Below, piece by piece: positions 1 through 64,000 of a stretch of 64,000 nt of DNA. Origin of the DNA: Candidatus Izemoplasmatales bacterium. GTDB lineage: Bacteria; Bacillota_I; Bacilli_A; Izemoplasmatales; Hujiaoplasmataceae. The notes below the pieces were generated by a model. It searched no databases. It was not told the origin of the DNA and saw nothing but the letters and a program-made list of their open reading frames with translations. Each line of letters opens with the position of its first letter. Position 1 is the stretch's first letter. Made by a program: the position numbers and the translations under genes. Location of the stretch: NCBI GenBank assembly GCA_028691315.1, contig JAQUZN010000001.1, positions 145,238-209,237 on the forward strand, read 5' to 3'.

Positions 1-15
1 CATTAATAAAGAAGA

Positions 16-54
16 GACAGTGAAGTTATAATACTTCACTGTCGTATCTTTTTG
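16..54 (+). terminator. Rho-independent terminator of a gene left of the window
   Basis: A perfect 10-bp stem (GACAGTGAAG with CTTCACTGTC, loop of 8) is followed by a T-rich run. It probably ends a plus-strand gene lying before position 1. The 5' flank is A-rich, so it could also work on the minus strand. Confidence 0.75.
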
Positions 55-70
55 AATCAACATCATCAAG

Positions 71-192
71 AGTTTTTCGCATATAAATAATGATTCAGAA
101 ATTACTACAATATCACAACTGCATAAAGATTCATGCCATGCTATTATTTCATACTTGATTAAAGTATCACTTAATCAATCACTCAAATTTCG
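71..192 (+). repeat. 18-bp iteron array A (short)
   Basis: Five 9-mers lie exactly 18 bp apart: AATGATTCA (89), ACAATATCA (107), AAAGATTCA (125), ATTATTTCA (143) and AAAGTATCA (161). The 9-bp spacers between them are unrelated. Degenerate copies may extend to 71 and 192. The alternation of a GATTCA-type and an ATTTCA-type element is the same as in the larger arrays at 36297 and 42711, and the orientation matches the 36297 array. The interval is gene-free and lies before the fibre gene at 392. Confidence 0.7.
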
Positions 193-263
193 ATAGAGGG
201 TTACTAGCACCCACAGAAGAAGAAAATCTGATTTATCTTAGTTACCAACTATATCAAAGGATA

Positions 264-311
264 TTAATCATCATATTAAGTATGCTAGTCACTGCTTAGT
301 ATGGTGATTAA
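264..311. promoter_or_regulatory. Long imperfect inverted repeat before the fibre gene
   Basis: TTAATCA, CATA and TAAG blocks at 264-280 are mirrored by CTTA, TATG and TGATTAA at 295-311, giving a long imperfect dyad about 80 bases before the start at 392. It could be an operator or an mRNA leader hairpin. Nothing in the sequence decides between these. Confidence 0.35.
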
Positions 312-391
312 TAACTTTAATAAAACATGGTTTATTTTTTGTCTGAAACATAATATTAATTATCTCTATCTTAAGAAAGGGGAATACGTAA

Positions 392-2719
392 ATGCCCAAT
401 ACAAATCTATTGTCAGAATTGATTATGAAAAAAAGTCTTGAAAATTCTGATATAATTATTGTTGAAGATAAAGAAGACACAAAGCAATCAACGATAGAAT
501 CTCTAAAGAAGAATTTCAATGGAGATACAAAAGAACCAAGCAATCTTCAATTCTACTCAAGTGCAAAAGTGGATGAGATTAAAAAATCATTACAAAAAGA
601 TATTACAGCAAAAGCAAGTCATGCAGAAGTCTTATCGATTAAAAAATCTTTAGGCTCTATAATCGAACAACAAACGGAACAAGAACAAAAAGATATTGAA
701 TTGATTATTGCTAGAGATGGATGTGACAATTTAAAAGAGCGATTGGATCGGGATAAACAATCGACAAACAGCAGGACATTAAAAAAATATAAAAGAAGTG
801 CATCTGGAACTCGAATCTTTCTAGGTGATTTTCATGGATATGGAGATATCTTAGTAGATACGATGAGTTCTGGTAATTTAATAGTTGCAAACTGTAACTA
901 TTTTGATATTGAGAGAATTCGTGATTCTAATAATTATTTTATGACTTATAGTGATTATGGGTTTACTTATACACAACGATCTCTTGCTGGTACGAAAATG
1001 AATATGATTCCATTATCGATTCAAGCATTAGCCGCAGGAACGTATTATTTTTCCGCTAATTTATATAATGAAGAAACCACCAATATAAATGGCGAAGTCG
1101 TACAGTTTAAACTTCCTACGGAAATTCAAATAGAATTAAAATATGCAGATCGTTCTATGGACTATAAAACCATAGAACTTACTGACAATAACTCTAATCT
1201 TTTCTTTTTTGACTTTACCACTACAAAAACATTAGTTATGATCACATTATATTTTCCAGTAGAGGAAGGAAGTTTTATCGAAGAATCGACATTAACCTTT
1301 GATAATATCATGCTCACTCCTCAGAAAATGCTTGATACTTTTATTGAATATGGAATCACCTATTATCCAGTAAGCGGAAAGCAATATGTTTATGATGTGA
1401 GACTTGATAATTGCGAAGTGTATTTTGAAGGTTTTGGTGCTAATTTAATTGTAGATTATTATAACGATGCTTATGATACAGAGTATATTATCGACGCTAT
1501 TCAATCTTTCCAAAAGAGTTTTTATGAGAGCACCGATCATTGTGGGTTAGCAACTAATTATGGAATCTATAATTTCTTAGATGAAAATAATACAGATAAT
1601 AAGAACCCAGAATGCGGATTTATCGAGGTTTCTAACCATGATAAATATATTAGAAATAGTCATAAATCTACACATCTATATTTAACTTCTAGTGAAGAAA
1701 GTGTAAAGCTTTCCGTAGAATTAGAAGAAATTCCAGATACTTTAAAATATGTCACATTTTTACTATATATGGATAAATATATTTCATATTATATGGATGA
1801 TGAAGCAATCACCGTTTATTTGGTATCTGATAATACCAATGTATATCCACCAAATAATTATTTTAAAAAAGTAATTTCAAAAGATGTTTTGATACAAGGA
1901 TGGAATTCTATTAAGACAATCTTTGATGAATATGAAGTGGTTGGATCTCCTAATAAGAATGATATCAATCATGTGGTATTAGAGTTTTCTAATAATGTCA
2001 ATACTGTAAATAAATCAATCTATATTAATAGTATTATCTTTAATCAATCTATGAAACCGACCTTATTACTTGGTTTTAATGGAGTCTATGATAATACGTT
2101 TAGCTATACATTACCTATGCTACAATCAAGAGGAATCCCATGTAGTATCTTCTTAAATAGTAGTAGCACATTATCTAAAGCATATCTTGATGCTATGATT
2201 ATGTATCATTTAGATAGCTTAGATATTGGTCAATTTGGTTGTAATCCGGATAAAGAGTTATTATTAAATGATAATAATTATAGAGAGCAATATTTAGCTC
2301 TTAAGAATATTAGAGATTATCTACAAAATAATATGGTTTATAATCCTATTACTTATAGTGCCCCATATGGGAATCTTAGACCTATTACTGCTGGTTTGAT
2401 AAAAGATATGGGTTATCAGATTGCTAAAACTGGTGAGGATGGGTATTGTAGTTTCTTTACGAAACATGATTTATGTATACCATCAATAGAAATCAATAAC
2501 AGTTCTGATATAGACTATATTAAAGAAAAGATTGATTATGCAATTGCAACAGAACAAACGGTTGCTATTAGCACTTATGATGTTACTGAATATGGTGATG
2601 AGATGAACGCTAAGAGAAGCACATTCGAAAATATCATTAATTATATAGAAGAGCGATTTGATACGAACCAAATCAACGTTATGTCTTATCGATCTTTTTA
2701 TAATAAATGTATTGACTAA
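392..2719 (+). CDS. Virion-associated protein with anchor motif and degenerate NodB-like domain
   Basis: 775 residues, starting 9 bases after AAGAAAGGGG. Residues about 20-40 hold an anchor-type motif (IIIVEDKEDTKQSTIESL) that recurs near the N-terminus of the neighbouring fibre at 2773-3630. The middle is rich in beta-type sequence, as in fibres and adhesins. The last 220 residues resemble a polysaccharide-deacetylase (NodB) fold: 'TLLLGFNGVYDNTF', then 'LPMLQSRGIPCSIFL', then 'YSAPYGNLRP'. The usual catalytic aspartate pair is not present (FNGV in place of FDDG), so the domain may bind carbohydrate rather than deacetylate it. It is probably a tail or baseplate adhesin. The gene is followed by a 15-bp terminator stem shared with the convergent fibre gene. 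The assignment rests on motif reading only. Confidence 0.55.
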   Translation: MPNTNLLSELIMKKSLENSDIIIVEDKEDTKQSTIESLKKNFNGDTKEPSNLQFYSSAKVDEIKKSLQKDITAKASHAEVLSIKKSLGSIIEQQTEQEQKDIELIIARDGCDNLKERLDRDKQSTNSRTLKKYKRSASGTRIFLGDFHGYGDILVDTMSSGNLIVANCNYFDIERIRDSNNYFMTYSDYGFTYTQRSLAGTKMNMIPLSIQALAAGTYYFSANLYNEETTNINGEVVQFKLPTEIQIELKYADRSMDYKTIELTDNNSNLFFFDFTTTKTLVMITLYFPVEEGSFIEESTLTFDNIMLTPQKMLDTFIEYGITYYPVSGKQYVYDVRLDNCEVYFEGFGANLIVDYYNDAYDTEYIIDAIQSFQKSFYESTDHCGLATNYGIYNFLDENNTDNKNPECGFIEVSNHDKYIRNSHKSTHLYLTSSEESVKLSVELEEIPDTLKYVTFLLYMDKYISYYMDDEAITVYLVSDNTNVYPPNNYFKKVISKDVLIQGWNSIKTIFDEYEVVGSPNKNDINHVVLEFSNNVNTVNKSIYINSIIFNQSMKPTLLLGFNGVYDNTFSYTLPMLQSRGIPCSIFLNSSSTLSKAYLDAMIMYHLDSLDIGQFGCNPDKELLLNDNNYREQYLALKNIRDYLQNNMVYNPITYSAPYGNLRPITAGLIKDMGYQIAKTGEDGYCSFFTKHDLCIPSIEINNSSDIDYIKEKIDYAIATEQTVAISTYDVTEYGDEMNAKRSTFENIINYIEERFDTNQINVMSYRSFYNKCID

Positions 2720-2720
2720 A

Positions 2721-2766
2721 AATAATTCCCTGATGACATTATTCGCCATCAGGGAATTATTATTTT
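2721..2766. terminator. Bidirectional terminator between convergent genes
   Basis: A 15-bp perfect stem (AATAATTCCCTGATG with its complement at 2747-2761, loop of 11) has T-rich sequence on the 3' side of both strands. It serves the gene ending at 2719 and the minus-strand gene ending at 2773. Confidence 0.85.
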
Positions 2767-2772
2767 ATAATA

Positions 2773-3630
2773 TTATGGCAATAATGATATTTGTTTCCAA
2801 TCGCCAACTGCACTCGTTCCCATCGCAAGATACACTTTTTGATTAGTGGTATCTATATACATATTACCTATGCATGTTGGTGGATCGGTTGGAGCGGACT
2901 CTCTAACAATTGTCATCGGGATTACTTCACCAATTAATCCATTAGTAAATCTAGCTTGACCTTGTATTAATAAATTGCCAACAGTTAAATCATCGGCATA
3001 TGTAGAACCATTCATAAATACATTATTGTCGAAGGTTGTTTCGCCAGCAACCGTTCCACCACTAACTTTAAAAAATGTATCACCAATATCTTCGATCTCT
3101 TGAACTATTTCTTCTAATTCAGTTTTAGCTGCATTTTTTTGTTCCGTAATATACGTTGTTGTATCAGATATTACTTTTTGTATAGATAACGTTTCTTGAT
3201 CTTCTATTAATCCTAACGTAGTTTCACCTTTAGTTTCAATCGATTGTGTTGCATTAACTCGAATGTCTTCAAGATCATCAATCACCGTTTGAATATATTC
3301 TGCACTTTGTTGTTGTACTATCTCTGTTGCCGCAATAACTTTCTCTTTGGTTTCTTCAAATGCAGAATTAAGATATTCATAGTTTCTTGCTAATGCATAA
3401 TATGCGTTTAATGTCTTATTATTTTGCTCTTCTACAAGAACTATTTTCTCTTCACATTCTGCTAATGTTGCTGTCTTTACAACATCTATCTTTTCTTCCG
3501 TGTCCTTTTGAATTGCTTTTGCTAAGTTTTTTATTTGAACTTTCTTAGTGTCTTCGCTATCTTCTATAATCATAATATCTTCTTCTGAGATATCATCTAT
3601 TTTTTCTGTTAAGGAATCTATATACGCCAT
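2773..3630 (-). CDS. Probable tail fibre, coiled-coil with beta-rich tip
   Basis: 285 residues, preceded by GAAAGGAG. Residues 18-36 hold MIIEDSEDTKKVQIKNL, the same anchor-type motif as in the protein at 392. Residues 40-170 are a long charged coiled coil with many Glu/Lys/Gln heptads. Residues 175-240 are Gly/Thr/Asn-rich short beta repeats typical of trimeric fibre shafts. The C-terminus reads 'GNMYIDTTNQKVYLAMG' then 'GDWKQISLLP', a small beta domain common at the end of phage fibres. It probably trimerises and attaches to the tail tip through the N-terminal motif. The receptor cannot be told from sequence. Confidence 0.6.
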   Translation of the reverse strand: MAYIDSLTEKIDDISEEDIMIIEDSEDTKKVQIKNLAKAIQKDTEEKIDVVKTATLAECEEKIVLVEEQNNKTLNAYYALARNYEYLNSAFEETKEKVIAATEIVQQQSAEYIQTVIDDLEDIRVNATQSIETKGETTLGLIEDQETLSIQKVISDTTTYITEQKNAAKTELEEIVQEIEDIGDTFFKVSGGTVAGETTFDNNVFMNGSTYADDLTVGNLLIQGQARFTNGLIGEVIPMTIVRESAPTDPPTCIGNMYIDTTNQKVYLAMGTSAVGDWKQISLLP

Positions 3631-3769
3631 ATAATTTATCTCCTTTCATTTATTAAGCTGTTCTAATTATAGCATACTAAATGTGATAGAAAACAAATTC
3701 TAGAACTTACTAGTAATTATGAATCAAATCATATATTATAAATCAAATATTAAGGAGGATAAAAAGTAT

Positions 3770-3886
3770 ATGAATAAGGGAATGATTAAACATTATTTTT
3801 ATCAAGAAGGAGAATTGTATTGTTGGTATAGTTCTGATGTGGATACAACTATAATTTATGTCAAGGTGATCCAGACCCAAATATAA
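3770..3886 (+). CDS. Small ORF of 38 residues, possibly frame-disrupted
   Basis: An ATG follows AAGGAGG at good spacing, and an ATATATTAT element lies just upstream. The peptide starts MNKGMIKHYFYQEGELYCWY and ends at 3886. In another frame the DNA stays open from about 3854 to 3906 and would give an ending rich in DPDPN. A single-base shift could therefore join a slightly longer protein. No family was recognised. It sits 42 bases before the gene at 3929 and may be cotranscribed with it. Confidence 0.45.
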   Translation: MNKGMIKHYFYQEGELYCWYSSDVDTTIIYVKVIQTQI

Positions 3887-3928
3887 CAATGCGGATCTAT
3901 TATTAATTCTTAGAAAGGTGATATCGTC

Positions 3929-4960
3929 ATGATTTATATAGGAACCAAGTTTTATAAATATGAAAAAGATAAAGAAACAGCCGATGTTTATCGACTTATA
4001 AGATATCAGAATAAAGATACAGTGAGACTTCGTAATGAAGAAACAAAAGAAACATTTAAAGTTTCTTTAGAAGATCTTAAGAAAGAATATGTGACATTAA
4101 GTGTAAATGGTATTATTTTATTTAATATTGTTTCTGTTGGTGGGGGTAAAGATGATGTTTTAATAACTCTATATCGAGATAAAGAACTTCACGCAAAAGC
4201 CCAATATCCATATTGTGTATGTAGACAGGGTATTACTGATATTCATGCACAGCAATATATGTTACAAACAGGAAAAGATTTCTATGGAGCATCTGTATCT
4301 ATGGATACAATGCCAGCTGGAGTTGACTTTGGTATTATGGTAGCATGTGATGCTATGGATGAAACTGCAACTCAGATCATTGCTATCTATATCAATGATA
4401 CACTAGATACTGTTCTTGATTTAATTGATACTGTGAAATACGATAATGTTTTAAATCTCTTATTCTTAGAGCATTTACAACATGTGTCTAGTAAGTTTGG
4501 TCAGATGTATTATAAAGCCAAATTAAGCACAGGGGAATGTGAGGGATATTGTAACACATTAAGAGGTCTCTTAGAATTAAATGATTTTATGTTTGACTTT
4601 AAGAGAGGTTATGATATCTATCCGATGGATTTCGATTTTACTGATTGTGATGAAAAAGCGTTGGACGTAGAAGCCATGAAAGTTCTTTCTACGTTGCTTT
4701 GTAAAAACATCGATAAAGCTATGATATTAAAATATAATCATGATGTGCAATTAAGCAGCATTCAAAAAGATTATGTGTTAATATCTGATAAACACCAAAA
4801 TTTATATGTTGTAGTTTATACGTTCTCCGGAGTTTATCAGATTCCAGTAGAAGCCGTTGAAGATGAAGTTGGTATTAAAGTGATGCATAAGCGAATGAAT
4901 TCATCATCGGTACAGTCTGCTTATAATCATATCATGTATAACAAGAATAAATTTAAATGA
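3929..4960 (+). CDS. Phage protein of unknown function
   Basis: 343 residues, with GAAAGGTGAT before the start. The N-terminal 55 residues look like a small beta-barrel (IYIGTKFYKYEKDKE then VRLRNEETKETFKV), as in SH3- or KOW-like folds. The rest is mixed alpha/beta with several cysteines and no catalytic motif I recognise. It is flanked by a 38-residue ORF and the strongly expressed-looking gene at 5071. There is no signal peptide or membrane segment. Function is unknown. Confidence 0.75.
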   Translation: MIYIGTKFYKYEKDKETADVYRLIRYQNKDTVRLRNEETKETFKVSLEDLKKEYVTLSVNGIILFNIVSVGGGKDDVLITLYRDKELHAKAQYPYCVCRQGITDIHAQQYMLQTGKDFYGASVSMDTMPAGVDFGIMVACDAMDETATQIIAIYINDTLDTVLDLIDTVKYDNVLNLLFLEHLQHVSSKFGQMYYKAKLSTGECEGYCNTLRGLLELNDFMFDFKRGYDIYPMDFDFTDCDEKALDVEAMKVLSTLLCKNIDKAMILKYNHDVQLSSIQKDYVLISDKHQNLYVVVYTFSGVYQIPVEAVEDEVGIKVMHKRMNSSSVQSAYNHIMYNKNKFK

Positions 4961-5070
4961 TAAACTAATATATGATTGCATATTATATATTTGATTAAGA
5001 TGGGTATAAATGTACAATTCTATACCTGCAACAACAATTTAATACTTAAAAATTTTAGGAGGATTAACAA

Positions 5071-5910
5071 ATGGAAAGAGCATACCAGCAGGAAGCAGAA
5101 GAGAGAGAACTTTTGGAATTCAATGTGACTCAGCATGAACCATTCAAAGAGACATTCTCAGTAGAGCTTACAACTGCAACAAACTTGATGTATCTTATGG
5201 ACAAGGTTTTTGGAAGCGTATTTAATGATTTCCATAAATCACAGATTGTTCCGATTGTGAATATGACATCCGGAACTGGCTATGAATTGAATCTACTTTT
5301 TAGATCAAAAGCAAATGCGGTTGAAGATGTGGATGGAGAAGGTAAAGTATCTGCATTCGTTCCAAGAATGGAAGCAGAAGCTCCAACTAGCAGAAACACA
5401 ATGTTTAGTACATTAAAGAAAGTTGGAACAGCAAGCAAGACAATCAATCAGTTTATGATTAGTCAGCCTGCATGTGAACTTTTGAGAACATTGTTTATGG
5501 ATAACTGGACACTTCGTGATCAGAAATTCATTGCTGACCCAAATGCAAAGAGATATTGTAATCTTGGGTTAATTGGTGAAAGAACTGTTCAGGAAAATCT
5601 TGGTTATATGAATAACAACAACGTTACCGTTATCGAGAACATTGTAATGCATATTGACGTCAATAAAGTATTGCAGATGATCAAAGGTGATAAAGATGAG
5701 AATGGTGAAAGACTGTTCTATCAGATTCGTCCAGTAATGGATGTATATGCAAATGTACAGAATCCATCTGGAATGATTCCTATCAGAAGCGAAACAGTAA
5801 TCGAAATTCTTCGTCTGAATGGCGATAAATTCGAAGAAGTAAAAGCATCGGTAGGGGCTACCCAGAAGAACGAAGAGATCGTATCTCAGATTCGGAACTT
5901 GAGATACTAA
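5071..5910 (+). CDS. Abundant-type phage protein, possibly virion
   Basis: 279 residues after TTAGGAGGATT. Codon choice differs from most neighbours: CAG, AAG, CTT and GAA-rich codons are more frequent, as expected for a highly expressed gene. It has its own strong GC-rich terminator. The sequence is soluble and mixed alpha/beta ('VFGSVFNDFHKSQIVPIVN', 'FYQIRPVMDVYANVQNP'). No family was recognised. A virion component or an abundant nucleic-acid-binding protein are both possible. The 110-base leader has a dyad (GGTATA with TATACC) near 5000-5026. Confidence 0.75.
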   Translation: MERAYQQEAEERELLEFNVTQHEPFKETFSVELTTATNLMYLMDKVFGSVFNDFHKSQIVPIVNMTSGTGYELNLLFRSKANAVEDVDGEGKVSAFVPRMEAEAPTSRNTMFSTLKKVGTASKTINQFMISQPACELLRTLFMDNWTLRDQKFIADPNAKRYCNLGLIGERTVQENLGYMNNNNVTVIENIVMHIDVNKVLQMIKGDKDENGERLFYQIRPVMDVYANVQNPSGMIPIRSETVIEILRLNGDKFEEVKASVGATQKNEEIVSQIRNLRY

Positions 5911-5918
5911 TAAAGATA

Positions 5919-5957
5919 TCGGGAAGTTATTTAGTTAGCTTCCCGAGTTTTTATTTT
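5919..5957 (+). terminator. Rho-independent terminator
   Basis: TCGGGAAG at 5919 pairs with CTTCCCGA at 5939-5946 and is followed by GTTTTTATTTTTT. It ends the gene at 5071-5910. Confidence 0.88.
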
Positions 5958-5980
5958 TTAAATACAATGAGGATATTAGT

Positions 5981-6589
5981 ATGTCAAAATTAAGAGAAGT
6001 AAAATTATCAAGTTTAAACATCAGAGAGCCTATAAGATTTGAATTACAACGTGATGACATTATCAGAGAAAACTTAGAAACTTTCTTATTTGGTTTATCG
6101 GAATCTGAATTTTCTAAGTTTTTTGACTATCTGCAATGCATTCAACGTGAATCGACACATGTGAATGATTATATGAATTTTAACTTCAAATCCACGGAAA
6201 TGCATATAGATTTCAGTCGTGTAAAAAAAGAAAACCATGTTTATAAAATAACATTTGAAGGAAAAACAAAAATTATATATACAATAGATCTTGAACCTTT
6301 TATCATTCAAACTATAAAAAAGGTGGCTGATAATTCTACATTAACAATATTTTTAGATATGGACGTAATCGTACGAACGATTGTTGAAGATGTGATTATG
6401 GCATTCATCAACGATGCGGTATCGGAAACTGGATTTAAGTCTCGTGATGGTTATGAAAAAGAGTTGTATGATTATATGTATAAAAGAACAGAAGAATTGG
6501 TTAGATCAATCGAAGAAATAAAACGACGTATATTCATGCTAGGATTAGAAGCTTATAGAATAGATGCGTGCGGTAAATGTTTATTTTAA
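5981..6589 (+). CDS. Phage protein of unknown function
   Basis: 202 residues, TGAGGAT before the start. It is mostly helical, with hydrophobic stretches around residues 95-145 (YTIDLEPFIIQTIKKVADN then LDMDVIVRTIVEDVIMAFIND) that look like packed helices rather than membrane spans. No motif was recognised. It ends about 75 bases before the PC4-like gene. Confidence 0.7.
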   Translation: MSKLREVKLSSLNIREPIRFELQRDDIIRENLETFLFGLSESEFSKFFDYLQCIQRESTHVNDYMNFNFKSTEMHIDFSRVKKENHVYKITFEGKTKIIYTIDLEPFIIQTIKKVADNSTLTIFLDMDVIVRTIVEDVIMAFINDAVSETGFKSRDGYEKELYDYMYKRTEELVRSIEEIKRRIFMLGLEAYRIDACGKCLF

Positions 6590-6665
6590 AACAATGAGAA
6601 TAAATTATAATTTAATATTTAGAAATACAAAGTATTAAAATAAACTTAAGAAAGGGTTGAATTAT

Positions 6666-7085
6666 ATGAGCGATTTTACTTATGAAATTGATGAGAATTC
6701 GCCAGTACACGTAGTAGATGAACGAGGCAATGTTTATCTACAAATGGCAAAATATAAATGGAATGGGAAAGGTGATTTTAAACTCGGTATTCGTCAGTTC
6801 TATAGTAATGCTGAGGGAGATCGTTTAGGGAAAGGTATTAGTTTCTTAACCGATAACGGTCCTCATGATCTATGTCATGCATTATTAGAAGATGGATTCG
6901 GTAATCCTGATGAAATTGTCGAATTAGCTAAATCGGGAAGAAGTGATATCATGGGAGCATTTGCTAAATATCTTGCAGATGAGACCGATAACACAAAGAT
7001 AGATGAATATATCGATGCATATAAAAATTCTTCTACAAAAGAAGATGAAGATGATATGTATGATCCCGAGGAGATCTTGGAATGA
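6666..7085 (+). CDS. PC4/YdbC-like single-stranded DNA-binding protein (probable)
   Basis: 139 residues from the ATG at 6666, 9 bases after AGAAAGGG (an upstream TTG at 6657 lies too close to the ribosome site). Residues about 22-75 read YLQMAKYKWNGKGDFKLGI then RQFYSN and GKGISFLTDN. This matches the pattern of the PC4 transcription-coactivator / YdbC fold: a Lys-rich strand, an aromatic-Arg strand, and a GKGISF turn before the last helix. The C-terminus is very acidic (DEDDMYDPEEILE), as in many phage ssDNA-binding proteins. Family members bind single-stranded DNA as dimers. A replication or transcription role fits a phage with its own RNAP. The stop overlaps the next start by 4 bases (ATGA), so the two are translationally coupled. 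Confidence 0.5.
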   Translation: MSDFTYEIDENSPVHVVDERGNVYLQMAKYKWNGKGDFKLGIRQFYSNAEGDRLGKGISFLTDNGPHDLCHALLEDGFGNPDEIVELAKSGRSDIMGAFAKYLADETDNTKIDEYIDAYKNSSTKEDEDDMYDPEEILE

Positions 7086-8236
7086 TTCCATATAATAAAT
7101 ATTATATTCCTAAATTTAACATCGAATCTTTGATTTATTCTAATTATATCAAGTATGATCAATTAAAAGATTGGATAATTATGAAATTTAAAGATTCGCC
7201 AGAAGCTAATTGTACTCATATCAACTTTTTCATTGATGTGTATAGTATGATTCGAGGATTCTATCGAAGACAAGACTTTCATATCAATGACGGACAAGAG
7301 TATACATTGGCTTCTGGCATTATTAACATGGCAGCTCATTATCGGGAATATTTCCGATCAAGACATAATACCAAAGCAGATATTTATATTGTATCGAGTT
7401 TTAATATGAATAAATACCTTACAAGTATTCATCCTAGTTATCGAAGTGTAGTAACGGCTAATGATGAGATCACTGATTATATTGCAGAGAATATGAAAGT
7501 ACTAGATAGCTTAGTCCCTTACTTACCTGGAATGTATTTTAAGCATTATGATCATAATATCACAGGAGCGGCTATATTAGATATTATTCGATATAATGAG
7601 AGTCATGGAAATAAAGATCCAAATATCATATTATCAAAAGATTTTGTAGTGTCTCAAATAGTTTGTAATCCTATCAGTAGAACCATGGTATTGAGACCTT
7701 ATAAGAATTATAAGAAAACTTATGAAGGTACAGAATCTGTAGATCTATCTTACTTAGTAGAACATGGAGATCTTATGGTAAGATATGGTGTCGATTGTAT
7801 GAAAGGCACGAAAGTATCAGAAGAGATAATAGAAAAACGATTAGATAAGATCAATGCATTAAGTCCAGAGCTATTATCTGTATTGATGGCTATTACTAAG
7901 TCATCTGAATATGGATATGGCTCCGAACTGTTATTTCCAGCGGCGATAAATATCTTATATAAACTAATTGTTGAAGATAAGTTAGCTTTGAATCAATATA
8001 ATACAAATATCAATGATTTAATGACATTGATTAGTATGAACACCACAAAGCAAGTGGATCCTCATGAACTAATTAAACGTTTTCGGACATTGGATTTAAT
8101 GTATCAGTATAATAACATGGTTTCTATGAATTTGGAGCGATATCAATTTGTAGATGATCTATACAACCCTGATATGGTTAAAATGATCAATGAAAAATTC
8201 TTTAAAGAGTGTCCTTTGGATCTTAATGTATTATAA
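7082..8236 (+). CDS. Unknown, possibly PIN/FEN-like nuclease fold
   Basis: 384 residues, starting in an ATGA overlap with the upstream gene, with GAGGAG before it. Residues 45-65 (HINFFIDVYSMIRGFYRR) resemble the first aspartate strand of PIN/FEN nucleases. Residues about 178-200 (NIILSKDFVVSQIVC) resemble the 'SKDKDF' region of phage 5'-3' exonucleases. The central acidic pair is not obvious, so nuclease activity is uncertain. The C-terminal half is helical. Coupling to a probable ssDNA-binding protein would fit a DNA-processing enzyme. Confidence 0.3.
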   Translation: MIPYNKYYIPKFNIESLIYSNYIKYDQLKDWIIMKFKDSPEANCTHINFFIDVYSMIRGFYRRQDFHINDGQEYTLASGIINMAAHYREYFRSRHNTKADIYIVSSFNMNKYLTSIHPSYRSVVTANDEITDYIAENMKVLDSLVPYLPGMYFKHYDHNITGAAILDIIRYNESHGNKDPNIILSKDFVVSQIVCNPISRTMVLRPYKNYKKTYEGTESVDLSYLVEHGDLMVRYGVDCMKGTKVSEEIIEKRLDKINALSPELLSVLMAITKSSEYGYGSELLFPAAINILYKLIVEDKLALNQYNTNINDLMTLISMNTTKQVDPHELIKRFRTLDLMYQYNNMVSMNLERYQFVDDLYNPDMVKMINEKFFKECPLDLNVL

Positions 8237-8242
8237 AGAATA

Positions 8243-8279
8243 AGAGTATAGGTATTTTTACCTATACTCTTTATTTTTT
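8243..8279 (+). terminator. Rho-independent terminator
   Basis: AGAGTATAGGT at 8243 pairs with ACCTATACTCT at 8260-8270 and is followed by TTATTTTTTG. It ends the 6666-8236 operon. Confidence 0.88.
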
Positions 8280-8328
8280 GTTATTATGACACATATAATT
8301 AAATGATAATATAATATGGAGGTTTATT

Positions 8329-9531
8329 ATGTCATCCACCATACAAGCATTTCGTTATGCATTAGAAGCTTCTTTCTTAATAGATTCTGAAAATGCAACG
8401 ATATTGACTGGAAGTATACAAAACTTAGTTTGTAAATATGATTATGAAAGTAAACATATGCCGATCATTTATCTAAGCTTACGTATCGCAGATCGTTTAT
8501 ATGATTCTATGGTTCGTAATATCGATAAAGGAAGCATATCATTAACCTTATATAAATTTATTCAAAATGAATCCATCATGGTTCAGAAAGAGATTTACTT
8601 TAGAAGTTTATTCTCCTATTTCATTCCACAACAAATGACATTTGATGATGAAACAAAGCCTAAGAATGATGTATTACAAGCTGATAAAGATCGAGCATAT
8701 AAGACTTGTACTATTGGTTTATTTGATATGACATTAGTGAATAATAACGCTCGATATATTAATCTATTATTTCGAAATAGTGATATGCTATCAATTGTTC
8801 ATTATTGTACTTCTCATATGAATATGGTAATTGAACCTTTTAAAGATCATGAGAAATTGGACTTCTGTTTTACACCACCAAATTTAACAATCAATAAATT
8901 ATTACAATATTTAAATAGCGTGCATAGTTTTTATAATACTGGTTTTCGCTATTTTAACGAGTTTAAAAGGAGTTACCTGCTCAGTACAAGCGGAAACCCC
9001 GTAAACGTCTCTGACGAAAATTACGATACTGTCATTCTACGTATTATGGACTCTCAGGAGTATGCAACAAAGATAATGTCAATGGAAATTGATAGAACGC
9101 AACGTGCATATATTATGTATATCGATATGGAATATGTTGATCTTAGAATTGATCATTTAAAAGATAAGCAATATCAAAAGATTATTGGTGTAGATACAAT
9201 GGGAGAGACGATAGAACGAGATTTAAATATACCGACTCATGAAGAAAATACAGAAAAGATATGGTATGATCGTATTATGAATGGGAATATGTCTTATATT
9301 AATACCATTAAAGATAATATCGAGAGTTCCTCCGTTATTCTTAATATTGTAAAGGGAGAAATAGATAGCTCCATTATATCTCCAAATAAAGAATATCTAA
9401 TAAAGAACCCAGATAATTATAAAGAGTATAATGGTAGATATATATTAGCCTATAAAAGAGAATTATTTGTAAGACAAAGCGATACGTTTGCTCTAAATAC
9501 CGTATTTGGTTTAAGACGTATTATGGATTAA
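8329..9531 (+). CDS. Probable structural (baseplate-hub-like) protein
   Basis: 400 residues after ATGGAGG. The N-terminal region (NLVCKYDYESKHMPIIYLSL then ADRLYDSMVRN) has the look of beta-rich hub-type proteins, where a 'yDyd...P' strand pair opens the domain. The central part is Asn/Tyr-rich and beta-type, and the end is helical. There is no enzyme motif. The monocistronic layout, with terminators on both sides, fits a virion gene. An assignment to a T4 gp27-type hub is only a guess. Confidence 0.35.
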   Translation: MSSTIQAFRYALEASFLIDSENATILTGSIQNLVCKYDYESKHMPIIYLSLRIADRLYDSMVRNIDKGSISLTLYKFIQNESIMVQKEIYFRSLFSYFIPQQMTFDDETKPKNDVLQADKDRAYKTCTIGLFDMTLVNNNARYINLLFRNSDMLSIVHYCTSHMNMVIEPFKDHEKLDFCFTPPNLTINKLLQYLNSVHSFYNTGFRYFNEFKRSYLLSTSGNPVNVSDENYDTVILRIMDSQEYATKIMSMEIDRTQRAYIMYIDMEYVDLRIDHLKDKQYQKIIGVDTMGETIERDLNIPTHEENTEKIWYDRIMNGNMSYINTIKDNIESSSVILNIVKGEIDSSIISPNKEYLIKNPDNYKEYNGRYILAYKRELFVRQSDTFALNTVFGLRRIMD

Positions 9532-9538
9532 AAAATAA

Positions 9539-9568
9539 AAAGGTATAGGAGATAATTCCTATACCTTT
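9539..9568. terminator. Bidirectional terminator between convergent genes
   Basis: AAAGGTATAGGA and TCCTATACCTTT form a perfect 12-bp stem with a 6-base loop and A/T runs on both sides. It separates the plus gene ending at 9531 from the minus gene ending at 9575. Confidence 0.85.
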
Positions 9569-9574
9569 GTCTTA

Positions 9575-11863
9575 TTATTTTTTGTCTTCAACAGGAGTCT
9601 CAGCTTTCTTCTCACCTTCAGCTTCTTTCTTCTTACCAGAAGTTAAAGATTCAAGTGCACGATAGAACTCATTAAATGCTGCATTAGCAAGACTCATCTT
9701 GTTAGATAATACTTGACTCATTACTGAGAAATATATCATCAGATGTTTCTTGATTTCATTAGAACCATCTTTAAACTCGTTAAAATAAAGCATATCTACA
9801 GTAGCAACATTTTCATTCTTAGATTCTTCTTTCTTACCACTCTCATTATCAATATTAGTGTTAGGATTATTAGAACCCTCTGCTGGTTTTAAAGTCTGTG
9901 CAATTCTACCCGAATTGTTTTTCGCTTTATCAATGATATTCTTTTCAGCTTTAATCTTATTATATAATCCAGTGAATGTGCTTGTGCAGAATTTAAACAT
10001 AGCATCTTTATCGCCAGATTTAACCTGCACTTCTCCTTCTGCTGGCACTACTGATTTCTTAATAGCTTGACTAAAACTTATATTATCGCTATCCATGATC
10101 TTTTTGATGTCCCCATAGTTTTTAGCAATGAATTCATCTTTTCCTTTTTCAAGATCATCTTTCATACCATCATAGTTAAGATCTTTTACTTGCAAAGCTT
10201 CAATCTTCTGAGGGTCATAGAATTTATAAGTAGCAGTACCACTAAAATCACCCTTATCGATCTCAGATTTATACTTATTCAGATACTGAATCTTCTTGGT
10301 TGATTGCTGAACAAAGATATCATTAAACTTCTCAAATAACTGCTGAAGTTTTTCTACAATAGCTCTCCAAACATCAGTACCTTTGGAAGAATTATCATTA
10401 GATGTTTTAGAAAGTCCACTAAGAGAAGGTGAATCATTCTCTTCTTCAAGCAAAGCTGACATCTGTTCTTTCAAGATTTCCTGATCGAATACGTGTTCCA
10501 AATTAAACAATTCATATTCGAAGAAGTATGCCATCTCTTTTAGTTCTTCACTTGGAGTTTCATCAATCTCAGGCGGAGATTCAATCTCTTCATCTTTGAT
10601 CTCGCCTTCTACTTCTTCTGTTTCAGGTTCCTCAATAGGTTCTTCTACAGGCTCATCAGTCTCATCTGGCAATTCTTCTTCCGTCTCTGGATCTGTAGGT
10701 TCATCATCAGGAGCTAAAATGTCTTCGTCTTCTGAATCTACGACATCTTCCGGATCAACAGTATTCCCATCAACTTCTGGATCTTCTATATGTGCATACT
10801 TGGCAGAGCCTGTGGATTCATATGCTTGAGTAAGAATATCTTTACACTGATTAATATATTCGATAATATTATCAATCTTAATAGAGAATGCCACCATATA
10901 CATATTACAGATCTGACTAATCTGAATAGATTTCTGTTTCATGAAAATATTAAACTGATTCATAGAATAAGTATTCAATTCATATTCTGTATTCTTAACC
11001 CCATCAGTTTCTGTATCAATCTTCATTGTACAAGATTGATTCTGGAATATCATATCTCCAAGTTCTTTTGCGATATCTTCAAAATCTTCAACTAAATCTT
11101 CAGCCATAGAATTAATAACGTCAATATAGGAAGATGCATTCAATAAAACATTCTTAGCTTCTTGAATATCAGATTTCTCGATAGACTTGGTATTTTTACC
11201 TTTCTTAAATAAATTATTTACCTGCTCTGGCATTGACTTCTTTTTATCATAGTCATCATCGTCCAGCATTTTCTCTGCACATTTCTCTAAGAAATCATCT
11301 TCCATTTCTTTCTTAAAAGAATTATAAACAGCAGCAATGATCTTTAACTTAGCATCGTTCGAGGCAATCGGGCCAAGATCTTGCATAAGTGTACCAATAT
11401 GATCAAAATCCTTCTTGAAGTATTTCTTTACTTTAAATTTTGGAAGTTCTTTATTTGTGAGATTTTCATAACTATTAAGATCCATATCAAATGGTGCATA
11501 GTTACTCAACAAATCATCATTATCGATCAATGACTGATTTGCATCCACAATATTATCAATATTAATCGCAGCTTTTGAAGCTAATTGATTAATCTTATCA
11601 TTGAATGTATAAATGATATTCTTGAATTCTTTGAAATAAATACAGAACTGGTTATTCTCTTCTGTTTTGGTTTCAGCTTCAAGAATTGATTTAAAACTGT
11701 TCAATTTAAGCTCATCAATTTTTACATTGAGTTGAGTCAGCTCTTGTAAAGCAGAACATAAATATAATTCATTAGAAGACTGAGCCGTCATTTCTGATAA
11801 TGATCGAAAAATGAGAGTCTCAGGTCCAAATATGGATTTTAAATTCAAAAACTTATGATCCAT
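9575..11863 (-). CDS. Large virion-type protein with acidic repeat linker
   Basis: 762 residues after AAAGGAGA. Two helical, charged halves flank an acidic low-complexity segment at about residues 355-440 made of Glu/Asp/Pro repeats (DPETEEELPDETDEPVEEP). The C-terminus is Lys/Glu-rich. Codon choice is more CAG/AAG/CTC-rich than in neighbouring small genes, suggesting high expression. It is the last gene of a five-gene minus-strand operon. It may be an internal or injected virion protein, or a scaffold-like protein. No family was recognised. Confidence 0.6.
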   Translation of the reverse strand: MDHKFLNLKSIFGPETLIFRSLSEMTAQSSNELYLCSALQELTQLNVKIDELKLNSFKSILEAETKTEENNQFCIYFKEFKNIIYTFNDKINQLASKAAINIDNIVDANQSLIDNDDLLSNYAPFDMDLNSYENLTNKELPKFKVKKYFKKDFDHIGTLMQDLGPIASNDAKLKIIAAVYNSFKKEMEDDFLEKCAEKMLDDDDYDKKKSMPEQVNNLFKKGKNTKSIEKSDIQEAKNVLLNASSYIDVINSMAEDLVEDFEDIAKELGDMIFQNQSCTMKIDTETDGVKNTEYELNTYSMNQFNIFMKQKSIQISQICNMYMVAFSIKIDNIIEYINQCKDILTQAYESTGSAKYAHIEDPEVDGNTVDPEDVVDSEDEDILAPDDEPTDPETEEELPDETDEPVEEPIEEPETEEVEGEIKDEEIESPPEIDETPSEELKEMAYFFEYELFNLEHVFDQEILKEQMSALLEEENDSPSLSGLSKTSNDNSSKGTDVWRAIVEKLQQLFEKFNDIFVQQSTKKIQYLNKYKSEIDKGDFSGTATYKFYDPQKIEALQVKDLNYDGMKDDLEKGKDEFIAKNYGDIKKIMDSDNISFSQAIKKSVVPAEGEVQVKSGDKDAMFKFCTSTFTGLYNKIKAEKNIIDKAKNNSGRIAQTLKPAEGSNNPNTNIDNESGKKEESKNENVATVDMLYFNEFKDGSNEIKKHLMIYFSVMSQVLSNKMSLANAAFNEFYRALESLTSGKKKEAEGEKKAETPVEDKK

Positions 11864-11890
11864 TTTATTCTCCTTTTACTTTTCTAGTAC

Positions 11891-11922
11891 ATAAGAGACA
11901 TGCAAAACTGCATGTCTCTTAT
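11891..11922. terminator. 14-bp perfect intergenic hairpin
   Basis: ATAAGAGACATGCA and its complement form a 14-bp stem with an AAAC tetraloop, between two minus-strand genes. The T-run lies on the plus side (AGTTTTTA), not on the minus side where the transcript should run. It may be an mRNA processing or stabilising hairpin, or a block to antisense transcription, rather than an efficient minus-strand terminator. Confidence 0.5.
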
Positions 11923-11942
11923 AGTTTTTATGAAAGTTCAAC

Positions 11943-13037
11943 TTAGATGATAGAGCAGATGATATCTTCTACTTCAGTAGATTCTCCTACTGCTTTTTTA
12001 TCTTTCTCTTCTGCTGGCTTACCAGCAGATTTGATTGCTCTGTTAAGGACTGCTCTCATAGTCGAATGATTTCCAGCAACTACCCGAATAACAACAGCAG
12101 AAGCAACATTCAGCAAGCTGATCTGATTTCTGATTGCTTCGGATTTCAGCTGAGAGAGATCTACAGCGGTATTATAATTATCAGATTTCTTATCAGCTTC
12201 GGCTTTAATTGCTTTAGCCATCTTAATATGACCCTGGAATACTTTTTCAGCGTCCTTAAAAGCTTTTCGAACATCTTTAACAGTCGTTCCGCTCTTCAGA
12301 GTTTCATATGCAGTTTTGATGGAAACTTTATTAGTTTCATCTGATCCAGTGATAGCTTTAGACAGCTTTGCTGGGAAAGCATCCGCCGTCAGATTATCAC
12401 TTTTTCCTCCACATGTGGAAACGATTCCGCCTCTAATTTCTTCCATCAAATCAGTTTTCTTATCTGCCCAGTCTTTCTTAAGCTCAGCGATCTTTTCTTT
12501 AGACATGCCAGTATTTGCATCTTTGTATCTACCAAGTTTAGAATTAGACTCGGCATTAATTTTTGCTACAATAGAATCTGGCTGAACTGATTTAGTTGCC
12601 CAAATAGTTGATTTTACTTCATAGCTATCAACATTAATGTTTTTGCTAACTTTACCATATGCATCAAGCAACTTTTTATCAGTTTTCATAGCCATAGTAA
12701 TCTTATCAATAGCTGCTAAGAAAACACCTTTCAGTTTCTGCCATGCTTTTTCAACCCAAGTAGCAATTGTAGAACCAATCTTTTTAACATCAATTGCTTC
12801 ATACATCACATCAGTTGTCCCATGTTTTTCCATATAAGACATTTCAGATACAGCAATTGTATTGAAGATATTGTACCAGTTCTTCTCATTCTCAAGTGTC
12901 AATCTAAAACATGCATCTACCGGATGTTCATTTTCTCCGATTGCGATCGGCTCAAGGGCTTCCATGTATGCATCATTTACTCCATAATCATTTTCACCGA
13001 ATATATTTGATTCAGCAAAGAAACTATCTAAAACCAT
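11943..13037 (-). CDS. Abundant-type protein, probable virion component
   Basis: 364 residues after AAAGGAGGATAC. Codon use is biased to CAG, AAG, GCT and ACT in the manner of highly expressed genes. It has an acidic N-terminus and an amphipathic helix at residues 84-115 (IGSTIATWVEKAWQKLKGV). A long Lys/Ala-rich helical body follows, with a short hydrophobic tail (VEDIICSII). It is cotranscribed with the neighbours at 9575 and 13117. An internal or head-associated role is inferred from position and expression only. Confidence 0.6.
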   Translation of the reverse strand: MVLDSFFAESNIFGENDYGVNDAYMEALEPIAIGENEHPVDACFRLTLENEKNWYNIFNTIAVSEMSYMEKHGTTDVMYEAIDVKKIGSTIATWVEKAWQKLKGVFLAAIDKITMAMKTDKKLLDAYGKVSKNINVDSYEVKSTIWATKSVQPDSIVAKINAESNSKLGRYKDANTGMSKEKIAELKKDWADKKTDLMEEIRGGIVSTCGGKSDNLTADAFPAKLSKAITGSDETNKVSIKTAYETLKSGTTVKDVRKAFKDAEKVFQGHIKMAKAIKAEADKKSDNYNTAVDLSQLKSEAIRNQISLLNVASAVVIRVVAGNHSTMRAVLNRAIKSAGKPAEEKDKKAVGESTEVEDIICSII

Positions 13038-13116
13038 TATGTATCCTCCTTTATTGTATAAATGATTTATTTTATTGTTAAATAGGCAAACAAAAATAAA
13101 ACCTTAAATCGGCTTA

Positions 13117-14172
13117 CTAGAAGATTTTAGATGAGGAATCTGGTTCTTCCTCAACGACATCATCAATCTTATAGTTTGGTTTATCACTGTCTTTGATTAT
13201 TTTATTCGCAACAGTTTCGCCTTTCTTAAATTTGATTGCAAATGTATTACTAAGTTTTCTTAATTTCTCAGCAGTTTTAACTTGTTTCTTATAAATCTTT
13301 TCTCTTTCTTCAGGAGTCTTTGTCATATCCATCTTTGCTTTCTCGGCATTCAATGCCACAACATTAGACTGATAATAGAAGTAATCAGAAATTGACTGTT
13401 TCATTCCATAAAACATACTGGTCAATTCATGTAGAATTGGGAATATCAGTAGAATCATCTTTACCATAGTTAAAGTCAATACTACACCACCAATAACCAT
13501 TTTAAAGATTTCAACAACTCCTTCTTCATGAACAGCCTTCTGAGCTTTTAAAAGGGAAGTCATTGTTTTCTCTACTTCTTTTTTCTTATAAGCTTTGTTA
13601 AAGTCTCTCAGATTTTTCAGAAGTAAAGATTCTTTTGATTTGTGTAAACGATTCTTATCCAAAGTCTCTTTATAAGACTTATTCCCAGGATCGTTCACAA
13701 AATCCACAGATGTAGATATAATCAACGAAGTTGAGCTTATGATTGCCAATACAATCGTGGAATAGAATACCATTGGGATTTCACATTTTGTTCCAAATGC
13801 TTTCTCCCAAATTCTCTTACTATCTTTGATATTTTCAATTGCTTCCTGAATCGTATTGACAGATTCAGGTGTTTCATTATAATTACTAATAATATTACCA
13901 ACGGTTTCTAAACATTCAATCATTTCTTGATAATTCGGAATTTGCGTGATGTCACCTTTTGACGCTGGTATTTTACCATAGTCAATATCAGTAACATTCG
14001 CCATGATAGACTTGTATAATTTCGATGCTAAAGAAGCTAAGATCTGTGTCTGATCTGCTTCGTTCACACTTAACAACGTTTCTCTTGTTCGTTTATCCGT
14101 AATGTCGAAATATTCTTTGATAATCATAGAATATGCATTATGCGGATTTATTATATAAGGATCTGAAATCAT
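13117..14172 (-). CDS. Membrane-spanning protein in the virion operon
   Basis: 351 residues after ATAGGAGGAAC. Two strongly hydrophobic helices are visible. One is near residues 130-155 (MVFYSTIVLAIISSTSLI). The other is near residues 225-255 (MVIGGVVLTLTMVKMILLI). Both are set in Lys-rich helical sequence. It lies inside an operon of probable virion proteins, so it may be carried in the particle and inserted into the host membrane during DNA entry, or it may act at the membrane during infection. No signal peptide and no family match were seen. Confidence 0.6.
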   Translation of the reverse strand: MISDPYIINPHNAYSMIIKEYFDITDKRTRETLLSVNEADQTQILASLASKLYKSIMANVTDIDYGKIPASKGDITQIPNYQEMIECLETVGNIISNYNETPESVNTIQEAIENIKDSKRIWEKAFGTKCEIPMVFYSTIVLAIISSTSLIISTSVDFVNDPGNKSYKETLDKNRLHKSKESLLLKNLRDFNKAYKKKEVEKTMTSLLKAQKAVHEEGVVEIFKMVIGGVVLTLTMVKMILLIFPILHELTSMFYGMKQSISDYFYYQSNVVALNAEKAKMDMTKTPEEREKIYKKQVKTAEKLRKLSNTFAIKFKKGETVANKIIKDSDKPNYKIDDVVEEEPDSSSKIF

Positions 14173-14192
14173 ATTAGTTCCTCCTATTATAT

Positions 14193-15518
14193 TTATCTTG
14201 ACATCTTAGACATCAAGTTTACAACTTTACGATATCCACCATCACTCACCTCTTTTTCTAAAGAAGAAAAAGAAAGAGTTTCATATTCCGTATCTCCGTC
14301 AAGTAAAAATTTAGCAGTTTCATTTGCTTCATCCACAATAACGAAATACATCAAATTCAATTTTTCCATGATAGGAATGATAACTTTAGGACTATCTACT
14401 TCGACATTATTATAGTTCTTTAAATAGTCGGCTTCTTCTCTTGAAATACAAATAGAGAAAATGGGTTTTGTAATATTAGATCTTCCAAGCACTTTACGAA
14501 CTCTACCAGTTAAAGATCTTCTTTCTAATACTTTAAATAATTTAGAAGCAGAGCCTCTTTTTGATTTGGAGATAGCATCGATCTTAGCTTGATCAATACC
14601 AAATACAAAATCTTTAAAAAAAGAAATTTCTCTTGTGCTAACTTTAACTAACTTCATCAAGAAGTTGTTGTCAGCGTTTTTACTGATAATCTTATTGGTC
14701 ATTTCATTTGGATCTATTGGATATATTTTAGACTTAACTCCAATCATCGCTTGATTATTTCTAACTTCACCATTTGGGTCTCTATTCATATAATTAACAA
14801 TCATCATCGATGGAACCAATTCATTTGCCTTTTTTACATCTGATGTAGTCAATTGATTTTTAAATGTATCCATATTAGCCGATCTTGCCGTTCTATCTTG
14901 ATCAAACCGATCTTTCGCTGATTGCATATCCTTATCGCGAGTATCAGCTTCAATAACCATATCTTCCATACCATTTCTTTTATAAACAAAATCAGAAATA
15001 GAAGATTCAGAAAAATCTTCTTCAAAGACAAAATTAATGTTTCTCTTACAATCTTCAACAATTGCTGCCATTGTATTATAATCAGTTGACTCTCTAAGTT
15101 TACTAAGATGAGGATCAATTCTCATTGCTGCATTGTCAGCAATATCCATAAAATCATCCAAATCCAATTTAGCAGCATTCACATTTGTATGAAAATCTTT
15201 AATAAATTCTACAGCATTGGGTGCATTTGACATATTATATGCAGATAATGCAATCTGCATCATAGCAACCCACTTCTTTTCAATCGATTTGTTTATAATA
15301 GTAGCAGCATCTATAGAGATAGATGAACTAATAAGAGTAGGGCAAACCATAGTCAGTGCAGACGTTGCTCTAGACAATGAATAAGCTCTGGCAATACCTG
15401 ACTGTTTAGCTTTCTCCTTATCATCCATATCCCTTACTTTCCCTGCATCAAAAACTGCTGAACCTATCGTAGCTAAAATATCCAGAAAAGCGGTTTCATG
15501 TATAGTTCTAGGATTCAT
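14193..15518 (-). CDS. Probable virion protein, unknown
   Basis: 441 residues after GAAAGGAAGG. The N-terminus (MNPRTIHETAFLDILATIG) is helical and has a hydrophobic patch at residues 10-70 rich in Ala/Ser/Ile, followed by soluble mixed sequence. No catalytic motif is visible. It starts 20 bases upstream of the 351-residue membrane protein and belongs to the same transcript. Confidence 0.6.
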   Translation of the reverse strand: MNPRTIHETAFLDILATIGSAVFDAGKVRDMDDKEKAKQSGIARAYSLSRATSALTMVCPTLISSSISIDAATIINKSIEKKWVAMMQIALSAYNMSNAPNAVEFIKDFHTNVNAAKLDLDDFMDIADNAAMRIDPHLSKLRESTDYNTMAAIVEDCKRNINFVFEEDFSESSISDFVYKRNGMEDMVIEADTRDKDMQSAKDRFDQDRTARSANMDTFKNQLTTSDVKKANELVPSMMIVNYMNRDPNGEVRNNQAMIGVKSKIYPIDPNEMTNKIISKNADNNFLMKLVKVSTREISFFKDFVFGIDQAKIDAISKSKRGSASKLFKVLERRSLTGRVRKVLGRSNITKPIFSICISREEADYLKNYNNVEVDSPKVIIPIMEKLNLMYFVIVDEANETAKFLLDGDTEYETLSFSSLEKEVSDGGYRKVVNLMSKMSR

Positions 15519-15570
15519 CGTATTCCTTCCTTTCTATATTACTAATTACTTCAATGTTAAACCCAAAAAA

Positions 15571-16029
15571 TAAAAGACCTACCAGAAACACCTGTCATCT
15601 TTCGTATAGAGCACATTGACGAACTCTTTGACAAAAGATGAAACGATTAAAAATCCTCAACATTATCAACTTTATACATGACTTCATCCTGATCATCAAC
15701 AATATAAAAGTTGATATTAAAATTAATTTCAGGTTTGTAAATCACTGGCTGAGTTTCTCTAATAGGCGTTTCTGTGGTAGATCTATCGTTATTAACTATA
15801 TTTTTTAAAGTATCAACTGCTTTAGGAATTGCTAAACCAGCTATTGTGTTAAATAACATTTTACCGAATAATGATCCTGAATTTTGTGCTACCATCATAA
15901 TTAATTTTCCTCCTTGTAAATGGCTTGTGTTTGAGCAACATTGGATGTGGAAGGGAGGAAAAATATAAGATGATACTTTATTTTTCTCTTTTCAAAAATT
16001 CTAGATAGATAATTTCGGTAGGTCTTTTA
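15571..16029. repeat. 13-bp perfect inverted repeat flanking a small gene
   Basis: TAAAAGACCTACC at 15571-15583 is repeated in inverted form as GGTAGGTCTTTTA at 16017-16029, bracketing the 83-residue gene. The spacing (433 bp) is too long for a simple hairpin terminator. No transposase or target duplication is seen. Confidence 0.5.
15647..15898 (-). CDS. Small virion-operon protein with hydrophobic N-terminus
   Basis: 83 residues after CAAGGAGGAAA. Residues 8-28 (SLFGKMLFNTIAGLAIPKAV) form an amphipathic or weak membrane helix. The C-terminal half is beta-type and acidic. It is the first gene of the minus-strand operon running to 9575. Unknown function; a minor virion or membrane-associated protein is possible. 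Confidence 0.55.
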   Translation of the reverse strand: MMVAQNSGSLFGKMLFNTIAGLAIPKAVDTLKNIVNNDRSTTETPIRETQPVIYKPEINFNINFYIVDDQDEVMYKVDNVEDF

Positions 16030-16110
16030 TCACATCAATAATATACAATCATTTCCCAGTTTAGCCCCAAAACATTAAATTAAATGATACCCACAAGGAG
16101 GGTTCTGAAC

Positions 16111-17187
16111 ATGGCTAAATATGAACCAACAGGAGTAAGGTCTGGAGTGTTTAAAAATCAGAATATTAATGATGCTACAGATTTTGGACCCGTATTACAA
16201 TCAAATAAAATATATGATCGAAATACGATTAAACTTTTTTCAAAGTATAATCGTTTTGGTGTATTAGATCCTTATAATGGAGTCACTACAACTAGAGAGT
16301 ACTTGTTTTTCACGAAACCGGATTTGCATATTTGCACTCCTGGAACTGGTGATCTAAATCCTCAAATTAGCAATTACCCATTCTTTCGAGATTTACATGA
16401 TCGATATCCACATGTAATTGGACAATTACAGAGTAGTCGATATAGCCCTAAAACAACAGATTCAAATGTCTTTATGACATTACTCAGCAATTCTGTCAAG
16501 AATACCTTAGACTTACCGCCTATTACCGCAAATAGTATTGATACTGCCGTAAATATCTTTGGTAGCACAATTCAATATCGTGGAGATGGTTATACGGATG
16601 ATGAAAATGTCACATTTACATTAGAATTCGAAGATACAAAATACTTGGAGTTATATCAGATGCTAAAAGCATATGAAGAATATGAACGTTTAAAATTACA
16701 TGGTATTATATCCCCACCGAATACCAATAAAGCAAAAGAAAATGGAAATGGATTTGCTTATACAAGATATCATGAAAATAAAGAATTGCATGACCATTTT
16801 TCTATTTATAAATTTATAGTAGGAGAAGACTATGAAACAATTCTTTATTGGGCATGTATCTATGGGTGTACTTTTAAGTCTGTGCCAAGGGATGCGTTCT
16901 CTGACACAAAAGTTGATAGTGGATTACGATACTCAGTTGAGTTTGGTGGTTGGCTTGTAGATGATATGAATCCATCTATTCTAGTTAACTTTAATCGTTT
17001 AATACAAGATAATATGAAAGTAGCTGATACCGTATTACCGATCTATAATACCTCTCTTCAAATGGTGGACGGTAGATGGGCAACTGTTCCAATGATTAGT
17101 ATGAGAAGAAAAGCGGATGTTGATCCTAATGTATGGAACAAACCAAGTAGTATGGAATATGATTACGTTTTAAGATGGAGGGAATAA
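16111..17187 (+). CDS. Probable baseplate or tail-tube-type protein
   Basis: 358 residues from the ATG at 16111, which follows AAGGAGGG by 8 bases (a further ATG at 16084 precedes that site). The sequence is beta-rich with an N-terminal extended arm (MAKYEPTGVRSGVFKN). A later strand-turn pattern (IYKFIVGEDYETILYWAC) leads to a Trp-rich C-terminus (YDYVLRWRE). It is separated by one base from the baseplate-wedge-like gene, so the two are coupled. A tail or baseplate structural role is inferred from this coupling. Confidence 0.5.
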   Translation: MAKYEPTGVRSGVFKNQNINDATDFGPVLQSNKIYDRNTIKLFSKYNRFGVLDPYNGVTTTREYLFFTKPDLHICTPGTGDLNPQISNYPFFRDLHDRYPHVIGQLQSSRYSPKTTDSNVFMTLLSNSVKNTLDLPPITANSIDTAVNIFGSTIQYRGDGYTDDENVTFTLEFEDTKYLELYQMLKAYEEYERLKLHGIISPPNTNKAKENGNGFAYTRYHENKELHDHFSIYKFIVGEDYETILYWACIYGCTFKSVPRDAFSDTKVDSGLRYSVEFGGWLVDDMNPSILVNFNRLIQDNMKVADTVLPIYNTSLQMVDGRWATVPMISMRRKADVDPNVWNKPSSMEYDYVLRWRE

Positions 17188-17188
17188 A

Positions 17189-19807
17189 ATGGCTACCATA
17201 AATCCTATGAAAACTGATATCTATGATATTAAAGAAACGGTCCACGATTTACAAAAAGAAACGATACCCGAACTAGATGAAAACACATCGGTGGTTGGGT
17301 TGCCTGGTTACTTAAACTCTGTCAATTCCTTACAGATACAAAACTCAATTATCACCTCAAGTGAATTGGCAAATGAAGTATTTCCGAGTAAAGCAAAATT
17401 TGAAAAAAATATTATCTCTCATGCTATCATCCAGAACGTTACTGATATTCAGGCAAATCCAGCAAAAGTGTCAGTAATGGTCGGTATTGCTATGAATGAT
17501 TTGGAAGATTTATTTAAAAATGATATCTTTCGTTTCGATAGAAAGTCTAAGATATTCATTAACTTTTTTGAATTTCATTTTCAATATGATATCGTTCTAT
17601 CCAGGACATTATCAATCAATAATAAAATGATTTATAGTGCTCGATATGATATGTCGATAGATAACCCTTTATCAGATATTACGAATCCATATTTAAAAGC
17701 GCCATTTGTTCAATATCATGATGATAATGAATATTTGTTTATCTATTGCGATCTAATACAAATATCGTTACAGGAAGTGCAGAGTAAGATCGTTACAAGC
17801 ACACCGATTGAGAATAAAGTGTTCGAATTTAGTTTCGATGAGCAATTAGCCGGATTTGCTATTAAAGTAACTGAGAATGAAAAGATGACTCGCTTAACCC
17901 CAGTATTTGAAGGTATTGGAATAGATCCAAGATTGACAGATTATTGTTTTTATTCTTATATGGATTTAAATAATATTAGAGTTACCTTTGATTCTGCTTC
18001 TTATATGCCAAGTATTAATGCACTAATTGAAGCTGAGATATGGTCTACATTAGGTGCAAAAGGAAATTTCTCTTTCCTTAATAATATTATGATCTCCATT
18101 ACGTCTGATTCTTATGGATATAAGAATATTCCGTGTAGAGTTTTAATAGGATCTGAATCTTCCGGCGGTGTTGATAAGAAAACGATTGATGAGTTAAGAA
18201 AGCTGATTCCAAAAGAAGCATTATCGAGAGGATCAATTACCAATGACACCACACTAAATAATTATTTCAATATGATCAATACAGATGAAAATCGTCTTGA
18301 AATTATGAAACGAGTAGATAATCAATTTGAACGTTCTTATTTTGCTTATATGGTATTAAAGGATCAATACAATAATATCATTCCTACTAATACGGTTGAT
18401 TTGGAGATGGATGAAACACAATGGCAAACAAATGTTAATCGAAAGTATACGTTACTTCCAGGCACTTGTTTACATTTGGATCGAGCCACGGGTATTAGTC
18501 GTATTATTAGCGATCAAGAAAGAATTCAGGAATTGATTCAAGATGATAAAGAAACCTTTATCTATGGATTACCACTTATGATCGTTATGACGGATGATCC
18601 ATTATATATCTCTTATTATTCAACTATCATCGATCAAGTTGGTTATCTTGATTTTAAATATATTAATTATACCGCTCCCTGTCAGTTTGTTGCTTCCGCC
18701 ATTACTTGGAAAAGAAAGTTTACAGAAGATCGAGATTGTTATAAACTATCCATTCCGTTTACACAAAATATACAAGCAGAGATGGGAATCTTGGGTTTTG
18801 ATACAGCAACCAATTCTTTAATTGCTAATAATTTAAAAGTCTTTGCCGTATTTTATAATAAAGGAGAAACAACACCATATCGATATATTGAATGTGATAT
18901 GTCGGAATATGAATACGGAATGTTCTTCTATACATATACGGCAACTATCAAAACAACAGATCAAATTGATGATAAAAATCTTATTAGATTAGAAGGTCTT
19001 AAAATCCCTGGAACAGATGATGAAGCATATGGGTATATGAGTAGCAATATTTCTGTTAAAATATATATCTTAAATAAATTTCAAAACACTGAATTTGGAA
19101 GACATGATTTAGATGGCGTTGTTCCTGGATTGGAGGGTTATACGGTATGTAATATGTTTGATGTGAATGATGGATTATCTCTCTATGAAAATTATACAGA
19201 TATTATCAATTCGACAGTAAAACATATTAGTTATCGAGATGAAGATTCGATTCTTCATAATGGTTATCGTATCAAATCTATTCCGGTTGTCCGATATTCC
19301 TATATGGATGATGAAGAATGTATTCAGAATTTCATTGATGAATTAAACTATAAGAAGGCTTATATTGATCGAGCACTTTATGTTTTAGAAAACAATTTCA
19401 CAATTGACTTCAAATTATTTAATACTTATGGTCCATCTAGAATCTATAGCTTAGATGAACATGGAACAAATATGGTTTCAAGAGTGAATCTTACACTCAA
19501 TTTTAGATTACGTTTAGTGCAATCTACAGACTCTTATACCGTATCTTATATCATCAAAGATATTAAAGATATTTTAGAAGATCTAAATGACATTAGTAGT
19601 TTGCATATTCCAAATCTAATTACAACAATCACCAACACATATCGAAATGCTATCGAGTATTTTGAATTTCTTGGTATTAATGATTATGGCCCAGGGGTTC
19701 AGCATCTATATAAAAATGATGTTACGGATGTCACAATTGTTCCAGAGTTCCTCACTGTACATACCAATGAAGACCTCTCTCCGGACATTAACATAGAGAT
19801 AGCATAA
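17189..19807 (+). CDS. Baseplate wedge-like protein (J / T4 gp6-type, probable)
   Basis: 872 residues after ATGGAGGG. Residues about 320-360 read SSGGVDKKTIDELRKLIPKE then SRGSITNDTTLNNYFN. This is the conserved segment of baseplate-J and gp6-like wedge proteins (Gly-Gly, a Leu-Arg helix, an 'RG.IT..' turn, then a short helix). The long N-terminal region is beta-rich. The C-terminal 250 residues include a strand-rich domain suitable for wedge dimer contacts. Family members build the ring of the contractile baseplate, so this gene supports a myovirus-type tail. It is tightly coupled to the gene at 16111. Confidence 0.5.
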   Translation: MATINPMKTDIYDIKETVHDLQKETIPELDENTSVVGLPGYLNSVNSLQIQNSIITSSELANEVFPSKAKFEKNIISHAIIQNVTDIQANPAKVSVMVGIAMNDLEDLFKNDIFRFDRKSKIFINFFEFHFQYDIVLSRTLSINNKMIYSARYDMSIDNPLSDITNPYLKAPFVQYHDDNEYLFIYCDLIQISLQEVQSKIVTSTPIENKVFEFSFDEQLAGFAIKVTENEKMTRLTPVFEGIGIDPRLTDYCFYSYMDLNNIRVTFDSASYMPSINALIEAEIWSTLGAKGNFSFLNNIMISITSDSYGYKNIPCRVLIGSESSGGVDKKTIDELRKLIPKEALSRGSITNDTTLNNYFNMINTDENRLEIMKRVDNQFERSYFAYMVLKDQYNNIIPTNTVDLEMDETQWQTNVNRKYTLLPGTCLHLDRATGISRIISDQERIQELIQDDKETFIYGLPLMIVMTDDPLYISYYSTIIDQVGYLDFKYINYTAPCQFVASAITWKRKFTEDRDCYKLSIPFTQNIQAEMGILGFDTATNSLIANNLKVFAVFYNKGETTPYRYIECDMSEYEYGMFFYTYTATIKTTDQIDDKNLIRLEGLKIPGTDDEAYGYMSSNISVKIYILNKFQNTEFGRHDLDGVVPGLEGYTVCNMFDVNDGLSLYENYTDIINSTVKHISYRDEDSILHNGYRIKSIPVVRYSYMDDEECIQNFIDELNYKKAYIDRALYVLENNFTIDFKLFNTYGPSRIYSLDEHGTNMVSRVNLTLNFRLRLVQSTDSYTVSYIIKDIKDILEDLNDISSLHIPNLITTITNTYRNAIEYFEFLGINDYGPGVQHLYKNDVTDVTIVPEFLTVHTNEDLSPDINIEIA

Positions 19808-19850
19808 AACATATATATAATTTATCGTATAATCATATAAGGAGGATAAT

Positions 19851-20768
19851 ATGTACTATTATGATAGTAGACCTTTAAATGAAGATTTAAATATGAGAAT
19901 TCAAAGAAAAAATGCACAGGAATTCGAAGAGCGTGAAAAGGGTAGAGTATTTGCCGAATCTCTGACAAACAAACGAGAGGATTTCTTGCGAGAAGAAAAT
20001 AGATTTAGTAACTTTCTGGAACAAGTAAAAGAATCTCTTTTAGTAGAAGCGATGTATGGTTTGCTTGAAGATGCATTGAGTGAAAACGTTACGGATATTC
20101 AGAAGAAACAAGCAAAGAGTATTATTGTTAACTTTGTCAAAGAAGAAGGTTCCGATCGACTGATCAAAAAATATGCAACACAGACAGAATTATTGGCAAA
20201 TTTAACAGGTTTAGTCACCAGTGCTTTCGATAAAGTGGTATCAGAGACTACGCAATCTTCTACTGATTATCTTGTTAAGAATTCCACAACCAATGAATTC
20301 TATGGTAAACTCAGAGAAATGAAAGTCGGTAAAATGACTAATACGATTCGCGATAATGTCGCAAAAGAGATGGAGAAATTTATCACACAACAGGTTGAAG
20401 ATAAGAATCGTATCGAAGATCTTGCAAATGAAACAAAAGAAAAACTTGATACCGTAAAGAATAAGAACGCCACTGTAAAAGAAGAGATTAAACAAGAAAT
20501 GGCAAATGATTATAAAGTTGCTGTAGATAACATTCGTCTTCGTCGACCAAGATCTATCTTTGAAGAGATGGTATATAACGTTTCTGAAAAATCAGTGAAA
20601 GATAAAGAATTGCTTGAAACTTGTTTCTTAGGAGAAGATAATAAGCTTGATATCAATAAAGTTGTTGAAAGTGTTTCTGTTATGTATACAATGCTGGAAG
20701 GTATGAGTGTATTCAAATTTAAAAAGTTTGATGCAGAAACAATTAAAACAATCGTAGATAATATCTAA
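19851..20768 (+). CDS. Helical Glu/Lys-rich protein, unknown
   Basis: 305 residues after ATAAGGAGGAT. Nearly all helical and charged (QRKNAQEFEEREKGRVFAES then RIEDLANETKEKLDTVKNK), with predicted coiled coils in the middle third. No motif was recognised. It is third in the 16111-20768 transcript, after two probable baseplate genes, so a tail-assembly or scaffold role is possible. A perfect terminator follows. Confidence 0.55.
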   Translation: MYYYDSRPLNEDLNMRIQRKNAQEFEEREKGRVFAESLTNKREDFLREENRFSNFLEQVKESLLVEAMYGLLEDALSENVTDIQKKQAKSIIVNFVKEEGSDRLIKKYATQTELLANLTGLVTSAFDKVVSETTQSSTDYLVKNSTTNEFYGKLREMKVGKMTNTIRDNVAKEMEKFITQQVEDKNRIEDLANETKEKLDTVKNKNATVKEEIKQEMANDYKVAVDNIRLRRPRSIFEEMVYNVSEKSVKDKELLETCFLGEDNKLDINKVVESVSVMYTMLEGMSVFKFKKFDAETIKTIVDNI

Positions 20769-20778
20769 TACAAAATGT

Positions 20779-20809
20779 ACCACTATAGACATAACTAGTC
20801 TATAGTGGT
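20779..20809. terminator. Bidirectional terminator between convergent genes
   Basis: ACCACTATAGAC and GTCTATAGTGGT form a perfect 12-bp stem with a 7-base loop, between the plus gene ending at 20768 and the minus gene ending at 20819. Nearly the same stem (ACCACTATAGAG) recurs after the RNAP gene at 42665. Confidence 0.8.
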
Positions 20810-20818
20810 AATCTATTA

Positions 20819-21298
20819 TTAAACACAAATAACAACATAATTATCTTCCAATAAAGATACAATATGTGTTAGAAATTTAATAGAATCTGGATTCTGTCGA
20901 TAAAAATCATAAGATTCTCTTAATTGAAGCTTTTCCTCTTGATCGAATTCGGGTAAAGATCCTATTAATTGTTCGAATCGTTCATCGATCTCATTAAAGA
21001 AATTTTGGAAAGTTTTAGAAAACAAATCATATAAGCATTCTGTATCCATCTCTTCTGTCTTATATAATTTTTTCCATTTCTTAATTACATTTTTAGTAAA
21101 TTTCACGGTAAAAGTTCTATTGATATGATTATAGTTCACATCAGAAGCTTCTACGTCATTTCTAATGTCTTGAATCAAATTTAAAACATCTGCGTTATTT
21201 GAATAGAAATATTTATGCAATAATATTTTAATTGTAGTTGCTAAATTTAATGACTTTTTATTTTCAATCTCACTCATATCTGGGAAACAATGATTCAT
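20819..21298 (-). CDS. Small helical tail-block protein, unknown
   Basis: 159 residues, AAGGAG 10 bases before the ATG. Acidic and helical. Its start overlaps the end of the upstream gene by 4 bases, showing translational coupling. It is the last gene of the tape-measure block. No family was recognised. Position suggests a baseplate or tail-assembly factor. Confidence 0.6.
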   Translation of the reverse strand: MNHCFPDMSEIENKKSLNLATTIKILLHKYFYSNNADVLNLIQDIRNDVEASDVNYNHINRTFTVKFTKNVIKKWKKLYKTEEMDTECLYDLFSKTFQNFFNEIDERFEQLIGSLPEFDQEEKLQLRESYDFYRQNPDSIKFLTHIVSLLEDNYVVICV

Positions 21299-22032
21299 AT
21301 GATAAATTCTCCTTTGCTATTTAAATATCGAATAGGTGCACCATCATAATCTTTACGATTTACGATTGATTTATATTGATGGCTATTATAAACTACATTC
21401 ATATATCTTAAATATATTTCAACTCTTGGTAATATTGAAAAATATTTATGTACAGATCCATCATTTACTTGAGAGTCATCTAACCATATATTGTAATTAT
21501 ACATATCAGAATATTTTTTAGAAATATTATCCCAATCAGGCTTCTTAATTTCTGGTCTGATTAAACCTATTTCTGCGAGAAAAGTATCAGTTATATTGTA
21601 ATAAGTTGGTGTTTTTAGAAAAGCATCGTATTTCACATCACAAGGAGTATTAATTAATCCTTTAATGGGAACAATCTCTTCATCTACTAATTTTCTCATA
21701 TAATTGCTATCGTCTCTTGCGTTCGGACTATAGATATGAACAAAAGGGGACGATAATGCTGCATCAGCAAAATTTCTTTTTGTTAACCGGAATCTAGGAC
21801 GCTCTGCCCCTTCCGGTAATTCTAATAGTTGAACCACTTTAAAGTCAAAGAAAAACAAATTATCTAACATGTTTTCCCTCTTCTTCAGTATTTCTTCCAT
21901 CTTTTTATCTGTCAATTTATATCGATCAATCATATAGGATAAACGTTCTTCATATTGAATAGGGATAGACCCAAATTTATCTTCATATTCTCTTGATTTA
22001 ATTTTTCTATTTTTTCTTTTTATATATTTCAC
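21295..22032 (-). CDS. Tail-block protein with unusual start
   Basis: About 245 residues. An upstream ATG at 22104 is in frame but lies before a terminator hairpin that would have to be translated, so it is rejected. The only ribosome site is GGAGGTG at 22030-22036. A GTG lies within that site, and the best-spaced codon downstream is ATA (22023), so the start may be GTG or a rare ATA/ATT. The protein is basic at the N-terminus, then soluble and mixed ('LELPEGAERPRFRLTKRNF', 'IEYLRY'-like strands). It is coupled to the next gene by an ATGA overlap. It is probably a tail or baseplate component by location. Confidence 0.5.
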   Translation of the reverse strand: MKYIKRKNRKIKSREYEDKFGSIPIQYEERLSYMIDRYKLTDKKMEEILKKRENMLDNLFFFDFKVVQLLELPEGAERPRFRLTKRNFADAALSSPFVHIYSPNARDDSNYMRKLVDEEIVPIKGLINTPCDVKYDAFLKTPTYYNITDTFLAEIGLIRPEIKKPDWDNISKKYSDMYNYNIWLDDSQVNDGSVHKYFSILPRVEIYLRYMNVVYNSHQYKSIVNRKDYDGAPIRYLNSKGEFII

Positions 22033-22043
22033 CTCCAAACGGC

Positions 22044-22080
22044 AAAAATTAAGTATGAGTAGAATATTACTCATACTTAA
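22044..22080 (-). terminator. Rho-independent terminator on the minus strand
   Basis: TTAAGTATGAGTA and its exact complement form a 13-bp stem with a 6-base loop, followed on the minus strand by TTTTTG. It lies between the 574-residue gene and the next minus-strand gene and may partly terminate the tail transcript. Confidence 0.85.
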
Positions 22081-22108
22081 TTGTTTTGGTAAGTGTAATT
22101 TCATATAT

Positions 22109-23833
22109 TTATGGAAGCCATTTTGTCAGATTGGTATAAGATTTCAATAAAAAATTCGACATCGCTTCTTCCATTGTTCTACCAATCTTATTTGGAATGT
22201 TCAGAATCTTCCGTTTATTTAATATTGCATATATTTCAAATGCACGAATAACATCTGGTTTATTGATATTAATACCGCACATATTCGCCATATAATCCAT
22301 TAATGTTATATTCGACATAAACCAATTAGTCTCTTGTGACATTGTTAATACAGCTTGATATAAATCTTTTAATGTGATATTTACATCGACGACAGCAGGT
22401 AATCCATCAATAGTCCATGCTCCCTCTGCACCTTTGGATATACTCATATCCGTAATAATACCCATATCTACATTAAACAACCCTTTATAGTTTGCTCTAA
22501 TTAAGAATGGTGAATAATAACCCATCTGCATATGTTGATGAGGAGCCGCTAAAGCAATTAAAAAACATAAAGGAATATAAATATTAAGATACCAACTTAA
22601 TGGATCACGATCAGGAGTTCTTAATTTAATACTAATATCAAAAGATCTTGTGAATGTACTATCATCCCATATTTCAGGAAATATCAATTTACCCCCAGTA
22701 GCAACTGTAGAAAAGTTCTTACCAAGATCTGCAAAGATTTTATTTCCTTTTAAATATTTATTTGCTAATTCTTCTACTTGAGAATTTAATTGATCGATGT
22801 TGTCCTGTGTAAATAAATCGAAATCTCTACCAGATTGCGTGCCAAGCATAAAAGCGATCTCTCTACCCACTTCTGACCAAGAGTTTACTTTACTCGCTAA
22901 TTGCGATTCTGTTGTTGAGTTGGTGAAAGAATCTTGTACTTGGTTTACAGAATCTACATAAAAAGCCACACATTCAGCGGCCGACATATATGATCCAAAA
23001 TCAGTCCCAAGAGATTCTTCCCATTTAAAATTGCCAGCTTTATTTTTCTTTCCATTCATATTAATAACCACATCATCAATACCTAAAAATACAGCTCCAG
23101 CAGCAGCCATTTCATTTACATATTTATAGTATTCAACATAATCAAATGCAAAGGTGTAATATCTACCATTTGTGCTAAGCACATTTGATAGATCATCTTT
23201 AATTCCATATTTCTGATCCGCTAATGCGGAAACAATTCCGACCGCTTCACTCTTTTTAGCATCTGGCATGAAGTCTACTTTTCCTGGACTCATTAACATG
23301 ATAGGAGATCTTGATACTATACGTTCCATATATTTCAGACCAAACACAGAACCTTCTGCTTTTGGATCTGCTAACGCATTGAATTGATATGGCATTCCAA
23401 TAATACCATTCATATTTTTTAGTAATACGCCATTTGCATTGCTAAAGTTATAATTATCGAAATATTTATTGTATTCTTCATACATAGCTTGTCTTTCCGC
23501 ATCGTCTAAAGTTCCAGTATAAGAACCTAATATTTGTTCAGCCGTTGTTGAAGATCCGCTCGTAGAAGTTCCTCCACCAGCAACCGTTGTGACAGATGCA
23601 TTACCAGCACTTGAAGATGAAGAATTGATGATTGTCGTTGAAGATTTAGCAATCCATCCTGTTTGAGAATTATAAGTTGTTTTATATGTTTGAGCAACAT
23701 CATCATACATAGTTGCTATCAATTCGGTTCTTTCTGGTACACTACTAAGATATCTAGAAGAACCAGAAGATCCTTCTGTTAAATAAGCTTTTCTTGTTGT
23801 TTTTACTCGTCGACTAATTGATAATAATGCCAT
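22109..23833 (-). CDS. Probable tail hub / tube-initiator-type protein
   Basis: 574 residues after AAGGAGTG. The N-terminal 100 residues are Ser/Thr/Gly-rich and low complexity. A long central region follows, with a hydrophobic helix at about 425-445 (WYLNIYIPLCFLIALAAP). The C-terminal region reads GIITDMSISKGAEGAWTIDG then LPAVVDVNITLKDLY. A strand ending 'G.P..vdV.ltlkdl' is common in tail-tube-like hub and initiator proteins of contractile tails. The gene directly follows the tape measure in its transcript, where hub proteins are usually found. The assignment is by pattern and position only. Confidence 0.45.
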   Translation of the reverse strand: MALLSISRRVKTTRKAYLTEGSSGSSRYLSSVPERTELIATMYDDVAQTYKTTYNSQTGWIAKSSTTIINSSSSSAGNASVTTVAGGGTSTSGSSTTAEQILGSYTGTLDDAERQAMYEEYNKYFDNYNFSNANGVLLKNMNGIIGMPYQFNALADPKAEGSVFGLKYMERIVSRSPIMLMSPGKVDFMPDAKKSEAVGIVSALADQKYGIKDDLSNVLSTNGRYYTFAFDYVEYYKYVNEMAAAGAVFLGIDDVVINMNGKKNKAGNFKWEESLGTDFGSYMSAAECVAFYVDSVNQVQDSFTNSTTESQLASKVNSWSEVGREIAFMLGTQSGRDFDLFTQDNIDQLNSQVEELANKYLKGNKIFADLGKNFSTVATGGKLIFPEIWDDSTFTRSFDISIKLRTPDRDPLSWYLNIYIPLCFLIALAAPHQHMQMGYYSPFLIRANYKGLFNVDMGIITDMSISKGAEGAWTIDGLPAVVDVNITLKDLYQAVLTMSQETNWFMSNITLMDYMANMCGININKPDVIRAFEIYAILNKRKILNIPNKIGRTMEEAMSNFLLKSYTNLTKWLP

Positions 23834-23867
23834 AAGGTTTCACACTCCTTATTTGAATTATTAGAAT

Positions 23868-23897
23868 GTTGGAAGGGCTAATTTGCACCCTTCCAAC
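23868..23897. terminator. 10-bp hairpin after the tape-measure gene
   Basis: GTTGGAAGGG pairs with CCCTTCCAAC (loop of 10). T-richness is weak on the minus strand, so it may attenuate or stabilise the transcript rather than stop it. Confidence 0.45.
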
Positions 23898-23909
23898 GAT
23901 TCTTTTATA

Positions 23910-26900
23910 TTACTGAGAAGCTAATAATTCCATATTGTTAATGATATCCAATAACTCTTTATCTGGATTACTCTGTGTCGAATTGTTAATAGCATTCAAC
24001 AAGTTCATCTTTAATGCTGATGATTGAGCTTTCCTATCTTTTGGAGCTACGTTATCATTTGTTGTGGATACTGTTGCCACTAATTGAGATAATAATGTAA
24101 CGATTTGTTTCATGTTGTCAGAATTATCAACTAATTTTACAAGCAATTGAATAACCGTTTTAAGCATAACTAACAACACTTCTGAATTCGAAGTTTGTGA
24201 TACACTCGTATTGTTATTCACAACAGCTGTTTCATAGATATTATCTCCACTCGTGCTCTTAGAAGTTGTATAGTTATAATACGGTGTAGCGGAATACGTA
24301 TTGGTATTAGATGCAGAGTAATCCTTGAGACTGCTTCCAATTCCAGAACCTTTACCACTAAAACCACCACTAAATTTATTAATAAGTCTACCAACTCTAG
24401 AGCTTGACTGATATCCTCTACCAGCAATCGATTTGATCGCTTTACTTGTAGATTTAATCCCTTTCGATAATAATCCAGAACCTTTACCAGTCATAAATTG
24501 ATTTAAACGTCTGGTTTGAGCATAACCATGACCATTAGCAGAACCACCGTTAATATGACCATCAACTTCTTCTGTTGCAGCATAGAATGGTCCTGGAGCG
24601 CCAGTAGGTCCACTCTGACCCATAGTCCTACCATCACCAACATACATCTCGACATGACCTTTTGGTCTACCATAAAGAATAATATCACCAAGTTGTAATT
24701 TACTTATAGTGGGGCCAATCTTTTTCTCACCGACATTATGATCTTCAATCAATGTGGTATTTGGGTTATCAAGCTGAGCGCCAGTATAACTACCAACATC
24801 AACACCAGTCACATGTTTATAGATTCCCTGTACTGTAGAAGAACAGTCAGAACCATAACCGTTTGATGTCGGAACCATTTTATCATTCTCAATTTTAAAG
24901 TTGCTACGTTGAGGTTGAGAATATTTAACCGTCTTTTCAGAGTTCTTCATAATATCAACAAGCTTTTGCTGTTGTTCCGATACCGAACCAGCGTCTTTAT
25001 AACCACTGGAACTAGTTGTGCCATCTTTATCTTCTGTAATAGTTTCTCCATTTGTATCATCACCCACATTTAAACCATAGGCTTTTGCAAGATCATCTAC
25101 AATAGAGAAGATATCAAGAATAGTTTTAGGATTCTTCCATGAAGATTCGGTGCTTACCGTAGTTCCTGTAGCACTACTAGATTCGTTAGATGTTATACCA
25201 ATGGCATTACCATTGACATCGTAATATCCTTCTCCATATTTCTGACGTTTATCCTGTCCAATATAACCAAATGGATCTGTGCCATTAGCCTTAACAGGAT
25301 GGCTATAATAATTATAAGTAGATCCTAATGTATTCTTAATAACAGTTTCATGTTGCTTGTATTGCGTATAATCTCTAATATTAGAAACTCCACTTGCTGA
25401 TGCTATATCTAATACGCTATCATGCTCATCTATATACATCGGTAACGTACGTTTACCATCAACCAATACTTCTTTAGTCCATTTAACTGCATCCTGCGAT
25501 ACTCCACTAGCATTGTTAAATCTTTGCGCTCCTTTCGCAAACCATCCACTCTTAGCTTGCTTCTCAAGGTCATTTCCACTATATAATTCTGCTCTATTGG
25601 CAAGCATTGACACTTCAGCTTTTACGCCTTCAATACTACTACCTTGTTCATGAACTGCAATGTTAGCGATACCTCTATATGTAGATTCTGGCAATCCCGT
25701 AAACTTATGGAAGTTAACAGAGGCTTCACCACCAGTCACTGCTTTGCCAGTAAATTCTTTAAAAGCATCATTCGCATGTTTAAGTCTATTAGACAAGCCA
25801 GCTTTATCAGAGAAAGGTCTTTCAAACTTAGCACAGAAAGCCGTTGTTGCCATATCTATATCATTAGTTGTTTTAAACTGTTGGAAAGTGATGTTATACT
25901 TTGCAGGATAATCTCTTCCAACATATTTTCCACCAGAAGGCCAAATCCATTGTGCACCACTATCGATTTCTTGGAACATAAAATCTAATTGAATATCGAC
26001 ATCGCTATTCTCCCAAGAAACTCCTCTGGAGTTACAGTATTCTTTGAATCGTGTTTTTCTTCCTCCTGACCATTGAACCATACCGATTCCGCCACCTGAA
26101 CCTTTTTCAACGGCATTTAATTTTATTTCCGGACTTCCAGATTCAACAGCAAGGTTACCAATAATACCAGCGGCAGCAGCTTCAGATAATCCTTTTGATC
26201 TACAATAGTTCCAAACCTTTTCACGATTATTCTTACCAGCAGTCGCTTGACCTCTATAGGCATTTAAGTATTTCATAATACCAGAACCAGCAAGTCTAGC
26301 ATCTAACCGTTTATTCTTTGGAACTGGTGCAACTCCAAATGTTACAGAACTAAGAATCTCTTCTGTCGGATACATCATATTAGCTTTCTTAGATTCTGGA
26401 TCATTTACATAAATATATCTTCCATCTGGACTCATACCAGTTGCTACAATATAATGCCCATTAGAACCAAATGGGGAATTCTTTTTACTCGTATTTCCAG
26501 GATTCTGACCAATCAAAACAACAGGTCGATCTCTCATAAGAAGATCAATAACAGCTTCTTTTGAGTTTGGATTTCCTGCGGATATAAATGCTGAACTTAA
26601 TCCATTATCTGCAAATTGCTGAATGAAGTAATCAGCTGTTACACCATCATCTTTTGCTTTAAATGGAAGAGCTTTCTTAATTGCTTTACCGAAGGTTTCC
26701 TTCTTATAAGTCATCCCTCGTTTATTAGCAAGATTGATAGCCATAGTTGCAGCCGCAGGTGCACAACCTGCATCTGATACTGTTTCAATATCTGTATCTC
26801 CAGGAATACTAAATCTTTGTCTTGAGTAAGGAGAATCAATCTGTGATACAAAGTATTCTTTCTTTCTTAATTCTCTTTGCTCTTGAGGATCTTGATATTC

Positions 26901-29900
26901 TGTAATCGGTCGATCAATATATTCTTTTGGAATCGGCGCATCGCTTTCTTCAAGATCAGTACCTTTACCAAAGAAACTTTTAATACCATTAAATATAGAT
27001 GCTCCAAGACCTACAGCACCTCTAATCGTTTTCTTAATATTACTTTCTCTCTTCTTAGCAACTGAACTAACTAAAGTACTTCCTCTGCTTAATAAAGTAT
27101 TTCCAGCACTTGCGGTATATGCGGCTTGACCAAAGTTTTCATTTGTTGATCCACTGTAAGTATTGTCAACCCCAGCAAGTGTTTCACTGCTAAGAGAAAT
27201 CATATTATTTAATAATACAATCGGAAGCATTAAAGCTTTCTCATACATTGTGAGGAAATGAGCTAATTTACCTCCAATGGTATCGGTGTTAATTTCACTC
27301 TTTACTTTCCAGTAATTTTCAAGATCTGTTTTCTCTACATTTGTTTTTGTATTTTCGTGCTCTGCATCAATAATCGGTAATGCTTCATTTAAAGAAAACA
27401 TCATATTTATCATTGAAGATTCAGAATTATAAATCATTTGTTCAGTAGCTTCTTCTAATAATCCAGCAGGAGTTACAGTTTCTTCTCCTGTTTCATTATA
27501 AGTAGCATCATTATAAACATTTGAAGATTCAGAACCTGTATTTGATCCTGTAGTATCCGTATTTGTAGGATTATAGTTATATCCCCAAGCTGACGCCACA
27601 TTGCTATTTACGTCATCCCGAGTAGCGTTCCCTCCAGTCATAGATGTCGTACTTGAAGAATCATAACTACCATCGGTTGTTTGATAATTGGTGGATATCG
27701 CTTCTGTAGCAACATCTGTTGGATTATAAACCTCCATTGTTTCTACAGAACTTGTATCGGAAGAAACATTTCCTTGTCCACTATTTTTAAAATCTCCACG
27801 TAAAGTTTTAATTGGGTGGAAAATAGCATTTTTTATTTTGGTGCCAATTTTATCTTTTGCTAAATATTCATCTACATTAAGATTTGTACCGTTCTTGATA
27901 TTATAATCTTCAACTTCTTTTGCTAATTCAGATTGCTGTTCTCTGATATCAGCGACTGCATCTTTAAAGAATGGAATGTTTTCAGCTATATTTATTGCCC
28001 ATTCAAACAACGTATCCAAAGGAAGTAATCCAAACAAGAACGTGTCATTCAGCATAGATATGGCGCCTGAGATTAACTTCTGTACAAACGTAGGTTCTTT
28101 GATATTCATGTACTCATCAGCTTTTCTCCAACCACTAATAAAACCAATAACAGCGAATGCTATTGTTGCGATACCAGCAGTTCCAACCAATGCGGTTACT
28201 TTTGCGGCTGCTTTACCAACTAATTTACCAGCAGTTTTTCCAAGATTTGCAGTAACTTTTGTTACAAGAGACTTAGAAAAATTCTGTAATGTTTTTTCTA
28301 CTGATTCTTTTGATAAACCTTTAGCTGCTCGCTGAACTATCTTTACAACTTTACTATCTTTGAATATTTTAGGAACTGTATCCGTAATCTTTTTAATAAG
28401 TTTACCAATCAACCCTTTATTGGCTTTGGAAGTGGTTTTTGCAATTTTACTTTGGACTTTTCCTAAACCTTTTTTACCGATTTCTGACATTTTCTTTCCT
28501 AAAGTAGTATCAGCAATTTTAGAACCAAATTTCTGTATTTTTTGAACTGCTTTGGAATTCTTTACTTTATTAGCCGCTCTACTGGTAAGTGAAACATAAT
28601 CTTCAGCTTTTGCGATATTCTTAGAACCAACCAGACCAGAAGGCATATGTTTCGCGCCAAAATTACCAGCAGCATTAATACTTTCGCCAACTCCAGCCAT
28701 CCCAGCACCAAGCATTGATTTGGCTCCTCGGAACATCCTTTTCCGAATGAAACCACCTTTAAAAAGCCCACCAGTCACTTTTTTAGCATTCTTCTTGGCC
28801 ATCTTAGAGCCAAATTTAATCAATCCGTTAGCAATACCACCAGTTCTGCCACTAATTACAGCACGACCCATAGCACCAGCAACTCTTTTGCTAGTCGACC
28901 ATTCTCCTCTACCATAAGCAGTGCCAAGAACACCTTTACTATTTTCAAGCTGTTGATCATATGAGATTGATGAATCTAATCCCAATTCTGCTGCAATATC
29001 TGGATAATTTAATATATCTGCGCCAGTAACTACATATTCAGTTCCATCTGAATCTATATCCGTGCCAATAACGACATCATCACGATTAAGTAGTTCACTT
29101 ATAGTCATTTCTCCATAACCATCGATTGTCACTACATTATCTTTAACTTGATTATAACTTTCCAACGCATTTTGCTGCATTGTTTCGTTTGTATAACCAA
29201 ATGCTTTTGGAAGATTCTGTCGTATAGCTCCTGAATTATTACGTCTATTACTACTGATATATGAACTAGTTTTGGCGGTAGCCTGGGTTGTTCCAGAGTT
29301 ATCTGATGATGTTGAACTGCTACTTGTAGTATTTGTAGTGATATTTGTTCCCGAAGTTTTCCAAGAACCAGAAACTTCATAATTCAAATCTTTTGGTTTA
29401 TTTACTGCTATATTTTTAATATCAGTTTTTTGACCTTTATTACTACTATAATCAACTTTACGATCCTCTTTATTGTTTCCAAAGAGACCTTTTAAGAATC
29501 CACCAACACCTTTAATTGCACTCATAAGGATTTGTGGAAGATTTGAAATAATGATTTCTACAACTTTAGGTGCAACATTACCCATCATATACTCAAAACC
29601 TGTTAAAAGATTTGGAAGTATTTTATCATTTAATAAATATGGAAATCCTTTCCCTTCAAAGTGTCCAGTCCCAGAGAAGAAATCACCTAAATAAGTAACA
29701 CCATTATTTAAATGATTACCGAAGAAATGACCAATTTTTTCCGGAAGTGTTTCCATTACCTCTCCCGTATGTTTCCATCCAGATAAAAATCCATCTTTTA
29801 AATCAGTGAATATAGGAAGAATCTTATCCTTGATAAATCCACCGATCTTAGGAGCAAATGCAATCAAACTGCCAAAGAATGCAGCTTTTCCAGCAGTTTT

Positions 29901-32900
29901 TAATATCTTAGCAAAGATGCCTTCTCCATCACTAGATCCTTCTTCTGCATTTTTTCCACCAAAGAAACTAAAGATTCTTCCAGGAAGAGATTTAATATTT
30001 TCAAATATCCCACCTTGTGTTTCATGAGCTTCTTTTAATCTCTTTTTTGTTTGGACGGTTTCTGTATTGGATTTATCTTCATGCCATCCTCCGTCTCTCC
30101 CTCGAATATATTTCATAGGAGATCCTTGAGACATATCCCATTTTACATTCGGATCATCTTTATCAGTTTCATTTGATTTAGCAGCACGTTTAATACCAAG
30201 CTTTGCTTTTAATTTATCTTTGATCCCGTGAATACGACCTGACATTCTAGCAAGGATAGACGGTTTTGCTCCAGCAGCAAATTCGGATTCATCTAACGCC
30301 TCATAACTAGCATCCATAAACCCTTCAGGATCTACATTTGCAAATTTATTGAAAATACTTGTAGATTCTGCTTTTGTCGGTTCTTTGTCTTCAGCAGCTT
30401 TTGTCTTAGTATCCTTTTGAGCTTTATCTTTTTTAGCTTTATCAGAATTTGGAAATGCTATTACATAAAGACTATCATCGATATTCTTAAGAGTTCCCAT
30501 AATATCTTTATGCTTTTCATCTAACTTTAATTCAACATTCCATGCTTTTGGTGAATTGATATCAGCCATAGCTTCTTTGGCTTTTTCATATCCTTCACCA
30601 GTACTAACACGACCTTTTACTTCACTTTCTAAATCACGTTGAAATCCGAGATTGGAAATATCTACTCCAGTTCTCTTTTGGATTTGTTGACGTAGAACAT
30701 TGGCTTTGGAGGCAGCTTCAAAAGATTTATTTCTTCGTTCAGCGGAGTCTTTGATGAGTTTAATAGCTTGATCTTTATAATCAGCCATCCTTGGATTGCC
30801 TTCTATAATATTAACGGCACCTTTCCATTCACCCCTCATCACCTCTTTCATAATCTCTTTACGATCATGATCAGAGATATCACCCCTATTCTGATGGGAT
30901 AATAAATATTTATCAAGATTTAAACTCTTAGCGGCTTCTTCTGCGATTTTTAAAACAGAACCTTTTTTCCCAAGTCTAGGGTCTAATCTTTTTGCCGCCG
31001 CTTGCATCTCTAATAATTGTTCTTCATCAAGAGAATCAAGCAACATATCCGATCTATTCGCATCTGATCCTGTAAGCTTAGGACCTCGGAATTTACGAGA
31101 AGCGTCTATATTAGCTCTCTCTAAGATTCTGCCGGATGCAACTCCACCAGCTTTTCCAGATTTACTTAATTGGCCTCTTCTTAAACTCCTACCCATAGCA
31201 CCAACAGCTTTAAATGGTGCACTCACAACCCCTTTAACCATATTGAGAGGTACACTTATTAACTTACCAATTCCTTTTTGTAAAGGTTGCACTATTTTCT
31301 TAATAGTATCTCCAATTGGTTTCATGATATGGGTATCAAAAGACGTCTTAATCTTATCGCCAATCCAATTACCCATATTTTTGAATTGTTGTTTAAATGG
31401 TTTTGCAGCTTCTTGTAATGGAGAGAATATTTTATCTTTGAACCATTTGATTGAATCGTCGAAGAATTTCTTCATTCCATTCAATGGGACTTCAAGTATA
31501 TTCTTTACGATACCAAATATACCACCAGCTCGTTTACCGTCAAAGCCTTCATAACCAAATAAAATATCTTTAAATTTATCAGTATCTGAAGCAAATCCTA
31601 AAGCAGATCCCAAGAACACATTCGTTGCAACTCCAAATGGACCACCTAAGAAACCAGCAATAGCACCAAGACCCATTTTTGGAAGTTTCTTTTTAAGTTG
31701 TTCTGGAAGTCCTTTTAGTTTACCATCTTCACCAAATAAAGCCTCTTTAATATTGTCATTGTTTTTAGCAAATCCAATTGCAGAACCTAAGATAACACCA
31801 GCAATCGGTCCACCTGGAACAAATGGTAAAATAGAAGTGATAGCTCCAACCGTAGCACCTTTACCCATATCTGGAGCATATTTATTAAAGTTATTGCTAA
31901 GATCTTTGCTTAATAATCCGCCTTGGTATTGACCATCTTTTTGCTCACCAAACAATAAGTTTCTTACTCGATCAGAATCTTTAATAAGAGAAATAGCAGC
32001 TCCAGCGGCAGCTCCTAATAATGGCCCTCCAATAGCACCAGTGATAAGTGATGCACCAGCCCCGATAACACCACCTGTAGTCATACCAGGAGCATATTCT
32101 TTAATATTCTCCATGACATCACTAATGGCTTCTTTTACATTATCAGAAGTATCTTGACCGATCTTATCTTTTACTTTACCAAAGAGAGCTTCTCTCATAG
32201 AGGATGTCTGTTCGATGAACTTATTCATCTCATCTTTCATTTTCCAGAAGAGAGATTCTTCACCTTCTACATAATCATCTTTCGATGATTTAGGTCCATT
32301 AAAGGCGGAGCGACGAACTTCTTCGACGATTGCTTCTTTATGAGCCGCATCTATAATCGATTGATCAACATTATTTGATTGAGAAGCTTTTTCTTTATTT
32401 ATACGCCTCTTAGCACTTTCTGGTAACCAAATTCCTCCATCATTAAAGTTAAGAATACTCTTCATAAATTTCTTCTTAGCTTTATTTTCATTCTTTTCTC
32501 TTTTAGCAATGTTAAAAGGATTTAAATCTGGAGGAATAATCATTTCGCCTTCACTAACAGCAATGATTCCAGTTTTGGTTACTCGATCAAGACCTTTAGC
32601 AGCATTACCAATAGAAGATTCTTTAACATCAGCCATTCCTTGAATGGTTTTATTATATCCTCTTCTATCTTTTTGTAATTGATTATAAATCTCGAAAATA
32701 AGATCATCGTTTTCTGGTTCTGAACGAAGACCTTTTTCCATATCCATTCGAGCTTTCTTAGAAGACTTACGATATTGGTCTTTTGCTCTACCTTGTTTAT
32801 TTTTCTTACCTCGAATTCCAAAGTAATCAAAAACTCCAGTAAAAGCATTTTTTATATAACTACCAACACCCTTAAATTCTTTCTTTACTTCTTGAACGAA

Positions 32901-35216
32901 TCCTCCAAGAATACCTTTATTTTGATCTTTATCACCAAAGAAAAAAGATCTTGTTTTATCGATCATAGTATCCAAATCGATACCGAACATTCCAAAGAAT
33001 TTATTAGCAGCATTTTTTACATTCTCTTTTGAGAATTTTCCTCTAATTGGATTGAAGATATTTTCTTTCATCCAATCATTAAAAGATTTAAAAGATTCTT
33101 CCATTTTATCAAAAACTGTTTTGATAAAACCTTTTTCTTCACCTTTTGCATCTTTTTTATTTTTCTTCTTTTCATCACCAAAGATAAAGGAATATATATG
33201 ACCATTGACTTTATCGATGATTCCACTAAGCATACCCATCGGTTTGCCCAATTTCTTACCAGCTTTTGTTTTATAAAAACTATCACTGTAATCAAGCATT
33301 TCTCCGGTCATACTTCCGACATCACTATAGTCAATTAAATTATATTTAAATACATCTTGTGCAATCTTATTAGCAGTCTCTTCATCAATAGTTAATCCAG
33401 ATGATTTCTTCGAGCTAGAAGTTGCAGATCCTTTAGTATTTTTATTCGTTCCTCTACTTCGTCGACCAGTTTTTGAAGACTTCTTTGATGTAACTTGCTG
33501 AGCAACAGCTTTCAAGTCATCTTCATCATACATCCCATTGAATAATGATAGCACTGGATTCATAGAGTCTTCTTCAATAGATTTCAATCGTCTATTATAA
33601 GAATCTCGACCCATCTGGTTATTGCCAGCAAATTGTAACCTCATACTCTTTGGGAGTTTTTCCCACATCTGAGTTAAGATCTTGAGATTTTCATCAGAAA
33701 ATTCACCGGACATTCCATAAGCTTTTGTACCACGTTTTTTATCAAATAACTTAGCATTCTTAAAATAATAATTAAAGAACTTCTGCATATCTTTATCGAA
33801 ATCAGATTCTCTTTTCTTATCACCTTTAAAGCTTACAGATTTCTTCATATCTTCAAAAGCTCGTCTCATATCACTATTTGCGTAATATGATTCATTTTGA
33901 AATACTCTACCAAGCTCTTCTCTTAATTCTGAGATTTTAACATATTTACCCGTATCATAATTAAACCGTCTTTCCTCTTTTCCAGATAGAGCTGTATAAA
34001 TTTTAGAAAGATATGTAGGAATCACATCAATAATTGCTTTTCTAGTAACTCCATCAAATGGGACAGCACCTTTCTCATAACCACTGGTGTTGATGCTTCT
34101 CTTTAGACCACCCTTGAATCCTAGCATATTAGCAATTCCTCTTAATAAACCATTGCTACTATCATCTAATCCCGTAATCTTCATAATGGCAGAACCAAAT
34201 GCACCCTCAATGGATTTATTTAATTCTGACATTGACTCTTTTAATACTTTAGGAAGAACCGTTTTGATTAAACCATCAGTAAGCCCTCTTAATGGAGCTT
34301 CTGCTATCATACTCTTTAAAGAACCTTGACTTAATAAGTCTTTAAACATATCAAGCATTCCACCAGAAGTCTCTGACATATTCTGTTTAATCAATTCGCC
34401 ATAAGCCTGCAAGTTTAATGCGCCATCTGTGAATAGATCACTAAACTCCTTCTTGTTATTTCCATAACTAGTTTTCTTTTTCGCATAGCGATTCTTCTCT
34501 AACTCTACGAGTTCTTTTAATAACTCATTTGTTTCTTGATGCATCTTACTAGAGTTCTCATAATAATCTCTAGAGTTTTTATAATGCGTCGTTGTATTCT
34601 CTTTCATATAATCGATAATCATACCGATATTTGTATTAACAGCTCCCATAGAGGAATGTAATCTACCAAAGATAGCAGCATTTTGATCTAAGATTGTCTT
34701 TGTGGATTGTCTTTGTGCTTCAACTTGATACTGAGCAGTTCTAGCCATAAGATTACCAATAGCATTCGTACTCTTCTCAGCAACAGTGTCTAAGTCATTA
34801 AAATCTAATCCACTCTCTGCACTAGGGGATGAAGAGATATTGATATCAGAACCATCATTAACAAAGATATCATCATTATCCAAACCAAAATCAAGATCAC
34901 CAAACATTTCTCGACCGGCTTCATCTTCATATTCCTTCATACGTTCTTTATTATAAAAATTACCTGATTTTAAATCACTCTTTAAATTATCAAGATATGT
35001 TTTAGCCAAACCACCAACTTCACTATCGATTGTTTTCGAATAGACTCCAGAGGCGGTTCCTTTAATATCTTTGATAGCTTTATATGTCTCCTTAAATATT
35101 CCTTCATTTGTTTCATAGAAGGATGTAATAACAGGATTCATACCTTTCATGACATCAATTGCAGAATACTTAACAGACTTTGTTAAGTTTCTAGTGTATT
35201 GAATCATATTCGCCAT
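23910..35216 (-). CDS. Giant tape-measure protein with four wall-hydrolase modules
   Basis: 3768 residues after GAAAGGAG. The first 1000 residues are helical and charged. Residues about 1040-1220 hold three similar Gly/Ala-rich hydrophobic modules, each ending in LFG. Long helical and hydrophobic sequence follows to about 2700. The C-terminal third carries enzymes. A C39-type cysteine peptidase has Cys2818 (DAGCAPAAATM), His2921 (NGHYIVATG) and Asp2939. A phage tail-lysozyme domain at about 3000-3125 has Glu near 3024 (NLAVESG) and GIGMVQW. A SleB-type cell-wall-hydrolase-like region at about 3165-3320 contains IANIAVHEQG. An NlpC/P60 peptidase has Cys3458 (GSDCSSTV) and His3521 (GHVEMYVGDG). 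The protein would set tail length and open the thick wall during DNA entry. At about 0.15 nm per residue the non-enzymatic part predicts a tail of roughly 400 nm, which is an estimate only. Confidence 0.88.
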   Translation of the reverse strand: MANMIQYTRNLTKSVKYSAIDVMKGMNPVITSFYETNEGIFKETYKAIKDIKGTASGVYSKTIDSEVGGLAKTYLDNLKSDLKSGNFYNKERMKEYEDEAGREMFGDLDFGLDNDDIFVNDGSDINISSSPSAESGLDFNDLDTVAEKSTNAIGNLMARTAQYQVEAQRQSTKTILDQNAAIFGRLHSSMGAVNTNIGMIIDYMKENTTTHYKNSRDYYENSSKMHQETNELLKELVELEKNRYAKKKTSYGNNKKEFSDLFTDGALNLQAYGELIKQNMSETSGGMLDMFKDLLSQGSLKSMIAEAPLRGLTDGLIKTVLPKVLKESMSELNKSIEGAFGSAIMKITGLDDSSNGLLRGIANMLGFKGGLKRSINTSGYEKGAVPFDGVTRKAIIDVIPTYLSKIYTALSGKEERRFNYDTGKYVKISELREELGRVFQNESYYANSDMRRAFEDMKKSVSFKGDKKRESDFDKDMQKFFNYYFKNAKLFDKKRGTKAYGMSGEFSDENLKILTQMWEKLPKSMRLQFAGNNQMGRDSYNRRLKSIEEDSMNPVLSLFNGMYDEDDLKAVAQQVTSKKSSKTGRRSRGTNKNTKGSATSSSKKSSGLTIDEETANKIAQDVFKYNLIDYSDVGSMTGEMLDYSDSFYKTKAGKKLGKPMGMLSGIIDKVNGHIYSFIFGDEKKKNKKDAKGEEKGFIKTVFDKMEESFKSFNDWMKENIFNPIRGKFSKENVKNAANKFFGMFGIDLDTMIDKTRSFFFGDKDQNKGILGGFVQEVKKEFKGVGSYIKNAFTGVFDYFGIRGKKNKQGRAKDQYRKSSKKARMDMEKGLRSEPENDDLIFEIYNQLQKDRRGYNKTIQGMADVKESSIGNAAKGLDRVTKTGIIAVSEGEMIIPPDLNPFNIAKREKNENKAKKKFMKSILNFNDGGIWLPESAKRRINKEKASQSNNVDQSIIDAAHKEAIVEEVRRSAFNGPKSSKDDYVEGEESLFWKMKDEMNKFIEQTSSMREALFGKVKDKIGQDTSDNVKEAISDVMENIKEYAPGMTTGGVIGAGASLITGAIGGPLLGAAAGAAISLIKDSDRVRNLLFGEQKDGQYQGGLLSKDLSNNFNKYAPDMGKGATVGAITSILPFVPGGPIAGVILGSAIGFAKNNDNIKEALFGEDGKLKGLPEQLKKKLPKMGLGAIAGFLGGPFGVATNVFLGSALGFASDTDKFKDILFGYEGFDGKRAGGIFGIVKNILEVPLNGMKKFFDDSIKWFKDKIFSPLQEAAKPFKQQFKNMGNWIGDKIKTSFDTHIMKPIGDTIKKIVQPLQKGIGKLISVPLNMVKGVVSAPFKAVGAMGRSLRRGQLSKSGKAGGVASGRILERANIDASRKFRGPKLTGSDANRSDMLLDSLDEEQLLEMQAAAKRLDPRLGKKGSVLKIAEEAAKSLNLDKYLLSHQNRGDISDHDRKEIMKEVMRGEWKGAVNIIEGNPRMADYKDQAIKLIKDSAERRNKSFEAASKANVLRQQIQKRTGVDISNLGFQRDLESEVKGRVSTGEGYEKAKEAMADINSPKAWNVELKLDEKHKDIMGTLKNIDDSLYVIAFPNSDKAKKDKAQKDTKTKAAEDKEPTKAESTSIFNKFANVDPEGFMDASYEALDESEFAAGAKPSILARMSGRIHGIKDKLKAKLGIKRAAKSNETDKDDPNVKWDMSQGSPMKYIRGRDGGWHEDKSNTETVQTKKRLKEAHETQGGIFENIKSLPGRIFSFFGGKNAEEGSSDGEGIFAKILKTAGKAAFFGSLIAFAPKIGGFIKDKILPIFTDLKDGFLSGWKHTGEVMETLPEKIGHFFGNHLNNGVTYLGDFFSGTGHFEGKGFPYLLNDKILPNLLTGFEYMMGNVAPKVVEIIISNLPQILMSAIKGVGGFLKGLFGNNKEDRKVDYSSNKGQKTDIKNIAVNKPKDLNYEVSGSWKTSGTNITTNTTSSSSTSSDNSGTTQATAKTSSYISSNRRNNSGAIRQNLPKAFGYTNETMQQNALESYNQVKDNVVTIDGYGEMTISELLNRDDVVIGTDIDSDGTEYVVTGADILNYPDIAAELGLDSSISYDQQLENSKGVLGTAYGRGEWSTSKRVAGAMGRAVISGRTGGIANGLIKFGSKMAKKNAKKVTGGLFKGGFIRKRMFRGAKSMLGAGMAGVGESINAAGNFGAKHMPSGLVGSKNIAKAEDYVSLTSRAANKVKNSKAVQKIQKFGSKIADTTLGKKMSEIGKKGLGKVQSKIAKTTSKANKGLIGKLIKKITDTVPKIFKDSKVVKIVQRAAKGLSKESVEKTLQNFSKSLVTKVTANLGKTAGKLVGKAAAKVTALVGTAGIATIAFAVIGFISGWRKADEYMNIKEPTFVQKLISGAISMLNDTFLFGLLPLDTLFEWAINIAENIPFFKDAVADIREQQSELAKEVEDYNIKNGTNLNVDEYLAKDKIGTKIKNAIFHPIKTLRGDFKNSGQGNVSSDTSSVETMEVYNPTDVATEAISTNYQTTDGSYDSSSTTSMTGGNATRDDVNSNVASAWGYNYNPTNTDTTGSNTGSESSNVYNDATYNETGEETVTPAGLLEEATEQMIYNSESSMINMMFSLNEALPIIDAEHENTKTNVEKTDLENYWKVKSEINTDTIGGKLAHFLTMYEKALMLPIVLLNNMISLSSETLAGVDNTYSGSTNENFGQAAYTASAGNTLLSRGSTLVSSVAKKRESNIKKTIRGAVGLGASIFNGIKSFFGKGTDLEESDAPIPKEYIDRPITEYQDPQEQRELRKKEYFVSQIDSPYSRQRFSIPGDTDIETVSDAGCAPAAATMAINLANKRGMTYKKETFGKAIKKALPFKAKDDGVTADYFIQQFADNGLSSAFISAGNPNSKEAVIDLLMRDRPVVLIGQNPGNTSKKNSPFGSNGHYIVATGMSPDGRYIYVNDPESKKANMMYPTEEILSSVTFGVAPVPKNKRLDARLAGSGIMKYLNAYRGQATAGKNNREKVWNYCRSKGLSEAAAAGIIGNLAVESGSPEIKLNAVEKGSGGGIGMVQWSGGRKTRFKEYCNSRGVSWENSDVDIQLDFMFQEIDSGAQWIWPSGGKYVGRDYPAKYNITFQQFKTTNDIDMATTAFCAKFERPFSDKAGLSNRLKHANDAFKEFTGKAVTGGEASVNFHKFTGLPESTYRGIANIAVHEQGSSIEGVKAEVSMLANRAELYSGNDLEKQAKSGWFAKGAQRFNNASGVSQDAVKWTKEVLVDGKRTLPMYIDEHDSVLDIASASGVSNIRDYTQYKQHETVIKNTLGSTYNYYSHPVKANGTDPFGYIGQDKRQKYGEGYYDVNGNAIGITSNESSSATGTTVSTESSWKNPKTILDIFSIVDDLAKAYGLNVGDDTNGETITEDKDGTTSSSGYKDAGSVSEQQQKLVDIMKNSEKTVKYSQPQRSNFKIENDKMVPTSNGYGSDCSSTVQGIYKHVTGVDVGSYTGAQLDNPNTTLIEDHNVGEKKIGPTISKLQLGDIILYGRPKGHVEMYVGDGRTMGQSGPTGAPGPFYAATEEVDGHINGGSANGHGYAQTRRLNQFMTGKGSGLLSKGIKSTSKAIKSIAGRGYQSSSRVGRLINKFSGGFSGKGSGIGSSLKDYSASNTNTYSATPYYNYTTSKSTSGDNIYETAVVNNNTSVSQTSNSEVLLVMLKTVIQLLVKLVDNSDNMKQIVTLLSQLVATVSTTNDNVAPKDRKAQSSALKMNLLNAINNSTQSNPDKELLDIINNMELLASQ

Positions 35217-35341
35217 AAGATCTATGAACTCCTTTCTCGAATATTAATCTTATGTTTTCCTCTCTTAAAGCTTCTGGTTAGATAAGTATGTAAGTTTTTC
35301 TAGTTAGGTTTTATTTTTTGTAATTATAGTATTTCTTACTT

Positions 35342-35365
35342 ATATATTATTACTGTGACATAAAT
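35342..35365 (+). promoter_or_regulatory. Candidate phage promoter motif
   Basis: ATATATTAT, then TACTGTGA, then CATAAAT, 66 bases before the MazF-like gene. It closely matches the sites at 58706, 56283 and 50625 and shares the TGTGA core with the 58706 site. Confidence 0.45.
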
Positions 35366-35430
35366 GGAAGATATATCCAATTACAAATGTCGAGACTAAT
35401 AAATAAATAAAAAACAAAGGAGGATGAAAC

Positions 35431-36267
35431 ATGACACAAAGTAAACTAGGTGATTTAATACCGAAAAATTTTACCGGTTATAAGTTTATGAGAGGTCAAG
35501 TATGGTGGATTGAGAAAGACGAAAATGAAGAGCAACAAAAAATGAAAAACTCAAATGACCACTTGATTAGCAAGAGCAGACCGTGGGTAATTATTAACCA
35601 TACTACATATGGAAATAAGGATATTATATCCGCAGTCCCACTCAGCAGAAATGCGGAACCAAATTTTCATCACCGCGTTCCATTAATGTTTAATGGTAGT
35701 GCATCTGTCGCTAAATGTGAAGAAGTTCAAACATTCAACAGATCTGATTTCACAACGTATATAGGAACATTAAATGATATTGTAATGGAAGCAATTTCTA
35801 GCAAAATAGCAAATCGTTATGGAATCAGTATGAGGCTACCATCTTTAAAGAATCTCGAAGATATCATTGATCGTATCATTGAAAAGAAAAATCTTCTCAA
35901 TAAAGGTAATGGTGTTAATGATAAGATCGTTCTTGATATTGTAGATAAACTTGAAGATTTGTATGATATTGAAAAAGAAAATTCTCAGCATATTAATGAT
36001 TTGCTTGACCAAGAAATTATTGATGATGAATATCAAGAAGAAGAAATTCTTATGAATGAAGATGATGAGGAAGAAGAAACAGAAATTATTCCAGCCAGTA
36101 AAAAGAAAAAAAGCGGTAAAAGGAAATATCATACATGGGATCCACCTATGATGAAAGAATTTTTACATTATCTTCAAACTAACGGAACGGCAGCAACAGC
36201 AGAACGTTATGGTATTACCAAAAGTACAGTAAATAACAATAAAACTAGATTTTTAAATAAGATTTAA
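35431..36267 (+). CDS. MazF/PemK-like domain fused to a C-terminal helix-turn-helix
   Basis: 278 residues after AAAGGAGGATG. Residues about 20-150 resemble the MazF/PemK endoribonuclease fold: RGQVWWIEKDE, then SKSRPWVIINHTTYGN, then AVPLSRNAEP, then CEEVQTFNRSDFTTYIGTLN. The Arg-Gly opening, the SRPwvI strand and the late 'tf.rsd....G.L' strand are all present. An acidic linker follows at 160-225 (DDEYQEEEILMNEDDEEEE). The last 46 residues (KYHTWDPPMMKEFLHYLQTN then AERYGITKSTVNNNKTRF) form a helix-turn-helix of the transposase/Psq type. No separate antitoxin gene lies beside it. It may be a phage-encoded mRNA interferase or a DNA-binding regulator built on this fold. Activity is not proven by sequence. 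Confidence 0.65.
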   Translation: MTQSKLGDLIPKNFTGYKFMRGQVWWIEKDENEEQQKMKNSNDHLISKSRPWVIINHTTYGNKDIISAVPLSRNAEPNFHHRVPLMFNGSASVAKCEEVQTFNRSDFTTYIGTLNDIVMEAISSKIANRYGISMRLPSLKNLEDIIDRIIEKKNLLNKGNGVNDKIVLDIVDKLEDLYDIEKENSQHINDLLDQEIIDDEYQEEEILMNEDDEEEETEIIPASKKKKSGKRKYHTWDPPMMKEFLHYLQTNGTAATAERYGITKSTVNNNKTRFLNKI

Positions 36268-36296
36268 TATTTATATTTTTAGAGTCTTGGAGAGGT

Positions 36297-36595
36297 AATA
36301 TTTCACTTCATCCTAACGATTCATGTGCGAAAAATATTTCAAGTGTTTTTAAAGATTCAATATAAATTAATATTTCAACAAAACTAAAAGATTCACACCT
36401 TCTTATCATTTCATAGTAAAGTAAAGATTCATCCAAAGGTAGAGTATATCTAAATAAAATAAAGATTCGTGGAAAAATAATATTTCTAAAGGTGGTAAAG
36501 ATTCATTTTATTTTAACTTTTCATAAGGTTCTAAAGATTCACTTTGTTTTAATATTTCAATAGAAACCAAAGATTCGCACCTTCTTATTATTTCA
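36297..36595 (+). repeat. 18-bp iteron array B (17 elements)
   Basis: AATATTTCA-type and AAAGATTCA-type 9-mers alternate every 18 bp at 36297, 36315, 36333, 36351, 36369, 36387, 36405, 36423 and 36441. After a 2-bp slip the series continues at 36461, 36479, 36497, 36515, 36533, 36551, 36569 and 36587. Most 9-bp spacers differ, but one block (CACCTTCTTAT then TAGTAAAGTAAA) occurs twice, at about 36396 and 36578. It lies between convergent genes and is followed by a terminator. It has the same polarity as array A and the opposite polarity to array C. Confidence 0.92.
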
Positions 36596-36613
36596 TAGTA
36601 AAGTAAATAAAAA

Positions 36614-36661
36614 GACTGTATAGATCATAATTGATCTATACAGTCATCTGTTTTATTTTTT
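36614..36661. terminator. Terminator after array B
   Basis: GACTGTATAGATCA and TGATCTATACAGTC form a perfect 14-bp stem with a 4-base loop. ATCTGTTTTATTTTTT follows on the plus side, and TTTTTATTTACTTT on the minus side. It can end plus transcripts crossing the array as well as the minus gene at 36663. Confidence 0.88.
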
Positions 36662-36662
36662 G

Positions 36663-37187
36663 TTATTTTACCCAAGATGGGCAACTTCCATGAGCTTTAA
36701 TGGATTTGTGTGCCGGAACTTTCTTCGGTGTTGATTCATAGATACCTTTTCCATTAGCATCTGTTCCAACCAGTTTCGGATATTTCTTTTCGCATTCGGC
36801 ATTTACTTTAATGCTGAGTTCGTAGCTTGATTTCTCTCTTCCGCCAAGAGGAAGTTTTCTTCCGCAATCCAAATAGGTATTAATAAACTCTTTGCTAATT
36901 CCTACCATTGTAATTGCGTCTGCTTTGGTTGCTTCATATTTATCAACCAACTGTGCAGCCTCTTCTTTGCCGATTTTTGTGGTGCTTGCAACTACATTAC
37001 CAAGCATCTTTCTATAATCAGAAGATGGACAATAGTCTTCTTTCTTACCATCTTTATCATAGACTCCCACCGCATACTCTCTGTCATTCAACATCATCTG
37101 CATAACTCTCACTTCATCTTTCTGAGATGAAGAAACTTGAGTCAAACCATCTTTGATCTCTTTCAAAAGCTCTGTCATTTTAGACAT
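36663..37187 (-). CDS. Abundant-type protein of unknown function
   Basis: 174 residues after CTAGGAGGAAT. Codon use is strongly biased to AAG, CAG, CTC and GTT forms and GC is higher than nearby, as in highly expressed genes. It has a helical N-terminus (MSKMTELLKEIKDGLTQ), a compact centre with 'VGVYDKDGKKEDYCPSSDY', and a Lys-rich C-terminus. No family was recognised. It may be a virion or nucleoid-type protein. It stands alone between the iteron array and the RNAP locus. Confidence 0.7.
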   Translation of the reverse strand: MSKMTELLKEIKDGLTQVSSSQKDEVRVMQMMLNDREYAVGVYDKDGKKEDYCPSSDYRKMLGNVVASTTKIGKEEAAQLVDKYEATKADAITMVGISKEFINTYLDCGRKLPLGGREKSSYELSIKVNAECEKKYPKLVGTDANGKGIYESTPKKVPAHKSIKAHGSCPSWVK

Positions 37188-37258
37188 AAATTCATTCCTC
37201 CTAGATTTTTCTTTTACTTTTTATATAGTTAATATGATACGTTTATACTACTTAGTTA

Positions 37259-37284
37259 AGTATTGTGTACAAACGTACAATACT
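37259..37284. promoter_or_regulatory. Inverted repeat upstream of the 174-residue gene
   Basis: AGTATTGT and ACAATACT flank a 10-base centre containing GTAC twice. It lies 72-97 bases upstream of the minus-strand start at 37187 and could be an operator or promoter element. Confidence 0.4.
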
Positions 37285-37320
37285 AAATATACCTTATATG
37301 GTAGTTTATCAATTAAAAAA

Positions 37321-37452
37321 TTATCGTTCCATATAATAAATTAATGGAATTGGTTTTGGTCTTTTTCCTTTTTTCTTAATAAATTCATCAATTTCTTCTT
37401 TTGACATCTCTGTCAATTTCTTAATAAAGTTTTCTTTTTTAATATCATCCAT
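37321..37452 (-). CDS. Small basic protein, 43 residues
   Basis: The start is taken at 37452, 8 bases after AGAGAGGT (a longer in-frame extension to 37527 has no ribosome site). The sequence has a Lys/Glu helix (EMSKEEIDEFIKKKGKRP) and ends PIPLIYYMER. This type of short Lys-rich 'eFIKKKGK.PKPI' protein is seen in phages and clostridia without known function. It lies between the abundant-type gene and the RNAP gene. Confidence 0.5.
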   Translation of the reverse strand: MDDIKKENFIKKLTEMSKEEIDEFIKKKGKRPKPIPLIYYMER

Positions 37453-37584
37453 CTTATAATACCTCTCTACATAGTTCTTTATTATCAATGAGTTATCGGT
37501 GTAATTATTTATAATTATCCCATACAAGGTTTATTTAAGCTTATAGTCAGAACAAATAAATAATTTAGAAGGAGGATATATCGT

Positions 37585-40500
37585 ATGTTTTTCTTAGATG
37601 AACTCATGAAAAATAAAATAACAAAGAAGAAGTTTTTACTTCCTTTGGATGATAAAAATAAACGAAAGGGAAGTCTTGTTCACTTATTAACACCAAATTT
37701 TAATTCTTCTCTTAATATGATCCATAATCAAAAGATCATGCCAAAATATTTCTTTTCTTATTATATGGAAAAGTTTCCAATGTATTATATTAATTCGAAG
37801 ATGAATGTAAATAGTAAAGAAGAAGTTCCAGAAATGGTAGAAGAGGTTGTAGTTCCTGTTCGTGCGGAGAGTAACAATGGATATTTCACATTTCATGGTT
37901 TAGATCGTGATGTAGAAGCTTTAATGGATATTCTGAGACCGGATATGATTAAATATTTTCAAAAGATTTATCGTATTAAGATAAAAAAAGTGGATGTATA
38001 TATTACACATGGGGATCTTACGCAAAGTTGTACATCAGATAAAATTATCATGGCTAGTAAAACAACCTTTGATAAAAGATCTTATCTTGATTACGAAAAA
38101 TATATCCTTATGTATATGCATTTACTATCTGCTCAGATTGCTAACCCAAAAATTAATGAGAATCTTATGATGGCTTCTGCTTTAGTGATGAGTGGAATCT
38201 ATCGTGAAGATAAACCAGAATATGGATTTGGGTTTTCTCTCACTTCATTATGTAATTTAATTAATCAATATATCAAGATAAAAGGACAGCAGGATTTTAT
38301 TGATAAAGTATTAATTAAAAATAATACGATAAAAATGACAATAGAAATCTTTAAAGATATATTTGAGAATAAAAATGAGTTATCAGTAATGCTAAATAAA
38401 AAGAACCGATCGATTTTATCAATAAAAGAATCAATGGTATTAGATGAATCTTCCGATTGTTCATATGAACTAAATTGTTTAAAAGAGGGATATCTTCCGA
38501 TTAATGAAAACCTTACCGCAGTTTTCCATGAAGCGAATTCTTCTTATGATCAGATACTGAGAAGAAATCTATTTAAAGACCGAATCAAAACTAATAAGGA
38601 TTTATTAGCGATCTATAAAGATCATATGACGAAAATGCCAAACATCAAGTATGCTTATCTTCGATTAGATAAGTATAAAGGAAAGAATCTATATAATGAT
38701 CTTTATTATTATAATGAAGTATTCTTCCGTAACAATGGTTTTTCTCATTTAAGAAAATATCAAGTCTATCTGGATTTGATGGAACGAATGATTGTAGATA
38801 AAAGATTTAATCAAGAATATTCTAAAAAAACAGTATTAGTTCCAGTTGCTGATTGGATGGAATTTACCAAGCCAAATAATGGCGCACTGTGGTTAATTGC
38901 GAATGGTGTTAATCCAATCTCTTGTTTTTATCGTTCTTTGCTTCTTAGCCCCAATTACTTAAAGGATACTTACAAAGATATCAATTTTGTTTTTATGGGA
39001 CAGAAGAGTTATTTCGTTGTAGATTTTTCTCAAGAGAATGATATTAATAAAATAAAGACGTTATTTTTAAAGCATATCAAATTATTATGTAGAAATTATG
39101 AACCAACGGATAGCGAAGATGAAACAGATGAAGAAGGTAGAGAATCTTCCCCAAAAGCGATTGCTACTGATATCATTGAGAAGATTGAGAAAACTCAAAG
39201 ACTTAATATCACAAACATCACGCCATCTAATGCAGTAATTAAGCAACCTCAAGTAGCTGCTAACGTAACAAAAGCTGCTATTACCGCAGTTGTTGCAAAA
39301 AATGCAACTACTAAACCAAAGGAAGAACTTAAGTCATCCAAACCAGAAAAAAAAGAAATAAAGCCAAAAGTTTCAGAAAAGAAACCTCCGAAGGTTAAAG
39401 ATGAAATTAATAAGGATGAATTAAAACAAGAATTGATAGATAGGGTTACTGTAGCTTCTTCTACTGCTAAAGATACAGAAGATGCAATTGATATATTGGA
39501 TGATGATGAAAGAGTAAAAGAAATTCTTGCTACATTAGCTATGGATGCAGATGATGGTCCTAAAATGAGTGCAGCTAGAACTTCTCGTCTATTAAAATTA
39601 GAGGATGATTTCTTAGATAAAGAATTTAAGAATAAAAGTATTCGAGATATTCTCCAATTTGATGAAACGGAAGAAGCAATTGAAATAGAACCTATTTCAT
39701 TAGATATCGACTCTGTTAATCAAGAATGGCAAGAATTAAGATATGCAAATGTTAATCAGAAATATAATCTAGATAAAGATATCTTAGCAATGTTTAATTT
39801 CTTCCATGATAAGAAATACCCATTAGTTGTAAAAGATATTAAAGTAGAAGATACTTCTACTAGTGATGATGCTGTTGAAACTTATTCCGTAGTGTATGAA
39901 AATGAACAAGGAAAACGATTCACGGTAGTAATTGATATTCCGAAATTCATAGACGGTAAGTATATGAAATTAAGAGGTAATACAAAAAATATATCATCTC
40001 AATTATTCCCGATGCCAATTATGAAGACAGAAGAAGATACCGTTCAAATTGCTAGTTGTTATAACAAAATCTTTGTTAGAAGATTTGGAACGACGACAGG
40101 AAAGACCAATGTAGGTGCAGATAGATTAGTCAAAACTTTAAATAAGAACAAATTTAACAATCTCCGTATATTGGAAGGGGACAACTCAAGAGTTTGCTCT
40201 AAATACGAAGTTCCAGTAGATTATATTGATATTGGTTCTATCTATTCTGAATTAGAAACTGATAGCGTTTTATTTCAATTTAATCAAGATAAGTTAAGAA
40301 AAGAATACGGAGATATAATTGATTTAAAACAAGGATTCCCAATTGGTTATCATAAAATAAGAAAAGAAATCATTTATTATCGACCAGAAAAAGATGCTTT
40401 TCAATTTTTATCTAGTATGATTACAAACTTTTTATCATATGATATACCGGATTTTGCAAAAGCGTATAATAAAACATCCGTATCTGTTAAATACACTTTC

Positions 40501-42657
40501 TCACAAGCAAGTATATTAGGTGTTCGTATACCGCTTGTTGTTATTTGTGCTTATTCAGAAGGTCTTGAAAAAGTTATGAAAAAAGCTAATATCAGATATG
40601 AGATTAGTGAAAAAAGACCTCAATATAATAAAGATGGTCAAGATATTATTCGATGGAAAGATGGTTATTTATTATATGATTTGAATTATGCTTCATCATT
40701 ACTGATGAATGGATTAAAGGTTTGCAATACAGAGGATTTCTCGATAGCTGAAATGAATCGTAAAACTACATATATCAATTTCTTAGATTCGTTTGGTGGT
40801 AGAATTAAAGCCGATGGTTTAGATAACTTCTATGAATTATTCATCGATAAACCTATTACATTTAATTCATTAAAGTATTATAAATTACCAACAGACTATA
40901 TTGAATTATTAGTATATGCAAATCAGTTATTAACAGATAACCATTTTATCAATCATACATCCATTGATGCTTCTCGACGTATCCGTAGACAGGAATTAAT
41001 TGCTGATCTATTATATCGTGAAGTGCTATCAAAAGCGTATGGGGATTATGTAAACCAAATTAAACATCGTGGTCAAGGATCATTCTCTGTTAAGAGAAAT
41101 GGTTTGATCAATGCCGTTTTATTAAATAATACAACTGAAGATCTATCTATTATCAATCCGGTAAATGAGTATGAATCATATAACCGTGTTTCTCCGGAAG
41201 GACCTGGTGGTTTAAATGCTTCCAGAGCATACACTTTAGAGAAACGTGGATATGATGAATCAATGCAAAACGTATTGTCAATGTCTACCGGATTTTCCGA
41301 GAAGGTTGGTATTCCCAGACAGGCAACCATTGATGCAAATATAAATGGTTATCGTGGATATATCACTAATAATTCAGAGGATGATAAGGATGAAATCAAT
41401 GTAACCAAAACATTAGCTATGACGGAAGCTTTAACTCCATATGGTATTACTAGAGATGATCCATTCCGTTCTGCTATGAACTTTGTACAGACATCGAAAC
41501 ATGGTATGAGATGTAGACAAGCGGATCCTTTATTAATTACTACTGGTGCTGATGAAGCTCTTCCATATTTGATCTCCAATACATTTGCTTATAAATCCCA
41601 AGGAAATGGTCAAGTCATTGAGAAAGATGATAATCATTTGTTAATTCGGTATGACAATAAGAATGGTGAACCTACGTATGATTATATCGATTTAACCGAG
41701 CAAGTAGAAAAAAATTCAAGTAGTGGATTCTTTGTTATCTTGAAATTAGATAGTGATCTTAAAGTAGGAAATAAAATTAAAGAAGGTCAAGTAATAGCAT
41801 ATGACAAAACATCATTTTCTAATTCAGTAGGAATGAATGACAATATTGCTTATAATGTCGGCACCCTTAATAAATTTGCTATTTTAAATACAGATGAAGG
41901 ATATGAAGATAGTGCTATTATTTCTCAAGATTTATCTGCAAAAATGACAACTGATATCGTCATTAAGAAAACAGTTAATCTTCCAAAAGATACTAATATC
42001 TTCAATATGGTTAAGAAAGGTCAATCCATTCGAGAAGGCGATCCTTTATTAATTATTCAAAGACCGTATGATGAAGATGATATGAATACTCTTCTTAAGA
42101 ACCTCGTAGCAGATGAAGATGAGATCACCGAACTTGGAAGACAGCATATATCTTCAAGTGTCACTGGTATTGTACAGGATATTATTATTTCCAGGACCGT
42201 AGAAAAAAGCGAACTCTCTAGTTCCTTGAAAAAGGCAGTTACAACATATGAAAAATCTATTAATGAAAAGAAAAAAATAATGGAGCAATACAATATCGAT
42301 AAAAAGAACGATCTACCTTCTACGGATGTATTACCTTCTACTGGTAAACTCAAAAACAGTGAAGATGGAGTCTTAATAGAGTTCTTTTTAAAATATGAAG
42401 ATAAGATGGCTGTTGGAGATAAGTTGATCTATTGGTCTGCATTGAAAGGTGTAGTAAAAGATATTTTCCCAGAAGGAAAAGAGCCTAGAAGTGAATTTAG
42501 ACCAGATGAAAAAATACATTCCTTACTTTCTATTGGTTCTGTAAATGGTCGTATGACATGTTCTATTATCATAACTTCCGTTATTAATAAAGGATTAATA
42601 GAATTAAGTAGAAAAGTAAAAGATATATTAGGAATTAAATATGATATAAATTTATAA
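37585..42657 (+). CDS. Phage RNA polymerase beta subunit, full-length with long N-terminal extension
   Basis: 1690 residues after GAAGGAGGATAT. Residues 1 to about 500 are an unrecognised domain. Residues about 505-640 are an Ala/Lys/Pro-rich linker. The beta core then follows. Around 790-830 the IDIPKFIDGKYMKLRGN segment and 'SSQLFPMPIMKT' match the protrusion/fork strand and Ql-PG region. Around 1200-1265, RVSPEGPGGLNASRAYTLEK, then 'SMSTGFSEKVGIPRQATID' and 'GYRGYI', match the rifampicin-region block (RRLSALGPGGL...PEGPNIGLI). Around 1600-1670, KMAVGDKLIYWSALKGVV and 'SVNGRMTCS' match the GDK..gRHG.KGV and C-terminal clamp segments. Many phages split beta into two genes, but here it is one polypeptide. 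The catalytic beta-prime subunit is not in this window. It is probably part of a phage polymerase transcribing phage promoters. Confidence 0.8.
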   Translation: MFFLDELMKNKITKKKFLLPLDDKNKRKGSLVHLLTPNFNSSLNMIHNQKIMPKYFFSYYMEKFPMYYINSKMNVNSKEEVPEMVEEVVVPVRAESNNGYFTFHGLDRDVEALMDILRPDMIKYFQKIYRIKIKKVDVYITHGDLTQSCTSDKIIMASKTTFDKRSYLDYEKYILMYMHLLSAQIANPKINENLMMASALVMSGIYREDKPEYGFGFSLTSLCNLINQYIKIKGQQDFIDKVLIKNNTIKMTIEIFKDIFENKNELSVMLNKKNRSILSIKESMVLDESSDCSYELNCLKEGYLPINENLTAVFHEANSSYDQILRRNLFKDRIKTNKDLLAIYKDHMTKMPNIKYAYLRLDKYKGKNLYNDLYYYNEVFFRNNGFSHLRKYQVYLDLMERMIVDKRFNQEYSKKTVLVPVADWMEFTKPNNGALWLIANGVNPISCFYRSLLLSPNYLKDTYKDINFVFMGQKSYFVVDFSQENDINKIKTLFLKHIKLLCRNYEPTDSEDETDEEGRESSPKAIATDIIEKIEKTQRLNITNITPSNAVIKQPQVAANVTKAAITAVVAKNATTKPKEELKSSKPEKKEIKPKVSEKKPPKVKDEINKDELKQELIDRVTVASSTAKDTEDAIDILDDDERVKEILATLAMDADDGPKMSAARTSRLLKLEDDFLDKEFKNKSIRDILQFDETEEAIEIEPISLDIDSVNQEWQELRYANVNQKYNLDKDILAMFNFFHDKKYPLVVKDIKVEDTSTSDDAVETYSVVYENEQGKRFTVVIDIPKFIDGKYMKLRGNTKNISSQLFPMPIMKTEEDTVQIASCYNKIFVRRFGTTTGKTNVGADRLVKTLNKNKFNNLRILEGDNSRVCSKYEVPVDYIDIGSIYSELETDSVLFQFNQDKLRKEYGDIIDLKQGFPIGYHKIRKEIIYYRPEKDAFQFLSSMITNFLSYDIPDFAKAYNKTSVSVKYTFSQASILGVRIPLVVICAYSEGLEKVMKKANIRYEISEKRPQYNKDGQDIIRWKDGYLLYDLNYASSLLMNGLKVCNTEDFSIAEMNRKTTYINFLDSFGGRIKADGLDNFYELFIDKPITFNSLKYYKLPTDYIELLVYANQLLTDNHFINHTSIDASRRIRRQELIADLLYREVLSKAYGDYVNQIKHRGQGSFSVKRNGLINAVLLNNTTEDLSIINPVNEYESYNRVSPEGPGGLNASRAYTLEKRGYDESMQNVLSMSTGFSEKVGIPRQATIDANINGYRGYITNNSEDDKDEINVTKTLAMTEALTPYGITRDDPFRSAMNFVQTSKHGMRCRQADPLLITTGADEALPYLISNTFAYKSQGNGQVIEKDDNHLLIRYDNKNGEPTYDYIDLTEQVEKNSSSGFFVILKLDSDLKVGNKIKEGQVIAYDKTSFSNSVGMNDNIAYNVGTLNKFAILNTDEGYEDSAIISQDLSAKMTTDIVIKKTVNLPKDTNIFNMVKKGQSIREGDPLLIIQRPYDEDDMNTLLKNLVADEDEITELGRQHISSSVTGIVQDIIISRTVEKSELSSSLKKAVTTYEKSINEKKKIMEQYNIDKKNDLPSTDVLPSTGKLKNSEDGVLIEFFLKYEDKMAVGDKLIYWSALKGVVKDIFPEGKEPRSEFRPDEKIHSLLSIGSVNGRMTCSIIITSVINKGLIELSRKVKDILGIKYDINL

Positions 42658-42664
42658 AAAATAA

Positions 42665-42694
42665 ACCACTATAGAGATTTTCCTCTATAGTGGT
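42665..42694. terminator. Terminator after the RNAP gene
   Basis: ACCACTATAGAG and CTCTATAGTGGT form a 12-bp stem with a 6-base loop. The T-run is weak on the plus side (ATTCTTTGAAG) but strong on the minus side (TTTATTTTTT), so plus readthrough into the repeat array is plausible. Confidence 0.7.
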
Positions 42695-42710
42695 ATTCTT
42701 TGAAGTTTTT

Positions 42711-43352
42711 TGAAATTATACTCATATATGAATCTTTATTTCATCATGAAATTATAATGAATCTTGATTCTTTATGACTTTGTGAAATACTAGAATAGGA
42801 TGAATCTTTTAAGTCTTGTGAAATAATCAAATACTCTTGAATCTTTACATGTCTATGAAATAGTAGTCAGCAATGAATCTCATTACTCTATTATGATATA
42901 ATTTAAATCATTGATTCTTTTTTGTAATATGAAATATTATCAGGACATGAATCTTTACTCAACTTTGAAATTATATTATTTTGCGAATCTTTAAATCAAT
43001 TTGAATTATTAGTAATGCATGAATCTTTTAAGTCTTTTGAAATGTTAGTGTCATATGAATCTTTTTCACACCGTGAAATATTAGATCTTTATGAATCTTT
43101 ATGCGACTTTGAAATTTTAACAAATCATGAATCTCTACTTCCCTATGAAATATTAATGGATGTCGAATCTTTACTTTTCTATGAAATTATAGGTTGCAAT
43201 GAATCTTTACTCAACTTTGAAATATTTTATAACACTGAATCTTTACTTTACTATGAAATAATAACAAGTATTGAATCTTTATTTACTTATGAAATATTTT
43301 GTATTGATGAATCTTTATATAATTTTGAAATGCTAATCATGTGTGAATCACA
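42711..43352 (-). repeat. 18-bp iteron array C (36 elements)
   Basis: TGAATCTTT-type and TGAAATATT-type 9-mers alternate with 18-bp steps from 42711 to 43344. There are only three small slips (near 42838, 42894 and 42912), and from 42912 to 43344 every step is exactly 18. These are the reverse complements of the array B elements, so array C is inverted relative to A and B. Most 9-bp spacers vary, although one TTTACTCAACTT block occurs twice (42949 and 43201). The 36-bp double unit equals 12 codons, which creates a chance open frame at 43015-43386. A terminator follows on the plus strand. Confidence 0.94.
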
Positions 43353-43398
43353 GAGTAGCACATTATTAGTACTACTCTGTATGTAAGTTTTTTATTTT
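43350..43398 (+). terminator. Plus-strand terminator at the end of array C
   Basis: ACAGAGTAG pairs with CTACTCTGT (loop of 13), and a T-rich run (GTTTTTTATTTTTG) follows. The T-run overlaps the end of the convergent gene at 43392. Its position means plus-strand transcripts crossing array C would be ended here. Confidence 0.75.
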
Positions 43399-43898
43399 TG
43401 ATCTCTTGGATCTTCTTTGATTTTCCATCCGGTCATCAGCAGAGCATCTTCATACCCATCAACCGATCTTTGTCCAGATAAAGTAATTGTAAGATCAACA
43501 GAAGTAATTTCTGATCGATCTCGTCCCTTTTTATCATAAGATATAAACCACCCAAAACCAACAAAGTCATTTGTCTGAATAAACATTTTATTTGGTCTGA
43601 GTGTGAGAATTGTTCTCATATTTCCCATAACCTCTACATTTGGTACATTCATCGCAGTATAAGAAATTACATTACGAATCATAGCTTCAAGTAGAGTATC
43701 TTCTTCATATTCTTTATTAATTTTATAATTAGCATCAGGTGTTGCATAGAGCACCACTTCAATCACTGGATGTGCTTCTAGCAATTTATCTAATGCATCT
43801 TCTACTGTTGTGCAAGAAAAAGTATAAGTCTTATTTACATACTTCTTCGGTCCATTGTTTCTCCTGTTATCGTTTCTCTCATAACTTCTTTTAATCAT
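43392..43898 (-). CDS. Small phage protein of unknown function
   Basis: 168 residues after TTAAGGAGAAT. The basic N-terminus (KRSYERNDNRRNNGPKKY) looks nucleic-acid-binding or disordered. The rest is an alpha/beta domain ('CTTVEDALDKLLEAHPVIEVVLYATPD' is read in two parts: residues 28-43 and 44-54). It ends in a 'GYEDALLMTGWKIKED' strand-helix. No family was recognised. It sits 14 bases downstream of the gene at 43913 and is cotranscribed. Confidence 0.65.
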   Translation of the reverse strand: MIKRSYERNDNRRNNGPKKYVNKTYTFSCTTVEDALDKLLEAHPVIEVVLYATPDANYKINKEYEEDTLLEAMIRNVISYTAMNVPNVEVMGNMRTILTLRPNKMFIQTNDFVGFGWFISYDKKGRDRSEITSVDLTITLSGQRSVDGYEDALLMTGWKIKEDPRDQK

Positions 43899-43912
43899 AC
43901 TAATTATTCTCC

Positions 43913-45070
43913 TTAATTATCTTCTATTATCTCATCCACTAAATCTAAAATATTTAATGGAGTAGATTCTTGTTTAGTAGAATCATCTTCAGATTCTTCT
44001 TCATTCTTATAATATATAAATGAATTTTGTTTTAGTTTATCAGAATTCTGATCCTGAATAGCTCGAAAGATTTGAGCAAGAGTATCTGGTAATCGGAATA
44101 ACTGATAATACAGTTTGGAAAAATCGATTTGATAAATATAAGGAACTACTCTTCCTTCTATGGAATCGGAACATGTGGTTCCAATGGATTCTAATTGAAG
44201 TCCATTTAGGAAAACATCATGCTCTTCATCAGAAGGACAGTAGTAAAATATCACGTTAAACTTTTTATGTTCTAATTCTTTTTTGATAAATAGATCTAGA
44301 ATTCTTCGATATCTCTTTGGCATATCGAAATCTAGATCATTTTTTAAGGTCGTCGTCTGTATAATTTCCAGCCTGTCTTTTCCAACCGTACTCGATTTTA
44401 GTTTCGACATAACGGTTTGGAACTGTGGATCAATACTTTCTGATGGAAATAATTCATGGTCATCATCACCATAATAGATTTCACTTGCAATATCAAGATC
44501 ATAGGTTTCATTTAATAATTGGAAATGTGGATGTTGTGCTGGTAAATCTCGCAAATGTTTCATGATGATCCCAACGATAAGATCATTTTTATTTGCATAA
44601 TGTTTCATATACTGCTCTAAGAAAGCAATATAATCTCCAACCGAACCACTGATCAAAAAGTATATCTTCACAGGATCTGAATCATTCTCTGATTCAAATA
44701 AAAATAAATCATATAGATAGCGTATTTCTTTTGTCGCATTACGACATTCATTGTTGATTTTTTGAAAGAAATCCAAACTGTCTAGGAATTGAGTCGTTGT
44801 GTTAGACTCAATTAATATTTTCATGCAAGATAATTCTCTTTCTATCAGAGATCTCATCTCACGATTCGTTTCTAATGTAATCAATTGGTTAAATTGATTA
44901 TAGTATACAATCTGAGAGTCTAACTCAGTAGCTATACTCCCGATACTTATCTTCTTGTTACGTATATCATTATTTTCTAATTCTCTATCTGTTTCTGTTT
45001 TAATATAATCTGTAATAAAAGAAGATTTTGATTCTTTCTTTTGAAATAACTTCTTTAGTTTTTGAAGCAT
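43913..45070 (-). CDS. Unknown phage protein
   Basis: 385 residues from the ATG at 45070, after GGAGGTATCAATTAT (an earlier in-frame start at 45100 is upstream of that site). Lys-rich N-terminus (MLQKLKKLFQKKESKSSF), helical middle, acidic tail (EEESEDDSTKQESTPLNI). Cysteines and a 'NVIFYYCPSDEEHDVFL' segment are visible, but no known domain. It is the first gene of a two-gene minus-strand unit following the 0.7-kb gene-free interval. Confidence 0.65.
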   Translation of the reverse strand: MLQKLKKLFQKKESKSSFITDYIKTETDRELENNDIRNKKISIGSIATELDSQIVYYNQFNQLITLETNREMRSLIERELSCMKILIESNTTTQFLDSLDFFQKINNECRNATKEIRYLYDLFLFESENDSDPVKIYFLISGSVGDYIAFLEQYMKHYANKNDLIVGIIMKHLRDLPAQHPHFQLLNETYDLDIASEIYYGDDDHELFPSESIDPQFQTVMSKLKSSTVGKDRLEIIQTTTLKNDLDFDMPKRYRRILDLFIKKELEHKKFNVIFYYCPSDEEHDVFLNGLQLESIGTTCSDSIEGRVVPYIYQIDFSKLYYQLFRLPDTLAQIFRAIQDQNSDKLKQNSFIYYKNEEESEDDSTKQESTPLNILDLVDEIIEDN

Positions 45071-45139
45071 ATAATTGATACCTCCAAATGAATATATCAC
45101 GATAAATTTATTATGAAGTTAAGGTATTAATAAAAAATA

Positions 45140-45166
45140 AATCATCCAGATTTATCCAGATGATCT
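45140..45166 (-). terminator. Orphan minus-strand terminator/attenuator
   Basis: A hairpin with outer stem ATCATC / GATGAT and a G-U-tolerant inner part is followed on the minus strand by TTTATTTTTTATT. No protein gene lies directly upstream of it on that strand for over 550 bases, so it would end a non-coding transcript or attenuate the 43913 operon. Confidence 0.55.
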
Positions 45167-45187
45167 TTATATTTTAAATACGATATG

Positions 45188-45405
45188 TTATATACTATGT
45201 AATTTCTTACCAAAATACTCCCCCCCCCCTTTAAAACCCCCCCCCTCGAAACCCACCCGACTGGTTCTCCAAGTGGTATTCCTTTGACGTAGTTAATCTC
45301 GCGAGCGTAAGTCGAGCGGCCGTTGATCTTGTCTTTTGGTTTTTGGTTTTGTTTGTTTTTGATGTTCCCCTCAATGGATCCATTAATGAGCCCTTTGGGT
45401 TTTTA
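45188..45405 (-). other. GC-rich island with G-quadruplex-type tracts and a startless open frame
   Basis: In an otherwise AT-rich region the plus strand shows a 10-C run (45220-45229), TTTAAAA, and a 9-C run (45237-45245), preceded on the minus strand by GGGTGGG (45252-45258). On the minus strand this makes four G-tracts with short loops of 1, 6 and 7 bases, the standard quadruplex pattern. GC-rich sites such as CTCGCGAG and CGGCCG lie at 45299-45325. A minus-strand frame stays open from about 45402 to 45166 and reads INGRSTYAREINYVKGI then PLGEPVGWVSRG before the G-tracts, but it has no usable start codon. It may be a decayed gene fragment, a functional G-rich element or an assembly artefact. 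Confidence 0.55.
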
Positions 45406-45720
45406 TATATAAGAAAATTTTTTCTTATAATTTTGTTAGTAGTTTAAATAAAAATTAATTTTTTACAAGTAATATTCTTTGATAATATTGTAATTCAATA
45501 AATTCTATTTTAGTTAATCTTTCTATTTAATAATTCTATGGAAATGAAGTTCAAAACCAAAACATAAAATCTCTTTCGCTTCGCTCTGTTTCATTCTTTT
45601 TGAATGAAACCTTTGATTTAATAATTGTGATTAAGCTAGTGCATCTTGTAGATTTCTTTACTACGTAAAGAAATCGGAAAACCTACCCTTTCATGAAAAC
45701 CATTAATAGAAAAGAAACAA
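45406..45720. other. Gene-free interval with two perfect hairpins, possible ncRNA
   Basis: No ORF with a ribosome site is present. GTTTCATTC and GAATGAAAC (45588-45610, loop of 5) and GATTTCTTTAC with GTAAAGAAATC (45651-45675, loop of 3) form strong hairpins. TATAAGAAAA with TTTTCTTATA lies near 45405-45426. With the G-rich island and the orphan terminator, the interval 45142-45720 could encode a structured minus-strand RNA. This is inference; no known RNA family was recognised. Confidence 0.35.
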
Positions 45721-45722
45721 AA

Positions 45723-45762
45723 AATAAATACATAGGACTATATGAAATCCTATGTATTTATT
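45723..45762. terminator. Terminator downstream of the 45773 gene
   Basis: AATAAATACATAGGA and its complement form a 15-bp stem with a 10-base loop. The minus-strand side is followed by TTTTTTGTTT, so it ends the 46909-45773 transcript. Confidence 0.85.
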
Positions 45763-45772
45763 CTTATTATAA

Positions 45773-46123
45773 TTATTCAATATTATCATATTGAATAAAA
45801 TATTCATGAATCAGTTTCTTATTGACTAGATGATATTTTCTAATGATTAAATAATGATCTTTATTCATCATAGAAATATGATATTGATATAAAGTAGATG
45901 ATATGGGAATATCAATACTTATAAAAGCATAATCTTTTGCATTGATAAAATTATGATTAATACAAGCTAAGATATCATCATATGTCATCCATGGTATCAT
46001 AATAGTTTCTATTACTTCTTCATTATGATTCCATATATTAAGAAATACCAATTCATCATCAGAAGCATCCATATCATCTGCTTTAGTTTCAAATGATATA
46101 AAGTATTGATCTAAATCATTCAT
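45773..46123 (-). CDS. Small phage protein of unknown function
   Basis: 116 residues after AAAAGAGGAAT. Acidic N-terminus and a beta-type pattern (ELVFLNIWNHNEEVIETI then ISIDIPISSTLYQYHISMM). No motif was recognised. It begins 3 bases after the gene at 46127 and is cotranscribed with it. Confidence 0.6.
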   Translation of the reverse strand: MNDLDQYFISFETKADDMDASDDELVFLNIWNHNEEVIETIMIPWMTYDDILACINHNFINAKDYAFISIDIPISSTLYQYHISMMNKDHYLIIRKYHLVNKKLIHEYFIQYDNIE

Positions 46124-46126
46124 ATA

Positions 46127-46909
46127 CTATTCCTCTTTTAATAAGCGTTCTAAATAATTATCATCAAATAAAAGTTTTGACATAAATACATTACGTATTA
46201 ATTGATCAAGATTCTCAATATTCATAAAGATCTCCATTTGTTCTTGTAACATATCTAAATGACTACGATCAAACTTATGATCAAATAATTCATCAATATA
46301 TTTGATAAAATATTGTGCAATTTGACTATGAATATAATCATTGAGATTACTAAATTTTCTATTAGAAAATTGACCAAGATAAGTTGTAAAAGAAACTGGT
46401 TTTTCAGTATGAATATACATTCGATATTCTTTGATAATAGTTTCAGCTAAACGATCAATGAAATGCCCAGCATATATATAACATGGCTTTTCGATTGTAT
46501 TTGTATGATCTCCATCTTTAAATGTGATACGGATAGCAGCATCATAATATAATTTATTCAGAGTTTTCCTTAATGTATCACCTACTTCAATCACACGATC
46601 ATTTTTTACTTTTGGAGTGACAATACCAATTTCAATATTCATAATATTATTTACAATATCTTCAGAAAAATGTTTTCTTGATTGATAAGATTTATATTTC
46701 TTTAAGAATTGATCTTTGTTTGTGATATAAAACAACATGCTTAAATCTTTATAATGAAAAGATCGGTATTCTTCTTTCGATATTCGAAAACTACATTTAT
46801 CTTCACAATATTGAATATAATAACCCTTTAATCCTGAATCATAATATATATGAAATGGATTCCCATATTTTATTGCATCTTCTGGTTTTTTATATCCGTA
46901 TATATCCAT
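46127..46909 (-). CDS. Unknown phage protein
   Basis: 260 residues after AAAGGAGAATAT. Mostly soluble alpha/beta, rich in Tyr, Lys and Asp. 'IRVSITFK'-like strands near residue 125 and a helical C-terminus are visible. No family was recognised. First gene of a two-gene unit. Confidence 0.6.
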   Translation of the reverse strand: MDIYGYKKPEDAIKYGNPFHIYYDSGLKGYYIQYCEDKCSFRISKEEYRSFHYKDLSMLFYITNKDQFLKKYKSYQSRKHFSEDIVNNIMNIEIGIVTPKVKNDRVIEVGDTLRKTLNKLYYDAAIRITFKDGDHTNTIEKPCYIYAGHFIDRLAETIIKEYRMYIHTEKPVSFTTYLGQFSNRKFSNLNDYIHSQIAQYFIKYIDELFDHKFDRSHLDMLQEQMEIFMNIENLDQLIRNVFMSKLLFDDNYLERLLKEE

Positions 46910-46963
46910 AATATATTCTCCTTTATTTTTTATATTTTTATTGTATTTACTTAAAATAAGATT

Positions 46964-46995
46964 TCCTACAAGGATCTAATACAACCCTTGTAGGA
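46964..46995. terminator. TCCTACAA-type hairpin terminator
   Basis: TCCTACAAGG and CCTTGTAGGA form a 10-bp stem. The minus side is followed by AATCTTATTTT. It ends the gene at 47086. A near-identical stem and loop occurs at 47602. Confidence 0.7.
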
Positions 46996-47085
46996 TACCC
47001 TATTTTTCCATATAGCGTTTTATTTAAGTTGTCCCATCCTTCTTTCTTCTCTCTAGGAAAACTCTTTTTGAAACTCTCTAGTTGT

Positions 47086-47562
47086 TTATTTTGGTAATTC
47101 GTTTAAATACTTAATGAATTTCTTTCCTAGTTCATTTTTGTATATAAATGTTTCTTTATGTTCATAATTACCAATATATTCATTAGTGTTAACAAATCCA
47201 TTCTTAGCATAAAATGAATCTAATTGAGATAAAATACTTTTATATTCTTCTCTTGATGGTTCTATTGGGTATTCTTTCATAGAAGCTCCTGATGCAACCA
47301 TAATCAAATATTCATTATGATCTTCACAAAATGACTTAAGCCTTTTAGAAGCTATTCCTTTATTCCGTTCAGCTCTAGGTACAAAGATAGAGTAAATATC
47401 AATTAACTTTTTGATATCTAATTTTGAGTCTATTGCATACCCATATAGATCTCTTTGTGCCATAGTTTGAAGATTTGAATCTTCACTATCAGTTATAGTG
47501 TCAATATCAAACTCATCGTATTTCATCTCAAAATCTTTTTCGCTTATTAAATTTGTATTCAT
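47086..47562 (-). CDS. GNAT-family acetyltransferase-like protein
   Basis: 158 residues after AAAAAGGAGAAT. Residues 56-80 read IYSIFVPRAERNKGI then ASKRLKSFCED. This is the GNAT motif A strand followed by the acetyl-CoA pyrophosphate loop (R-x-x-G-x-A form RNKGIA) and helix. Near residue 120 'LDSFYAKNGFVNTNEY' matches the late GNAT segment with an aromatic-Lys-Asn-Gly-Phe turn. It probably transfers an acetyl group from acetyl-CoA to an unknown amine (host protein, antibiotic or nucleobase side chain). It is monocistronic, with its own hairpin downstream. Confidence 0.7.
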   Translation of the reverse strand: MNTNLISEKDFEMKYDEFDIDTITDSEDSNLQTMAQRDLYGYAIDSKLDIKKLIDIYSIFVPRAERNKGIASKRLKSFCEDHNEYLIMVASGASMKEYPIEPSREEYKSILSQLDSFYAKNGFVNTNEYIGNYEHKETFIYKNELGKKFIKYLNELPK

Positions 47563-47601
47563 ATCATTCTCCTTTTTATATATTTTTAGAATAAAAGTGA
47601 T

Positions 47602-47633
47602 TCCTACAATGATCTATGATGACCATTGTAGGA
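47602..47633. terminator. TCCTACAA-type hairpin terminator, second copy
   Basis: TCCTACAATG and CATTGTAGGA form a 10-bp stem, with a GATCTA block in the loop like the copy at 46964. The minus side continues with ATCACTTTTATTCT. It ends the gene at 47657. Confidence 0.65.
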
Positions 47634-47656
47634 TAGTGCATTTTTGAAATAAAGAG

Positions 47657-48544
47657 TTATTCTTCTTCCTCCTTCTCTTGAGTCTTTAACTCTTCTAAAA
47701 ACTCTCTACTCATTTCTTCTATCTCTTCATTCGATGGTTTCTGGAGTTCTATCGGTTTCCCAACATACTCCGATTCACCAGTAAGAAATGAGTTAATTTT
47801 TTCTTCCATCATTCTTGATGCTGATACCTGAGTATTAAATACTTCATCAACAATGGATTCATATTTTTTGCAGATATATCTTTTTAATCGAATATTTAAA
47901 GATTCGAAAATAATTTTAAATTCCGTATCTTCCGGTATATCTAAAAACTCATAAATATTCTCAATAATAGTATCAATAAAAATACTTATGATCTTGTATA
48001 AGCTAATATAATACCCTCTTTCTAAACGTTCATTGGGAGTTATGATTTCTTGAAAAGATTTTTGAATTACTTTTGTCAAAAAAGACAACGCGTTGAAATC
48101 GAATAGCGTATTTTTCTCTTCTTCTTCGTAAGATTCGAAGATCTTGCTTATAGATACTCTACCAATATCTCCATATGGATTGAGAAGAAACACTTTTATT
48201 CCAATAATATTCTGACTTTTTATATTATCAATCAAACAAAACCTTTTGATATCGACGTGGTTAAAATAAATCTCCTGATTCAAACAAGATTGCCCAGCAG
48301 ATATTAATCTTTCTCCTAGTTTGATGGCATCATTAGGATTTAAGAAGAACATCGAACAATAACGATCATCGTTATTATACGTAGATTCGAATACCACGGT
48401 ATTTCTGAAATTATCATTTGTAGATAGATTAAAATTATAACCTTCTAACTGCATACTGTCGAGATCTTCTTTTCTAATCTCTGGTTTTATATCAATCTTC
48501 TCATCTACTTCATACTCTTTTTTCCCTACCATAGTTATATCCAT
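47657..48544 (-). CDS. Unknown phage protein
   Basis: 295 residues from the ATG at 48544, after GAAAGGCAAAAGGTG (an in-frame GTG at 48553 overlaps that ribosome region). The N-terminal 60 residues are acidic, and beta-type sequence follows (FNLSTNDNFRNTVVFEST). The C-terminal 100 residues are helical and end in an acidic tail. No motif was recognised. It lies 20 bases after the gene at 48565. Confidence 0.6.
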   Translation of the reverse strand: MDITMVGKKEYEVDEKIDIKPEIRKEDLDSMQLEGYNFNLSTNDNFRNTVVFESTYNNDDRYCSMFFLNPNDAIKLGERLISAGQSCLNQEIYFNHVDIKRFCLIDNIKSQNIIGIKVFLLNPYGDIGRVSISKIFESYEEEEKNTLFDFNALSFLTKVIQKSFQEIITPNERLERGYYISLYKIISIFIDTIIENIYEFLDIPEDTEFKIIFESLNIRLKRYICKKYESIVDEVFNTQVSASRMMEEKINSFLTGESEYVGKPIELQKPSNEEIEEMSREFLEELKTQEKEEEE

Positions 48545-48564
48545 TTCATTCACCTTTTGCCTTT

Positions 48565-49029
48565 CTATCTTTTAACGTTGATTATAATATCACTGTCTAA
48601 TTCATTTGGATCATCATAGTTTACCTCATCAATAATCTCATCAATGATACGACTAAATGCAAATGGTATACCAAATACATATATAAATCTAGTATCGATG
48701 ATAACAGATGAAATCTTACCAGGATGATTTTCTAAGAAATCAAAGTGATTATCAATAATACGTTTAACCCTTCCTTTTTTATCTAGATCGATATGGAAGT
48801 GATCACCCTTAATACGAAATGATTTATCTTCTTTAGGGAAGTATAATGTTCTCCCTGATCTCTTCGTATTTCCTAATTCTTCATACCAGTAGACTTCACG
48901 ATGAGCACCGCATTTAAAGCTATGCATGTAAATCGGAAAATGATTCGGTGTTGGATCAAAACCTAATTTACTACCTCTTTCATCCATGATGTAAGATGTA
49001 AAAATGTCTATCTTCAACATCATTTTCAT
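48565..49029 (-). CDS. Unknown phage protein, start region probably frameshifted
   Basis: About 154 residues as drawn, but the start is doubtful. The first ATG at 49029 has only a weak, distant ribosome site. A strong AAGGAGG precedes a different frame starting at 49075 that stays open to 48980. Joining the two frames at the 5-T run (minus strand, 49000-49004) would give a single protein beginning MKIEFGKAAREVIEIYENDV. The body is compact alpha/beta with 'GDHFHIDLDKKGRVKRIID' and no recognised domain. Confidence 0.5.
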   Translation of the reverse strand: MKMMLKIDIFTSYIMDERGSKLGFDPTPNHFPIYMHSFKCGAHREVYWYEELGNTKRSGRTLYFPKEDKSFRIKGDHFHIDLDKKGRVKRIIDNHFDFLENHPGKISSVIIDTRFIYVFGIPFAFSRIIDEIIDEVNYDDPNELDSDIIINVKR

Positions 49030-49075
49030 AAATTTCAATTACCTCTCTTGCTGCTTTACCAAATTCAATCTTCAT
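48980..49075 (-). pseudogene. Short 5' frame likely belonging to the 48565 gene
   Basis: 31 codons after a strong AAGGAGG (49085 region, minus strand), ending in TGA just after the 5-T run. The peptide (MKIEFGKAAREVIEIYENDV then EDRHFYILHHG) has good codon use. It is probably the true N-terminus of the 48565 protein, separated by a 1-base indel or a programmed shift. A separate 31-residue peptide is the alternative. Confidence 0.45.
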
Positions 49076-49104
49076 TTTATTTCCTCCTTAGTTTGTTTTC
49101 AACT

Positions 49105-49149
49105 ATATCTTTACACATTAATAATATATAATTGAAAGAATGATAAAAT
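49105..49149. promoter_or_regulatory. Divergent candidate promoters
   Basis: On the plus strand ATATATAAT, a 9-base gap and GATAAAAT (49124-49149) lie 21 bases before the start at 49171. On the minus strand ATATATTAT then TAATGTG and AGATATA point towards the minus genes. Both halves resemble the recurrent motif upstream of 35431, 50682, 56341 and 58759. Confidence 0.4.
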
Positions 49150-49170
49150 ACTAAACATGAGGTGAAATAA

Positions 49171-49998
49171 ATGTCTTATGAAATAGCTAATCCAGAGGAT
49201 ATAAATTCAAATATACTGGTAATAGATGAGATACCGCCGTATGATATTAAAGATTATGATTTATTCGAAGAGAAAGATTTCAAGAAATATTTATTTGATA
49301 TAGAAGGTATTGTAAGAAGCTCAATGGAATATCGAGAGTTTATTAATTATATGAGAGACTATATGGATATGAGTGTTTGTAGTTTCTTTGAGAATGTATC
49401 AAATAATGATACATATAAGATAAAAATCCATCTACACCATCACCCATTAACTCTTTTTGATGTAGTGGTTATTATATTTAAAAAACGATCATATTATGAA
49501 GAATCATTAGAGATAGAGATGGTAGCAAAAGAAGTAATGTATATTCATTATTTCTTAATGATTGGATTAATTCCTTTATCAGAAACAGTGCATGATTTAG
49601 TTCATGCTGGATTTATTCATATACCAATTAAAAAGGTGATGGGTAATTGGGAAGAATTCTTAGAAACTTATGCTGAATTTGTACCACCGGAAGTAAATGA
49701 TAAGATTTATCGTTTTAAAAATATAACTGAGTCATTAGCAGAAGAAAAGAATCGACAACTCTTAACCCAATCTCCCACTTATGTGAAATTGGAATTAGAA
49801 ACCAATCCAGATTCAACAGAGGTAGGAACGTATAAAACTCCCACCATGGATGATATTATAGACGCTATGAATTTAAGAATACAACAGCTAAAAGAGCAAG
49901 ATCGTCAAATAGAACAGAAAAATACGGTTGATATGACATATGATAGTATTAGCCCAGAAGATAAGAAGGTTTATCGACCAATCTATTTTGTTGATTAG
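49171..49998 (+). CDS. Unknown phage protein with HLHHHP motif
   Basis: 275 residues after ATGAGGTGAAA. Residues about 88-115 read YKIKIHLHHHPLTLFDVVVI, and residues 130-165 include a hydrophobic helix, 'IGLIPLSETVHDLVHAGFIH' and an Ile/Pro-Lys strand. The clustered His residues could bind a metal, but no complete known metalloenzyme motif was recognised. The C-terminus is helical (MNLRIQQLKEQDRQIEQKN). First gene of the 49-62-kb plus block. Confidence 0.55.
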   Translation: MSYEIANPEDINSNILVIDEIPPYDIKDYDLFEEKDFKKYLFDIEGIVRSSMEYREFINYMRDYMDMSVCSFFENVSNNDTYKIKIHLHHHPLTLFDVVVIIFKKRSYYEESLEIEMVAKEVMYIHYFLMIGLIPLSETVHDLVHAGFIHIPIKKVMGNWEEFLETYAEFVPPEVNDKIYRFKNITESLAEEKNRQLLTQSPTYVKLELETNPDSTEVGTYKTPTMDDIIDAMNLRIQQLKEQDRQIEQKNTVDMTYDSISPEDKKVYRPIYFVD

Positions 49999-50048
49999 AA
50001 AACATAGTAATAAGTTCTAATGTATATAAAAAGGAGGATCTAGATATT

Positions 50049-50429
50049 ATGATGGATACTGCAAGATTGATGTTGGAATCTGAATTTACAGATGAAACAG
50101 TCTTAAATGCATACGGAGAAAACAATACTGTATATGGTGATTTGATGACATTATCAGAAGATCATATGGAATTGATGGGTGTTACTCCAGAAAAAGTAAC
50201 GGTAAATGCAACCAAAGGAAACAACTATCTGGTGGAATATACGGGTAACTTAGAACGTATGATGAAAGACCAAGGAGTTGAATCTCTTGAAGAAGCTGTT
50301 GAAATGGTTGCTGAAGCAAATGAAATTGAAAAAGAAAGAATTTTTATTGTTGTTGATGAATCATGTATTAAGAAAATCAATATGAAGAAAGCAAAAGAAC
50401 TTGGTTTCCAGTTTCTTCGTAAAAATTAA
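50049..50429 (+). CDS. Small abundant-type acidic protein, unknown
   Basis: 126 residues, AAAGGAGGATC before tandem ATGs at 50049 and 50052. Codon use (GAA, AAA, GTT, ATG-rich, CAG present) suggests strong expression. It is acidic and alpha/beta, ending 'ESCIKKINMKKAKELGFQFL'. No family was recognised. It is followed by a 250-base non-coding stretch with two hairpins. Confidence 0.6.
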   Translation: MMDTARLMLESEFTDETVLNAYGENNTVYGDLMTLSEDHMELMGVTPEKVTVNATKGNNYLVEYTGNLERMMKDQGVESLEEAVEMVAEANEIEKERIFIVVDESCIKKINMKKAKELGFQFLRKN

Positions 50430-50466
50430 TACAACGATAACTATATGATAAATATATACTTGATTT

Positions 50467-50602
50467 CTTATAATAGGTCCGAGCATATTATAAGTTGATA
50501 GTATATATCTTAGGTCATACAAGTGTAGATTTTAGTTTAGCTCATAACACCTTCCATAGTGAATCTCCATAGGATTTAAGTATCCTATGGAGGTTTTCTT
50601 TT
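50467..50602 (+). terminator. Hairpin and terminator after the 50049 gene
   Basis: CTTATAAT with ATTATAAG (50467-50494) forms one hairpin. CTCCATAGGAT with ATCCTATGGAG (50565-50592), followed by GTTTTCTTTT, is a clear terminator. The 70 bases between them hold no ORF. Confidence 0.75.
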
Positions 50603-50624
50603 GTTGGAAATTATAAAAGTGGTT

Positions 50625-50647
50625 ATATATTATTAATAAGATAAAAT
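50625..50647 (+). promoter_or_regulatory. Candidate phage promoter motif
   Basis: ATATATTAT, 6 bases, GATAAAAT, ending 34 bases before the start at 50682 and just after a terminator, as expected for a promoter of the next transcript. Confidence 0.5.
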
Positions 50648-50681
50648 ATAACTTTAAAGAAATATTAAGGAGGAAATAAGT

Positions 50682-51605
50682 ATGAAAGATATTAAATTAA
50701 TGAAGTTGATATTAGATACATTAAATTCAACTGGTGATATTATTCGGAAAGTTCAAGATAGTAAAAAAGATGTTGTTGTAGCGGCAAATATTAACAATAT
50801 GGCAAAACTTATGGAGCTTTTAATTGATGAAGAAAAACATAAAACTTCAAAAGATACTGATAGAGATTGTAATGTAGAGGAGGAAGAAGATCCTATATCA
50901 ATCAAGAATTTCCCTTTCAAGGATTGGAAGGAAGAAAATGGAATTCCAATGGACTTATATCATTGTGGGAAAATCAATAAGCCATCACCTTTATTTAAAG
51001 AGAATTGGGTGAATATTATAAAAGAATCAAAAATCCAATTAACAGATGATTTTGAATCTTTAAAGAACATGGTAAATTTTCTAATAATTGAAAAGATGGA
51101 AATGGAAGAAATGAAAATGAGAGCATCTAATGCTAGAAGATATATGTTAGAATCAATCAATGACTTTGAAAAGTTAAAAGCTGAGATGTGCACCGCTTTA
51201 AATGGAGTACATTGGGATTTAAAAGCAAGAAATTACCAGATAGAAACTTTTGTGTGTGATTATTTTAAAAGAAAAATCCCAAATGATTTATATGATAAAT
51301 TGCTTTATGATAAGAATAAAGCAATAAAAGAAGAACCAACTGAAGAATTAGGAAATAATATTTTCATGAAAGATTATCAATATGGCGATGAATTTTTAAA
51401 GAAGAAAATGAAAGAGATAGAAGATATTGAAAATAAACTTCAATCTGATAAAGCATGTATTTCACAATGTATGTTAGTAGATGGATTTGGAAAAAAAGGT
51501 GTCGATCTTAATAAACTAGGGATTGATATATGTGTAGTTATGAACGAAGCTACTAATAAATTAAATGAGATTAAAGAGGATATAAAAGAATTTTATGATT
51601 TGTGA
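50682..51605 (+). CDS. Unknown helical phage protein
   Basis: 307 residues after TAAGGAGGAAATA. Helical throughout, with Lys/Glu-rich stretches (MEMEEMKMRASNARRYMLES) and several Cys (DYLYHCGKINK near residue 95, 'ACISQCMLVDGFGKKG' near 265). No motif was recognised. Its stop overlaps the start of the RNase H gene, so the two are coupled. Confidence 0.6.
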   Translation: MKDIKLMKLILDTLNSTGDIIRKVQDSKKDVVVAANINNMAKLMELLIDEEKHKTSKDTDRDCNVEEEEDPISIKNFPFKDWKEENGIPMDLYHCGKINKPSPLFKENWVNIIKESKIQLTDDFESLKNMVNFLIIEKMEMEEMKMRASNARRYMLESINDFEKLKAEMCTALNGVHWDLKARNYQIETFVCDYFKRKIPNDLYDKLLYDKNKAIKEEPTEELGNNIFMKDYQYGDEFLKKKMKEIEDIENKLQSDKACISQCMLVDGFGKKGVDLNKLGIDICVVMNEATNKLNEIKEDIKEFYDL

Positions 51606-52350
51606 AGATTATTTAATGAATGAAAAATCGTTATGTATATTTACAGATGGAGGAGTCCATAATGTTCAAGGAATTCCGATAAGCACTTCAGGTTCTATTG
51701 TTATTTATAATTATCATGTAGTATCTGAAAACTTAAGAGTATTAAAAAATAGCACAAATAATATAGGTGAACTTGTTGGAGTCTACGATGGAATCCAACA
51801 AGGTTTGCTATTAGCACAGCAAAATTCGAGAATAAAGAATATCTATCTATTTTCAGATTCTAAGTTTTGTATTGAAGGATTAACTGGTTGGTTAACCAAT
51901 TGGGTAACACATAAAACCAATGAAAACGTATTACGGAGTCCATATGGAAAAGAAGTTGCTAACCAACATATTTTTCAAGCAATTGTTAATTTAGTAGCAT
52001 ATTTTCCATATGAATTAAAAGAATTTTATTTAGTTAAGATTCGAGGTCATATGAAAGAACCAACCGATATACATCCTACAATTGATCTCAATAGGCAAAT
52101 TGATTACATCTTCAATAATAATTATGGTATATTTAGTGAAAACAAACTAAATCACAAAGCGGGTAAGCTTATTATTGGATGTAATAATATGATAGATCAA
52201 TTAGTATCTGCATCTTTCGATATAAATAAAATCGATATCGATAATATTCCAGAAGCTTATCAAGTATTACCGATTAACTTCCAAGATATTAATAAAGAAA
52301 CTATGATAACGTTTTTTGATAAGATAAGTTATATGTCATTAAGGAGGTAA
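51595..52350 (+). CDS. RNase H-like protein
   Basis: 251 residues if started at 51595 (inside the previous gene, GAGGATA upstream). The in-frame ATG at 51616 is an alternative. The catalytic set is visible: Asp18 in CIFTDGG, Glu59 in NNIGELVGVYDGIQQG, Asp88 in YLFSDSKFCIEG, and a late Asp in GCNNMIDQL. A KIRGHMKEP segment supplies the usual His. This is the RNase HI order of beta strands and acidic residues. Phage RNase H removes RNA primers or RNA-DNA hybrids during replication. It is embedded in a nucleotide-metabolism and replication block. Confidence 0.78.
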   Translation: MICEDYLMNEKSLCIFTDGGVHNVQGIPISTSGSIVIYNYHVVSENLRVLKNSTNNIGELVGVYDGIQQGLLLAQQNSRIKNIYLFSDSKFCIEGLTGWLTNWVTHKTNENVLRSPYGKEVANQHIFQAIVNLVAYFPYELKEFYLVKIRGHMKEPTDIHPTIDLNRQIDYIFNNNYGIFSENKLNHKAGKLIIGCNNMIDQLVSASFDINKIDIDNIPEAYQVLPINFQDINKETMITFFDKISYMSLRR

Positions 52351-52359
52351 AAAAGTGAT

Positions 52360-52767
52360 ATGAAAGTTTCTATAGCAAGCAGAACAACAAAAGTGCCACA
52401 AAGTAAGAAAATAGCTACAACCAATGCAAAGAATTTTGAAGATTGTATCAAAGAGTTATTCTCTGACATCGATCAAGTATCAATCGAGAGTTTACCATTT
52501 TTAACTAAGACAAAACTCTATGAGTATTTTAAAAATAAGATCGTGAATTTGAATCTTAATAACCAACAACAAGAATCACATGTAGTTAAAGTGATCTTTA
52601 ACGCAATAGAAGAAATCCCAAGGGAACTCTTTAAGTTATTTGAGATCAAATCACAAAGAAAGATTCTAATCGATTATTTACAATATCGATTAGATATTAG
52701 AGGTTTTGCAATTAATGAAACGGAGATTGATGCGATACTTTCGCACATTTCAACACTGGTTAAATGA
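52360..52767 (+). CDS. Small phage protein of unknown function
   Basis: 135 residues, AAGGAGGT 12 bases before the ATG. It has a helical C-terminal half and a basic Lys/Thr-rich start (SRTTKVPQSKKIATTNAK). No motif was recognised. It lies between the RNase H and 52784 genes in a tightly packed transcript. Confidence 0.6.
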   Translation: MKVSIASRTTKVPQSKKIATTNAKNFEDCIKELFSDIDQVSIESLPFLTKTKLYEYFKNKIVNLNLNNQQQESHVVKVIFNAIEEIPRELFKLFEIKSQRKILIDYLQYRLDIRGFAINETEIDAILSHISTLVK

Positions 52768-52783
52768 AGGAGATATGATAACG

Positions 52784-53209
52784 ATGTCACAAAGAAAACG
52801 AAAATTATATGTAGAGTTAGATCCGCAATTGGAGGGATATATACAGATCAATACTCTGCATCTGGTTAATACAGATAAGGTATTCATTGACTTTGATTTT
52901 GATAAAATAAGAAAAGAAGAGGGAAAAAGAGATATCTTTGTTTATCTGAAACTTCCAGAGGCGTGTTATGAGAAAATGATATACGATGGGGTTGATGAAC
53001 ATACGGGATATATGGATATTAGACGATTTGTAAATATGGGTTGGAGTGTGCAAGTATCAAAGCTTTCATGTGACAAACCAGAAGCAACAAATGATTTCGT
53101 TTTAAATGATACAGCAGATTATAATATTTTGATTGAGAAAAGAACAACTTTCTTAAATCAATATATTATCGACATATCTTTAGAGAGAAGGAATGAGGAA
53201 GTTGATTAA
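52784..53209 (+). CDS. Small phage protein of unknown function
   Basis: 141 residues from the ATG at 52784, 9 bases after AAGGAGAT (upstream in-frame starts lie inside the previous gene). Basic start (MSQRKRKLYVEL), beta-type middle, acidic end. The next start lies within its last codons. Function is unknown. Confidence 0.6.
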   Translation: MSQRKRKLYVELDPQLEGYIQINTLHLVNTDKVFIDFDFDKIRKEEGKRDIFVYLKLPEACYEKMIYDGVDEHTGYMDIRRFVNMGWSVQVSKLSCDKPEATNDFVLNDTADYNILIEKRTTFLNQYIIDISLERRNEEVD

Positions 53210-53654
53210 TTTTGATTTTAACAGTTTACCACAAGAATTGAAAGAAACAAGCGTATTAAAAACAACATCCGATATTGAAAGTGAAAAAATTTTATATTCT
53301 ATCAAATTCAAAGATATTGATTATTTTATGCAGTCTAAATATTTTGCAATAACAGTGCAACTTGTAGCAGAAAAGAGTAGTCTCAATGCATATACTAATA
53401 TAGATATTATGAAGGAACTTGATGATTATGACTGGATTAACTTTCTATTCGTATATAAAAATGAGTGCTTATCGACAATAGAACCATTCTTCTCAAAAAC
53501 GGAAATGGAATTAGAAGAAGCTATAAAAATGTTTAAAATGAAAAAACCAGCACTGACAAAATCATTAGCGAGAGATGTTTTGTTAAATGCATATATATGT
53601 AAAATTAATAATACAACCAAACTTAATATTTTCACAACAAAAAACGGAGGATAA
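53193..53654 (+). CDS. Small phage protein of unknown function
   Basis: 153 residues, starting in the end of the 52784 gene (GAGAGAAGGA just before the ATG; a TTG at 53202 is possible). Mixed alpha/beta, with a Lys-rich helix near the C-terminus (MKKPALTKSLARDVLLN). It is directly upstream of thyA with 6 bases between, so it is coupled. No motif was recognised. Confidence 0.6.
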   Translation: MRKLINFDFNSLPQELKETSVLKTTSDIESEKILYSIKFKDIDYFMQSKYFAITVQLVAEKSSLNAYTNIDIMKELDDYDWINFLFVYKNECLSTIEPFFSKTEMELEEAIKMFKMKKPALTKSLARDVLLNAYICKINNTTKLNIFTTKNGG

Positions 53655-53660
53655 ATAATA

Positions 53661-54542
53661 ATGAGTTATGCGGATAAAGTATTCATAAAGATGTGTGAAG
53701 AGGTTTTGTCAGAAAACAATATGACAGAGTGTAGAGCAATATGGAAAGATACAGGAGATCAATCATCAACCATTAGTAAATTCGGTGTAGTGAATCGTTA
53801 TGATTTACGTAAAGAATTTCCAATACTCACACAAAGACCAGTTCCATTAAAATCTGCAATTGATGAGATTCTTTGGATTTATCAAAAAAAATCAAATAAT
53901 ATTAAAGATCTCAATAGTCATGTATGGGATGACTGGGCTGACGAGAATGGTTCTATAGGCGCAGCTTATGGATATCAGATTGGCTCTAAGTTAAGAAAGG
54001 TTCATCATGAAGAACAAAGCGATGATGGATCAAGATATGCATATTCATCGTTTGTAGATCAGACTGATTATGTTTTACATGAGTTGAAGTATAATCCATT
54101 TTCACGTAGAATTATCACAAACATGTTTAATGTTGAAGATACTCATATGATGGGATTAGAGCCATGTGCATTTATGATGAACTATAAAGTTACCATAGAT
54201 GAGTTTGGTAGAAAGGTATTGAATGCCATTCTATATCAACGTTCACAAGATATTTTAACAGCAAATGGATGGAATGTTGCTCAATATGCAGCATTGGTTC
54301 ATATGTTTGCCCAAGTATCTGATATGATCGCTGGTGAATTTATGCATGTAATTGCCGATGCTCATATCTATGATCGACATGTAGATACAGTAAAAGATCT
54401 AATTAAAAGACCGTATTATGATGCACCAGAATTGGTTATCAATCCAGAAATTAAAAACTTTTATGATTTCACTCCAAATGATTTCCAGTTAGTTTATTAT
54501 CATCATGGAGATCAAATTAAAGGGATTGATGTAGCGGTTTAA
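53661..54542 (+). CDS. Thymidylate synthase family (ThyA-like)
   Basis: 293 residues after CGGAGGATAAATA. The ThyA plan is clear: an Arg-rich phosphate loop early, the catalytic Cys169 in GLEPCAFMMNYKV, the nucleotide-binding 'LYQRSQDILTANGWNVAQYA' with its Asn retained, and 'HVIADAHIYDRHVDTV' near the C-terminus. It would use 5,10-methylene-tetrahydrofolate to methylate dUMP, or a related dUMP-modifying chemistry. Two points differ from standard ThyA. The catalytic Cys is followed by Ala rather than the usual His (PCA in place of PCH), and the LPP before it is changed to LEP. The kept Asn argues for dUMP, not dCMP, as the substrate. It belongs to the replication and nucleotide block. Confidence 0.85.
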   Translation: MSYADKVFIKMCEEVLSENNMTECRAIWKDTGDQSSTISKFGVVNRYDLRKEFPILTQRPVPLKSAIDEILWIYQKKSNNIKDLNSHVWDDWADENGSIGAAYGYQIGSKLRKVHHEEQSDDGSRYAYSSFVDQTDYVLHELKYNPFSRRIITNMFNVEDTHMMGLEPCAFMMNYKVTIDEFGRKVLNAILYQRSQDILTANGWNVAQYAALVHMFAQVSDMIAGEFMHVIADAHIYDRHVDTVKDLIKRPYYDAPELVINPEIKNFYDFTPNDFQLVYYHHGDQIKGIDVAV

Positions 54543-54553
54543 GGAGGATTATT

Positions 54554-54823
54554 ATGAGAATAGTATTTGATGAAGAAGAATTAAAAGGGAACTATCAATT
54601 CAAAGATATGTCTGTCAAATTAGTCCCAGAAAAAGGAAGAATATCATTAGATTTTGAAGTTTTAGATATAGATAAAGCGTCTAATTTTCTCGCAAGTTTA
54701 TTATATGATATGCATAATGAAGCAAATCTTATAGAAAACGGTGGGGTTGAAATTAAATCTTTTGGTTATCAAATTCCAAGTGATTATATAGCCGAAGAGA
54801 TTGAATATACACATGACGATTAA
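54554..54823 (+). CDS. Small phage protein of unknown function
   Basis: 89 residues, AAGGAGGAT right after the thyA stop. Acidic, beta-type at the start (MRIVFDEEELKGNYQFKD) and helical in the middle. Cotranscribed with thyA. No motif was recognised. Confidence 0.6.
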   Translation: MRIVFDEEELKGNYQFKDMSVKLVPEKGRISLDFEVLDIDKASNFLASLLYDMHNEANLIENGGVEIKSFGYQIPSDYIAEEIEYTHDD

Positions 54824-54834
54824 TTTATGAATGT

Positions 54835-54878
54835 GAATACCTCACATCTAAGTAAATAAACAAGAAAGTGAGGTATTC
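54835..54878 (+). promoter_or_regulatory. Hairpin hiding the endolysin ribosome site
   Basis: GAATACCTCAC (54835-54845) pairs perfectly with GTGAGGTATTC (54868-54878), with a 22-base loop. The 3' arm contains the GTGAGG that serves as the ribosome site for the endolysin start at 54886. The loop contains TAAGTAAATAAAC. Readthrough mRNA would fold and hide the site, whereas a transcript starting inside the loop would not. Confidence 0.6.
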
Positions 54879-54885
54879 ATATCAT

Positions 54886-56178
54886 ATGGCAATTATGAAT
54901 CAATACGAACAGGAAGTCATTGTGAATATCATCTATGCTGTAGAAACTGGTGGACAGATTTATGGTAATAGAAGATATAATGATTTTACTCCTGCTGGTA
55001 AAAATACAACAAATGAAGTTGCTATTACAATTGGTGCAGGACAATGGTATGCAACAGAAGCTCAGAAGTTATTGAAGCTGATTAGATCTACTGATCCAGC
55101 AAACTTTAAGAAATTAGATACCGCTGGTATTGGTGTAGATTTAGATACAAAGAGTTGGTCTACTTACAAAGTAGCAGTAGGTAGCGCTAAAGCAAAATGT
55201 ATACAATCAATTATTGATTCATCTGTTGGACGCAAATGTCAAGATCAATTGATTGTAGAACAGATGGAAAAATTTATGAAGGAAGCACAGGATCTTGGAG
55301 TAGTTAATATGGATGCTTTGATGATGTGTGCTAACTTTAGACATCATGGTGGATTAAAAGCAGTAAAGAGAATCTTAGGCAAGACATCAAAACCTTATAC
55401 CTTAGATAAACTCTATGCTGCTTGTTCTACCGATACAGGAAATCAAGTAGGAGCGTACAAAAGCAGACAAAAAGTTGTTGTTGCTGCTCTGAAAAAATAC
55501 ATATCTCCTGGTGAGTATTTGAAAGACACCACCGAGGTATGGAAAGCTACAGGAACAAAATTATGTATCGATAAAACAGCAAATGTATATAAAGCCGCAG
55601 ATGGTAAAGTCACCATTGGTCAGATTTCAAAAGGAAATCGTATTGAGATTAATGGAGCGAAATCTGGGAAATATACAAACGTAAAAGTTGGTAATAATAT
55701 TGGTATTGGATGGATTTTAACTTCTCAATTGGGAGATAAGGTGACGGAAGATACCAAACCAACTGTTGATAATAATGGAGTGGTAGCTATTAAAACTGCT
55801 CAAAGGAAATTAAACAGCCTTTATTATTTAAATATTCTCGTTGATGGTATTTGGGGAGATCAATCACAAAAAGCTCTTATTACCGCTATTCAGATTGCTC
55901 TCAATAAACAATTCAATGAAGGGCTTGTTGTTGATGGCGTTAATGGACCAAAGACAACAGCTGCTATAAGACGTCGTGTTTTAACTGGTGGAATGAAAGG
56001 TGAATACGTTAAAGTATTACAGATCGCTTTACAATCCAAAGGAATTGAGGTTTCTGGCGGAATTGATGGTATATATGGTCAAGGAACTACAGAAGCAGTT
56101 AAGAAATTCCAAAAGGATGTTAAAATTGAAGTTGATGGATCGGCTGGTCCTATCACCTTTACTCACCTTATAAAATAA
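54886..56178 (+). CDS. Endolysin with lysozyme-like domain, SH3 domain and two peptidoglycan-binding repeats
   Basis: 430 residues from the ATG at 54886 (an upstream GTG at 54868 is part of the ribosome site). Residues 1-205 are a catalytic domain opening with IIYAVETGGQIYGNRR (probable catalytic Glu20) and 'FRHHGGLKAVKRIL'. Residues about 205-285 resemble a bacterial SH3 wall-binding domain (KTANVYKAADGKVTIGQ then GWILTSQLG). Residues about 290-430 hold two peptidoglycan-binding repeats ('LVDGIWGDQSQKAL', 'VVDGVNGPKTTAAIRR', 'GGIDGIYGQGTTEAVKKFQ'). It would cut the Gram-positive wall for lysis. No signal peptide is seen, so a holin elsewhere should release it. The family of the catalytic domain is uncertain. 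Confidence 0.78.
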   Translation: MAIMNQYEQEVIVNIIYAVETGGQIYGNRRYNDFTPAGKNTTNEVAITIGAGQWYATEAQKLLKLIRSTDPANFKKLDTAGIGVDLDTKSWSTYKVAVGSAKAKCIQSIIDSSVGRKCQDQLIVEQMEKFMKEAQDLGVVNMDALMMCANFRHHGGLKAVKRILGKTSKPYTLDKLYAACSTDTGNQVGAYKSRQKVVVAALKKYISPGEYLKDTTEVWKATGTKLCIDKTANVYKAADGKVTIGQISKGNRIEINGAKSGKYTNVKVGNNIGIGWILTSQLGDKVTEDTKPTVDNNGVVAIKTAQRKLNSLYYLNILVDGIWGDQSQKALITAIQIALNKQFNEGLVVDGVNGPKTTAAIRRRVLTGGMKGEYVKVLQIALQSKGIEVSGGIDGIYGQGTTEAVKKFQKDVKIEVDGSAGPITFTHLIK

Positions 56179-56208
56179 AGAATTAATAACTAGAAAACTT
56201 TCTTAATA

Positions 56209-56250
56209 AAACTCATGGGTGTCAAATTCATCCATGAGTTTATTTTGTGA
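56209..56250 (+). terminator. Terminator after the endolysin gene
   Basis: AAACTCATGG and CCATGAGTTT form a 10-bp stem with a 13-base loop, followed by ATTTTGTG. Confidence 0.8.
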
Positions 56251-56282
56251 TAAGAAAGAGGTGTATAATATTGGCTTAAATG

Positions 56283-56307
56283 ATATATTATAAGAGTGAG
56301 ATGAAAT
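56283..56307 (+). promoter_or_regulatory. Candidate phage promoter motif
   Basis: ATATATTAT, then AAGAGTGA and GATGAAAT, ending 33 bases before the start at 56341 and just after a terminator. It is nearly identical to the 58706 site. Confidence 0.5.
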
Positions 56308-56340
56308 ATAATATATTTTAATTAGCGGGGATAAGAATAT

Positions 56341-57066
56341 ATGGACAACCAGAACAACTACAACCCATGGTATGCGCAGAATTATGTATATCAGCAAAAT
56401 AGTCCTCCGACAATAGGAGGATGTGTTGGTTATACCAATAGCCAACCTCAACAACAATACAATTATTATAATCAACAAGGAAATATCGCCTTATATAATC
56501 AATACTATAATCCATATGAGGCACAACGACAAAGAGAACAACAGGAAGCTCAATTTCGACAGCAACAGATCAATCGATTGAACTTCCATAATGATATGAA
56601 CAAAGTATTCTATGGGTATGAAGGAGTTGAATTTCAACATGAGGATGCGGCTCAACAATTAAAGAAAACAGAAGAATATTATTCATATCTTCAACAAATG
56701 CAAAGCATTAAAGAAGAACACAATGGGTTTTCATTAGATGGATTTCAAATCATTCAATGGGAACCAGAAGTAACTCCAGTAGAGCAACAACCAGATGAAC
56801 CTGTCGATTTTATGGAATGGATGGATGATCTAGGTTATAACTATGCTCAAGTTTTAATGAAGAAAGCGAGGACACAAAATAATGATTTAAGAAAAGCATA
56901 TGATAGTAATTCTTATAATCGATTATTAAATCTTCACAATAATGATAGTGTCATTGACGCTCTCACCAGTGATTTTACAATCGATGATATGGAAGTACGA
57001 TTACCCGATCAATTTAACCAAGAATATCAAGAGCGGAAACGACGATTCTTGGAAGCAATTATTTAG
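56341..57066 (+). CDS. Gln/Asn/Tyr-rich protein
   Basis: 241 residues, GCGGGGATAAG before the ATG. The first 80 residues are a low-complexity Gln/Asn/Tyr segment ('QPQQQYNYYNQQ', 'YNPYEAQRQREQQEAQFRQQ'). The middle is acidic and helical, and the C-terminus is charged. Such segments can drive condensate formation, but no function is known. It is 13 bases before the kinase-like gene in the same transcript. Confidence 0.55.
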   Translation: MDNQNNYNPWYAQNYVYQQNSPPTIGGCVGYTNSQPQQQYNYYNQQGNIALYNQYYNPYEAQRQREQQEAQFRQQQINRLNFHNDMNKVFYGYEGVEFQHEDAAQQLKKTEEYYSYLQQMQSIKEEHNGFSLDGFQIIQWEPEVTPVEQQPDEPVDFMEWMDDLGYNYAQVLMKKARTQNNDLRKAYDSNSYNRLLNLHNNDSVIDALTSDFTIDDMEVRLPDQFNQEYQERKRRFLEAII

Positions 57067-57079
57067 ATAGGAGGAAGTT

Positions 57080-58465
57080 ATGGCTAGAGTAGATCTCATT
57101 AGATCTTTATATCGCAAACAGATTCCTATCGATGAATTTAAATTTGATAATATCAAAGCAAATCCATTGCTATCTTATATTCATCCATATGCAATAGCAG
57201 AATTATATAAGATAGCAAAGAGTGTAAAACTACAATCAAAACCAAAAGAGAAATATCGATTGGTTGATAATATTGTAGGGCAATATGGTTTTAAACGAAT
57301 AGCTTCTGGCACTAATAGAATTGTATACAAGCATCTAGAAGACCAGAGAATCGTTTTAAAAGTAGCATTAGATAATGTTGGTATTAGAGATAATCCAAAT
57401 GAATTCTATAATCAACAATATCTAAAACCATTTGTAACCAAATGTTTTGAAGTTTCTCCATGTGGAACGGTTGGTATCTTTGAAAGGGTGCAACCGATTA
57501 CATCTAGAGAGGAATTTTCAGCAATAGCGCAAGACGTTTTTGCACTATTAAACAAAATGATAGGAAAATATATACTAGAAGATATAGGGACGAAATTCTT
57601 TATGAATTATGGTTTAAGAGAAGGATTTGGTCCTGTGCTTTTAGACTTTCCATATATGTTTGAATTAGATGGTAGAAAGATTCATTGCAATAATCGTCAT
57701 ATGATTACAGGAATACCTTGTAATGGTGAAATTGATTATGACAATGGATTTAATAATCTAATTTGTACGAAATGTGGGAAAATATATTTAGCAACAGAAT
57801 TAGAAAAAGATAAAGAGGATAACAGGATTGTAATAGATTCCGATCCTTATCAGAAAGGAGAATTATTTAATATGAAAATCGAAATTGTAAAAAGGACTCG
57901 TGATACATTAGGGCGAGTAGTAGGGGAAGAGAAAAAGATAACAACATTAGATACTGATAGAAAAGAAACATCTTCTATCGTATCGAAGAAGAAGTATGAA
58001 GAGGGTATCAATGTAGGAATGAAAACTTCGAAAAAGCCGAAGATTTATATACCAAATAATATCCGTAGTAGAGAGAGGTATAAGGTATACGAACCAAAGG
58101 CAAGAGTCAACATCAAAAAGAATCAGGATGATACAGATGAAACATTAAAGACATCTATAGAGCCTGCGGTGAAACAAGGTTGGTTAAATCCAGAACGAGC
58201 AAATTCTAATGTAAGAACAAGAAAAGAACAAGTTCGTTCTGACGTATTTGCAAAACGTGAGTTGACACGAGAAGAGTATGAAAATCGCGATAAACAGCCA
58301 ATTGTTGATTCAGGTGCTAATGAACTTCCTTATGATACATTGCCGGTATTCGAACCGGATAAGAATGTGCCTGAGGAACCGCCGGTAGAAGAGGTTGCTA
58401 CGTCTGAATCTAACGTTATGGTATATGATGATGTGAATGAAGATGAAGCAGTCACAGAATACTAA
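57080..58465 (+). CDS. Kinase-fold-like protein with a zinc-ribbon segment
   Basis: 461 residues after GATAGGAGG. Residues about 65-195 resemble a small protein-kinase lobe: FKRIASGTNRIVYKHLEDQ, then IVLKVALDN (candidate ATP-binding Lys93), then a Glu-containing helix (PNEFYNQQY), a hinge (VGIFERVQPI), and a late LLDF that may stand for the metal-binding Asp. An HRD loop is not clear, so it may be a pseudokinase. Residues about 203-240 contain a four-Cys segment (HCNN, IPCNG, LICTKCGKIY) like a zinc ribbon. The last 200 residues are disordered and charged. It lies just upstream of tRNA-Gln. A host-modification role is possible but not shown. Confidence 0.5.
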   Translation: MARVDLIRSLYRKQIPIDEFKFDNIKANPLLSYIHPYAIAELYKIAKSVKLQSKPKEKYRLVDNIVGQYGFKRIASGTNRIVYKHLEDQRIVLKVALDNVGIRDNPNEFYNQQYLKPFVTKCFEVSPCGTVGIFERVQPITSREEFSAIAQDVFALLNKMIGKYILEDIGTKFFMNYGLREGFGPVLLDFPYMFELDGRKIHCNNRHMITGIPCNGEIDYDNGFNNLICTKCGKIYLATELEKDKEDNRIVIDSDPYQKGELFNMKIEIVKRTRDTLGRVVGEEKKITTLDTDRKETSSIVSKKKYEEGINVGMKTSKKPKIYIPNNIRSRERYKVYEPKARVNIKKNQDDTDETLKTSIEPAVKQGWLNPERANSNVRTRKEQVRSDVFAKRELTREEYENRDKQPIVDSGANELPYDTLPVFEPDKNVPEEPPVEEVATSESNVMVYDDVNEDEAVTEY

Positions 58466-58496
58466 TTAGCCATTATCTAAGTTTTGATCCTATATA

Positions 58497-58553
58497 TTTT
58501 ATCTCGCGGTGGAGGAAAGTTTTTCATCACTCTTTCCTCTGCTTGAGATAAAA
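58497..58553 (+). ncRNA. Two-part hairpin before the tRNA
   Basis: An outer stem TTTTATCTC / GAGATAAAA (58497-58505 with 58545-58553) encloses an inner stem GAGGAAAG / CTTTCCTC (58512-58519 with 58532-58539). It ends 6 bases before the tRNA and has no T-run. It may be a processing signal or a small structured RNA. No family was recognised. Confidence 0.4.
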
Positions 58554-58559
58554 ACATAG

Positions 58560-58631
58560 TGGGCTATCACCAAGCGGTAAGGTATATGACTTTGACTCAT
58601 ACATGCGTTGGTTCGAATCCAACTAGCCCAG
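58560..58631 (+). tRNA. tRNA-Gln (anticodon TTG)
   Basis: Acceptor TGGGCTA pairs with TAGCCCA, and the discriminator is G (58631). The D arm is ACC/GGT. The anticodon stem TATGA/TCATA encloses loop CTTTGAC, giving anticodon TTG at 58592-58594. The T arm GTTGG/CCAAC encloses TTCGAAT. All four stems are perfect. It reads CAA codons, which this AT-rich phage uses often. CCA is not encoded after the discriminator. Confidence 0.95.
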
Positions 58632-58645
58632 TTAAAAAATGATAT

Positions 58646-58685
58646 AACTTGAACCTAATATTTTGGGTTCAAGTTTATTTTTTGT
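58646..58685 (+). terminator. Terminator after the tRNA
   Basis: AACTTGAACC and GGTTCAAGTT form a 10-bp stem followed by TATTTTTTG. It ends the 56341-tRNA transcript. Confidence 0.85.
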
Positions 58686-58705
58686 TTAAATAATGAAAGT
58701 GAGTT

Positions 58706-58730
58706 ATATATTATAAATGTGAGATAAAAT
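58706..58730 (+). promoter_or_regulatory. Candidate phage promoter motif
   Basis: ATATATTAT, then AAATGTGA, then GATAAAAT, 28 bases before the start at 58759. Best match to the motif also seen at 56283, 50625 and 35342. It follows a terminator. Confidence 0.5.
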
Positions 58731-58758
58731 GAAATTTTATATAAAGGAGGATAAACAT

Positions 58759-59031
58759 ATGAAACAAATGAGTGCAATAGTAACTTGTTTAGATCCAATT
58801 ATCGGATTATATTTATATTATTGTCGTGATGATAGGAAAGGTATTATAGGCAATATCAATATCAATCAAGCGTATTTTGGTTTATCATATGATGATGAAG
58901 AACATTTGTTTTCAGACAAACTGGCCGATGATATTCATATGATACCCGAACAAACAGAATTGAGTGTATATGATATTTTTGAATTTGGTTATTTAGAAGG
59001 AAATAAGATGTATTCTCAAATATCTAATTAA
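58759..59031 (+). CDS. Small phage protein of unknown function
   Basis: 90 residues from the ATG at 58759, after AAAGGAGGATAAAC (an in-frame ATG at 58729 lies in the promoter motif). It opens with MKQMSAIVTCLDPIIGLYLY, mildly hydrophobic, then acidic. No motif was recognised. Confidence 0.6.
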   Translation: MKQMSAIVTCLDPIIGLYLYYCRDDRKGIIGNININQAYFGLSYDDEEHLFSDKLADDIHMIPEQTELSVYDIFEFGYLEGNKMYSQISN

Positions 59032-59087
59032 AAAGGTTATTAAAAGAATAATGATGAGTATTAATCAACATTGAGGAGAAAAAGAGA

Positions 59088-60101
59088 ATGTATAAAGAAA
59101 AACCAAAAGTAAAATTTACTATGAACGAGACAAGAAAACTATTTTCAGTCGATGATAATCATGAGTATGTTGATTTTATACCAGATTATAAATATGATCC
59201 ACATACAACCAATCATAAAGAAATGACAAAAGGATTCTATATTTATGGACCAGCGAATATCGATATTGGTGATAATCATAATCTATGTTTTCATGGTGAA
59301 TATGGTGATATTGATCAGGTGGAATATAGTTTTATTTTAGATTCAAAAACAATGAATTGGAATAAAATGGAACCTACTTTTGATGGAGAATTATCTGGTT
59401 GGGAACCAAGTCCATTAAGTCTCCATTATGTATGGGATCCTGAAGTTGGCGACTATATACAAAAGATTACTTCAAAACTATATCAGAATGATGACTTATT
59501 TATGATATTTTTAAGAGCATATATCATGAATGATTCACGTACACGTTTAGAATCATTGGTTCCCATTTTACATTGCAGAATAAATAGAAATGACATCTCG
59601 TGTATAGATAACATTCAAACCGTGTATTTTCCATTAATGCTTGAAGAAGACTTAAAGAAATACAAGGTTTGTTCGTTAACAATGGATAGAGATGGGATAA
59701 TGGAATCTGTTAAATACAAAGAGAATATATTTATGAAAAGGTTCTATTATTTTGAGTGGAAAGAACCTGTACCTCGTTCTCCGCGTATTGACACTTATCG
59801 TTTTAATTCTTTGGGAAAAATATGCATGTTTAGTAAATCAAATGGTTGCATTGAACAACAAAGATTTGCTAAGCAAGACATGGAATGGTTATTGGAGAAG
59901 AGTTACAGTAATAAAGATTTCAATATTAATATTGAAATGCAACCGTTGGAACGATATAGACTTGAAATTAAGATTGCAGAAGATGCTTTCCATCTAAAAG
60001 ATGAAGAAATGCAAATTCTTCACGACATGATATCTGATTATTTGCAATCGGCAGTGAAAGAGAGATCATGCTATCAAAAAATAGAACTGGAGAGATATTA
60101 A
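59088..60101 (+). CDS. Unknown phage protein
   Basis: 337 residues, TTGAGGAGAAAAAG before the ATG. Mostly beta-type with many Asp, Tyr and Trp ('DGELSGWEPSPLSLHYVWDP'), ending in a helical tail. No enzyme motif was recognised. It shares a transcript with the small genes to 62638. Confidence 0.6.
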   Translation: MYKEKPKVKFTMNETRKLFSVDDNHEYVDFIPDYKYDPHTTNHKEMTKGFYIYGPANIDIGDNHNLCFHGEYGDIDQVEYSFILDSKTMNWNKMEPTFDGELSGWEPSPLSLHYVWDPEVGDYIQKITSKLYQNDDLFMIFLRAYIMNDSRTRLESLVPILHCRINRNDISCIDNIQTVYFPLMLEEDLKKYKVCSLTMDRDGIMESVKYKENIFMKRFYYFEWKEPVPRSPRIDTYRFNSLGKICMFSKSNGCIEQQRFAKQDMEWLLEKSYSNKDFNINIEMQPLERYRLEIKIAEDAFHLKDEEMQILHDMISDYLQSAVKERSCYQKIELERY

Positions 60102-60125
60102 CTATTAAGAAAAAGGAGAAAGAAT

Positions 60126-60551
60126 ATGAATGATTTTGGACAAATAACGGATATGGAAATTCATATATCTAAAGAATGTGGTAATACGTCATTTATTCTT
60201 GATACTGTGAGACAATTTTTTGTAATAGAAGAACACTCAGAATCAAATGGTGTGAATTTCGAGTTTGTTTTATCTGATGATCATACTAAATTTAAATATC
60301 GATATGACAGAGATAAAGATCATGAAATCAAATGGACTGATTGGTTTGAATTTCCAAAAGAAGTTAGAGATCGATTAGATTTTGATGGAGATATCATCTT
60401 TGTCGTACCATATTATAATAGTGAGGGGATATTAATTTCAAATCATCATATATTTGTTGATTTTAAGAATTCTTATATCAGACAACATATAGATCAAAAT
60501 ATGAAACATGAAAACAAAACGGAGGATGATGAAAATGAAAGAACAATTTAA
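60126..60551 (+). CDS. Unknown phage protein
   Basis: 141 residues after AAAAGGAGAAAG. Acidic beta-type sequence with a 'RLDFDGDIIFVVPYYN' stretch. The DFDGD string is a coincidence with the RNAP beta-prime motif, because no surrounding beta-prime sequence is present. Its end overlaps the next start by 17 bases. Confidence 0.6.
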   Translation: MNDFGQITDMEIHISKECGNTSFILDTVRQFFVIEEHSESNGVNFEFVLSDDHTKFKYRYDRDKDHEIKWTDWFEFPKEVRDRLDFDGDIIFVVPYYNSEGILISNHHIFVDFKNSYIRQHIDQNMKHENKTEDDENERTI

Positions 60552-61188
60552 TTTAAAAGGACAATTAGTTGCGGTGTTTGACGAGCAGATGGCTCTTCAT
60601 GCATTAAAAAATGATTGTAAGGTTATTTATGTTGGGGATATGACAGGCGTCCCCAACCCAGGTTATATTGGAGGAACTCCTTTGATACCTAAAGTAGAAG
60701 CCATGCAAACATTGATAGCAGGAAGCACAGAAGAGTTTCAAAGAAAGTATATGGATCAGTTATATCAAGATCCATTCGTTTTGGATTATATAGAAACCGT
60801 AGTTTGTGCATTATATAGCGGAGTTACAGTTGTTCTATATATTCCTAAAGATGCGCAGGGATTTGGATTTCATCATATGTTGTTTGATATGATGGCACAT
60901 GCATTCGGATTAAATATCCAAGCTGGTCCTAATATTCCATTCACATTTAATCCATATTTCATTCCTCAGATTCTTGAGGTATTGATTAAGAGGAAACAGA
61001 TTACTCCACAATGGTATTTATATCACTTACCAATGGAGTTTATTATGGACCCTAGTATGATGTGGAATATTGTGTTACCATTAATGGGTTATGAGATTAA
61101 TCAAAAGAATGCGGATTATGTATTAGATTGGAAGAGGCAAATGGAAGATAGGCAGAAAGTTCTTCGTCCATTAATTAGATTTGAATAG
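60535..61188 (+). CDS. Unknown protein, paralogue of the 61261 gene
   Basis: 217 residues from the ATG at 60535, after CGGAGGATGATG. A central segment (LDYIETVVCALYSGVTVVLY then GFGFHHMLFDMMAHAFGLNI) has the same layout as the gene at 61261: a helix with an acidic residue, 'AL..G..V', a strand, then a helix ending near 'GLN' or 'GYN'. No function was recognised. The pair may come from a local duplication with strong divergence. Confidence 0.5.
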   Translation: MKEQFNLKGQLVAVFDEQMALHALKNDCKVIYVGDMTGVPNPGYIGGTPLIPKVEAMQTLIAGSTEEFQRKYMDQLYQDPFVLDYIETVVCALYSGVTVVLYIPKDAQGFGFHHMLFDMMAHAFGLNIQAGPNIPFTFNPYFIPQILEVLIKRKQITPQWYLYHLPMEFIMDPSMMWNIVLPLMGYEINQKNADYVLDWKRQMEDRQKVLRPLIRFE

Positions 61189-61201
61189 TTATAATACAGA
61201 G

Positions 61202-61245
61202 TGATAAAGGTGTATTAAATTGCACCTTTATCATTTAATTTTTTA
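61202..61245 (+). terminator. Rho-independent terminator
   Basis: TGATAAAGGTG and CACCTTTATCA form an 11-bp stem (loop of 10), followed by TTTAATTTTTT. Confidence 0.85.
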
Positions 61246-61260
61246 ATAAGGAGAATAAAT

Positions 61261-61752
61261 ATGATATTAGTAGGATCTATGAAAGCATATAAACAAATTA
61301 CATTTGAAGGAAAAGAATTTTTCTTGCTTTTTAATTTATCACAACCAATAGATGAACCCACTGCTATACCTATCAATATCTTACCGGATATAGATATCAA
61401 AATGTCGATTAATGATTTGGATTTTGATATATTTCTTGCTGATTATGTGATCAAGAATGATCAAGCATTTTTTGAGATGATGAAAGTCATATTTGCATTG
61501 GATTTGGGATTTAATGTATTTATATTAATTGGGGAAGGAGAGATCCATGAAACATTAGCAGAATCTTTTACAAAAATGATTCAAGTACGTTATGGATACA
61601 ATTGTCAATACGTGCAATCGGTCGTTGATGTTAATTGGGATGACGATTCAGAATTCAGTGCAGAAGCTATAAATGGCATATTACCACAGGATAGTAAACG
61701 ATATAATCAATTATGCAATATTTATAGTTTTCCAGAAAATCGTTATAAATAA
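61261..61752 (+). CDS. Unknown protein, paralogue of the 60535 gene
   Basis: 163 residues, AATAAGGAGAATAAAT before the ATG. The segment FFEMMKVIFALDLGFNVFIL then ESFTKMIQVRYGYNCQYV parallels the middle of the 60535 protein. The C-terminus is Asp/Asn-rich. No motif was recognised. Confidence 0.55.
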   Translation: MILVGSMKAYKQITFEGKEFFLLFNLSQPIDEPTAIPINILPDIDIKMSINDLDFDIFLADYVIKNDQAFFEMMKVIFALDLGFNVFILIGEGEIHETLAESFTKMIQVRYGYNCQYVQSVVDVNWDDDSEFSAEAINGILPQDSKRYNQLCNIYSFPENRYK

Positions 61753-61819
61753 AAAATTATTATGATTATAACCATAATTTAAATACGAAAGTATTTAAAA
61801 TAATAAGGAGTATTATCAT

Positions 61820-62638
61820 ATGGAATTATGGGAAAGAAAAAATTATTTATCAGATATCCCATTTATGTTTAATACGTACATAAGAGAATATGACATTTCC
61901 AAAGCGAATATTAATATTCTCTTATGGAAACAAAAGATAACGCAAGAGTATTATCATCAACTTCTAAATAGTCCTAGAAATATTAGACAATATGAAGTTG
62001 GTATGTTGCAAAGAAACAATGAAGATATCAAGTTAGTATTAGAAGAAGGATTTAAAGAATGTAGAAAGATGTTCTTTGAATCTAATGAGTTAACGGATAT
62101 CGATATTTTATCTATTAAAAATGATGCGATCTTTATCGTAAATAAAATTCCAAAGTATACAGAATTTGAAAATATCGTATTTTTGAATAAGAATACCTAT
62201 ACGTCTTATATGTCTTTATATAGAAGAAATATAGAACTGTACTATCAGTCTAATCGATTAACTGGTGAAGATCATGTAGATGTGAAAGGGATTTCTGATA
62301 CAAAATTACAATATCATAAACCGTACTTCTTGGATTTTATTTACTATTTCTTTGATATGATTCAGAATGATGGATTGGATAATCTAATCACTAACTTCCA
62401 AATGTTTTTTAATGATTATATTAATCGAAAACTTGACGTTGGTTATTATCGGTCTTTTAATGAGACTTCATCATTCATGTTAGATTGGAATCGAACATTG
62501 AATCCTAGTCAAAGATATATGATTGATTCGTTAGAGATGGCATCAAGACATGCAGACAATATCAATTTTTCTTTTAACATGAATTTATTAAGAGAGATTT
62601 ATGGTTATATCAGTTCAATATATTTTATGCATCATTAA
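61820..62638 (+). CDS. Unknown phage protein
   Basis: 272 residues after TAAGGAGTATT. It is helical and Tyr/Asn-rich, without recognised motifs. A dyad (TAAATACG with a TATTTA partner) lies at 61781-61799. It is the last gene of the plus-strand block and is ended by a strong convergent terminator. Confidence 0.6.
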   Translation: MELWERKNYLSDIPFMFNTYIREYDISKANINILLWKQKITQEYYHQLLNSPRNIRQYEVGMLQRNNEDIKLVLEEGFKECRKMFFESNELTDIDILSIKNDAIFIVNKIPKYTEFENIVFLNKNTYTSYMSLYRRNIELYYQSNRLTGEDHVDVKGISDTKLQYHKPYFLDFIYYFFDMIQNDGLDNLITNFQMFFNDYINRKLDVGYYRSFNETSSFMLDWNRTLNPSQRYMIDSLEMASRHADNINFSFNMNLLREIYGYISSIYFMHH

Positions 62639-62679
62639 ACCCATATAGGATTACATTTCCTATATGGGTTTATTTTTTG
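62637..62679. terminator. Bidirectional terminator between convergent genes
   Basis: ACCCATATAGGA and TCCTATATGGGT form a perfect 12-bp stem, followed on the plus side by TTATTTTTTG and flanked by A-rich sequence for the minus gene. Confidence 0.85.
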
Positions 62680-64000
62680 TTATTTTGGTATCATTTCTAA
62701 ATCATCAAAGATGTGATAACGATCTGAAATACGATTATAGATTCTTGATTTTGGATAATCTTCGATACCTAAGAAATCTTTCCGATGTAATCGAAATCTC
62801 ATTCTAACTCGATCAAGCATTAATAGCTTATTCTCATAAGAATCATCAAAGTAAAAAATATCATTCGTATTGATAAGATCTACTTTGTATGATTTAAAGA
62901 AATTCAACATTAAAAACATATATTGTTTAATATAATCTAAGGATACTGTTGGTATACCTTGAAAGATATATCGGAAATCATCATCTTCTAAAAAGATTCT
63001 AATATTGTCTACAATGATGTTAATATAACGTGAAACATCGACTTGTCTATCTGTCTCTTTCAAGATGTCTTTAGAGTTGGTTAAAATTGAATATAAGAAG
63101 TTATTTCGGTTTTTAATGTATTGGGTATAGGTAGTGGGTAATTTGCCGTTTCCCGCATTTTTGAAGTACCTGTAGTTAAGTCTTGTGGTCATCAGAGAAT
63201 CGTAGATGTATTTATAAATCTTATAAATATCGATATTTTCTGCATTTTTCATTTCATTTAATAAATGCTGATGAATATTCTTATTATTCATATAAACTTC
63301 GATCATTTGTTGATAACTAAGAAAACCATTTTTGGGTATGGTAAAATTATCGACACCTAGTTCTTCTTCTGTGAATCCTTTTTCATGAATATAATTAGAA
63401 AGTTTATCCCAGTCTACAGAAAAGTTAAATCCTTTGATATCTAATACACTCACAGGATCGTAGATAATCTTATCTTCTACTCCGTTATAGATATAACTCA
63501 AAGCATATAACGTAATGAATAGATCGGTCAATTCAAATTTCATATTTGTTCCTAATTCGGGAAGAGTAACAGTGATAGATGACATATCTTTACCACCATA
63601 TAAAATCATATTGATAAAGTATACAATATCAAATGACATATCAGTCATAGAATACAATGTATCAACCGACATATACTTTGTAATCTTCAAATTGAATTCA
63701 TGATCTAAGATATTCTGTTTAACATATTGCTTATCATAGATGCCAGTCCAATAAGGATCTTTATCAGTAACTGAATCATAATCAATATGATAAATTTCAT
63801 CTCTAACATATTCATCGATTAATCCATCTATAGGAACTTTAACAAATTTCAATTCATAATTGGCTTCTGTATCATCGACATTCAATCCTGTATCTGGATC
63901 AATTTTGGTATCGTGTTTATAATTCCCTTGTTCATCTTTCATTGGTTGACGTAAAAGATAGTATTTAAACAATTCAATATTCTCAAAACCAAACAAAGAA
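62680..64000 (-). CDS. Partial gene, probable virion protein
   Basis: At least 438 residues, still open at the right edge. The apparent start codon near 63996 is an internal TTG, so the true start lies outside. Beta- and Tyr-rich, acidic, with helical stretches near the C-terminus (RVRMRFRLHRKDFLGIEDYP). No motif was recognised. A structural role is possible given its size and style. Confidence 0.5.
   Translation of the reverse strand, partial: SLFGFENIELFKYYLLRQPMKDEQGNYKHDTKIDPDTGLNVDDTEANYELKFVKVPIDGLIDEYVRDEIYHIDYDSVTDKDPYWTGIYDKQYVKQNILDHEFNLKITKYMSVDTLYSMTDMSFDIVYFINMILYGGKDMSSITVTLPELGTNMKFELTDLFITLYALSYIYNGVEDKIIYDPVSVLDIKGFNFSVDWDKLSNYIHEKGFTEEELGVDNFTIPKNGFLSYQQMIEVYMNNKNIHQHLLNEMKNAENIDIYKIYKYIYDSLMTTRLNYRYFKNAGNGKLPTTYTQYIKNRNNFLYSILTNSKDILKETDRQVDVSRYINIIVDNIRIFLEDDDFRYIFQGIPTVSLDYIKQYMFLMLNFFKSYKVDLINTNDIFYFDDSYENKLLMLDRVRMRFRLHRKDFLGIEDYPKSRIYNRISDRYHIFDDLEMIPK

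What the first reader, a model, noticed from the sequence alone, without database searches (positions are those of the whole stretch)
42711..43352. 36-element alternating 18-bp iteron array beside the RNAP gene
Two different 9-mers (TGAATCTTT and TGAAATATT types) alternate at 18-bp steps, with perfect phase over the last 430 bp while most spacers between them differ. Fixed positions with variable spacers suggest selection on protein- or RNA-binding sites rather than recent tandem copying. Strict alternation implies a two-part recogniser or a 36-bp functional unit. I know of no described phage element with this exact layout.
Basis: seen in the sequence. Interest (0 to 1): 0.85.

Follow-up and report, generated by a model that had tools for sequence, protein, structure and literature searches.

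The report
Phage guide-RNA array (TIGR type)
The repeat array in this giant bacterial virus is almost certainly a set of short guide RNAs of the recently described TIGR-Tas kind; the virus carries four such arrays scattered far from the single gene for the protein expected to use them, which suggests one protein served from several distant guide stores.

Summary
Window 42711-43349 holds 36 elements in which two 10-bp repeats (TGAATCTTTA, TGAAATATTA) alternate at 18-bp steps with unrelated 8-bp spacers. The phage contig (246 kb, apparently circular) carries three more such arrays (17, 27 and 5 elements). [quoted passage not shown] Evidence: the same layout with other repeats occurs in related jumbo phages found only through their RNA polymerase. 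A Tas gene family sits beside such arrays in 45 of 52 loci picked by protein alone. This phage has one intact tasA gene (487 aa, no recognised nuclease domain); a profile of its family matches solved TasH, and a relative's model folds like TasH-tigRNA complexes. What differs from described loci: all four arrays lie at least 56 kb from tasA, although tasA keeps its place between gyrB- and gyrA-like genes, where a relative still has arrays on both sides. So guides are probably supplied in trans. No target was found in the phage itself, three relatives, or 584 kb of the bin. Guide processing and function were not testable here.

The parts
42693..42702 (+). 5'-truncated edge repeat (ATTCTTTG) opening array 1
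   Evidence: DP parse, 4 mismatches to the A repeat, correct 18-bp phase; [quoted passage not shown]
42711..43343 (+). TIGR array 1: 18 loop repeats (TGAAATATTA) alternating with full edge repeats (TGAATCTTTA); about 18 guide units with 8-nt spacers
43344..43349 (+). 3'-truncated edge repeat TGAATC closing array 1
   Evidence: sequence; in phase with the array
43350..43380 (+). hairpin right after the array, then a T-rich tail: candidate terminator
   Evidence: fold -13.3 kcal/mol, z -1.5, T-run starts about 9 nt later; not flagged by the terminator scan, so weak
36290..36595 (-). TIGR array 2: 17 elements, about 9 guide units, one degenerate element
   Evidence: chain score 164; parse
82..169 (-). 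TIGR array 4: short, decaying, 5 elements, 2-3 guide units
   Evidence: chain score 39.7; sequence
42665..42694 (+). hairpin terminator of the RNA polymerase gene, just upstream of array 1
   Evidence: z -6.1
37585..42657 (+). beta-type subunit of the phage multisubunit RNA polymerase (context, not part of the system)
   Evidence: PHROG 3148, E=2e-136; tblastn to jumbo phages

Best explanation
The array is a dual-repeat TIGR guide-RNA array that serves, in trans, the phage's single TasA protein. Shown by sequence: TGAATCTTTA (edge) and TGAAATATTA (loop) alternate, each followed by a unique 8-nt spacer; arrays open and close with edge elements; four arrays (about 42 guide units) occur in one phage; one intact tasA gene (C189:244664-246077 continuing at 128-177 across the contig junction; 487 aa; no HNH or RuvC detected) lies at least 56 kb from every array. 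Inferred from the published systems: each array is transcribed as a precursor and cut inside the edge repeats into guide RNAs of about 36 nt. A TasA dimer holds each guide through the box C/D-like ends that edge and loop share (UG... and ...UUA here, against UG and CCA in TasR). The two spacers pair with opposite strands of one 16-bp DNA site (spacer A followed by the reverse complement of spacer B). Lacking a nuclease, TasA would bind and bend its target rather than cut it, most likely blocking transcription or replication of competing DNA. The target is unknown.
For: Architecture matches the published definition: two alternating 8-12-nt repeats, short spacers (8 nt in SpTIGR), truncated edges at the ends. 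Relatives found only through RNA polymerase carry the same layout with other repeats: L026 19-bp steps, L047 and L058 18-bp steps. Blind clustering of ORFs near arrays returned one dominant family, in 17 loci. A profile of it hits one gene in this phage at E=2.7e-67. TasA-only profile (this phage's protein plus 11 relatives) against the PDB: TasH 1.5e-19, IS110-type transposase 4.7e-30. Model of a relative's TasA (pLDDT 81): the top five folds are all TasH-tigRNA complexes, E 9e-5 to 4e-4. Of 52 Tas loci chosen by protein alone, 45 have a 33-41-bp periodic array within 1.3 kb, 34 at exactly 36 bp. G031, whose TasA is 36-42% identical to this phage's, has an array of about 100 elements beside tasA with the same edge TGAATCTTT. 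The tas locus is orthologous: gyrB-tas-gyrA here, gyrB-array-tas-array-gyrA in G001.
Against: No array lies next to tasA in this genome, unlike most described loci. The phage's own Tas alone matches TasH only weakly (E=0.005) and misses Pfam Nop; the link runs through the family profile. Its insertion of about 115 aa is unexplained. Guide pairs show no excess of matches over re-paired controls in the phage itself, three related phages or 584 kb of the bin. No expression data.
Confidence: 0.93

Rival explanations
1. DNA iteron or centromere-like array bound by a phage DNA-binding protein (replication origin, partition or packaging site).
For: Direct repeats at fixed spacing in non-coding DNA; four sites per genome.
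Against: Periodic arrays of this layout co-occur with a Tas/Nop RNA-binding protein in 45 of 52 loci; ends show truncated edges; repeats diverge between phages while the layout stays.
Confidence: 0.03
2. The arrays are orphan or decaying TIGR arrays, no longer used because the tas locus lost its neighbouring arrays.
For: Array 4 is short and degenerate; there is no array beside tasA while G001 still has two.
Against: Repeats in arrays 1-3 keep about 80% identity against 29% in spacers; tasA is intact; G007 also has arrays at four places away from tas.
Confidence: 0.12
3. Protein-coding repeat: ORF 43015-43386 read in frame as a 12-aa repeat.
For: The 18-bp step keeps one frame open for 123 codons.
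Against: Codons of the repeats hardly vary at synonymous positions, frame-breaking steps of 19 and 20 bp occur in the same array, and relatives with 37-38-bp units have stops in all frames.
Confidence: 0.01
4. Neutral tandem-repeat expansion.
For: Some spacers are duplicated; TRF detects 36- and 108-bp periods.
Against: Most spacers are unrelated while repeats are conserved, the same layout occurs with different repeats in other phages, and a tas gene is linked.
Confidence: 0.01

Closest known systems
TIGR-TasA systems with dual-repeat arrays (Faure et al. 2025, PMC12045711)
   Same: Alternating edge and loop repeats of about 10 nt, 8-9-nt spacers, 36-nt unit, truncated edge repeats at array ends, solo Nop-type Tas protein, phage genome.
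   Different: Four arrays spread over a 246-kb jumbo phage, none within 56 kb of tasA; box C-like end UUA instead of CCA; TasA with an insertion of about 115 aa.
TIGR array beside TasA in IMG/VR phage G031 (IMGVR_UViG_3300033463_000006)
   Same: Edge repeat TGAATCTTT; TasA 36-42% identical to this phage's in its two aligned blocks.
   Different: About 100 elements next to tasA; loop repeat AATAATTTA; more variable spacing.
TasH of solved TasH-tigRNA complexes (PDB 21kl, 9w04)
   Same: Family profile match 1.5e-19 and closest fold of a relative's model.
   Different: TasH carries an HNH nuclease; none was detected in this phage's Tas.
IS110-family transposases and box C/D snoRNP Nop proteins
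   Same: Shared RNA-binding domain lineage (profile match to an IS110-family chain, 4.7e-30).
   Different: No transposase catalytic domain recognised, no K-turn guide RNA; guides lie in arrays.
CRISPR arrays
   Same: Regular repeats with unique spacers.
   Different: Two alternating 10-nt repeats, 8-nt spacers, no Cas genes recognised among the genes examined.

Membership tests
TIGR dual-repeat array | Two distinct alternating 8-12-nt repeats | tested here: met
   TGAATCTTTA and TGAAATATTA alternate over 36 elements
TIGR dual-repeat array | Short unique spacers (9 nt usual, 8 nt in SpTIGR) giving a unit of about 36 nt | tested here: met
   8-nt spacers, 36-bp unit, 29% mean spacer identity
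TIGR dual-repeat array | Array opens and closes with truncated edge repeats, then a terminator | tested here: inconclusive
   Array 1 has truncated edges at both ends and a hairpin with a displaced T-run; the terminator scan did not flag it
TIGR dual-repeat array | Edge and loop share box C/D-like ends that covary across systems | tested here: met
   Both begin UGAA and end UUA here; relatives share other ends between edge and loop, such as ...TCA
TIGR-Tas system | Nop-domain Tas protein encoded with the array | tested here: met
   One tasA in the same phage; family profile matches TasH, and a relative's model folds like TasH. Pfam Nop itself does not match
TIGR-Tas system | Array upstream or downstream of tas | tested here: not met
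   Nearest array about 56 kb away; treated as typical rather than defining, since the published survey looked only 5 kb around tas
TIGR-Tas system | Array RNA processed to 36-nt guides bound by Tas | not testable with these tools
   needs small-RNA sequencing
TIGR-Tas system | Guides pair with opposite strands of a DNA target | tested here: inconclusive
   No target found in limited searches
TasR or TasH subtype | RuvC or HNH nuclease domain | tested here: not met
   No such Pfam match in this Tas; hence TasA-like
Iteron or centromere array | Cognate DNA-binding initiator or partition protein linked to the array | not tested
   Neighbour genes gave no such Pfam match, but no dedicated search was made

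The most novel reading that the evidence does not exclude
One TasA protein of a jumbo phage is supplied in trans by several guide arrays scattered around the genome, forming a genome-wide, non-cutting RNA-guided DNA-binding system; guide stores would then have been undercounted by surveys that looked only near tas genes.
Probability: 0.75. Interest if true: 0.65.

Novelty: new variant of a known kind. Interest (0 to 1): 0.58.

Why it matters
TIGR-Tas was described in 2025 and its natural targets and role are open. A jumbo phage with about 42 guide units in four places, and relatives with more (about 75 in G007), gives a large natural guide set. Arrays far from tas mean a search radius of 5 kb around tas misses many guides. 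Whole guide units shared between related phages (G026 and G027) offer a way to study how arrays turn over.

Tried and rejected
Exact motif scans of IMG/VR and GTDB contigs with this phage's loop-edge-loop pattern: no hits. Blastn of the array against phage records: only short chance matches. Pfam Nop search over the own assembly: none; the link came from a family profile instead. Rfam: nothing above threshold. tblastn of the own TasA in 50,697 phage records: none. Guide targets, tested as spacer A plus the reverse complement of spacer B with 0-2 bp gaps: no excess over re-paired controls in the phage, G001, G007, G008 or 584 kb of the bin. The idea that guide pairs are shared between this phage and its relatives: no convincing case. 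The own TasA was not folded because its locus came from a tool not on the structure tool's list; a relative was folded instead.

Full report
Observation. Window 42711-43359 holds 36 elements in which TGAATCTTTA and TGAAATATTA alternate, almost always 18 bp apart, with unrelated 8-bp spacers. The chain scores 389 against at most 14.5 in Markov-resampled copies of the contig. Repeats share 80-81% identity, spacers 29%. The finding is real and its coordinates are right.

Genome. The window is 145238-209237 of a 246,077-bp contig whose ends repeat 127 bp, so it is probably a complete circular genome. It encodes a multisubunit RNA polymerase related to those of AR9/PBS1, Staphylococcus S6 and Listeria LPJP1 jumbo phages. 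The contig sits in a bacterial bin; whether that bin is the host is not known. A motif-chain scan finds exactly four arrays: 36, 27, 17 and 5 elements. The first three lie between convergent genes.

Relatives. RNA polymerase homology alone brought in IMG/VR phages whose arrays have the same plan with other repeats: L026 (19-bp steps, TGAATCT and TAATCT), L047 and L058 (AATGAATCA and ATAGTATCA). A scan for periodic TGAATC then found many more; simple tandem and coding repeats were told apart by their column conservation and reading frames.

Identity. [quoted passage not shown]). Clustering the ORFs near arrays, without any prior, gave one dominant family in 17 loci. Its profile finds one gene in this phage, E=2.7e-67: tasA, 487 aa, intact, running across the contig junction. 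A TasA-only profile that includes it matches TasH (1.5e-19) and IS110-family transposases (4.7e-30) in the PDB. The AlphaFold2 model of a relative's TasA (37% identical to this one, pLDDT 81) has five solved TasH-tigRNA chains as its only matches at E below 0.001. Of 52 Tas loci selected by protein alone, 45 have a 33-41-bp periodic array within 1.3 kb, 34 at exactly 36 bp; all 45 exceed the largest value seen in shuffled flanks. G031, a 244-kb phage with TasA 36-42% identical in two blocks, has about 100 array elements beside tasA whose edge repeat is TGAATCTTT, as here.

Edge and loop. Arrays 1 and 3 open and close on the TGAATC-type element, and array 1 closes with TGAATC cut off by a hairpin, so TGAATCTTTA is taken as the edge repeat. 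Both repeats begin UGAA and end UUA, which fits the published rule that box D and box C ends covary between edge and loop. The terminator after array 1 is weak.

What differs. No array lies within 56 kb of tasA. Yet the tas locus is orthologous to that of G001: gyrB-like, array, tas, array, gyrA-like there; gyrB-like, tas, NUMOD4 ORF, gyrA-like here. The simplest reading is that the neighbouring arrays were lost and the dispersed arrays supply guides in trans. G007 has arrays at five places, four of them away from its tas. The published survey inspected 5 kb around tas genes, so such arrays would have been missed. I found no paper in the searched library that describes this; the library covers open-licence papers only, and the paper's supplementary tables were not read.

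Function. No HNH or RuvC domain was detected in the Tas, so it should bind rather than cut. From the published cut geometry I derived the target as spacer A followed by the reverse complement of spacer B. No excess of matches over re-paired controls appeared in the phage, three relatives or 584 kb of the bin. With 16-nt guides in AT-rich DNA the searches have little power for one or two mismatches, but widespread exact self-targeting is excluded. The biological role stays open; blocking competing DNA is the most likely use, by analogy only.

Evolution. Some spacers recur in this phage, diverged duplicates of whole units occur in G007, and G026 and G027 share identical whole units. Arrays therefore seem to grow and change by copying units, with repeats held by selection and spacers free to diverge.

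Limits. No expression data; the bin may not be the host; the Tas link for this phage's protein alone is weak and rests on the family profile; the edge/loop assignment rests on array ends.

Noticed in passing
window 35431-36267 (+): PemK/MazF-like endoribonuclease gene convergent with array 2 (Pfam PF02452, E=2e-12). Whether it has any link to the arrays is unknown.
   Followed up: no
window 45218-45250, within non-coding 45101-45772: Runs of C in a 31% GC genome, inside about 670 bp without a clear gene.
   Followed up: no
window 23910-35216 (-): 3768-aa ORF with tail lysozyme and C39 peptidase domains.
   Followed up: no
L009 328-714 (C189:328-714): NUMOD4-motif ORF between tasA and the gyrA-like gene, where G001 has an array.
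   Followed up: partly
IMG/VR G026:43492-43979 and G027:185-969: Two phage contigs share several identical whole TIGR units in partly different order, a direct record of array turnover.
   Followed up: no
L087, L147, L160: Tas proteins with an HNH-like N-terminus (TasH type) beside arrays with other repeats.
   Followed up: no
G007:85402-87037: About 1.6 kb of TIGR array far from tas, with diverged duplicate guide units such as TTTCACATA/TGTAGTACT and TTTTACATA/TGTAGTATT.
   Followed up: partly
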